From an uncultured Desulfovibrio sp. (GTDB lineage Bacteria > Desulfobacterota > Desulfovibrionia > Desulfovibrionales > Desulfovibrionaceae): DNA of 34,357 nt. The stretch lies in assembly GCF_944324525.1 (NCBI RefSeq), contig NZ_CALUWS010000030.1, forward strand, positions 1 through 34,357, given 5' to 3'. Below are positions 1 through 34,357 of the stretch, piece by piece (position 1 is the first letter of the stretch; every line of letters begins with the position of its first letter). Position numbers and translations under genes: made by a program. The notes under the pieces are model-generated. The model did not search any database, was not told where the DNA came from, and saw nothing but the letters and a program-made list of their open reading frames with translations.

Positions 1-130
1 CCACACCCCCCAACCCCTCCCCGGCGCGCTTTCTTTTGAGAAGATGAAAGCGAGAGGCGGGGCGAAAGGTCGTCCTTCGTCTGGCTGGTCTCCCGGGGGA
101 GAGGAGAGAAGGACGGCGCGGCCTGTCCAT
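1..130 (+). repeat. Tail of dispersed hairpin repeat family A, cut by window edge
   Basis: The first bases (CCCAACCCCTCCCCGGCGCGC, then a GATGAAAG stretch and a CGTCCTTCGTCTGGCTGGTC stretch) match the tail that follows the big hairpins at 6286, 29481 and, inverted, 31364 and 11066. The hairpin itself would lie just left of the window. No gene is visible here. Confidence 0.6.
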
Positions 131-159
131 ATTTCCACACCTCCCCGACGCGCCCCTGG

Positions 160-206
160 GGTTTGTTGACAAAAATTTTACAAATAATTTCAATATATAG
201 GATAAA
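160..206 (+). promoter_or_regulatory. AT-rich island with promoter-like hexamers
   Basis: A sharply AT-rich stretch in GC-rich DNA. TTGACA lies at 166-171 and TTTACA at 177-182, with GATAAA at 201-206 eighteen bases after the latter. It could drive mobA 280 bases downstream through a long leader, or a small RNA. The exact -35/-10 pairing is not clear. The rest of 207-484 has a hairpin at 383-405 but no supported gene. Confidence 0.3.
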
Positions 207-382
207 TAGGCTACACTCGCTCCGTTTGCTTCCGGGGGCGGGGTTGCCTTGTGTCCCTGATTCTTCCCCCTAAACAGACTGCGAATAGTGTTGACAGGCC
301 CTAGTGTGAAGCGCTCATGCCCTCCGTTCCTTCCCCGGCATGTTTTGTTCCGGGAAGAGGAAAGGCGGCGTTTTCGTAGCGA

Positions 383-405
383 GAAAGCCCCCCTGCCGGG
401 CTTTC
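383..405 (+). other. 8-bp stem-loop in mobA leader
   Basis: GAAAGCCC (383-390) and GGGCTTTC (398-405) form a perfect stem with a 7-base loop. No T-run follows, so this is not a good intrinsic terminator. It may be a leader structure. Confidence 0.3.
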
Positions 406-484
406 CGTATATTGCGTGCGCTGCGACCGCCCGGCGGTTGGAGTCGGACTTGGCAGGGGAGGGCGCATCCGCTAGGCTGGGCGT

Positions 485-1240
485 ATGGAAGATGTGAGCG
501 AACGCGGCGAAGAAGCGCGCCCGGACGGAAACGGACGACGGCCTTTTGTGGGCGTCGTGCTGGCGGGCGGGCTTTCTCGGCGCATGGGACAGGACAAGGC
601 GCTCCTGCCCTTGCAGGGGCAGGGCGGACTGACGCTGCTGGGCCAGGCTGTCGGACGTCTGGCAGGATTATGCCCGGAGGTTTGGGTATCCTGCGGCTGC
701 GGCCGAAGGTATGACGGATATGTCTGTGTGCCGGACGCCTCGTTTGATTCGGCTGCCGTTCGCGGCGGGCCGCTGCCCGAGCATCTGCGGGACGGGGCGG
801 ACGGCGGCCCCGGGCCGCTGGCCGGATTGGCGACCTGTCTGGCGCGGGCACACGCGCAGGGCTGGGCCGGCATGCTGACGCTGCCGTGCGACATGCCGCA
901 TCTGCCGGAGCATCTGCTGCGGGCCCTCCTTGAGGCGGCAGCCGGACAGGACAAGGCGCTCGCCGTCTTTTACCGTACACAAGGCGGCTGGGAAGAACCG
1001 CTTGCGGGCGTCTACCGTTGCGGGGCCTTGCCCTTTCTGATGCGCGCCCTGCAAAGCGGGCAGCGGCGTGTCCGCAGCATCCTGCCGGAGAGCGCCAGAC
1101 TGCTGTTGCCCCTGCCGGAAGCGGCACACAGCCTGTTTGCCAATTGCAATACGCCGGAGCAGGCCCGCGCGCTGGGCGTGGACATTCCCACTGCCGGAGA
1201 CGGCACGGCGGTACGACAAAGCCTTGAAGAGAGCATGTAG
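485..1240 (+). CDS. mobA: MobA-like molybdenum cofactor guanylyltransferase
   Basis: This 251-residue protein belongs to the nucleotidyltransferase family in which MobA couples GMP from GTP to molybdopterin to make the guanine dinucleotide cofactor used by enzymes such as formate dehydrogenase. The N-terminal nucleotide-binding motif LAGGLSRRMGQDKALL is almost textbook. GPLAGLATCL and LPCDMPHLP (metal/nucleotide site) follow, then EEPLAGVY and near the C-terminus NCNTPEQ, all in the order seen in MobA. It is longer than typical MobA (about 190-200 residues), partly from a charged N-terminal extension of about 20 residues. The ATG at 485 has no well-placed Shine-Dalgarno sequence, so the start is the weakest part of the call. 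It stands alone, convergent with the J-domain gene. Confidence 0.85.
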   Translation: MEDVSERGEEARPDGNGRRPFVGVVLAGGLSRRMGQDKALLPLQGQGGLTLLGQAVGRLAGLCPEVWVSCGCGRRYDGYVCVPDASFDSAAVRGGPLPEHLRDGADGGPGPLAGLATCLARAHAQGWAGMLTLPCDMPHLPEHLLRALLEAAAGQDKALAVFYRTQGGWEEPLAGVYRCGALPFLMRALQSGQRRVRSILPESARLLLPLPEAAHSLFANCNTPEQARALGVDIPTAGDGTAVRQSLEESM

Positions 1241-1362
1241 CCTTTGAAAAAGGCAACATGCGAGGCGGCGGCACAGCGCCCCCCGGCCGAAAGTGAGCGG
1301 AAAAACCGCGCTTTTTCCGCGAAACGCCAGGCCGTATGGTTTGAAACGCACAGCGTTTCAAA
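1233..1362 (+). repeat. Hairpin repeat family C, first copy
   Basis: The mobA stop codon lies inside a stem (1233-1245 with 1249-1261, 12 of 13 pairs, GAAA-type loop). It is followed by GAGGCGGCGGCACAGCG and ends with a perfect 10-bp stem TTTGAAACGC/GCGTTTCAAA (1340-1349, 1353-1362). Related arrangements occur at 20494-20580 (including the words GGCCGTATGGTTTG and GCGTTTCAAAC), 25206-25280 and, inverted, near 31218-31245. Confidence 0.6.
1297..1320. terminator. Bidirectional terminator-like hairpin between convergent genes
   Basis: GCGGAAAAA (1297-1305) pairs with TTTTTCCGC (1312-1320) around a 6-base loop. It lies between mobA and the convergent J-domain gene, a natural place for a shared terminator, although no U-tract follows the stem on either side. 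Confidence 0.5.
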
Positions 1363-1373
1363 CTGAAAATGCT

Positions 1374-2513
1374 TTACTGACTGTTGAGCTTCAGGTAGAG
1401 GTCTCCCTGCCAGGGGCCCACGCGCTTGCCCAGGCCGCGCAGGCGGACGGGTTTGCCGGGGACGAAATCCGGCGGGAGGGTGATCTCCACGGTAACGAGG
1501 TCATTGCTGAAGCCGCGCCGGATGCGCAGGCGGATGCGTCGGCCGGGCACAAGGTTGCTGGCGGGCAGAGTGAATATCTGTTCTTCGTCGATCTGCTGGC
1601 GCAGCCAGCCCTTGACGGCTCCGGCAACGCCCTTGCGCAGGCTGAAACCGGGCTTCTTGTCGCTCCAGGTGACGGTGACTTCCTGCGCCTCTTCCTTGCG
1701 GATGCGTTCCTTGCGCTTGTCCGACGCGGGTTCCTTGGTGTCGGCGGCGTGCGGGATCTCGGTGAAGTCCGCTTCATGCGCCTGCGCGTCGGTATGCGGC
1801 TTTTCCCGTTCCTGCCGGTTCAGTTCGCTGTAGATATCCTCGAACACGCGCCGGGCGAAGGGATCGTTGAGCAGGTCGCGCAGGACATCCTGCTCGGCAT
1901 AGCCGCTTTGCTGGAAATCCTTGCCGCCGTCCGTGCCGTCGGGCTGTGCCGTTTTTTCGTCGTGCGCGGGCTGTTCCTGCTTGGCCTGTTGCGCCTGCTG
2001 TTCCTCCCGCCGTGCGCGGGCCTGCTCCTCGGCGCGGCGGCGTTCCACCTGCTCGCGGATGAGACGCTCGCGCTCTTCGCGGGCGCGGCGGCTTTCGGCG
2101 GCGTCACGGGCGCGCTCTTCGGCGCGGCGCTTCTCGGCCTGTTCGCGGATGATGCGCTCGCGTTCTTCGCGGGCGCGACGGCTTTCGGCGGCATCACGGG
2201 CGCGCTCTTCGGCGCGGCGGCGTTCCTCGCGGCTCTCCTGCGCTCTGCGGCGGCTTTCTTCAGCTTTCTGGCGGGCTTCCTCGGCCTTTTGCCGGGCCTC
2301 CTCGGCGGGCTTCAGCACGGCCGAGAGGGCCACATAGGCCTCGTTGAGCAACTGGAAATCGTGGCTGGCGTTGGGATTGCCGGGGTTGAGATCCGGGTGC
2401 AGCTCGAAGGCCCGCTTGCGGTAGGCGCTTTTGAGCTCCTCCAGGCCGGCGTTCTTGTCCAGCCGGAGTATCTCGTGGCACTGCTTGAGGGTGAGTTGTC
2501 GGCTGCGTTTCAT
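1374..2513 (-). CDS. J-domain (DnaJ-like) co-chaperone with charged coiled coil
   Basis: This 379-residue protein has an N-terminal J domain (about residues 8-70) with the HPD motif at 39-41 followed by LNPGN, so it should stimulate the ATPase of a DnaK/Hsp70 partner. Residues about 70-190 are an almost uninterrupted Arg/Glu/Ala-rich coiled coil containing a near-exact 30-residue duplication. The last about 70 residues (VPGRRIRLRIRRGF, then a GKPVRLRGLG segment and GDLYLKL) resemble the C-terminal substrate-binding part of CbpA/DnaJ. The Gly/Phe and zinc-finger regions of true DnaJ are missing, so it is a type B/C-like J protein rather than the main DnaJ. It is the last gene of a three-gene minus-strand unit, 7 bases after the YkgJ-type gene. 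Confidence 0.85.
   Translation of the reverse strand: MKRSRQLTLKQCHEILRLDKNAGLEELKSAYRKRAFELHPDLNPGNPNASHDFQLLNEAYVALSAVLKPAEEARQKAEEARQKAEESRRRAQESREERRRAEERARDAAESRRAREERERIIREQAEKRRAEERARDAAESRRAREERERLIREQVERRRAEEQARARREEQQAQQAKQEQPAHDEKTAQPDGTDGGKDFQQSGYAEQDVLRDLLNDPFARRVFEDIYSELNRQEREKPHTDAQAHEADFTEIPHAADTKEPASDKRKERIRKEEAQEVTVTWSDKKPGFSLRKGVAGAVKGWLRQQIDEEQIFTLPASNLVPGRRIRLRIRRGFSNDLVTVEITLPPDFVPGKPVRLRGLGKRVGPWQGDLYLKLNSQ
2049..2222 (-). repeat. 90-bp tandem duplication inside the J-domain gene
   Basis: Two nearly identical 90-base units (from 2049 and from 2139) encode ERARDAAESRRAREERER followed by IIREQ or LIREQ. It is an in-frame duplication lengthening the coiled coil by 30 residues, and a likely site of unit-number variation. 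Confidence 0.8.
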
Positions 2514-2520
2514 GAGTCTC

Positions 2521-2982
2521 TTACGGCTGTGGGTTGAGGATCAGGGCGTTGGCCTCACAACTGGGGTCATGGGCCAGCAGGTCGTTTTCGCGCAGATAGC
2601 GCAGCCCCTGCGCGGCAAAGTCGGCGTGATCGGCATCGGCCACGATGCCCGGACAGAAGTCCTTGGCCAGCTCCCAGCTGAGGGGATCTTCCAGATTGCC
2701 GCGGAAGAAGGGCCATGCCCGGCAGATGGCGGGCTTGCCCTCATGGACGGAGCAGCCCTTGCCTTCCTGGAAGAAGATGCAGTTTCCGTCCTCGCCGCAG
2801 CGTACCTGCCATTTGCCGCCCATGCGTTCGCAGTAGCGTTCCAGCACGGTTTCCGGGGCAAGGCCCATGTGGGCGGCAAGGCGTTCAAGGTCGCGGGGGC
2901 TGACGATGATCCCCCCTTTTCCCGTGCAGCAGTGGCCGCACATGCGGCAGGTAAAGACGGTCGGTTCCGGTACGTTGCTCAT
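2521..2982 (-). CDS. YkgJ-family cysteine-cluster protein (UPF0153)
   Basis: This 153-residue protein carries the metal-chelating Cys pattern of the YkgJ/UPF0153 family: CxxCxxCC at residues 12-19 (CRMCGHCC), then C68, GCSVH with C77 and H80, and ICRAWPF with C87. Members are thought to bind zinc or an iron-sulfur cluster, but their reaction is not established. Length is normal. It sits 12 bases after the CoA-binding gene and 7 bases before the J-domain gene, suggesting co-transcription. No clear Shine-Dalgarno is seen, and translation may be coupled. The exact biochemical role cannot be read from the sequence. Confidence 0.85.
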   Translation of the reverse strand: MSNVPEPTVFTCRMCGHCCTGKGGIIVSPRDLERLAAHMGLAPETVLERYCERMGGKWQVRCGEDGNCIFFQEGKGCSVHEGKPAICRAWPFFRGNLEDPLSWELAKDFCPGIVADADHADFAAQGLRYLRENDLLAHDPSCEANALILNPQP

Positions 2983-2994
2983 AGGCGGTCAGCG

Positions 2995-3429
2995 TCAGCG
3001 GCCTTCAAAGCCGCGGATAAGGTTATGCTCCACCATGATGCAGGCATCCTCCACCACAAGGATGCCCGCAGGCTCCAGCAGGGCGCGGGCCTCGGCGGAG
3101 CGTATGCCCTCCTGCATCCAGAAGCAGCGGGGCTTCCAGGGCAGGGCCAGCGTCTCGCGGGCATGGGCGGGGCAGGCTTCCGGGGCGCGGAAAAGATTGA
3201 TGATGTCGACAGGCTGCGGCAGATCCGCCAGGGAAGGGCAAACGGGAAGACCCCATACGGTGCGCCGTACGGGGTGGACGGGATAGACGGTGAAGCCCTG
3301 TTCCAGCAGGTAGCGCCCGACGCGATCCACCGGCTGGCCGGGTTTATCCTTGGCGCCGACAATGGCGATGCTTCCAGCCGTGCGCAAGAGGTGCGGCACG
3401 CTTCCGGACGCAAGACAAGATGCGGCCAT
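2995..3429 (-). CDS. CoA-binding-domain protein (YccU-like)
   Basis: A 144-residue Rossmann-fold protein of the CoA_binding_2 family (E. coli YccU type). The glycine/valine strand SIAIVGAKDKPGQPVDRVG near the N-terminus, YPVHP, the PVDIINLF segment, the WMQEGI motif and the C-terminal VVEDACIMVEH are typical. Such small proteins bind CoA or a related nucleotide; their physiological role is unclear. I chose the ATG at 3429 because AAGGGGGGAACGC precedes it at good spacing. The open frame continues to 3495, but the extra 22 residues do not look conserved. It is the first gene of the unit with YkgJ-type and J-domain genes. Confidence 0.8.
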   Translation of the reverse strand: MAASCLASGSVPHLLRTAGSIAIVGAKDKPGQPVDRVGRYLLEQGFTVYPVHPVRRTVWGLPVCPSLADLPQPVDIINLFRAPEACPAHARETLALPWKPRCFWMQEGIRSAEARALLEPAGILVVEDACIMVEHNLIRGFEGR

Positions 3430-3539
3430 GCGTTCCCCCCTTTCCCCTGTTGTCGCGCAATGGCTCGTACTGACGTCGTTTACACAATGTGACAATATAC
3501 GTCGAAGCTGTTGTTATGGCAAGCCTCTTCTCCGGGGGC

Positions 3540-5567
3540 TCATGCCCGCTCTTCCCGCGTGTCGCCGCTACGGGCCGCCTCGCCTCCGGCAGGCTGCGGA
3601 TGGCTCAGCAGGGGCGGCAGGCCGAGCAGCTTGTCCGTTTTGCCGAAGAAGTAGAGCAGATCCCCCGCCCGCATGACGAATTCCGGCCCGGGGGAGGCGA
3701 TGGTCTCCTTGTCGCGGTGGGCGGCCACCAGGGTCACGCCGTAGCGCTTGCGCAGGGCGCTTTCCACCAGACTGCGGTCACAGAGCGGCGAACCGGCATC
3801 CAGCCGCAGGGCCTGCACGCCCATATCCGGCAGCTGATGCACGGCTTCGTCCAGATCGGTGGTGGTGGCCGCGGCCTTGCGGATCATGCGGTAATTGTCC
3901 TGCCGGACGCGGGCGGTGTAGGCGTCGATATCCTGCCGGGGGATCAGGTACTGCGTCAGCACCTGGTTGAAGACCTCGATGGACGTCTCGAATTCCTCGG
4001 CGATGACCGAATTGGCCCCCAGCCGCCGCAGCGGGGCCACTTCGGTGACGAAGCGGGTGCGCGCCACGATGTAGATATTGGGATTCATGCGCCGGGCTTC
4101 CAGCGTGATGGCCCGCACGGCGGACGGATCGGAGATGATGATGGCCATGACGCGCGCCTTGGCTATGCCCAGATGCTCAAGGATGATGGGCTGGGTGGCG
4201 TCGCCGTGCATGATGGGTTCCTTGCCGCGGTAACGGGTGACGGTCTCGGGGTTCATTTCCAGGATATTGTAGGAGATGCCCGAGTCCTTGGCCACGCGGG
4301 CCAGATGCTTGCCGCTGATGCCGAAGCCCACGATGATGAGATGATCCTGCAGGGGGCAGCTTTCGTCAGCCTGCGCTTCCTCTTCCGTGGGGATGCGCCG
4401 CTGCCAGCGGGTGAGCAGGTCCGCGATGCGCGGCGCCCAGCTGATGAGCATGGGCGTGACCATCATGGTGAGCACGCTGACGGCCAGGAAGCCCTGGTAG
4501 GCCTCCTGCGTGAAGACCCCGTTGCTGACGGCCAGCGCGGCCAGAACGAAGGAGAATTCTCCCACCTGCGCCAGCGACAGGCCGGTGATGATGGCCGTAC
4601 GCAGCGGGAAGCGCTGGATGAGCACCGCCGGCAGCGTCAGCAGCGTCTTGATGAGGATGAACAGGAGCGCGTTGACGATGGTCAGCAGGAAATGCGAGGA
4701 AAGGAAGTTAAGGTTGAGCATCATGCCCACGGACATGAAGAAGAGGCACATGAACACGTCACGATAGGGCAGGATGCCCGCGATGACGCTCATGCTGTAC
4801 TGGGAGCGCGCCAGCATGAGACCGGCCAGAAAGGCCCCCAGCGACAGCGAAAGCCCCAACCTGTGCGTCAGCACGGCCATGCCGAAGCACAGGCCGAGCG
4901 TGGTCAGCAGCAGCACCTCCCGCGAACGGGTGCGGACGACCGCCTCCATGAGACGGTTGAGCCCGAAGTAACAGAGCGTCAGCACCGCGCCGAGGATGAG
5001 CACCACCTTGCCCACGGCCGTGACCATCTCCCAGCCGCCCACCTGCAGCGTGCCGGCGAGCAGGGGGATGCAGAGCACCATAGGCGCGACCATGATGTCC
5101 TGAAAGACGAGGATGGCCAGCGAGAGCCGCCCCATGGGCGTGCTGGTAAGGCCTTTCTGCTGGAGGATCTGCAGCACGATGGCCGACGACGACATGGCGA
5201 CGAGGCAGCCCCAGATGATGCCCTGCGTCCACGCCGCGCCCTGGAAGTGCATGAGCACGGCCACCGCGCCCACCGTGCAGCCGATCTGCAGGCTCCCGCC
5301 CAGAAAAACGGGCTTTTTCAGGCGGTTGAGCGCCTCGCCGGAAAGTTCCATGCCGATGGTGAACAGCAGCATGGCCACGCCCAGATCGGCAATGGTGCTG
5401 ATGGACTCCTGATCCGTGATGACGTTCATCACCGACGGGCCGCACAGAAAGCCCGTCAGGAGAAAACCTACCGTGGGAGTCAGCTTGACTTTGTTGCAGA
5501 CAAGGCTGACGATGATGGACAGCAAAAACAGCAGGACCAGATCATTGATTTCGGCAAGTTCCAGCAT
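3540..5567 (-). CDS. CPA2-family cation:proton antiporter with RCK domains (KefB/KefC/YbaL type)
   Basis: This 675-residue membrane protein has about 12 hydrophobic helices in residues 1-385 (for example LLFLLSIIVSLV and the LLFTIGMELSGEAL segment typical of Kef/CPA2 exchangers). A cytosolic RCK_N/TrkA-N domain follows (about 405-525) with the nucleotide-binding GFGISGKHLA motif. An RCK_C domain comes last (about 585-665, ending GDLLYFFG). Proteins of this type exchange K+ or Na+ for protons and are gated by NAD(H) or glutathione adducts bound to the RCK domain. Whether this is glutathione-gated like KefC cannot be seen. The start at 5567 has AGGGG eight bases upstream. It is divergent from the nitroreductase gene. 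Confidence 0.9.
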   Translation of the reverse strand: MLELAEINDLVLLFLLSIIVSLVCNKVKLTPTVGFLLTGFLCGPSVMNVITDQESISTIADLGVAMLLFTIGMELSGEALNRLKKPVFLGGSLQIGCTVGAVAVLMHFQGAAWTQGIIWGCLVAMSSSAIVLQILQQKGLTSTPMGRLSLAILVFQDIMVAPMVLCIPLLAGTLQVGGWEMVTAVGKVVLILGAVLTLCYFGLNRLMEAVVRTRSREVLLLTTLGLCFGMAVLTHRLGLSLSLGAFLAGLMLARSQYSMSVIAGILPYRDVFMCLFFMSVGMMLNLNFLSSHFLLTIVNALLFILIKTLLTLPAVLIQRFPLRTAIITGLSLAQVGEFSFVLAALAVSNGVFTQEAYQGFLAVSVLTMMVTPMLISWAPRIADLLTRWQRRIPTEEEAQADESCPLQDHLIIVGFGISGKHLARVAKDSGISYNILEMNPETVTRYRGKEPIMHGDATQPIILEHLGIAKARVMAIIISDPSAVRAITLEARRMNPNIYIVARTRFVTEVAPLRRLGANSVIAEEFETSIEVFNQVLTQYLIPRQDIDAYTARVRQDNYRMIRKAAATTTDLDEAVHQLPDMGVQALRLDAGSPLCDRSLVESALRKRYGVTLVAAHRDKETIASPGPEFVMRAGDLLYFFGKTDKLLGLPPLLSHPQPAGGEAARSGDTREERA

Positions 5568-5693
5568 GGCGCATACCCCTATCTTTTTAGTCTAACCTAT
5601 TCGTGGCCATGACGCAACGTGCCGCGGGGACGGCGGGTCAGGTCCTGGAAGCCGTCCACGGAAACGGAAGGCAAACCGCTACAGGAGGTCGTT

Positions 5694-6203
5694 ATGGAAT
5701 TCTTTGAAGCGCTCCGCACCCGGCGCAGCATCCGCAAGTACACCAGCCAGCCCATCGCGCAGGAGGACGTGCGCGTCATGCTGGAGGCCGCCATGCTCGC
5801 CCCCAGCGCCAGCAACCGTCAGCCCTGGCATTTCGTGGTGGTGGACGACAGGGCTACCCTCGACCGCATCGCCGCCGAGCATCCCTATGCCAAGATGGCC
5901 GCCGACGCGCCGCTGGCCGTCGTGGTCTGCGGCGACCTCGATGCGGAAAAAACCAAGGGCTTCTGGGTGCAGGACTGCGCCGCCGCCACGCAGAACCTCA
6001 TGCTCGCCGGTCGCGCCCTCGGCATCGGCAGCGTGTGGTGCGGCCTCCATCCCGTGGAAGACCGCGTGGCCCCCGTCCGCCGCATCCTCGGCCTGCCGGA
6101 CAACATCATCCCTCTGAGCCTCGTGGTCATGGGATACCCCGCGCAGGACTTCAGCGAGGCCGACCGCTACCAGGAAGCCAAGGTGCACCATAACCACTGG
6201 TAG
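5694..6203 (+). CDS. Nitroreductase-family flavoprotein
   Basis: A 169-residue FMN-dependent oxidoreductase. The N-terminal RTRRSIRKY and PSASNRQPWHFVVVDD motifs bind FMN phosphate in this family, followed by VWCGL and the conserved C-terminal PLSLVVMGYP. It probably reduces a nitro, quinone or flavin-like substrate with NAD(P)H; the physiological substrate is unknown. The ATG at 5694 is set by a perfect AGGAGG Shine-Dalgarno (5683-5688). The frame is open 25 codons further upstream to a GTG but nothing supports that. It is divergent from the antiporter, and the 126-bp gap must hold both promoters. Confidence 0.9.
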   Translation: MEFFEALRTRRSIRKYTSQPIAQEDVRVMLEAAMLAPSASNRQPWHFVVVDDRATLDRIAAEHPYAKMAADAPLAVVVCGDLDAEKTKGFWVQDCAAATQNLMLAGRALGIGSVWCGLHPVEDRVAPVRRILGLPDNIIPLSLVVMGYPAQDFSEADRYQEAKVHHNHW

Positions 6204-6248
6204 CAGCCTGTTTTTTCGGAGGAGGGGAGTCCCTGGCTCCGCTGTCGA

Positions 6249-6277
6249 TGCCCGTAACTCCGTGGGAGTTACGGGCA
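6249..6277. repeat. TGCCCGTAAC palindrome (repeat family B)
   Basis: A perfect 13-bp stem (6249-6261 with 6265-6277) around GTG. Close relatives lie at 23019-23051, 25483-25513 and 29440-29472. It is 45 bases past the nitroreductase stop and may also end that transcript. Confidence 0.7.
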
Positions 6278-6285
6278 CGGCTCGT

Positions 6286-6420
6286 CTGGGGGAGGGGGAC
6301 CCCCCTCGCCTGGCGCGAGAGGGGGGTCCCCCTCCCCCAGGCCCCCACCCCTTCCCCCAGCGCGCTTTATCAGAGAGGATGAAAAAGCGACCCGGCGCAG
6401 AAGTCGTCCCTTCGTCTGTT
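6286..6420 (+). repeat. Hairpin repeat family A with tail
   Basis: The arms from 6286 and ending at 6340 pair over at least 20 perfect G/C-run base pairs. The tail, from CCCCACCCCTTCCCCCAGCG to GTCGTCCCTTCGTCTG, is shared with the other family A copies. Between 6421 and 6491 I see nothing else. Confidence 0.75.
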
Positions 6421-6491
6421 TGTCCCCGATGTCAACGTACTTTATTTTTTCCTGTTCATATGCCGGAGAGCGTCACATCACGCCGCCACCC

Positions 6492-6842
6492 TTACCGGCC
6501 GCCATGTCTGCCTCGACCGTGACCCTGTCCACGGTCTTGTGCGTGCCCACGGCCATGTCCATGTCCTGCACCCGCTCCCTGGCCGCACTGGTCAGCGGCT
6601 GTCTGGCTGCCGCTGACCTCCCCTTGGGCATGGTCTCCGCAGCCGCCGCCCTGTCCACGGCCCTGACCATGCCCGCCCCCTGACGGCATGCAGGCTTCGC
6701 CCTGACCCTGCCTGCCGTGGCAATGCCCGTGGCGGTGCTTCTTTTCGCCGCCGCCATGTGGCCTTTCCGCTGTCTGTTGTTCCCGCAGGGTCTCTTGCTG
6801 TTCGTCCATCCGGGCTTCCATCGTGTTCATCCGCGATTCCAT
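6492..6842 (-). CDS. Small His/Gly/Gln-rich protein, putative metal-binding
   Basis: A 116-residue protein I cannot assign to a family. The first about 28 residues (MESRMNTMEARMDEQQETL...) look helical and charged. The rest is low complexity, rich in Gly, His, Gln and Arg, with clusters such as HRHGHCHGRQGQGE and GAGHGHGRGHAQDRGQGHG. Four Cys and at least ten His suggest metal binding, perhaps nickel, zinc or iron storage; that is an inference from composition. Start: the ATG at 6842 has AAGGAG at good spacing and directly follows the conserved palindrome at 6857-6870. Its promoter region is shared in design with the DUF134 gene, so both are probably controlled together. Two other frames are also open here, so the reading frame rests on start context and codon use. 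Confidence 0.6.
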   Translation of the reverse strand: MESRMNTMEARMDEQQETLREQQTAERPHGGGEKKHRHGHCHGRQGQGEACMPSGGGHGQGRGQGGGCGDHAQGEVSGSQTAADQCGQGAGAGHGHGRGHAQDRGQGHGRGRHGGR

Positions 6843-6856
6843 GTCTGACTCCTTTT

Positions 6857-6870
6857 TGAAATATATTTCA
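6857..6870. promoter_or_regulatory. Operator-like palindrome TGAAATATATTTCA, copy 1
   Basis: A perfect 14-bp palindrome 14 bases upstream of the His-rich gene start, just downstream of a TATAAT-like -10 on the minus strand. The identical sequence, with the same flank CTTTTT on the plus strand, lies upstream of the DUF134 gene at 8054-8067. It resembles the Fur-box pattern described for Desulfovibrio (TGAAAAT-N-ATTTTCA) but is one base shorter. Confidence 0.7.
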
Positions 6871-6922
6871 TTATATGGTGTGTAAAAAGCCGGGCCGCAG
6901 CCCGGCACAACCGCTCTGCCGG

Positions 6923-7549
6923 TCACTCAACCTGACTGTGCCGCTCCCACTGAGCCAGAAACCAGCCCAACGGCAGGGCCGCCTCGCAAAAATCCGCATG
7001 GGACAGGCGGCGGCCGTCGTATTCCAGCAGCAGCGAGCCCGTGCGGGCGGAAAAGGTGAGCGCCGAAAAAATCGACTCCCGGGCAAGGGCTTCCCGCAGG
7101 GGAGCATGCGTTTCCGGCCGCCGCAGCGCCGGATGTCGCAGGCGCACCCGCCCGTCGATGAAGCTGACGGTATGGGCGGCCAGCGCCGTCAGCGCTGCCT
7201 TGCGGCAAGCGTCGTCCACCGGGCGGTCAGCGACGGCATCCGTCGCCTTGCGGTCCGCAGGCATACCGCAGGCGGCAGCCGCATCCGAAGGGGTAAGCAG
7301 CTCCTGTGCCGTTTCCCACAGCCCGTCCGTTTGTTCCCGCCTGCCGCCAGCCGCGCAGCGGCCCGCCATGCGTCCGGCCTGTCCCCCCCGGCGGCCGCCG
7401 CCATCGGGCAAAAACACATCCGCTCCGCCGGCGGATCTCCCCAGCTTGTCGAGCGCGGTCCGCACGATGCCGCGCCCAAGCCTTCCGACGAGCGCACGCC
7501 CCGTCCGGGTGCCCAGCAGGCCCTTGCCCGCCAGCATGACCAATCCCAT
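6923..7549 (-). CDS. HMA-like domain protein (heavy-metal-associated type fold)
   Basis: A 208-residue protein. The N-terminus (GLVMLAGKGLLGTRTGRALVGRLGRG) is glycine-rich and mildly hydrophobic. Residues about 45-125 are low-complexity. Residues about 130-205 (GRVRLRHPALRR, then TGSLLLEYDGRRL) match the HMA_2-type domain: the GRVRLRHP strand and the RTGSLLLEYD strand are its usual landmarks. The CxxC metal site of classical HMA domains is absent, so metal binding is not shown. The ATG at 7549 starts 5 bases after the stop of the DUF134 gene, with AGG directly upstream; the ATG at 7537 is an alternative. It is co-transcribed with the DUF134 gene and probably works with it in metal or iron-sulfur homeostasis. 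Confidence 0.65.
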   Translation of the reverse strand: MGLVMLAGKGLLGTRTGRALVGRLGRGIVRTALDKLGRSAGGADVFLPDGGGRRGGQAGRMAGRCAAGGRREQTDGLWETAQELLTPSDAAAACGMPADRKATDAVADRPVDDACRKAALTALAAHTVSFIDGRVRLRHPALRRPETHAPLREALARESIFSALTFSARTGSLLLEYDGRRLSHADFCEAALPLGWFLAQWERHSQVE

Positions 7550-7554
7550 CCTGC

Positions 7555-8037
7555 TTAACACGATCCGTCCTCCACTACCCGGCGGTGTAAGCGTCCGTGC
7601 CTGCCATGACCGAACCGGTGGTCGGGGCAGTCCGCGGCGGGCTGTTCCGGCCGTTCCGCACGCTCTGAATCTGTTTCCGTCGCCGCTGCCACGCCGCATG
7701 CCGGGCCCCCGCGCCCGTGCCGTCCCGGGGCGCCGTGTCCGTGGCCGGCGCAAGACCGCATCTGGACGTTGCCGCCCTCGCAGCGCAGCGCCCAGCCGTC
7801 CCGCAGGGCCGTGGCCACCCGCCTGCGAGCCTCGCCCAGCAGGCGGCAGAGCGTCGGCGTGGACACGCCCATACGCCCGGCCGCCGCTTCCTGCGGCAGT
7901 CCTTCCGCATCCACGAGGCGCAGGGCCTCGAACATGTCCAGCCCCAACGTCACCTCCGCCGCCTGCCGCCGTCCTTCCGGCAGGTAACGCTCCCAGGGGG
8001 GCGGGCACTCGATGTGGCGGGTCTTTTGCGGACGCAT
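7555..8037 (-). CDS. DUF134 (UPF0251) family DNA-binding protein
   Basis: A 160-residue protein whose first about 90 residues are typical DUF134: PPPWERYLPEG near the N-terminus, then LGLDMFEALRLVDAEGL and a helix-turn-helix with recognition helix GVSTPTLCRLLGEARRRV, as in sigma-70 region 4. The C-terminal about 65 residues are an atypical His/Gly/Arg-rich tail (AGHGHGAPGRHGRGG, HRFGHGRHGRLHR) like the neighbouring small protein, suggesting that it senses a metal. The ATG at 8037 has GAGG nine bases upstream. A TTGACG-N17-TATATA promoter and the TGAAATATATTTCA palindrome lie directly upstream, so either this protein or a Fur-type regulator may control it. DUF134 genes often neighbour NifX/MTH1175-like genes; none is seen here. 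Confidence 0.8.
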   Translation of the reverse strand: MRPQKTRHIECPPPWERYLPEGRRQAAEVTLGLDMFEALRLVDAEGLPQEAAAGRMGVSTPTLCRLLGEARRRVATALRDGWALRCEGGNVQMRSCAGHGHGAPGRHGRGGPACGVAAATETDSERAERPEQPAADCPDHRFGHGRHGRLHRRVVEDGSC

Positions 8038-8053
8038 GAAGATATCCTCTTTT

Positions 8054-8067
8054 TGAAATATATTTCA
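8054..8067. promoter_or_regulatory. Operator-like palindrome TGAAATATATTTCA, copy 2
   Basis: Identical to 6857-6870. It starts at the last base of the -10 region of the promoter at 8068-8096, covering the presumed transcription start, so a bound protein would block transcription. Confidence 0.75.
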
Positions 8068-8096
8068 TATATAATCCCGCATCGCCGGACCGTCAA
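8068..8096 (-). promoter_or_regulatory. Sigma-70 promoter of the DUF134-HMA unit
   Basis: On the minus strand TTGACG (8096-8091) and TATATA (8073-8068) are separated by exactly 17 bases. The start codon is 31 bases beyond the -10. Confidence 0.65.
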
Positions 8097-8204
8097 GGGG
8101 GAGCTCCGGCTTTTCCCGCCGTTTTGCACCCACAGCGCCGCGAAAGATCAAAATTTTTCTGTTAACCATGTCAATTTGTTAGCGATGGCCTGCCAAATCC
8201 GGCA

Positions 8205-8233
8205 TTGCCAGCAGGCACGGATTCCGCTACATT
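8205..8233 (+). promoter_or_regulatory. Promoter region of gdhA
   Basis: TTGCCA (8205-8210), a 17-base spacer and TACATT (8228-8233) make a plausible sigma-70 promoter. Inside it AGGCACGGATTCCGC (8213-8227) has GG and GC ten bases apart, the spacing of a sigma-54 promoter, though it matches the consensus only in part. Small TGCC...GGCA inverted repeats surround it. Confidence 0.4.
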
Positions 8234-8282
8234 TTTTCAGGTTTTTCCGCTATTTTTGACAACCGTCATTGTGCATCTTTAA

Positions 8283-9647
<1,365 letters not shown>

Positions 9648-9678
9648 GCGTCCGACGCGGCAAACGCGTTTTTATCCT

Positions 9679-9709
9679 GGGGGGAGGGGCTTCCTCCCCC
9701 CATATTTTT
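9679..9709 (+). terminator. gdhA terminator
   Basis: A 9-bp stem GGGGGGAGG/CCTCCCCCC (9679-9687, 9693-9701) is followed by ATATTTTTA, 31 bases after the stop codon. Confidence 0.7.
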
Positions 9710-9898
9710 ACATCTCCTTACGTCTCCTTGCCGCCCACGTTCGCCCTGTCGGTCACAATAAGGCAGGGTGACTTTCTTTTTTCAAAGGGATGCAGCGTCA
9801 ATCCGGCATCGTTGGCCCCGGAGCATTTCTTCTGTCGCCGGCTGGCGGCTTCGGCCCGGCGTCCGGGCGTGGTCGCCTCCCGGCGGGCGACCGAATGG

Positions 9899-9958
9899 CG
9901 GCCCGCAGGGCCGTGCCCGTTAGGCGACGCAGGAGCCTTACGGGCATCGACAGCAGAG
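9899..9958 (+). repeat. 60-bp dispersed repeat D, copy 1
   Basis: CGGCCCGCAGGGCCGTGCCC through CATCGACAGCAGAG. It is 58 of 60 identical to 25392-25451, and an inverted, more diverged copy lies at about 23083-23131. No ORF crosses both copies in the same frame with conserved protein, so it is an intergenic DNA repeat. Confidence 0.75.
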
Positions 9959-9999
9959 ATGGGGCAGGGGGTGAGAGGGGCGAGCCCCTCTACACCCCC

Positions 10000-10195
10000 T
10001 ACGACCCCCGTACTCCCCCTGTCCGTGTGGCGGAGGGCGTCACTGTCGCATGACGTGTACCCTGTCCGCCGCTCGCCGCAGGGGGCAAGTCGGCGCGCAT
10101 CTTCCCGCTTCGCGGGTGATATGCGCGCCTGCTGCGGCGCTCCCGCTGCGCGGGGATCGCCTCCGCGCCCCGGCTCGCTGGGGTGTGGGATTTTT
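10000..10195. repeat. Left arm of a long imperfect inverted repeat
   Basis: Sequence around CCCCCGTACTCCCCCTGTCC, GCGCCTGCTGCGGCGCTCCC and GGGGATCGCCTC recurs inverted at about 10735-10865. The 540 bp between the arms hold no convincing gene. Within it 10035-10074 is 38 of 40 identical to 29931-29970. Confidence 0.6.
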
Positions 10196-10343
10196 TCCAG
10201 CTTTCGCGTTGCGTGAAGGGGAGCATCTCTCCGGTATGAAGATTCCCTTCTGACCTGTTTCTACGGCACACAAGCGACTTTTATTGCCGTTGTTTTGCGG
10301 CTGCTGCCCGGCATTGGGGCGTGGTCGCCTCCCAGCGGGGGGC

Positions 10344-10375
10344 AGGGGGCAGGGGCTTGCGCAGCCCCTTGCCCC
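10344..10375. repeat. GC-rich hairpin
   Basis: GGGGGCAGGGGCT and AGCCCCTTGCCCCC form a stem of about 12 pairs with one bulge. It is one of several strong hairpins in this gene-free stretch. Confidence 0.4.
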
Positions 10376-10535
10376 CTACGACCCCCAACCCCGCGTTGGG
10401 GCAGCCATTCCTGACGGACAACACGGATACGCGAGGCCTACCCTTGGCCTCCTCCCTGCCGCGCGGCAGCGGGCGTTCGGCCTCCCGCTGTCCCGCGCCC
10501 ACGCGGGACGAGCGTCCGTCCGGCGTCGGAGCTTC

Positions 10536-10691
10536 CGTCCCTTTCGGGGCGGCGATCTCCTCCGCGCCCTGCCGCGCTTACGTCGGCAAGCGGAATCGTT
10601 GCTCCCGCTCCGCAAGCGGTATGTCGTCCCTTGATGTGGGTCGTGAAAGACGGCTTTCCTTTGTTGGTTCCGTGCACTGTGCCGGAAAGAC
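10536..10691 (+). repeat. Composite dispersed repeat E, copy 1
   Basis: 10536-10619 (GGGGCGGCGATCTCCTCCGC and CCGCTCCGCAAGCG) matches 29600-29688. The next part, from TCGTCCCTTGATGTGG through ACGGCTTTCC, matches 29827-29880. In both places the two modules are in the same order, which points to an inherited mosaic and not to chance GC similarity. Confidence 0.65.
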
Positions 10692-10734
10692 GGTGCTGGT
10701 GATGAGGGAAATGCTCCCCGCTGGCCGAAGCACG

Positions 10735-10865
10735 AACCGCGACACGCCCCACCAGCCCAGCGAGCCGGGCGCAGAGGCGATCCCCGCGAAGTGGGAGCGC
10801 CGCAGCAGGCGCACATATCGCCCGCCACCACACGGGACAAGGGGGAGTACGGGGGGCGTAGGCTA
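10735..10865. repeat. Right arm of the long imperfect inverted repeat
   Basis: The inverse complement of this stretch matches about 10000-10195, including CTGCTGCGGCGCTCCC and CGCGGGGATCGCCTC. Confidence 0.6.
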
Positions 10866-11019
10866 CCAGGCCCGGACGCCGGGCAATATCCGCAATCCAG
10901 CGACGAAAAAAGAAGGAGAGCGTTTCCCCGACATGCAAGACGCTGCGCTGGCAGGGGGGGGCTTTTCGCATATCGTCGGGAGACAGGCAGGCGAAGGGGC
11001 GGCTTTTGTGTCGCGTCGT

Positions 11020-11120
11020 CTTTTCATCCTCCCTGATAAAGCGCGTTTGGGGAAGGATGGGGGGCCTGGGGGGAAGGGAACCCCTTTACGCGCCAGCTAA
11101 AGGGGTTCCCTTCCCCCCAG
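11020..11120 (-). repeat. Hairpin repeat family A, inverted orientation
   Basis: The arms 11066-11088 and 11098-11120 form a perfect 23-bp stem with a 9-base loop. The tail runs to the left (inverse of GCGCGCTTTATCAGGGAGGA). The following 11121-11425 contains an AT-rich patch (11270-11320), probably the promoter of licCA, and nothing else I can support. Confidence 0.75.
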
Positions 11121-11425
11121 CCGGACACGGCCCGCGGAGGAGCGGAGGGCTGTGGCCTGTGACCTGTGACGGAGGTCACCGAGAGGGGCGATAAAGAAGG
11201 ATGGACAATCTGGGGAAGATGTGGGAAAGAGGCGAAACGTCCCCTGTTGCCGCGTGGCTGCGGCACGGAGATGTTGTTGATTTTGTAACAGAATATTTCC
11301 AATTGTTTCTTTGCTGGAACAGTTGGGAGATGTGGGGAAACAGTATCGGCCATCATGTGCCGCCGTTGCACGGGAATGGTGCGGCGGGGAATGGGCATCA
11401 TGCTGCAGCCGGAAGGGGAAATGCC

Positions 11426-12901
11426 TTGCGCGCCAATATCCTTTGCGCCGGTCTCGGGACGCGTCTGCGTCCGCTTACCTATATAAAACCCAAGCCGCTG
11501 CTGAGCATAGGCGGCTACCCGCTGGTGGAGCGCACCATCCGCCAGCTCCGCGCCGACGGCGTGGACGACATCGCGCTGGTGGTGGGCTACAAGCGGGAGT
11601 GCTTTGAATACCTGCGGGAGCGTTACGGCGTCCAGCTCATCGTGTCCGAGCGGTTTGACACGGCCAACAATTTTTCTTCCCTCGAACTGGTGGCGGACAG
11701 GCTGGGAGACAGTCTCGTCATCGACGGGGACCTGTATATTCGCCGTCCGCTGGTGCCGCTGGTGCGGCCCGGCGTGGCCCAGTTCATCACGCAGAAAACG
11801 GAGCGCGGCAAGGAGTGGGAGCTCATCACCGACGACGCGGACCGTGTGGTGGCGGTGAAAAAGGATTCGTCCGAAGGCTATTCCATGTCCGGCGTGTCCT
11901 ACTGGACGGAAGAGGCGGCCGAGCTGCTGCGGCGGGAGCTGGCCCGCAGCGGTCCCGATGATTACTGGGAGGATGCCGCCATCCGCATCCTTGACCGTGT
12001 GCCGGTGTACGCCACGCGGACGAAGCTGCTGCAATGCGAGATCGACAGCCTGGACGACGTGCTGTCGCTGGGGTTGCTCTCGGCCGACGAGCTGGCCGAC
12101 CAGTGCTCGGAGACGAGCATGGCCGAGAAGCTCAAGGGGCTCACCAACGATACGTATCTTATCCGGCTGCACGGCAAGGGGGTGGTGCTGCGCATCCCCG
12201 GCCGGGGGACGGATCAGATCATCGACCGTACGCTGGAGTCGGCCATGCTGGGCCTGCTGGACGGCATGGACATCACGCCGAAGTGCACCTTTTATTCCGG
12301 CGGCATCAAGACCACGGACTTTCTGGAAGATCACGCGGTGCTGACGCCGGAAGGGCTGGACGCATCCACCATCGAGGGGGTGGCCGGTCTCATGCGGCGG
12401 CTGCACGCCATCCCGCTGCCGCAGGGCTTCAAGGAGCAGTACGGCCCCAATGCGGCCCTGTCGGTGCTCAATGAGGTCAAGCTGTACGAGCGTCAGAGCG
12501 GCATCAATCTGCTGGCCGACGAGGAGCGCCGCCAGATCTACGACTTCGCCCGCGAGATGGACCGGGACGAAAAGCGGTTCTGTCACCGGGATTTCGTGCT
12601 GGAGAACATCTTGCGGCGCGGCGAAAGCATGAAGCTCATCGACTTTGAATATGCCTGCTTCTGTTCGCCGTACTGGGATTACGCCAGCTTCGTCACGGAG
12701 ACGCGCCTTGCCGGGGAACGGCTGGAGGCCTTCGTGCGCTGCTGCGGCATGGACCGGCGGCGGTTGCTCAAGGCCATGATCATCGTGGATTACATCTGGG
12801 GCCTGTGGGGCTTTTACCGGGAATGCATCGACTACGGTCGCGGCCGCATCGCGGAGATGGACCGCAACCTGCGCCTGTTGCAGGCGGGGGGCACGCTGTG
12901 A
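11426..12901 (+). CDS. LicC-LicA fusion: CTP:phosphocholine cytidylyltransferase + choline kinase
   Basis: This 491-residue fusion could make CDP-choline from choline, ATP and CTP on one chain. Residues 1-230 are a nucleotidyltransferase: RANILCAGLGTRLRPLT, KPKPLL and IDGDLYI (metal-binding Asp). Residues about 235-491 are a LicA/choline-kinase-type kinase: TNDTYLIRLHGKGVVLRIPG and GTDQIIDRTLE near its start, then HRDFVLEN with H387, D389 and N394, and IDFEY with D406 and E408, the catalytic and metal residues of the fold. The usual order is separate licA and licC genes. I chose the TTG at 11426 because AAGGGG lies 7 bases upstream and it puts the initiator directly before RANILCAGLGT. The frame stays open to an ATG at 11201, but those 75 codons look non-coding. 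Ethanolamine is an alternative substrate. Confidence 0.8.
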   Translation: MRANILCAGLGTRLRPLTYIKPKPLLSIGGYPLVERTIRQLRADGVDDIALVVGYKRECFEYLRERYGVQLIVSERFDTANNFSSLELVADRLGDSLVIDGDLYIRRPLVPLVRPGVAQFITQKTERGKEWELITDDADRVVAVKKDSSEGYSMSGVSYWTEEAAELLRRELARSGPDDYWEDAAIRILDRVPVYATRTKLLQCEIDSLDDVLSLGLLSADELADQCSETSMAEKLKGLTNDTYLIRLHGKGVVLRIPGRGTDQIIDRTLESAMLGLLDGMDITPKCTFYSGGIKTTDFLEDHAVLTPEGLDASTIEGVAGLMRRLHAIPLPQGFKEQYGPNAALSVLNEVKLYERQSGINLLADEERRQIYDFAREMDRDEKRFCHRDFVLENILRRGESMKLIDFEYACFCSPYWDYASFVTETRLAGERLEAFVRCCGMDRRRLLKAMIIVDYIWGLWGFYRECIDYGRGRIAEMDRNLRLLQAGGTL

Positions 12902-14298
12902 GGCCGTTCCTTTCTTTGCCGGCGGTGCGCTATCTGGGGCTGCTGGCCCTGCTGGAGGCGGCCTTCCCAGCGCCCGCACAGGCCTATCTTGACCCCGGCA
13001 CGGGCAACATCCTCGTGTATGTGGCCATCAGCCTGGTGGGCACGATCCTCTATTTCCTGAAAAACCTCGTCTATGCGATCATGGGAAGGGCGCGGGGCGA
13101 GCAGGCGGGACGGCGGGAGCTGCACCATGAGCGTATCCTGCTCTTTTCCGAAGGGCGGAGCTATTACTATACGTTCAAGCCCATCATCGACTCCCTCCTG
13201 CGGCGGGGCATCCCCTTTTCCTATATCACGATGGATGTGGAAGACCCGGCCCTGACCATCGAGGACGACCTCATGGATTCCCGCTACATCGGCAACGGCG
13301 CGGCGGCCTACGCACGGGCGGCTGGCCGCCGGGCGGACGTCATGCTGTCCACCACGCCCAACATCGGCACGCCGGGCTTCCCCATGCCGAGGCCGCGCCG
13401 GGTGCGCTGTCTGGCCCATGTCTGCCACGGCGTGGGGGACATCGCCATGTACCAGAAAGGTTCCCTCGACCACTACGATGCCGTGCTCATGGTGGGGGAT
13501 TTCATGCTGCCGAGCATCCGCCGTCTGGAGGAGCTGCGCGGCCTGCCCGCCAAGGAGTGCGTCTCCCTCGGTCTGCCCTATCTGGACGAGCTGGCGCGCA
13601 AGGCGCAGCCCAAAAAGGAGCGGAGCACGCCGGCCGTGGTGCTGGTGGCCCCGTCCTGGGGCAACAAGGGCTGTCTTTCGGTCTGCGGGCCGCAATTCCT
13701 GGTGGATCTGGCCAAGGCGGGGTATGAGGTCATCTTCCGGCCGCATCCGCAGTCGCTCAAGGTGGAGACGGACATGCTGGCCTCCGTCCATGAGCTGCTG
13801 CGCGACTTCCCCAACGTGCATTTCGACACGGATATGGACGCCACCGCTTCCATGAGCCGGGCCGACATCATGATCTCCGACAAGTCGTGCGTGCGCTTCG
13901 ACTTCGCGTTCCTTTACGAAAAGCCGGTCATCACGCTGGATATCCCGGTACGTAACCCCGAACTCTATGAAGTGGCGGATCTGGGCGTGATCTGGGAGGA
14001 TACCGTGGCCGCCCGGCTGGGCGAGGTCGTCGCCCCGGATCAGTTCGACCGCATCCTGCCCGCCGTGGAGCGGGCCCTTGCCATGCCTTCCGCGGCGCTG
14101 GCGGCCTTCCGCGATCAATGCGTGGCCTGCCGGGGCTGGAGCGGGGAGGCCATCGTGGACTGGACGCTGGAGGTGCTGCAGCGCCACGATGCCCGCCAGG
14201 GCGAGCGGACGGCGGATGCCCGGCAGCAGGGCGGCACGCCCGGCGGCCAGCCCGGAACGACGCCGGAAACGGCGCACCCGGGACAGGCCTCGGCATGA
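12898..14298 (+). CDS. CDP-glycerol:glycerophosphotransferase-family protein (TagB/TagF-like)
   Basis: This 466-residue protein has the Glyphos_transf fold used to add glycerol-phosphate (or related alcohol-phosphate) units to polymers. Landmarks are HVCHGVGD, GLPYLDEL, FRPHP (the conserved RPHP) and the C-terminal ISDKSCVRFDFAFLYEKPVI, which matches the usual SDxSSxxFDF motif. The GTG start at 12898 overlaps the stop of licCA by GTGA, with a purine-rich AGGCGGGGGG upstream, so translation is coupled. The first about 21 residues are signal-like (ending APAQA), followed by YLDPGTGN and one membrane helix (about 30-50), so it is anchored; orientation is uncertain. The C-terminal 30 residues are low complexity. 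It may transfer glycerol-P or, given the neighbour, phosphocholine. Confidence 0.8.
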   Translation: MRPFLSLPAVRYLGLLALLEAAFPAPAQAYLDPGTGNILVYVAISLVGTILYFLKNLVYAIMGRARGEQAGRRELHHERILLFSEGRSYYYTFKPIIDSLLRRGIPFSYITMDVEDPALTIEDDLMDSRYIGNGAAAYARAAGRRADVMLSTTPNIGTPGFPMPRPRRVRCLAHVCHGVGDIAMYQKGSLDHYDAVLMVGDFMLPSIRRLEELRGLPAKECVSLGLPYLDELARKAQPKKERSTPAVVLVAPSWGNKGCLSVCGPQFLVDLAKAGYEVIFRPHPQSLKVETDMLASVHELLRDFPNVHFDTDMDATASMSRADIMISDKSCVRFDFAFLYEKPVITLDIPVRNPELYEVADLGVIWEDTVAARLGEVVAPDQFDRILPAVERALAMPSAALAAFRDQCVACRGWSGEAIVDWTLEVLQRHDARQGERTADARQQGGTPGGQPGTTPETAHPGQASA

Positions 14299-14452
14299 TC
14301 CCGCCCTCTGGACGGCGTCCGTCCGAGGACCGCCGTCCTTTCTGAGACCACCGCAACATGTTCATTGCCCCGGCGCATCCCGCCGTCAGGACGGGAGAGG
14401 CCGTACGGCCCCACGACGGAGAGCGTCGCGGGGCTTTGGAGAAAAGACGTCC

Positions 14453-16993
14453 ATGATGTCATTGCTTTACGAGATATTCATCCTCCCCATCGAGATCATC
14501 TATCGTGCCATCTATCTTGGCAGCGTGCAGCTCACCGGCAATTACGGCTTGAGCATACTGGTGCTGTCGGCCGTGAGCGCCGTGGCCTTCATCCCGCTGG
14601 GACGGCTGGCCGTGGGCATGCAGGCCGGAGAAAAGAAGGTGCAGCAGATCATGGCTCCCCAGCTCGCCCGCATCCGCAGCGAGTCCAAGGGGGCCGAGCG
14701 CCAGCGCCGCATCAACCGCCTGTACCGCCGCTATGCCTATCATCCGCTGCTGGCCATCCGTTCGGCCTTCGGCGTGGCCCTGCAGATCCCCTTTCTGACG
14801 GGCGCGTATTACATGATCCTGAGCCTCGACCAGCTGCGGGGACAGTCCTTCCTCTGCATCGCCGACCTCTCGCAGCCGGACGGTCTGCTCTGGGGCGTGA
14901 ACTTCCTGCCCATCCTCATGACCGTAGTCAACATCACGGCCACCTTCACCACGCCGGGCCTGAGCCGCAAGGACAGGATACAGGCCGTGATCATCGCCTT
15001 TTTCTTCCTGTTGCTGCTCTACGGCGCGGCCTCGGCCCTGCTCATCTTCTGGACCATGAACAACGTCTTTTTCCTGCTCCAGAACCTGCGCCTGCCGGTG
15101 AAGCTTCCGCGTTTCCGCAGGCCCGCCTTCGCTCAGGGCGCCATGAGCACGGCCGCGACCTCGCTGCTGCGCAGCGTCTACAGCCTGTCCTGCGCCGGGC
15201 TGGCCGCGCTGCTCTTCCTCTATGTGCCGTTCCAGACGTACGCTTCGGATCCGGCCTTCTTCGCCAGCGGGCCGCTGGACGTGCTGCTGGACATGGTGCG
15301 CTATCTGTCGCTGACCTTCTTCATCGTCTTCGTGCTCTGGCTGTGGTTCCCCGCCCGGGGCAAGGCCATCCCGGCCTTTGTGGCCTTCTGGGCCCTGTGT
15401 CTGGCCTTTGTGAACGTCTTCGTGCTGCCCGGCGACTTTGGCGCGCTGGACGGCACCCGCTTCCTGGACGAGGCCCGTATAGGCCGGCCCATGCGCCTCT
15501 TTGCCGATGCCCTGCTGCCCGTGCTCGTGGCGCTGGCGGCGGCAGCGGTCGCCTTTGCGCCGGCGCGGGTGCGCCGGGCGCTGCCGGGCGTGCTGTCCAT
15601 CGCGCTCTTTTCCCTGCTGGTGCTGGCGGGCTATTCGGGCATCTCCTCGCTGGGCGCGGTGGAGGAAGATACGGCCTTCACGCCGCCGCCCTACACGCAG
15701 GCCATGCAGTCCTATTCCCGCAAGGGAGAAAACGTCATCGTGGTCATCCTGGACATGTTCACCGGCGGCCACATCGAGAAGATGTTGGACGATCCGTGGT
15801 TCGATGACTTCCGGGCCGATATGGACGGTTTCGTCTGGTATCCCGACACGGTGTCCATGGCGGACGCCACCATATTGAGCCTGCCCAGCATCTACGGCGG
15901 CCACGGCTACAGCCCGGCAGCCACCAACGGGCGGCGCTCCCTGACGCTGGAGGAGACCGTCAACAAGGCCTTTGCCCTCATGCCGCGCAACTTCGCGGCC
16001 CATGACTACGACGTGTCCGTCATCAACGGCCTGGAATACTTCAATGAGGAGCTCTATGCCCGGCACGGCGGCAAGGCGGACAACATCCTCACCGTGCCGC
16101 GCGTGCGCCGGACCTTCCTGCGCAAGTATTATGACGACGTGGGCCTGCGCGACTTCAGCAGCTTTTTCGCCATACTGGGGCTCTTCCAGGCCTCGCCGGA
16201 CATGCTCAAGCAGAAGCTCTACGATGACGGCAACTGGAAGAACGCCGGGGACGGCATCCTGGCCGCCAGCATGGACTTTTACAAGGAAGAGGACGCCTAT
16301 TTCCGCTATGTGTTCACGTCCGGCATCACGGCGGACGCGCCGCGCAGCACGGCCAAGATCTTCTATACCATGCTCTCGCATTATATGTGGCACTACGCGC
16401 CGGATCTCGTGGACGGCGCGCCGCGCATCGTGGCCGATCCCTGCCCGGAGACGGAAGGGCAGCTCATCCACAAGGGCGGCGTTCTGCCGGAGCACTACTA
16501 CGCCGAGCGCCACCTCATGCGGTATCTCATGATCTTCTTCAAGCAGCTCAAGGAGGCGGGCGTCTACGACAATTCGCGCATCATCCTCGTCTCCGACCAC
16601 GGCGAGCGGGACAGCCAGATGGTGGCCCGCGCCTACAACGACGGCAAGGAATTCGCCGACGGCGTCCCCTACGGCAGCGGACGCTACGCCCCCGGCCGGC
16701 CTCACGCCCTGCTCATGGTCAAGGAGCCGGGACAGCGCGGGCCGCTGCGCATCAACGAGGCCTTCATGTCCAGCGCCGACGTGCCGCTGCTGGCCCTCAA
16801 GGGCATCGGCCAATGCGACGAGTTCACCCTGTACGACCCGGCCCGCGTGCCGGCGCCGCGCGTGCTGACCCACGCCCGCGGCGGCGCGCGCTGGAGCGAA
16901 CACAAGCGGAAAGCCTATATCTACGAACAGCACCGGCTGGAAGGGACCCTCTTCGACCCGGCCCGCAATACGCTGGAAGGGAACTACGATTAG
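14453..16993 (+). CDS. YidC/Oxa1-like domain fused to a membrane sulfatase-fold phosphotransferase
   Basis: An 846-residue membrane protein. Residues 1-215 look like YidC/Oxa1: the first helix pair, a basic cytosolic hairpin (KKVQQIMAPQLARIR, RRINRLYRRYAYHPL) and ALQIPFLTGAYYMI, then three more helices. R51 after the first conserved helix is where YidC has its groove arginine. Residues about 240-400 hold five further helices, as in LtaS/OpgB. Residues about 425-846 are an alkaline-phosphatase-superfamily domain with D434, candidate nucleophile T473 in DATILSLPSI, and D715-H716 in SDHGERD. Such domains transfer phosphoglycerol or phosphoethanolamine from phospholipids, or hydrolyse sulfate esters. 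I know of no common family with this fusion. The ATG at 14453 is preceded by GGAG at 11 bases; the ATG at 14456 is equally possible. No frameshift joins the parts. Confidence 0.8.
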   Translation: MMSLLYEIFILPIEIIYRAIYLGSVQLTGNYGLSILVLSAVSAVAFIPLGRLAVGMQAGEKKVQQIMAPQLARIRSESKGAERQRRINRLYRRYAYHPLLAIRSAFGVALQIPFLTGAYYMILSLDQLRGQSFLCIADLSQPDGLLWGVNFLPILMTVVNITATFTTPGLSRKDRIQAVIIAFFFLLLLYGAASALLIFWTMNNVFFLLQNLRLPVKLPRFRRPAFAQGAMSTAATSLLRSVYSLSCAGLAALLFLYVPFQTYASDPAFFASGPLDVLLDMVRYLSLTFFIVFVLWLWFPARGKAIPAFVAFWALCLAFVNVFVLPGDFGALDGTRFLDEARIGRPMRLFADALLPVLVALAAAAVAFAPARVRRALPGVLSIALFSLLVLAGYSGISSLGAVEEDTAFTPPPYTQAMQSYSRKGENVIVVILDMFTGGHIEKMLDDPWFDDFRADMDGFVWYPDTVSMADATILSLPSIYGGHGYSPAATNGRRSLTLEETVNKAFALMPRNFAAHDYDVSVINGLEYFNEELYARHGGKADNILTVPRVRRTFLRKYYDDVGLRDFSSFFAILGLFQASPDMLKQKLYDDGNWKNAGDGILAASMDFYKEEDAYFRYVFTSGITADAPRSTAKIFYTMLSHYMWHYAPDLVDGAPRIVADPCPETEGQLIHKGGVLPEHYYAERHLMRYLMIFFKQLKEAGVYDNSRIILVSDHGERDSQMVARAYNDGKEFADGVPYGSGRYAPGRPHALLMVKEPGQRGPLRINEAFMSSADVPLLALKGIGQCDEFTLYDPARVPAPRVLTHARGGARWSEHKRKAYIYEQHRLEGTLFDPARNTLEGNYD

Positions 16994-17008
16994 GCGGACG
17001 GGCGAAGG

Positions 17009-17070
17009 TTTTTGGGGGGGAGGGGAACCCCCTCGCCTAGCGCGGAAGGGGGGGGCCTCCCCCCAAAAAA
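17009..17070. terminator. G/C-run hairpin flanked by T and A runs
   Basis: TTTTTGGGGGGGAGG pairs imperfectly with the arm ending CCTCCCCCCAAAAAA. It follows the YidC-sulfatase stop by 16 bases and separates it from the DMT transporter gene. It belongs to the same hairpin type as repeat family A but lacks the tail. Confidence 0.55.
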
Positions 17071-17148
17071 GACTGGAAAATGGTATACATGGCCTCGTGC
17101 CGCGCGGTGCGGGCGGGGCGTCCACCGACATCGACAAGGAAAAACGAC

Positions 17149-18264
17149 ATGGACACACAGACAACCCGGATGGCGGGCATCCCCAGTCCGGCAGCGGCGG
17201 CGGCCCGGGACATCCTTTTTCGCCGTTATCGCACCTACGGCATTGCGGTGGCCGTGCTTTCCGGCATGTCCTACGGCCTGTATTCGGCCTTCATGGCGCT
17301 GGGCATGAGCCTTGGCGTCTGGGACGGCTGGTACGAGAAAGGATCTGGCTTGTCCGCGGTGGCCACACTCTTTCTGCTCAGTGCGTTGGGCGCGGCGGTG
17401 ACGGACAGTTTCAGCGCGCTCTGGTCGCTGCTGCTTGCCGCGCTCAAGGGCAAGCTCGGCGACGTGCCCCGTAGCTGGCGCACGCGCCCCGGCGTCATCA
17501 TGACGGCGGCGGCCTTCATCGGTGGGCCGCTGGCCAGCACCTGTTATGTGCTGGGTCTGCAGAACGCCGGTTCGATGGTGGTGCCGTTGAGCGCCCTGTG
17601 TCCGGCCATCGGGGCCATTCTCGGACGAGTAGTCTTCAAGCAGACGCTCAACGTGCGGATCATGACGGGCATCCTCATCTGCTTTGCCGCCAGCTTCATG
17701 ATCGGCAGCACGGGGCTGACGGATGACGCGCCCGCCAATCTTTATCTGGGGCTGGCCTTCGGCCTGCTGGCCGCGTTGGGCTGGGGCGTCGAGGGCTGCG
17801 TCTGCGGCTACGGCACGGCGCTCATCGACCCGGAAGTGGGCATCACCATCCGGCAGCTCACGTCCGGCCTGTCCAATCTTTTCCTGCTGGTGCCGCTGTT
17901 CGGCTGGCTCGGCGGCGCGGATGCGGCGGGCATGGCCGTTGCCGCCTTCACGGATCCCCAATCGGTGGGCTGGTTCGTGGTGGCCGGCTTCTGCGCCTAT
18001 TTTGCCTTCATGCTCTGGTATCAGGGCAACGCCATGTGCGGCGCGGCCCTGGGCATGGCCTGCAACGGGGCCTTCTCCTTCTGGGGGCCGTTCTTCATCT
18101 GGCTGGTGCTCGGGGTCTACTACGGCATGGAGGACAAGAACATGCCGCCCATAGCCTGGCTGGCCTCGCTGGTCATGATCTGCGGCATTTTCCTCATCGC
18201 CGTCAATCCGTTGGATCTGTTCCGCCGCGGGTATCAAGGGAGGAAAGACCGTGAAGCCGCTTAA
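17149..18264 (+). CDS. DMT/EamA-type transporter, possible choline importer (LicB-like)
   Basis: A 371-residue protein with about ten hydrophobic helices, in two halves of five as in the drug/metabolite transporter superfamily. Glycine-rich helices such as VAVLSGMSYGLYSAFMALG, AAAFIGGPLASTCYVLGLQ and GAALGMACNGAFSFWGPFF, and MVVPLSALCPAIGAILGRVV, fit EamA-type carriers. LicB choline permeases belong to this superfamily, and the position behind LicC-LicA makes choline import the best guess, but nothing in the sequence fixes the substrate. The ATG at 17149 has AAGGA eight bases upstream; the frame is open to 17080 without support. It overlaps the next gene by 14 bases. Confidence 0.75.
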   Translation: MDTQTTRMAGIPSPAAAAARDILFRRYRTYGIAVAVLSGMSYGLYSAFMALGMSLGVWDGWYEKGSGLSAVATLFLLSALGAAVTDSFSALWSLLLAALKGKLGDVPRSWRTRPGVIMTAAAFIGGPLASTCYVLGLQNAGSMVVPLSALCPAIGAILGRVVFKQTLNVRIMTGILICFAASFMIGSTGLTDDAPANLYLGLAFGLLAALGWGVEGCVCGYGTALIDPEVGITIRQLTSGLSNLFLLVPLFGWLGGADAAGMAVAAFTDPQSVGWFVVAGFCAYFAFMLWYQGNAMCGAALGMACNGAFSFWGPFFIWLVLGVYYGMEDKNMPPIAWLASLVMICGIFLIAVNPLDLFRRGYQGRKDREAA

Positions 18265-18532
18265 TTTTGCCATTCTCGATTACATGACCACGGTCCCCGA
18301 AGCCTGCGCCGAGGATGTGGTGGAGGCGCTTGCCGGGACGTACGGGACGTTCCGCGCCCTGACCGTGGAGTCCGTCCGCACGGCGCTGCTCACGGCCGCG
18401 GTCAACGGTCTTTTGGAAGAGAGCCGCTGCGAGCTGGATGATGGTCACAGACTTCGGCTGTATTTCCGGGCGCATCCCGAGGGAGCGGCCACCATCATCA
18501 AGTATACCGGCGGCCCGCAGGCCCGTTCCTGA
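18251..18532 (+). CDS. Small protein of unknown function
   Basis: A 93-residue protein that I do not recognise. It starts with GTG preceded by GGGAGGAAAGACC, a strong Shine-Dalgarno, and overlaps the end of the transporter gene, so it is almost certainly translated. The predicted pattern of short helices (FAILDYMTTVPEACAEDVV, VESVRTALLTAAVNGLL) followed by two strands is reminiscent of a small winged-helix domain, but no DNA-binding residues stand out. No signal peptide or membrane helix is visible. It sits between a transporter and a periplasmic nucleotidase, 12 bases before the latter. Confidence 0.65.
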   Translation: MKPLNFAILDYMTTVPEACAEDVVEALAGTYGTFRALTVESVRTALLTAAVNGLLEESRCELDDGHRLRLYFRAHPEGAATIIKYTGGPQARS

Positions 18533-18544
18533 GCCGGAGATGCC

Positions 18545-20182
18545 ATGCGAAACGGGCGAAGGCGCGGAGCCTGCCTTTTGCGGCGCGGGGCGACTCTCGC
18601 GCTGTGGGCCCTGCTGGCGGCAGGCGGCGCGCAGGCGGGCGGGACGGAGGCGGCGCGGGGCGGGGAGCTGCGCCTCCTGCACACCAATGATACCCATGCC
18701 CATCTGGCCGGACTGGACGCCCAGGGGCAGGCCTGCTTTACGGACGAGGCCTGCCGGGGCGGCATGGGCCGCATCGCCGCCGCCATCGATGCCGCGCGGC
18801 GCGAAGGAGACAACGTGCTTGCGCTGGATGCGGGGGATCAATTTCAGGGCACGTTGTTCTACTCGGTGGAAAAATGGCCCGTGCTGGCCGAATATGCCCG
18901 CCGCATGCCTTATGATGCCATGACCCTGGGCAACCATGAATTTGACGAGGGCTGCGGCCCGCTCCGACGATTCCTTGACGCGCAGCCCATCCCCGTGGTG
19001 GCGGCCAATCTCGCGCCTGAGCGGGCTTGTCCCCTGTTCGGGAGCCGGATCAAGCCTTTTCTGGTACGGAATGTGCAAGGCGAAAAAGTCGGTATCGTCG
19101 GACTGGCCAATGACCGCGTGACGGCGCAGGCGCAGGCCTGCCCGCAGACGCGTTTCCTCGATGCGGCGGAAAGCCTGCGGCAGGCTGTGACGGCGCTGGA
19201 AGCGCAGGGGGTGCGCCGCATCGTGGCGCTGTCCCACCTGGGCCTGTCCGCCGACCGCACGCTAGCCCGTCAGGTGGACGGGGTGGACGTCATCGTGGGC
19301 GGCCATACGCACGCCTATCTTGGCCCCGGTGCGGCGGCAGGGCAGTATCCCCTTGTGGAACATTCGCCGTCCGGCCAGCCGGTGCTGGTGGTGACGGCTG
19401 CCTGGGGAACGCGATATGTCGGGGATCTTGTCGTGAGTTTTGATGCGCGGGGCATCCCCGTGCAATGGCGGGGCGAGGCGCGCGAGTTGCGGGCCGAGGC
19501 CCCCCGGCGAGAGGACATTTCCGCGCTGACGGCGCGGCACGCCGCCGAGCTTGAACGCTACCAGGCGCATAAGGTGGGCCGCCATGACGTGGAGGCTCCC
19601 GACGGCATGGAAGCCTGCCGCAGCGGAGAATGCTTCGGCGGCATGCTGCTGGCGGATGCCTTCCTGGCCTATGCGCGTCCGCAGGGCGCGGAGGTGGCGC
19701 TGCTCAACGGCGGCAGCATCCGTGCGGCCATCCCGCCCGGCGAGGTGGACAGGGGCCGGCTGCTGGCGGCCATCCCCTTCGGCAATGTCGTGGTGTTGCG
19801 CGAATATACGGGCAACCAGCTCCTTCAGGCGCTGGAGCACGGCGTGGCCGGGGAGGGCGGCAAAGGGCCCGCCCTCCTGCAGGTGGCGGGCTTGCGTTAT
19901 ACTGTGGATGCCGTACGTCCGGCCGGCAGCCGCATCGTGTCCGCGGACATGGTCTCGGCTGAGGGCAGGGCGACGCCGCTGGAGACGGAAAGACGCTACC
20001 GCGTGGCGCTGCCTGCCTATCTGGCGCGTGGCGGCGACGGCTACGGCATGCTGCGGGACGGCAGGGAACTCCCTCTGGAGCCCATGAAGGACGTGGATGT
20101 GGCGGAAGCCTATCTTGAAGCGCAATCTCCGCTGACGCGGATGCGCAGGGGCCGGATCTGCCGGACAGAGGAGAGCAGGTAG
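18545..20182 (+). CDS. UshA-like periplasmic 5'-nucleotidase / nucleotide pyrophosphatase
   Basis: A 545-residue secreted metallophosphoesterase. A signal peptide (basic start, then LALWALLAAGGAQA) is followed by the family signature LLHTNDTHAHL (about 40-50), ALDAGDQFQG, TLGNHEFDEG and VGGHTHAYLG, which carry the two-metal site. The C-terminal 5'-nucleotidase domain has the expected NGGSIRA and LPAYLARGGDGYG segments that bind the nucleotide. Such enzymes hydrolyse nucleotides or UDP-sugars, and UshA has been reported to cleave CDP-alcohols, a possible link to the upstream CDP-choline genes. It follows the small protein by 12 bases, with GGAG upstream of the ATG. No terminator until 20388. 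Confidence 0.9.
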   Translation: MRNGRRRGACLLRRGATLALWALLAAGGAQAGGTEAARGGELRLLHTNDTHAHLAGLDAQGQACFTDEACRGGMGRIAAAIDAARREGDNVLALDAGDQFQGTLFYSVEKWPVLAEYARRMPYDAMTLGNHEFDEGCGPLRRFLDAQPIPVVAANLAPERACPLFGSRIKPFLVRNVQGEKVGIVGLANDRVTAQAQACPQTRFLDAAESLRQAVTALEAQGVRRIVALSHLGLSADRTLARQVDGVDVIVGGHTHAYLGPGAAAGQYPLVEHSPSGQPVLVVTAAWGTRYVGDLVVSFDARGIPVQWRGEARELRAEAPRREDISALTARHAAELERYQAHKVGRHDVEAPDGMEACRSGECFGGMLLADAFLAYARPQGAEVALLNGGSIRAAIPPGEVDRGRLLAAIPFGNVVVLREYTGNQLLQALEHGVAGEGGKGPALLQVAGLRYTVDAVRPAGSRIVSADMVSAEGRATPLETERRYRVALPAYLARGGDGYGMLRDGRELPLEPMKDVDVAEAYLEAQSPLTRMRRGRICRTEESR

Positions 20183-20277
20183 CCCGGCATATCTCCTGGT
20201 GCCCCTCTCACCGTCGTCGTGGCATGCGGCGTGCGCGGGGGAAACAGCGGACGAAATACGTGACAGCAAAAAAAGGC

Positions 20278-20306
20278 TTGCCTTTTAGCCTGATTTAACA
20301 TATTGA
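20278..20306 (+). promoter_or_regulatory. Promoter-like TTGCCT-N17-TATTGA
   Basis: TTGCCT (20278-20283) and TATTGA (20301-20306) separated by 17 bases, in a local AT-rich patch 95 bases after the 5'-nucleotidase stop. With the hairpin and T-run ending at 20457 it would give a transcript of about 145 bases. Confidence 0.35.
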
Positions 20307-20312
20307 ATTCGT

Positions 20313-20460
20313 GCCTGTTTTTATCAGGATGCCGTGTAGGGCACATCCGCCCAGTTACATTGCAGAGACCGGGCCACAAGCCCGTTCAAAAATTGCCGGA
20401 AGCGGAGTAGTGTTATCCCGGGGGGGAAGATACGCTGCTCTGCTTCCGGCATTTTTGCGT
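20313..20460 (+). ncRNA. Candidate small RNA of about 145 nt
   Basis: The stretch starts after a plausible promoter, contains a small hairpin CGGGC-loop-GCCCG (20369-20383) and ends in a long hairpin with a U-tract. It codes for nothing convincing. I cannot match it to 6S, SRP, tmRNA or RNase P RNA. It could equally be the 3' leader/terminator of the 5'-nucleotidase transcript. Confidence 0.3.
20388..20457. terminator. Long bidirectional intrinsic terminator
   Basis: AAAAATTGCCGGAAGCGGAG pairs with CTCTGCTTCCGGCATTTTT over about 20 positions with one G-U pair. Inner positions extend the stem further. A and T runs on the two sides make it work in either direction. Confidence 0.7.
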
Positions 20461-20493
20461 TGGCGGAGCGGTTGCGGGAGCAGGCATGACTTT

Positions 20494-20580
20494 TAGAGCG
20501 TTTTGTCTTTGAAAAAAGGCAAAACGCGAGGCCGTATGGTTTGGAACGCGAAGCGTTTCAAACGGAAAATGCGTTCTGGC
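20494..20580 (+). repeat. Hairpin repeat family C, second copy
   Basis: GCGTTTTGTCTTT and AAAGGCAAAACGC form a 13-bp stem (20494-20506 and 20511-20523) around GAAA, followed by GAGGCCGTATGGTTTGGAAC and a GCG-TTTCAAAC element as at 1331-1364. The remaining 20581-20780 holds no gene I can support. Confidence 0.6.
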
Positions 20581-20780
20581 GGATCGCCGGACGGGGCCTG
20601 CCTGCCGCGGCGCGTCCGGCCAGTGACGGCCATGCAGTCAGGCAGGCGGCAGGGGCGTGCGCGTACGTCTCCGCCTTCTTGTGAGATCCCGGGCATAAGG
20701 GATATCCGGCAGCCCCGGCGGGGGCGACGGGCCGCACACGGCGCACAAGCTGCGGGTCCCGGCGGGTATATGGGTCTTTC

Positions 20781-20809
20781 TTTACTTTTATCGGGGCAGT
20801 GCCTATACT
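20781..20809 (+). promoter_or_regulatory. Promoter of dapF-dapL
   Basis: TTTACT (20781-20786), a 17-base spacer and TATACT (20804-20809), in an AT-rich patch 68 bases before the dapF start. Confidence 0.6.
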
Positions 20810-20876
20810 CTTTTATATCTGGAAGAGTCGAACGCCGTATGACGGCAGGGGTCGCAAGCTGTCAAAGGAAGAGTGA

Positions 20877-21731
20877 ATGAACGCCATCAAGTTTACCAAG
20901 ATGCAGGGGCTGGGCAACGATTATGTGTACATCAACGGGTTTGCGTCCCATGTGACCGATCCCGGCGCATTGTCCAAACGGGTGAGCGACCGGCATTTCG
21001 GCATCGGTTCGGACGGGCTGGTGCTCATCCTGCCCTCCAACAAGGCCGACGTGCGCATGCGCATGTTCAATCCTGACGGGAGCGAAGCGGAGATGTGCGG
21101 CAACGCCATCCGCTGCGTGGGCAAGTTCGTTTATGACAACGGTTTGTGCACCAAGGAGACCCTCCAGGTGGAAACGGCGGCCGGCATCCGCATCGTGCGT
21201 CTGCTCAAGGACGGCGGCAGCGTGACCGGGGCCACCGTGGACATGGGCGCGCCCGTTCTCGCGCCGGCGGACATCCCGGCCATCCTGCCCGACGGCGTGG
21301 ACAAGCCGCAGTTCGTGGACTGCCCGGTGACGGTGGACGGGACGGTCTACCGCACCACGGCCGTCTCCATGGGCAATCCGCACGCCGTCATTTTCCAGCA
21401 GGGCATCGACGAGCTGGATCTGCCCGTGATCGGCCCCAAATTCGAGCATCATCCGCTCTTTCCCCAGAGGACCAATACCGAATTCGTGGAAGTGCTCTCC
21501 ACCAGCCGCGTGCGTATGCGCGTATGGGAGCGCGGCACCGGCGAGACGCTGGCCTGCGGCACCGGCGCCTGCGCCGTGGCGGTCGCCTGCGTGCTCAATG
21601 AACTGACCGGACGCACCGTGGATGTGGAGCTGCGCGGCGGCCTGCTGCATATCGTCTGGGACAAGGCGGACAACCACGTCTACATGAGCGGCCCGGCCGC
21701 CACGGTCTTTTACGGCGAGCTGTCGGCGTAG
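20877..21731 (+). CDS. dapF: Diaminopimelate epimerase
   Basis: A 284-residue enzyme that interconverts LL- and meso-diaminopimelate with two active-site cysteines. The first lies in [11 protein letters not shown] (C74), the second in [14 protein letters not shown] (C227). The N-terminal [27 protein letters not shown] and the MGNPHAV segment are the conserved family landmarks, and length is standard. AGGAAG precedes the ATG at good spacing. It is followed by dapL after 11 bases, so the two last diaminopimelate-making steps of this lysine route are co-transcribed. The product feeds peptidoglycan and lysine. Confidence 0.97.
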
Positions 21732-21742
21732 GGGGGATGGAC

Positions 21743-22966
21743 ATGCTGCGCATCAATCCCAACTTCTGCCGTCTGGAAAGTCAGTACCTCTTTGCCGACA
21801 TCGCCCGCAAAGTCGCCGCCTTCCGTGAAGCGCATCCCGAACGGCGGGTCATCAGTCTCGGCATCGGCGACGTGAGCCGCCCCCTCATGCCCTCCGTCAT
21901 CACGGCCCTCCACAAGGCCGTGGATGAGATGGGCACGGCAGCGGGCTTCCACGGCTACGGGCCGGAACAGGGCTACGCCTTCCTGCGTGAGGCCATCGTG
22001 GCCCAGGACTACGCCGCGCGCGGCGTGAGCCTGCAGGCGGACGAGGTCTTCATCAGCGACGGGGCCAAGTGCGATCTGGGCAACTTTCAGGAACTCTTTG
22101 CCCAGGACTGCACGGTGGCGGTCATGGACCCGGTGTACCCGGTCTATGTGGACTCCAACGTCATGGCCGGCCGGGCAGGCGAGCTGACGGACAGGGGCTG
22201 GAACAGCCTCGTTTATCTGCCCTGCACGCGCGAAAATGATTTCGTGCCCGATTTTCCGGCCATACGGCCGGACATCATCTACCTGTGCTACCCCAACAAC
22301 CCCACCGGCACGGTGCTCCGTCGCGACGCCCTGGCCGCCTGGGTGGAGTACGCCCGCCGCGAGGGCTGCCTCATCCTCTACGATTCGGCCTATGAGGCCT
22401 TCATCCGCGAGGAGGACGTGCCCCACAGCATCTACGAGATCGACGGCGCGCAGGAAGTGGCCGTGGAATTCCGCAGTTACTCCAAGACCGCCGGCTTTAC
22501 CGGCTTGCGCTGCGCCTATACCGTCGTGCCCCACGCCGTGCGCATCTCCGACGGCAAGGGCGGCAAGGTCAGCCTCAATGCCTTCTGGAACCGCCGTCAG
22601 TGCACCAAGTACAACGGCTGCCCCTACATCGTGCAGCGCGCCGCCGAGGCCGTGCACAGCGAACAGGGCAGGCGGGAATCCCGCGAGATCATCGACGCCT
22701 ATCTGGCCAACGGCGCGCGCATCGCTGACGCTCTCCGCCGTATGGGGCTCGATGTCTACGGCGGCAAGAACGCCCCCTATCTCTGGGTGCGCGTGCCCGG
22801 CGACATGACCTCCTGGGGCTTTTTTGATCATCTGCTCCACAAGGCCGCCCTCGTCTGCACGCCCGGCGTGGGCTTCGGCCTGAGCGGCGAAGGCTACGCC
22901 CGCCTGACCGCTTTCGGTTCGCCGGACGATACCACCGAAGCCATCGAACGCCTCCAGGCCTTGTAA
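21743..22966 (+). CDS. dapL: LL-diaminopimelate aminotransferase
   Basis: A 407-residue PLP enzyme that makes LL-diaminopimelate from tetrahydrodipicolinate and glutamate in one step, bypassing the succinylase route. [13 protein letters not shown] and [11 protein letters not shown] near the N-terminus, [29 protein letters not shown] and the PLP lysine in [14 protein letters not shown] (K248) are characteristic of DapL. The ATG at 21737 is six bases earlier but sits directly on the GGGGGG Shine-Dalgarno, so I prefer 21743, which starts [17 protein letters not shown] as family members do. The gene directly follows dapF. Glutamate for the transamination could come from gdhA in the same window. 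Confidence 0.95.
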
Positions 22967-23018
22967 AAAGAACTTCATGCGGGGGAAGATGTCCGCCGCT
23001 GTCGCCGCTGTCGATACC

Positions 23019-23131
23019 GATGCCCGTAACGCCCACGGCGTTGCGGGCATCGGGGTATCTGGGGGTGGGGGACCCCCTGGCGCTGCTGTCGATGCCTGTA
23101 AGGCTCCTTCGTCGCCTCACAGGCACGGCCC
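23019..23131 (+). repeat. Composite of repeats B and D after dapL
   Basis: A 15-pair stem GATGCCCGTAACGCC/GGCGTTGCGGGCATC (23019-23033, 23037-23051, one G-U) is followed by GGGGTATCTGGGGG as at 29473, then an inverted copy of the repeat D (23083-23131). The stem also makes a plausible dapL terminator. The next 130 bases to 23269 carry only the leader of the next gene. Confidence 0.65.
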
Positions 23132-23269
23132 TACCGGGCTGTCTTAAGGTAATCTTTTTTTCCGAATGGTCGAAAAGAGAGGCAGTATTGGACGAAGCGC
23201 CGTGCCGGAGAGCAGTCCCGGCAGGCGTATGCAGGTATCGCTCCTTATTTCCTCCCCAGGAGTCCACCG

Positions 23270-24979
23270 ATGAACAGCATCGATCCCGCGTCTTCTCTTT
23301 CTTCCTCACTGGTTGCCGGCGCCATGCGTCAGCTTGAGAACATGTCGGCGGAACAGTCCGCCCAGCAGCCCGCCGCTATGCCGGGCGGCGACGTGGTGAC
23401 TTTGTCGCCGCAGGCGGCATCGACGGTGACGGCCGCGCTCGGCTATCAGCTGGGGGACAAGCTTTCGTCGTCACTGTCGGACGGGACGCTGGTGACGGTG
23501 GGGCGGCGGCAGGACATCATCCAGGGTGAGACGCCCACGTATACGATGACGTTCACGGGCGGATCAGGCTCCTCATTTTCCTTTGATTTTCAGGGGGATG
23601 TCAGCGTTCGCCGCTACGGCGACGGCTACGCCGTGTATGACGCCGTCAACAATGTGGCCGACGTGTACGGCGCGGACGGCTCGAAAAACCGTTTCAGCGG
23701 CCTGCTGGAAGATGCGGATGCCGGGGCGGAGACGGTATATGTCAATCTGAGCGGCGGCACGGTGGATACGGGCGACGGCGATAATCTCATATTTGCCTAC
23801 GGCAGCGGCACGGTGATCAATGGCGGCAGCGGAGACGACACCGTCGTTTTCAGCGGCGACGTGTCCGATGTGACCGTGAACGGCGGCGACGGCAACGACA
23901 CGGTGATCGCCAGGGGGACGCTCTCCAATGCCACGCTGGATCTGGGCGAGGGAAACAATCGTGTGGATGTGGCGCAGATGTCCGGCGGCAGGCTGGACGG
24001 CGGCAACGGCAATAATGACGTGAGCATCCACAACGTCAGCGGCGGCGCGCGGATCCGGCTTGGCGACGGCAGCAACCGGCTGGACGTGTACGGCCTTTAC
24101 GACACGTCGTCCGTGACGCTGGGCGACGGCGGCAATACCGTGGGGGTGGAGTCGCTCAAGGGGAGCGCCCGTCTGGAGCTTGGCGGCGGCAACAACAAGG
24201 TGGACATCTACGGCATCTACGGGACGTCGTCCGTGACGCTGGGCGACGGCAGCAACCGCATCGACGTCTACGAGCTGGAAAACGACGCCGCGCTGACGGC
24301 GGGCAACGGCGACAATACGGTGAACATCTACGAACTGCGGTCGCAATCTTCCTTTACGCTGGGCAACGGCAACAACAGCGTCAACGCTTACGGGAGCAGC
24401 GGCAGCGCCTCCATGAACTTCGGGGACGGCTCCAACACCATGCAGATGTACGAAAGCCTGGGCTCGTCCGGCATCCGCTTCGGCAACGGGAGCAACGCCA
24501 TGCGGATCTACGAGATGGAGGAACGATCCTCCGTGGGCTTCGGCAACGGCAACAATATGTTCATTGCCTATCAGCTGCTGGACGACGCCTCGGCGGACTT
24601 CGGGGACGGCAATAATATCGCCGTCGCGGGTTCTGTCTTCGACAACGCCTCGGTACGCTTCGGGGACGGCAACAATCTGCTGTTTGCCATGAGCGTTTCC
24701 GGAAATGTCTCCATCACCGGCGGCAAGGGCAACAACCTCTTCCTTATCGAAACGCTGTCCAGCGGCTCGGTGAGCGGTGGGGGCTCGGTCATCCGTTTTG
24801 ACGAGCCGGGCGACGATGCGGGCAAGCGTGGGGCTGTCGATGCCTGGAACGAGGCCGTGAGCGGCATGGTCGCGCCGGGCGGCGGATCGTTGCGTTTTGA
24901 GGACCTCCATTCCACCATCTACAACTGGGACGGTTTTTCCTCCATATTCTCCACGGCCTACTGGTGGAACCGGGGCTAG
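23270..24979 (+). CDS. Beta-solenoid repeat protein with 17 turns of a 20-residue GxGxN repeat
   Basis: A 569-residue protein that I cannot name. Residues about 168-505 consist of 17 successive repeats, nearly all exactly 20 residues, consensus GDGxNxhxhYxhxxxxShxh, for example GDGSNRLDVYGLYDTSSVTL. The first turns (GSGDDTVVF, GDGNDTVIA) look like RTX calcium-binding nonapeptides, and later turns keep Asn instead of Asp. A right-handed beta-solenoid is the natural prediction. Residues 1-165 have no Sec signal, and the last 60 residues are Trp/Ser-rich and might contain a type I secretion signal, but that is not demonstrable. The ATG at 23270 has AGGAG seven bases upstream. It stands alone and ends before a strong terminator region. 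Surface or extracellular structural role is inferred. Confidence 0.75.
   Translation: MNSIDPASSLSSSLVAGAMRQLENMSAEQSAQQPAAMPGGDVVTLSPQAASTVTAALGYQLGDKLSSSLSDGTLVTVGRRQDIIQGETPTYTMTFTGGSGSSFSFDFQGDVSVRRYGDGYAVYDAVNNVADVYGADGSKNRFSGLLEDADAGAETVYVNLSGGTVDTGDGDNLIFAYGSGTVINGGSGDDTVVFSGDVSDVTVNGGDGNDTVIARGTLSNATLDLGEGNNRVDVAQMSGGRLDGGNGNNDVSIHNVSGGARIRLGDGSNRLDVYGLYDTSSVTLGDGGNTVGVESLKGSARLELGGGNNKVDIYGIYGTSSVTLGDGSNRIDVYELENDAALTAGNGDNTVNIYELRSQSSFTLGNGNNSVNAYGSSGSASMNFGDGSNTMQMYESLGSSGIRFGNGSNAMRIYEMEERSSVGFGNGNNMFIAYQLLDDASADFGDGNNIAVAGSVFDNASVRFGDGNNLLFAMSVSGNVSITGGKGNNLFLIETLSSGSVSGGGSVIRFDEPGDDAGKRGAVDAWNEAVSGMVAPGGGSLRFEDLHSTIYNWDGFSSIFSTAYWWNRG
23768..24790 (+). repeat. 60-bp tandem repeats encoding the solenoid turns
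   Basis: About 17 copies of a roughly 60-bp unit, often containing GGCGACGGCAGCAAC or GGCAACGGCAACAAC. Copies have diverged at other positions, so the array is old or under selection, but it offers material for recombination. Confidence 0.85.
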
Positions 24980-25161
24980 CCGCCGGGACACCGGGGGCCA
25001 TGATGCCGGAGCTTCCTGCCGCCGTGATGGCGGCATACAGCCTGTCGATGCCGTGAGGGGGAGCCGCGAACGCGGCGCTCTCCCGCGCCCGCCCGCGCGT
25101 ATCCGCTGAAGCGGACAGCCCCCACGGGGCACGCCGTCAGCGTCGCGGCAACGACAGAAAG

Positions 25162-25198
25162 GACCGGGAGGTCTGTCCCGCCTGTGACGGGCCTCCCG
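25162..25198. other. Long GC hairpin
   Basis: CCGGGAGG (25162-25169) pairs with CCTCCCGG (25191-25198), with an inner CCCG/CGGG helix. It is the first of two hairpins after the solenoid gene. Confidence 0.5.
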
Positions 25199-25219
25199 GC
25201 GCAACAGCGCTTTGCCGTG

Positions 25220-25272
25220 AAAAAGGCAAAAGCGAGGCGGCGCAGCGCCGCCGCCTCGCGTTCTGCCTTTTT
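25220..25272. terminator. Strong bidirectional terminator, family C
   Basis: AAAAAGGCA (25220-25228) pairs with TGCCTTTTT (25264-25272), and the inside forms CGAGGCGGCG/CGCCGCCTCG. It is preceded by another GCTTTGCC...GGCAAAAGC hairpin, the same arrangement as at 20494. It lies 240 bases after the solenoid gene. Confidence 0.75.
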
Positions 25273-25391
25273 ACAGGCAAGATGCTCCGGGCGTTTCGTT
25301 TCCGATTCCCCTTACGCAGCTAGCGGGTTTGGGGGAAGATGAGGGAGTTTGGGGGAAGGCCCCCTTTTGCCGCGAGCAGCGATCCAAGGGA

Positions 25392-25451
25392 CGGCCCGCA
25401 GGGCCGTGCCCGTTAGGCGATGCAGGAGCCTTACGGGCATCGTCAGCAGAG
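25392..25451 (+). repeat. 60-bp dispersed repeat D, copy 2
   Basis: 58 of 60 bases identical to 9899-9958. Confidence 0.8.
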
Positions 25452-25482
25452 CCAGGATGTTTCCTTTCCCCTCGGATGTAGA

Positions 25483-25513
25483 GTGCCCGTAACGCTCGCG
25501 GCGTTACGGGCAC
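25483..25513. repeat. TGCCCGTAAC palindrome (family B)
   Basis: A perfect 13-bp stem GTGCCCGTAACGC/GCGTTACGGGCAC with a 5-base loop, 33 bases beyond the iadA stop on the minus strand, where it could end that transcript. Confidence 0.75.
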
Positions 25514-25545
25514 CGACAGCAGCCTGCGCGTAGCGGGAACTGCCC

Positions 25546-26730
25546 TTAATCCTCAAAGGTGCCGCGCACCAGCGCCTTGCCGTCCCGCAGCATAAGGCGG
25601 CCGCGGGCAAAGAGGGTCTGCGGCCGCAGGTCTTCGCTCCAGACGAGGATATCCGCATCGCTGCCGGGGGCCAGTTCGCCCTTGGCGGGATGCAGCGAGT
25701 AGGCACGGGCCACGTTGCGCGTCACCGGCAGCAGGGCCGTGGGCAGCGGTATCCTTTCTTCCAGCACAAGGTCGCGGAATTCGGCGGCCAGCGTATGCAG
25801 GTCGGAGGCCACGAGTCCTTCCACATGTCCCTGATCGTCATAACGGGCGGCGCTGCCGTAGCCGTCCGAGCTCATGAGGATATGCTCCGCCGGGACCTGA
25901 TCGCGCAGGGCGCGGGCGATGGCCGTGGCGGGCTTGAGGCAGTCCGGCCCGAGGGTATGCGCGTTGAGCCCGGAGGAGATGTCCATGAAGCCGCCGCGCC
26001 GGGCCAGCTCCTCGGCCTGCTCGAAAGCGGTCTGCGAGCGGTTGATGTGGGTGGCCACCAGATGGCGGGCCAGGTAGGGGCACTGCTCCAGCACCTCGAA
26101 GATACGGGCCAGTCCTTCCGGGGCCGCGCCGATATGGATGATCAGCATCCCCACGATGCCGCGCAGCATGCCGCCCACGCGGGCGTCCGTGGCCAGGGCG
26201 GCGAGCTGTTGCGCGCTCACCGGGGCCACGCGATGATCGGCGATGGCCACCTTGGCCCCTCTGACCTTGTGGACGCAGGCAAAGTCCCGCTGCACGCTGC
26301 CGGTGAGGGTGGGAGAGGGCAGGGGGTAGCCGCCGGTCATGATGAAGGTGGAAAGGCCTTCCTCCTCCAGCGAGCAGGCCTTGGCCAGCACGTTGTCCAC
26401 ATGGCGGGTGATGCCGTCCGTGCCCAGCAGGCCGCCGATGGTGGTGACGCCGCCCGTCACCGGCACGGAGAGCGGCAGGGGCGGCACCTGCGTATGGAAG
26501 CCCGCCTCGCCGCCGCCGCCCGTGATGTGGACATGTCCGTCCATGAGGCCCGGCGTGACGACGCGGCCGCCGGCGTCCACTTCCACCGGTTCGGCGGCAT
26601 CGGCCGCCCAGGGGGGCAGCTCCACCTGCGGGCCCATGGCGGCGATCTTGTCGTTGATGATGAGGATGTTGCCCAGGCCGCGAGGCGCGGGAGCATAGAT
26701 GTCCGCATGGCGGATGATGGCGATGTTCAT
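25546..26730 (-). CDS. iadA: Isoaspartyl dipeptidase (beta-aspartyl-peptidase)
   Basis: A 394-residue amidohydrolase that removes isoaspartyl dipeptides left by damaged proteins. Its family signature GHVHITGGGGEAGF provides the first metal ligands, followed by GAKVAIADHR with the lysine expected to be carbamylated, HIG and THINRS histidines, and the catalytic aspartate in MSSDGYGSAARYDDQG. Length matches E. coli IadA (390). The ATG at 26730 has GGGAG seven bases upstream. The frame runs on to 26835 but those residues are not family-like. It lies 108 bases after the NhaC-type gene on the same strand; a hairpin (26804-26824) lies between, so partial co-transcription is possible. Confidence 0.93.
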   Translation of the reverse strand: MNIAIIRHADIYAPAPRGLGNILIINDKIAAMGPQVELPPWAADAAEPVEVDAGGRVVTPGLMDGHVHITGGGGEAGFHTQVPPLPLSVPVTGGVTTIGGLLGTDGITRHVDNVLAKACSLEEEGLSTFIMTGGYPLPSPTLTGSVQRDFACVHKVRGAKVAIADHRVAPVSAQQLAALATDARVGGMLRGIVGMLIIHIGAAPEGLARIFEVLEQCPYLARHLVATHINRSQTAFEQAEELARRGGFMDISSGLNAHTLGPDCLKPATAIARALRDQVPAEHILMSSDGYGSAARYDDQGHVEGLVASDLHTLAAEFRDLVLEERIPLPTALLPVTRNVARAYSLHPAKGELAPGSDADILVWSEDLRPQTLFARGRLMLRDGKALVRGTFED

Positions 26731-26803
26731 GGGTCTCTCCCGGAAAGGATGAAGCATTGTGGAGCGGGCCGCGTGCGGCGGCCTTCGCGGGATCATGCCC
26801 GGT

Positions 26804-26824
26804 GGGGGGACGGGACGTCCCCCC
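26804..26824. other. Small GC hairpin between nhaC-type gene and iadA
   Basis: GGGGGAC and GTCCCCC form a 7-bp stem. No T-run follows. Confidence 0.35.
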
Positions 26825-26838
26825 TGTCGGGCCACGGA

Positions 26839-28262
26839 TCAGGCCTTTTGTTTCAGGAGGCTTACCTGTCCCTGCTCTTCAGGCGACAGGCGCGTCATGG
26901 TGATGTTGAAGATGGCGTAGAGGATGGAGAAACACGGCGTCAGGAAGAGCAGATAGACGTAGGGGATGTAGTCCAGATAGGCCACGCCAAGGGTCGCCAT
27001 GGGGTACAGGGCGTTGTTGGCCCAGGGCACCAGCGGGCCGCCGAGGGTGCTGGCGTCCTCCACCACGCGGGAACAGTTCTCCGCGCGGAAACCGTGCCGC
27101 CGAAACACCGGAGCCATGAGCGTGCCGGTCATGACGATGCTGAAATAGATGGCCGCCGTGATCATGAGGGTGCCGTACCCCACGATCAGCGTGGAGACCA
27201 CCAGCCGGAAGCCGTTGTTGGCACGGCGGGCCAGCGGTTCCAGCGCCACGTCGATGACGCCCATGCGCCGCAGCATGCCGCCCAGGCCGCAGGCCAGCAC
27301 CACAAGACACATGATGTTGAGCATGCTGGTGACGCCGCCGCGGTTGAGCAGCTTGTCCAGCATGGGCGAATCCCCGAAGTCCGCATGGAAGCCCTTCCAC
27401 ATGCTGTTGAAGGCGACGGAAACGTCCATGCCGTTGCAGATCACCGCCACGGCCACCCCACAGAGCGCGCCGCTGGTGATGGCGAGGATGGGGCTGCAAC
27501 GCCTGAGCAGCATGACCAGCACCAGGATCATGGGCAGCACCGCGCCGATGCCGAGATTGAAGTGATGGGAGAGGCCGTTCAGGATGAGGTCGATCTGTTC
27601 CGGGGACATGGCGTCGTTCGTCTGCCGGAAGCCGAGGAAGAGATAGATGCAGAAGGTGATGACATAGGCCGGGGTGATGGTGAACCACATGTGCCGGATG
27701 TGACGGAAAAGGGGCGTGCCGCAGACGGCGGCGGCCATGTTGGTGGTGTCGGAAAGGGGCGACATCTTGTCCCCGAAGAAGGCGCCGCAAATGATGGTGG
27801 CCGCCGTAAGGCCGGGATCGAAGCCCAGCCCCGCGCCGATGCCCATGAGGGCCACGCCCACCGTGCCGATGGTGCCCCAGGACGTGCCGGTAAAGATGGA
27901 AGTCAGGGAGCAGACGATGAGGCTCGTCATCAGAAAGATGCTGGGCGAGATGATCTTCAGGCCGGCGTAGATCATGATGGGCACCGTGCCGGACGAGATC
28001 CACGCGCCGATGAGCGCCCCCACGCAGACCAGGATGAGACAGGCCCCCATGGCCTTCTGGATAAGCTCGAACGCGCCGAGCTCCAGTTCCTCGTAGCTGT
28101 AGCCGAGCAGCTTGCCGAGTATGGCGCAGATCACCCAGCCGCTGAGCATGAGCAGCGGGAGCTGCAGTTTGAAGAAGATGATGCCCCGGCGATGAGGCCG
28201 ATGATGAGCAGCAGTGAGACAAGAGCAAAGGGGAAACTGGGTCTTCTGGGTTGAGAGGACAT
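26839..28262 (-). CDS. NhaC-family Na+/H+ antiporter with apparent N-terminal frameshift
   Basis: A membrane protein of about 473 residues if restored. The main frame contains NhaC features: GTVPIMIYAGLKIISP, TSIFTGTSWGTIGTVGVALMGIG, GAFFGDKMSPLSDTTNMAA and a C-terminal PLVPWANNALYPMATLGV. The normal NhaC start, MSSQPRRPSFPFALVSLLLIIGLIAG from 28262, is in another frame. Inserting one G into the run at 28184-28187 joins it smoothly to IIFFKLQLPLLMLSGWVICA. So either the gene is broken, the run varies between cells, or the sequence has an error. Without the first helix, translation could begin at the ATG at 28149. The family exchanges Na+ for H+, sometimes with organic acids; iadA downstream hints at peptide-related transport, but weakly. 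Confidence 0.8.
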
Positions 28263-28543
28263 GGAGAGGCTTCTTGACAGGCGGCGAATGCGTCCGTCGA
28301 TATTTTTTGTTCCCCAATGACACAAGCGGCAGGCGCGGGCAAGCGGAAATCCGCCAGGCGTGCCGGCATGCCGCGCTCCCCGGCGTCGAACGCCATTTTG
28401 CCGCCTGTCCGCCGCACGCCCATGCCGTGGCTGGACTTTCAAGGGGAGGGGATATACCAACAGGATGCGGTGAGCTGTGGGGAAAGCGCCCCGGCTTGCC
28501 GCGCATCGAGGCTTTGCCTCCATCATTTTTTCACGAGGAACGT
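28263..28543. other. Divergent promoter region, no gene seen
   Basis: 281 bases between the divergent NhaC-type gene and the next membrane protein gene. TTGACA at 28274-28279 and an AT patch at 28299-28310 could hold a plus-strand promoter, but the spacing is long (19). No operator palindrome stands out. Short open frames here look like spill-over. Confidence 0.35.
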
Positions 28544-29425
28544 ATGAAACGCATCTCCCCCGCAGTCTGGCTGAAGATCGCGCTGCTCGTGGCGTTGCTG
28601 CTCCTCCCCCTGCGCATGGGCGAGGGGGCCAATGCCGGAGTGCCGGTCATCGGCGCGGCGGAACAGCTCGCCGCGGACTACTGCGGCCGCACGCTGGAAC
28701 GCGCCACGGCGGCGTACGTCTCCGCCAAGGTGGTGGACAAGACCATATCCATGATCCAGCGGGCGGAGATCTCCGTCACGCCCATAGGCGTGGGGCTGAC
28801 CTTCGCGCCGGGCGAACTGCTGGCCGCGGCCAATGAGGCCATCGAACGAGTGAGCGCCGCGCTCTTTAGCGTCATGGGCCTCATGCTGGTGGAAAAGCTG
28901 AGCATCGGCCTGATCTCCTGGCTCTGTTTCAAGCTCCTGCTGCCGCTGGCGCTGGTGCTGTCGCTGCTTCGGCATCTGACGGGCGGCCGCCTGCCGCAAC
29001 TGGCCCCCGTCGCGCGCTTCCTCGCCCGGCTGGCCGTGCTGCTCTGGTGCTTTTTCCCCGCCGTGGCCCTTGCCGCCGGTTATGTGGAAAGCGCCTATCT
29101 TGACGCCGAATACGCCCGTCAAATGGACGAGAACGCCGGCGAAGAAAAACGCCTCGACGCGCTCGGCAAGGAATTTGCCGAAAGCGTGCCCGAAGACCAA
29201 AGCCTGCTCGATCGGCTCAAAGAAGCCGCCGACATGCTGGATGTCCGGCAAACGGCCGCCGATATGCTGGACTATGCCGACCGCATGACCGACAGGCTGT
29301 TCCACGTCTTTTGCATCTTTCTGCTGACCACCGTCCTCATCCCCCTGTTCATGCTCTTCCTCCTGCTCAAACTGCTTGCCCTGCTCACCGACGACTACCG
29401 CCGGGAAATGACGCACACCGCCTGA
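28544..29425 (+). CDS. Inner membrane protein of unknown function
   Basis: A 293-residue protein I do not recognise. A hydrophobic N-terminal helix (WLKIALLVALLLLPL) may be a signal anchor. Hydrophobic segments at about 98-118, 122-145 and 157-180 follow, then a soluble acidic stretch (about 190-245, DENAGEEKRLDALGKEFAES) with coiled-coil character and repeated LDVRQTAADMLDYADR, and a last membrane helix (about 252-278). GAGG lies seven bases before the ATG at 28544; the frame is open further upstream without support. It is divergent from the NhaC-type gene and monocistronic, followed by repeats. Confidence 0.7.
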   Translation: MKRISPAVWLKIALLVALLLLPLRMGEGANAGVPVIGAAEQLAADYCGRTLERATAAYVSAKVVDKTISMIQRAEISVTPIGVGLTFAPGELLAAANEAIERVSAALFSVMGLMLVEKLSIGLISWLCFKLLLPLALVLSLLRHLTGGRLPQLAPVARFLARLAVLLWCFFPAVALAAGYVESAYLDAEYARQMDENAGEEKRLDALGKEFAESVPEDQSLLDRLKEAADMLDVRQTAADMLDYADRMTDRLFHVFCIFLLTTVLIPLFMLFLLLKLLALLTDDYRREMTHTA

Positions 29426-29439
29426 CGCGTGTTGCCGTC

Positions 29440-29688
29440 GATGCCCGTAACGCCTACGGTGTTGCGGGCATCGGGGTATCTGGGGGGAAGGGGAACCCCT
29501 CCGCCTGCGCGGGAGGTGTTCCCCTTCCCCCCAAGCCCCCCATCCCTTCCCCAGCGCGCTTTTATTTAGGAGGATGCAAGGGCAGGGCGGCACGCAAGGC
29601 GTCCCTTCCCATTCGGGGCGGCGATCTCCTCCGCGCCCTGCCCCGCTTGCGTCAACAAGGCGGAATCGTCGCCCCCGCTCCGCAAGCG
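29440..29688 (+). repeat. Composite intergenic repeat: B + A + E
   Basis: A family B stem (29440-29454, 29458-29472) is followed by GGGGTATC and a family A hairpin (29481-29533), its tail (CCATCCCTTCCCCAGCGCGC, AGGAGGATGCAAGG) and then module E (29600-29688), as at 10536. The hairpin lies 55 bases beyond the membrane protein stop. There is no supported gene from 29426 to 30026. Confidence 0.75.
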
Positions 29689-29970
29689 CAAATCCTCTTT
29701 TGCTGCAAGGCGGGAAAAACGGCTTTCCTCCTATTGATTCGGCGCAATAAAACGGCGTGCACAGTGCAACGAAAAAAGACAGGACAGATGTCATGCCGTG
29801 AGCGTATTTGTCGCCGTAGCGGCACATCGTCCCTTGATGTGGAGCCGGGAGAAACGGCTTTCCGTTGCTGATTCGGCGCAATGGACGGCAGGGCCGTTGA
29901 CCATCCAGGGAAAATGTCCCCTTGGCGGCCGGGCGTCACTGTCGCATGTCGTGTACCCTGTCCACCGCTC
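29689..29970 (+). repeat. Composite repeat E and conserved 40-bp module
   Basis: ACGGCTTTCC with a following TTGATTCGGCGCAAT occurs twice here (about 29718 and 29854) and once at about 10649. The last part (29931-29970) is 38 of 40 identical to 10035-10074. Order and spacing are rearranged relative to the first locus. Confidence 0.65.
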
Positions 29971-30026
29971 TGGGGTAGGGAGGAGAGACGGCGGACGTTC
30001 CGTGCCCTGCCGTTGCGCTGTGCGGT

Positions 30027-31103
30027 TCAGACAAAGCTTTCGTAGCGTTTGGGACAGCGAAGGCAGGGGGGCGGGGGGGCGTCGTGGCTCAAGTCGCCGC
30101 GAAAGTCGGCAAACTCCGGCCGTTGCCAGACGTCCAGCGCGTCGTCGTGCGGGAGTCGGCCGAAGACCCACGGGGACGCCGTGGCCGAGGGCTGGGCGCA
30201 GGGCACATTGACGTAGATGCAGGGGGAGATGCAGCCGTCGGCATCCACATAACAACTTTTGTCGATGGCCTCGCGGCAGGCGTGGATGGGGCGGGCCTGC
30301 GGCAGGCCGTAGCGGATGCGGCGGCCGTCGGCGGCGGCGCGGACGGCGATCTCTTCCAGCAGGGCGCGGGCGGCGGCGATCTTTTCGGTCTCCTCCGGCG
30401 CAAAGGCAAGCCGGCGGTGTTCCGGCAGCACGGGCATGTCCAATGTGCTGACCACACAGACGGGCACGTCCCACTCCCGCATGAGTTCGGGCAGGCGGCG
30501 GGCGCTCTCCTCATTGCCCGCCAGCAGCAGGTAAGCCAGATGCACGCGCGGGCCGTCCCGGCGCAGGCGTCGTCTGACCGTCTGCAGACAGGCCACGGCC
30601 TGTTCCACGCGGGCAAAGGGCACATGCCGTCGGGCCGCATTGCCCGCCTCGTCCGTACCGGCAAGCGAAAAGGCGAGGATGTCCATGCCGCTGCGCACGA
30701 TGCCCTCGGCCAGCGCCTCATCCATGCGGAGGCCGCAGGTGGTGCTGGAAACGGCGCAGCCCGCATCCCGTGCCAGCGCCACATAGTCAAGGAAGCGCGG
30801 ATGCAGGAGCGGCTCCCCCCAGCCCTGCAAGTGTATGCGGCGGCTGCGGCGCATGAGCGGCCAGAGCGCCGCAAAGGTGCTGTCGGCCATGTGCCGCGCC
30901 CGCCAGGTGCCGGCATGGATGGCACGCGGACAGTAACAGCAGGCCCCCGGACAATGGGAGGTCACTTCCACCTGTATGTGCTGCAGCGGACGGTCGTCCG
31001 TCCAGCGCTCCCGCAGCCGTCCCCACCAGCCCGGACGCCGCCGGGCGGTTTCGGCCAGCGGGTCGGGGGCTTGCGTGCGTTTTTCCCTGTCTGTCCGCGG
31101 CAT
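30027..31103 (-). CDS. Radical SAM / SPASM-type protein
   Basis: A 358-residue radical SAM enzyme. The [4Fe-4S] motif CxxxCxxC is CPGACCYC at residues 51-58, followed by family elements LQGWGEPLLHPRFL, VSSTTCGLRMDEALAEG and DILAFSLAG. Near the C-terminus are clustered cysteines (SCYVDADGCISPCIYVNVPC and PCLRCPKRY), which fit a SPASM-like auxiliary cluster used for peptide or protein modification, as in peptide-maturation enzymes and anaerobic sulfatase activators. The substrate is unknown. A sulfatase-fold protein occurs elsewhere in the window, but its catalytic residue is Thr, not the Cys/Ser that such activators modify. The ATG at 31103 has GGAGG nine bases upstream; the frame extends to 31271 without support. 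It follows the acyltransferase genes on the same strand after about 335 bases of repeats. Confidence 0.85.
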   Translation of the reverse strand: MPRTDREKRTQAPDPLAETARRRPGWWGRLRERWTDDRPLQHIQVEVTSHCPGACCYCPRAIHAGTWRARHMADSTFAALWPLMRRSRRIHLQGWGEPLLHPRFLDYVALARDAGCAVSSTTCGLRMDEALAEGIVRSGMDILAFSLAGTDEAGNAARRHVPFARVEQAVACLQTVRRRLRRDGPRVHLAYLLLAGNEESARRLPELMREWDVPVCVVSTLDMPVLPEHRRLAFAPEETEKIAAARALLEEIAVRAAADGRRIRYGLPQARPIHACREAIDKSCYVDADGCISPCIYVNVPCAQPSATASPWVFGRLPHDDALDVWQRPEFADFRGDLSHDAPPPPCLRCPKRYESFV

Positions 31104-31165
31104 GGTCCATCGCCTCCATGAAGATAGTTTTCGTCCCTCGTACTTTTCCCAACCCCTTTTCCATC

Positions 31166-31220
31166 CCGCCGGGAGACCGCCAGCCGAAAGGATGACTTGC
31201 GGGCCGCCTTGCCCGTGAGC
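31166..31220 (-). repeat. Repeat A tail, inverted, first of two
   Basis: CCGCCGGGAGACCGCCAGCC through GGGCCGCCTTGCCCGTGAGC. It recurs at about 80% identity 107 bases further on (31273-31327), and its inverse resembles 45-110 at the left end of the window. Bases 31218-31245 also match repeat C inverted. Confidence 0.6.
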
Positions 31221-31272
31221 ATTTTCCGTTTGAAACGCTGTGCCGCCGTCTCGGACTCTATCTTCCTCCATT

Positions 31273-31422
31273 CCGCCGGGGGACCTGCAGCCGAAGGGAC
31301 GGCTTACGGGCCGCCTTGCCCTTGCATCCTCCTGAATAAAGCGCGCTGGGGAAGGGATGGGGGGACTGGGGGGAAGGGGAACCCCTCACGCGCGAGCTGA
31401 GGGGTTCCCCTTCCCCCCAGTC
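31273..31422 (-). repeat. Hairpin repeat family A with tail, inverted
   Basis: The arms 31364-31388 and 31398-31422 are a perfect 25-bp stem with a 9-base loop, the longest in the window. The tail runs leftwards. It starts 16 bases after the stop of the acyltransferase gene read on the minus strand, so it may end that message. Confidence 0.8.
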
Positions 31423-31438
31423 TGACAACGCCCAGCGT

Positions 31439-32365
31439 TCACGCTTCCTGTCGATCGCCGCGCAGGCGGGTGAGCAGGCGCGCCAGCAGGGAAGGTCGGC
31501 TGGGGGCGGCGATGTCCCAGGCGCATTCGACATACGGCAGCCAGGGCTCTGCCTGCCATTTGCGTTTGAAGAAGCGGATGCCGTCGTGGATGCCCAGCCC
31601 CAGATTGCAGCGGCGTTGCCCGCGCCGGGCGGCTTCTTCCAGCAGAGCGAGGAGGAGGGCGTCCGCTGTGCCGGGGGGCGCGTCGGAGCTGCGGAAGGCG
31701 AAGAGGTAGAAGGCGGTGGCGTAGGCGGCATGGTCGGCCACGGCCAGCGCGCAGAGGCTGCCGTCGGACAGGCGTCGGGCCGAGTAGCAGCGGGCCGCCG
31801 GGCCTGCCACGCGCAAATAGTGCCCGATGCGGGTAAAGAGCAGGGCGGAAGCGCCGGAAAGGGCGCGCTCGCCGGGCTGGCTTTGCAGGCGGCGGCCGGC
31901 CTCCAGCACGAGGTCCTCGTGCTCGCCTGTCCAGCCTTCGCCGCCGTGCTGGTCGATGCGGATCTCCCGCAGGGCGCGGCGTATCTGATTGCCGAGCTTG
32001 CCGCCGGGCGTGGGCACGGGCAGAGGCACGCTCCAGCAGGCGTCTTCATGACAATGGGCCGAGGGGGGAACGCAGCGGGGCCGGAAGGGGGCCAGCATCA
32101 CCAGATGACGTACCCAGGGCAGGGAGGCGGCGAGGACGGCGGCTTCCTCGATGGATTGGCGCTCCGCCGGGCCGAAGGGCGGTTCCGTGAGCGGGAAGGC
32201 GGTCAGCACAAGGCGGTCATCCTGCCGCCAGCCGAGGCAGGAGCCTACGCGCAGGGGGCGCATGCCGCTCATGCCGCGCACATAGTGGACGAGCTGCTCG
32301 GGGACGAGCGCCCCAAGGCTGAAGTCGCGCCAGTCGCCGTCAGACATCTCGTGGCCGTCAGTCAT
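31439..32365 (-). CDS. GNAT/FemAB-like acyltransferase domain protein
   Basis: A 308-residue protein of the BioF2/Acetyltransf_6-like type. The best-conserved part is the C-terminal ALLEEAARRGQRRCNLGLGI followed by HDGIRFFKRKWQAEPWLPYVE, which closely parallels GLGVNAGISRFKRKW in the neighbouring fusion protein: shared pattern GLGxxxGIxxFKRKWxxxPxLxY. Such proteins transfer acyl or aminoacyl groups; the substrate is unknown. No signal peptide is seen. The ATG at 32365 has GGGAGG seven bases before and overlaps the stop of the upstream gene as ATGACTGA, so the pair is translationally coupled. A GTG two codons earlier is an alternative start. Confidence 0.7.
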   Translation of the reverse strand: MTDGHEMSDGDWRDFSLGALVPEQLVHYVRGMSGMRPLRVGSCLGWRQDDRLVLTAFPLTEPPFGPAERQSIEEAAVLAASLPWVRHLVMLAPFRPRCVPPSAHCHEDACWSVPLPVPTPGGKLGNQIRRALREIRIDQHGGEGWTGEHEDLVLEAGRRLQSQPGERALSGASALLFTRIGHYLRVAGPAARCYSARRLSDGSLCALAVADHAAYATAFYLFAFRSSDAPPGTADALLLALLEEAARRGQRRCNLGLGIHDGIRFFKRKWQAEPWLPYVECAWDIAAPSRPSLLARLLTRLRGDRQEA

Positions 32366-34151
32366 CGTCACCCTCCCGGGGGCCGCGCAGTTTCCGCCGC
32401 AGCCGGAAGAACAGACCCCGGCCCGCGGGAGTGACGGTAAAGCCGTCCTCGCGCAGCATGTGCCGCAGATTGAGCAAATGGGCCGAACCCACCAGCGCGC
32501 AACAGCCGCCGCGTTCCAGATAGGGACGCATGCGCTCGCGGAAACGCTGATCCCGTTCCGCGATCACTTGCCCCGTGCGGGTGGGGAACTCCGTGCTGGT
32601 GCCCATCATGCCGATAAGGTCCCCGCTCAAATAGGTGCGGACATTGGCCCGCAGGTAGGCGGCCCATTGCCCGCAAGTGCGAAAATGCGCCACGGCCCGC
32701 GCGGGGGGCACGCTCTCCAGCGCGGCGATCTGCTCGGAGAGGTCTTCCATGGCCAGCACGCGCCTGCCCATGTCGTGGGCCGTGCGCCAGGCTTCCAGAT
32801 CCACGGAATACCGCCAGCCGCGCCGTTCCAGATAAGCGCACCAGAGGGAAAAGAAGGCGTACCACGGGCGTGTCCGGCGCAGGAACCAGTCCACATCGGC
32901 CTTGTCCGCCGCTTCCATGTTGAGGGCGCGCCAGAACGGCCCCTCCGGCCCGCGTACCACACGCGCCAGCGCGGCCCGCTCCACCGGGGTCAGCAGGTCG
33001 TAGAGGCAGGCCTCGGGCGCGGGCGGACGCTTGCCCGCCCGGGCGACCGTCTCAAGGCTGTCCTCGTCCAGATGGCCTTCAAAGAGGACGGTGTCCACCT
33101 CCCGGAACAGGCGCTTGAACGCGCTTTCAAAGGAGTAGGGGAAAAAGTGGGCCGTGCCGCCCAGCCAGGACGTGCGGCCGTTCTTTTCCACTTTCCAGAG
33201 CATGCGGAAGGGACGCTGCACCTGCGCGTGCTCCATCTCGCGCTGGGCCTCGCGCCAGGCGGCGTCAGGATCGGTATGCATGCTCTCCAGCAACGCCAGC
33301 AGGAAAGCTTCGTCCCTCTTGGGTTCTTCCCAGTCAGCGCGAATGTAGCGCAGGGCGGGGCGTCCGCCCCATTTGCGCTTGAAACGGCTGATGCCCGCAT
33401 TGACGCCCAGTCCCAGATGGATGAAACGCTTGCCCCGCCGCCGCGCCCGTTCCAGCATGAGCGCAAAGAGCGCGTCCGTGGCGTAGGGCGTCGCGTGTTC
33501 TCGCGAATGCGCGCCCAGCAGGTAGGTGTCGAAATGCGCCGGGGCCTCGTCCATGACCAGGCAGGCGGCCAGGTGTCCGTCGGCGTCAAAGGCATTGAGC
33601 AGGTGGACGCGGCAGCGCTCGTCCCGCAGCAGGTCCTCCACCCGGCCGTACAGCGCGCGCACCGACGGCGGCAGGGACGCGCGCCCCAGGAATTCCCCCC
33701 ACAGGCGGCGATGCGCGGGCGTGAACTCTCGTCCGTCTTCCAGCCGCAATGCCGCCCGAGCCCGTGCCAGCGGCGCACGCAGCCGCGCAGGCACGGGGGC
33801 CTGCGCCGACAGCACATAATACCGGTCCGTTTCCGTCGTATGCCCGCGCAACGACGCAGGCAGGCGCGGCGACATGAGATGGAATATCCGTGCCCCGGTG
33901 CGGCGTTTCGCCTCCCGGAAGGCCGCCTCAAAAGCCGCCGGAGATGTTCCCCCCGTCAGCGCATACCCGATGCCGATAAGCCGCTCCCCGGCATGGAAAA
34001 ACAGATAGTCGTCCACCTGCAGCGGCGTGCCGCCCGAGGCAACAGCCATGAGGGCCGGGGAATGCTCTGGGATGCGGGCCGGAAAATCAACGGCGGACAA
34101 AAGCGGCGTATCTGCACCAACAACAGATGGCTGGACGGAGGATGTCGGCAT
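32358..34151 (-). CDS. Fusion of acyltransferase-like domain and TraB/GumN (Tiki-like) domain
   Basis: A 597-residue protein. Residues about 20-285 are a GNAT/FemAB-like domain that is paralogous to the downstream gene (HLGLGVNAGISRFKRKWGGRPALRY at about 255-280). Residues about 320-590 are a TraB/GumN domain: the first GxxH motif is GTAH (332-335), a conserved glutamate is E358 in LFEGH, and the second GxxH motif is GSAH (555-558). These three features define the putative metallopeptidase site of the TraB/Tiki family, and all are intact. No signal peptide is obvious, so a cytoplasmic location is likely. The ATG at 34151 has AGGAGA eight bases upstream; 17 upstream codons are also open. It is the first gene of a unit with the single-domain acyltransferase. 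Confidence 0.8.
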   Translation of the reverse strand: MPTSSVQPSVVGADTPLLSAVDFPARIPEHSPALMAVASGGTPLQVDDYLFFHAGERLIGIGYALTGGTSPAAFEAAFREAKRRTGARIFHLMSPRLPASLRGHTTETDRYYVLSAQAPVPARLRAPLARARAALRLEDGREFTPAHRRLWGEFLGRASLPPSVRALYGRVEDLLRDERCRVHLLNAFDADGHLAACLVMDEAPAHFDTYLLGAHSREHATPYATDALFALMLERARRRGKRFIHLGLGVNAGISRFKRKWGGRPALRYIRADWEEPKRDEAFLLALLESMHTDPDAAWREAQREMEHAQVQRPFRMLWKVEKNGRTSWLGGTAHFFPYSFESAFKRLFREVDTVLFEGHLDEDSLETVARAGKRPPAPEACLYDLLTPVERAALARVVRGPEGPFWRALNMEAADKADVDWFLRRTRPWYAFFSLWCAYLERRGWRYSVDLEAWRTAHDMGRRVLAMEDLSEQIAALESVPPARAVAHFRTCGQWAAYLRANVRTYLSGDLIGMMGTSTEFPTRTGQVIAERDQRFRERMRPYLERGGCCALVGSAHLLNLRHMLREDGFTVTPAGRGLFFRLRRKLRGPREGDDD

Positions 34152-34304
34152 GGCGGTTCTCCTGCACAGCCCCAGCATAGCCGCCGGCAATGCCCCCGCC
34201 AAGCAAAAAATACCCCCACCCCCGCCCCCGCCCCTTGTCTTTCCTTCTTCAATGCGGCAGATTTATTCTGTTGTGTTGATTTTATGGGGGGAGGATATTT
34301 TTTC
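34152..34304. other. Upstream region of the acyltransferase-TraB gene
   Basis: A C-rich stretch (34190-34235) and an AT-rich patch (34250-34285) that probably contains the minus-strand promoter. I cannot choose -35 and -10 hexamers with confidence. Confidence 0.3.
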
Positions 34305-34357
34305 TGGGGGGAAGGGGAACCCCTCCGCCAGCGCTGGAGGGGTTCCCCTTCCCCCCA
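34305..34357. repeat. Hairpin repeat family A at right edge
   Basis: The arms 34305-34326 and 34336-34357 form a perfect 22-bp stem with a 9-base loop GCCAGCGCT, ending at the last base of the window. Any tail would lie outside. Confidence 0.8.

Follow-up and report, generated by a model that had tools for sequence, protein, structure and literature searches.

A YidC/Oxa1-like domain fused to a putative sulfatase-fold phosphotransferase in Desulfovibrio, and its pairing with a TagF-like gene

Results

In a 34,357-nucleotide stretch of DNA (the window) from an uncultured gut Desulfovibrio sp., a sulfate reducer, one unbroken frame (14453..16993; ATG at 14453 or 14456) encodes an 846-residue protein that joins a YidC/Oxa1-like domain to a sulfatase-fold catalytic domain; this and all other features given below lie on the forward strand. 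The YidC-like domain belongs to a clade with an altered groove, and the gene is almost always accompanied by a gene for a TagF-like CDP-alcohol phosphotransferase; in the window it also lies with genes that would supply activated choline. This suggests that an insertase fold has taken on a new use in moving or holding a lipid substrate. Taken singly, the parts of the protein are familiar. What appears to be new is their combination and the altered YidC clade, and full-text literature searches, judged by title or abstract start, returned no paper describing a YidC-like/sulfatase-fold protein.

Domain architecture of the fusion protein

Residues 31–212 (14543..15088) matched the YidC/Oxa1 model PF02096 with an E value of 2.6e-17 (63.7 bits, over the cutoff of 35) and TIGR03592 with an E value of 6.8e-17 (62.1 bits, below the 84.3 cutoff of that model). 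This domain contains the basic C1 hairpin of YidC and found the BhYidC2 structure by sequence at 1.4e-10, and PF02096 was matched at E 0.01 or better by 17/17 members of the fusion family, window included. Five hydrophobic segments (residues 242–394; 15176..15634) lead from the YidC core to the catalytic domain, with alternating positive charge in the loops; hydropathy gave four to nine such segments in the relatives. Together, charge pattern and hydropathy indicate five transmembrane helices and a catalytic domain outside the membrane, as in enzymes of the LtaS/OpgB type. In the known topologies the C-terminus of YidC and the N-terminus of the transferase are both cytosolic, so the joint would be topologically natural, in line with the charge pattern.

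The catalytic domain comprises residues 427–846 (15731..16990). PF00884 matched the window protein alone only weakly and under its cutoff (E 0.0026, residues 593–736), but it was matched at E 0.01 or better by 12 of the 17 family members, window included, with a best value of 2.1e-8; the sulfatase-fold assignment is thus secured by the family matches rather than by the window sequence alone. Profile comparison (hhalign) with Escherichia coli OpgB aligned residues 287–720, covering helices and catalytic part, with a probability of 87 and an E value of 4e-6, and the family profile found LtaS in the PDB at 6.6e-4, with sulfatases also among the PDB matches. D434, T473, H643, D715, and H716 were each conserved in 16/16 aligned sequences, a count made without locus L040, whose catalytic part differs and could not be aligned. 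We take the metal-ligand and threonine-nucleophile roles of these positions to be those known from LtaS.

A preliminary description of this DNA had read the chain as a YidC/Oxa1-like domain, five helices, and a sulfatase-fold phosphotransferase with catalytic D434, T473, and D715-H716. The HMM, profile, and hydropathy results bear out this architecture, including the over-cutoff PF02096 match of the N-terminal part, and the catalytic residues named there are the conserved ones. H643, absent from that earlier list, is a further invariant position of the catalytic domain. The same description had also allowed a phosphoethanolamine transferase of the EptA type; EptA aligned with the family profile without significance, and the EptA-type assignment was rejected for this reason.

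AlphaFold2 models of the full chain (mean pLDDT 32; 7 close sequences in the alignment) and of the N-terminal 222 residues (pLDDT 49, pTM 0.30; 8 close sequences) were both of low confidence, so the fold assignment rests on sequence. A phage or defense protein was considered and rejected, since PHROGs and PADLOC gave no match at E 0.01 and no viral-contig relative was confirmed among 47 pattern matches. No plasmid relatives were found for P0001, and the matches of three records from the plasmid search were confined to the YidC part, at 24–26% identity.

The join recurs in other genomes

The preliminary description had left room for two separate genes joined by a sequencing error. Six records encode the fusion over its whole length at 74–97% identity, two of them from Desulfovibrio piger, and a seventh matched the first 210 residues in one scan; this record scan used short patterns and reaches close relatives. 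Frames of 846 residues recur in D. piger records and in MAGs, and the fusion is also present in the single-contig assemblies G649 and G685. A join made by sequencing or assembly is therefore rejected: the fusion is real and recurring, and other genomes have the same domain order.

Of 348 class genomes, 27 matched the fusion at a threshold of 1e-18, a count that includes G689, with the YidC-like part only at a contig edge, and G042, with a different catalytic part. These two were the only class genomes with the YidC-like part and no C-terminal match. In G042, a YidC-like part of 54% identity is followed by another C-terminal part without Pfam recognition, in which E, T, and DHG motifs can be seen by eye. 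Whole-genome searches with the fusion query covered the window's own phylum. Three of 395 genomes sampled across the phylum matched the fusion, one of which (G451) belongs to another family. Stand-alone members of the YidC-like clade were looked for in a phylum sample of this size: nine genomes matched the YidC-like query at 1e-16, namely three fusions and six frames of 514–542 residues that we take as housekeeping YidC. The spread is patchy: 3/16 genomes of the genus have the fusion in the family sample, own genome included, and among 59 genera of the class, 7 have the fusion and 8 the TagF-like gene. The window's own genome encodes a separate housekeeping YidC in a 587-residue frame; a second sulfatase protein was looked for in this genome and none was found.

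The YidC-like domain forms a clade with an altered groove

We compared the YidC-like domains of 17 fusions with those of 12 housekeeping YidC proteins, selected by a script rule from the retrieved loci and representing a subset of the genomes. In a tree of these sequences, a branch with 100/100 support separated the two groups, and L040, despite its different C-terminal part, fell inside the fusion group (97/92); the tree program warned of some long-branch joins. The basic groove position of YidC corresponds to A43 (14579..14581) and is non-basic in 17/17 fusions, whereas it is K in 12/12 housekeeping copies and R in BhYidC2. R103 (14759..14761) occurs in 17/17 fusions, compared to S or G in 12/12 housekeeping proteins, although a three-residue gap adjoins this region and makes residue matches near R103 alignment-dependent. 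E60, G107, N150, T157, N160, and T201, like R103, occur in every one of the 17 fusions and in none of the 12 housekeeping copies, and Q111, P113, W200, and N204 are common to all 29. Judged by this alignment, the YidC-like core is kept and the groove chemistry is changed. The basic groove residue is dispensable in E. coli YidC, and its loss therefore need not mean that insertase action is lost.

A TagF-like gene accompanies the fusion

Directly before the fusion gene lies a gene that the preliminary description had missed, encoding a TagF-like CDP-alcohol phosphotransferase (12898..14298); by our reading, its GTG start would overlap the stop of the preceding gene. The protein has a signal-like N-terminus, a Y-L-D-P-G-T-G motif, one hydrophobic segment, and a Glyphos_transf domain. 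PF04464 matched it at 25.5 bits (over the cutoff of 22.1) and was over cutoff in three of four relatives scanned, L049 being the exception, and the family profile found Cps3D (the best solved relative), TarL, and TagF in the PDB. Y30, D32, P33, G34, and G36 of the YLDPGTG motif are invariant in 11/11 sequences. The catalytic domain has an invariant R281-P-H-P.

At 1e-8, the TagF-like gene was found in 27 of the 348 class genomes, and its presence followed that of the fusion: 26/27 fusion genomes have it compared to 1/321 others (Fisher p 6e-37, kinship ignored). In the family sample of 199 genomes, it was present in 14/15 with the fusion and 0/184 without. The two genes adjoin in 24 of the 26 genomes that have both; in the other two, G642 and G111, they are on separate contigs with the fusion at a contig end, and in G642 the TagF-like gene is inside an 83-kb contig and is followed by other genes, not the fusion. 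The one fusion genome without a TagF-like gene is G049, where a 4.5-kb contig ends beside the fusion, and the one TagF-like gene without a fusion match, in G705, precedes a PEP mutase-CTP transferase-like gene. The TagF-like partner in G451 had no Pfam match. Across 14 loci, the identity matrix of the YidC-like domain correlated with that of the TagF-like protein at r 0.96 and with that of the catalytic domain at 0.88.

Nearby genes would supply an activated headgroup

The gene preceding the TagF-like gene (11426..12901; TTG start by our reading) encodes a fusion of a CTP:phosphocholine cytidylyltransferase-like and a choline kinase-like part, LicC-LicA. PF01633 and PF00483 were over cutoff, and in the PDB the protein matched LicC (1jyk, 8e-34) and a choline kinase (4r77, 4.1e-19), with a weaker match to a phosphonate-type nucleotidyl transferase (6pd1, 1.5e-10). 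Beyond the fusion gene lies an EamA/DMT-type transporter gene (17149..18264), a candidate choline importer that may be LicB-like by its position; PF00892 matched it under its cutoff (E 7.2e-6), and no relevant solved structure was found by sequence. A gene of this type occupies the same place in L033, L026, L099, and L093, and none was matched in the D. piger stretches L028 and L034.

Of 28 genomes (G451 and the 27 of the class), 23 carry a CTP-type nucleotidyltransferase gene close to the locus, and in the remaining five (G049, G111, G099, G103, and G672) the contig ends there. This count covers the retrieved stretches, with G642 counted on its TagF contig and G111 on its fusion contig, and several of its queries (LicC_L035, NTP_L040, Ppm_L049, and TagD) were drawn from the loci that were then counted; the same queries matched 0/20 control stretches, each 18 kb long and taken from one of six of these genomes. 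The type of nucleotidyltransferase varies among loci. The window has LicC-LicA, and TagD-like genes elsewhere were over the PF01467 cutoff in four scanned and under that of the glycerol-3-phosphate model TIGR01518 in three scanned. L049 encodes a PEP mutase-CTP transferase and a phosphonopyruvate decarboxylase, both over NCBI cutoffs, with a PsrA-like dehydrogenase match under its cutoff, and L040, L095, and L035 carry sugar-nucleotidyltransferase-like genes. We infer that all of these types yield CMP-activated phospho- or phosphono-alcohols, a reading that agrees with the nucleotidyl activation described as common in phosphonate pathways in PMC6697681.

LicD had no match in eight of nine genomes tested, own genome included, which leaves the TagF-like enzyme as the obvious candidate user of CDP-choline; G086 has LicD genes elsewhere in its genome. 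In a look for a dedicated CDP-alcohol lipid synthase, PF01066 gave two matches in eight of nine genomes tested and three, the third weak, in the window's own genome. The headgroup X at the window locus is probably choline. D. piger, a common gut species, carries both the fusion and LicC-LicA, and a phosphocholine-type surface is predicted for it on this ground.

Discussion

A proposed model for headgroup transfer across the membrane

CDP-linked compounds occur only inside the cell, and enzymes of the LtaS/OpgB type act outside it on lipid donors; a locus with a nucleotidyltransferase, a TagF-like enzyme, and the fusion would fit a relay between the two sides. We tentatively favor a model in which the TagF-like enzyme converts CDP-X to lipid-P-X, the YidC-like domain carries or holds this lipid, and the sulfatase-fold domain transfers P-X, so that the fusion would complete, at the membrane, a short pathway bringing a P-X headgroup from the cytosol to the outside. 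A cytidylyltransferase would first make CDP-X, which in the window would be CDP-choline from LicC-LicA, given the strong homology and the activity predicted from it. At the cytosolic face, the membrane-anchored TagF-like enzyme, whose homology is clear and whose substrate is presumed, would then use CDP-X to form lipid-P-X. The YidC-like domain may bind this lipid and either let it cross or hold it at the membrane. Finally, the sulfatase-fold part, which has the fold and catalytic residues for such chemistry, would take P-X off the lipid through a metal-bound threonine intermediate and pass it to an envelope glycan or protein, as LtaS and OpgB use phospholipid donors.

This relay is consistent with the co-occurrence of the fusion and TagF-like genes, the presence of nucleotidyltransferase genes at the loci compared to control stretches, and the expectation that their different types nevertheless yield CMP-activated headgroups. 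The altered groove and own invariant residues of the YidC-like domain, the positive-inside alternation that fits the topology, the similarity to OpgB and LtaS, and the correlation of the YidC-like and TagF-like identity matrices also favor it. Lipid scrambling in vitro has been reported for YidC, Oxa1, and relatives (PMC10491306), and lipid donors of outside-acting transferases are described in PMC10434233. However, neither structure model is good enough to reveal a groove, the similarity to EptA is not significant, and several genomes fit imperfectly: the TagF-like gene of G705 has no fusion match, that of G642 lies away from the fusion, G086 has LicD elsewhere, and the G451 partner lacks a Pfam match. 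In addition, the substrates of known TagF enzymes are, to our knowledge, lipid-linked glycans or glycerol phosphate and do not include diacylglycerol, and the donor of LtaS and OpgB is ordinary phosphatidylglycerol, which would make a dedicated donor needless. The dispensability of the groove residue in E. coli YidC also weighs against reading its loss as a change of function.

With a little more reserve, we propose that the insertase fold has become a dedicated translocator of a lipid substrate wired to a phosphotransferase. It would open a third way of placing phosphocholine and related headgroups on the surface, in which CDP-X is converted to lipid-P-X inside, the lipid is scrambled through the YidC-like groove, and the same polypeptide transfers the headgroup outside, with modules for choline, glycerol-type alcohols, and phosphonates. 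A YidC-like clade that is fused to a lipid-type phosphotransferase, lacks the groove charge, and has fixed residues of its own is a natural test case for lipid scrambling as the biological job of an Oxa1 family member.

Alternative explanations

The main rival, which we regard as rather unlikely, is that the YidC-like domain is a docking and assembly module. It would bind the TagF-like protein by its one transmembrane segment and its exported YLDPGTG tip and so keep the two enzymes together, with no lipid transport. The near-strict pairing and adjacency of the two genes and the high correlation of the YidC-like and TagF-like matrices fit docking, as does L040, which retains the YidC-like domain and the TagF-like gene though its catalytic part no longer matches. 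By itself, however, docking leaves the exchanged groove residues and the choice of an insertase fold unexplained, and G049 shows no TagF-like gene, though its contig ends beside the fusion.

Another possibility is that the TagF-like enzyme works in the cytosol on a lipid-linked glycan acceptor, which it would decorate or lengthen. The YidC-like domain would present this acceptor or flip it, and further groups would come from ordinary phospholipids through the sulfatase-fold domain. This model takes up the acceptor idea of the preliminary description. It draws on the use of lipid-linked acceptors by TagF relatives and of phosphatidylglycerol by LtaS and OpgB, and the best solved TagF-like relative is a capsule polymerase; against it, no glycosyltransferase or flippase gene is common to the listed loci by eye, and the type of nucleotidyltransferase varies while the TagF-like/fusion pair stays. 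We consider this model distinctly unlikely. The role in holding an acceptor or recruiting a partner that had been suggested for the YidC part is compatible with our results, but the neighborhood points more to a lipid-linked donor, made from CDP-X, and a TagF-like partner.

We regard as improbable a reading of the C-terminal part as an alkaline phosphatase superfamily hydrolase instead of a transferase: hydrolase families are among the weak Pfam matches of the single sequence and sulfatases among the PDB profile matches, but five helices precede the domain, OpgB is the best relative tested, and synthesis genes are linked at the locus. Least credible is that the YidC-like domain still inserts particular membrane proteins and that its fusion is incidental, for although PF02096 is over cutoff and the housekeeping residues Q111, P113, W200, and N204 are kept in 17/17, the genome has a separate housekeeping YidC, the basic groove residue is missing in 17/17, and the domain forms one long-separated clade found without a C-terminal match only in G689 and G042, as noted above.

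Comparison with known systems

Compared to YidC/Oxa1 insertases (PF02096), the fusion domain has the core sequence match, the basic C1 hairpin, Q111, P113, W200, and N204, and a compatible topology, but it forms a separate clade, is fused to an enzyme, and has R103, E60, G107, N150, T157, N160, and T201 with no basic groove residue. LtaS and OpgB phosphoglycerol transferases likewise have five helices before a sulfatase-fold domain with the same metal and nucleophile positions, as their roles are known from LtaS, but the fusion differs from them in its YidC-like front domain and in its TagF-like and CDP-X partner genes. The TagF-like protein shares the catalytic-domain match and the invariant R281-P-H-P with the TagF/Cps3D/TarL polymerases (PF04464), whereas it is shorter, has a signal-like N-terminus, YLDPGTG, and one membrane segment, and is paired with the fusion.

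MprF-type flippase-synthase fusions also join a lipid-moving part to a lipid-modifying enzyme, but with unrelated folds and on the opposite side of the membrane. Like the Lic-1 pathway, the window has strong LicC and LicA homologues and, on a weak match, an EamA transporter in the role of LicB; unlike it, LicD has no match in the window's own genome. PMC10434233, a survey of 26 phosphocholine-bearing species, reports no evidence for Lic-1 coexisting in one species with PptA, a phosphocholine transferase of the same superfamily. The window joins Lic-1-type CDP-choline genes, without LicD, to a sulfatase-fold transferase that, among the relatives compared, is nearer to OpgB and LtaS.

Variant and absent fusion genes in relatives

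Tandem pairs of fusion genes stand behind a single TagF-like gene at two loci (L045:8650–14119, + strand; L097:1–4775, − strand); within each pair the YidC-like parts are near-identical, and the L045 pair shows divergence of the catalytic parts. The fusion genes of four other loci (L037, L038, L041 and L044) encode longer relatives, in which the stretch linking the YidC-like core to the catalytic part has nine rather than five hydrophobic segments, a number that would leave the topology unchanged.

At L040 (8240–10696, + strand), the same YidC-like domain, again with a TagF-like neighbor, is joined to a different C-terminal part, for which Pfam gives no recognized family; the best likeness of an upstream nucleotidyltransferase was to inositol-phosphate cytidylyltransferase, under the cutoff. 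At L092 of genome G705 (8260–12896, + strand), a TagF-like gene occurs without a fusion gene. Behind it lie a PEP mutase-CTP transferase-like gene, which shares 59% identity with its L049 counterpart, and genes that by eye resemble the decarboxylase and the dehydrogenase.

Other genes in the window

A Radical SAM/SPASM protein and two adjoining ORFs, apparently related by eye, occupy 30027–34202 (− strand); one ORF carries a C-terminal TraB/PrgY/gumN domain and the other is without a Pfam match. The 569-residue protein at 23270–24979 (+ strand), solenoid-like by eye, contains many short, imperfect, G/D/N-rich repeats and matched nothing in Pfam at E 0.01. After the EamA gene comes a 5′-nucleotidase-type gene (18545–20182, + strand; PF02872 and PF00149, both over cutoff), also found in L026 and L029; the protein could conceivably serve in nucleotide recycling.
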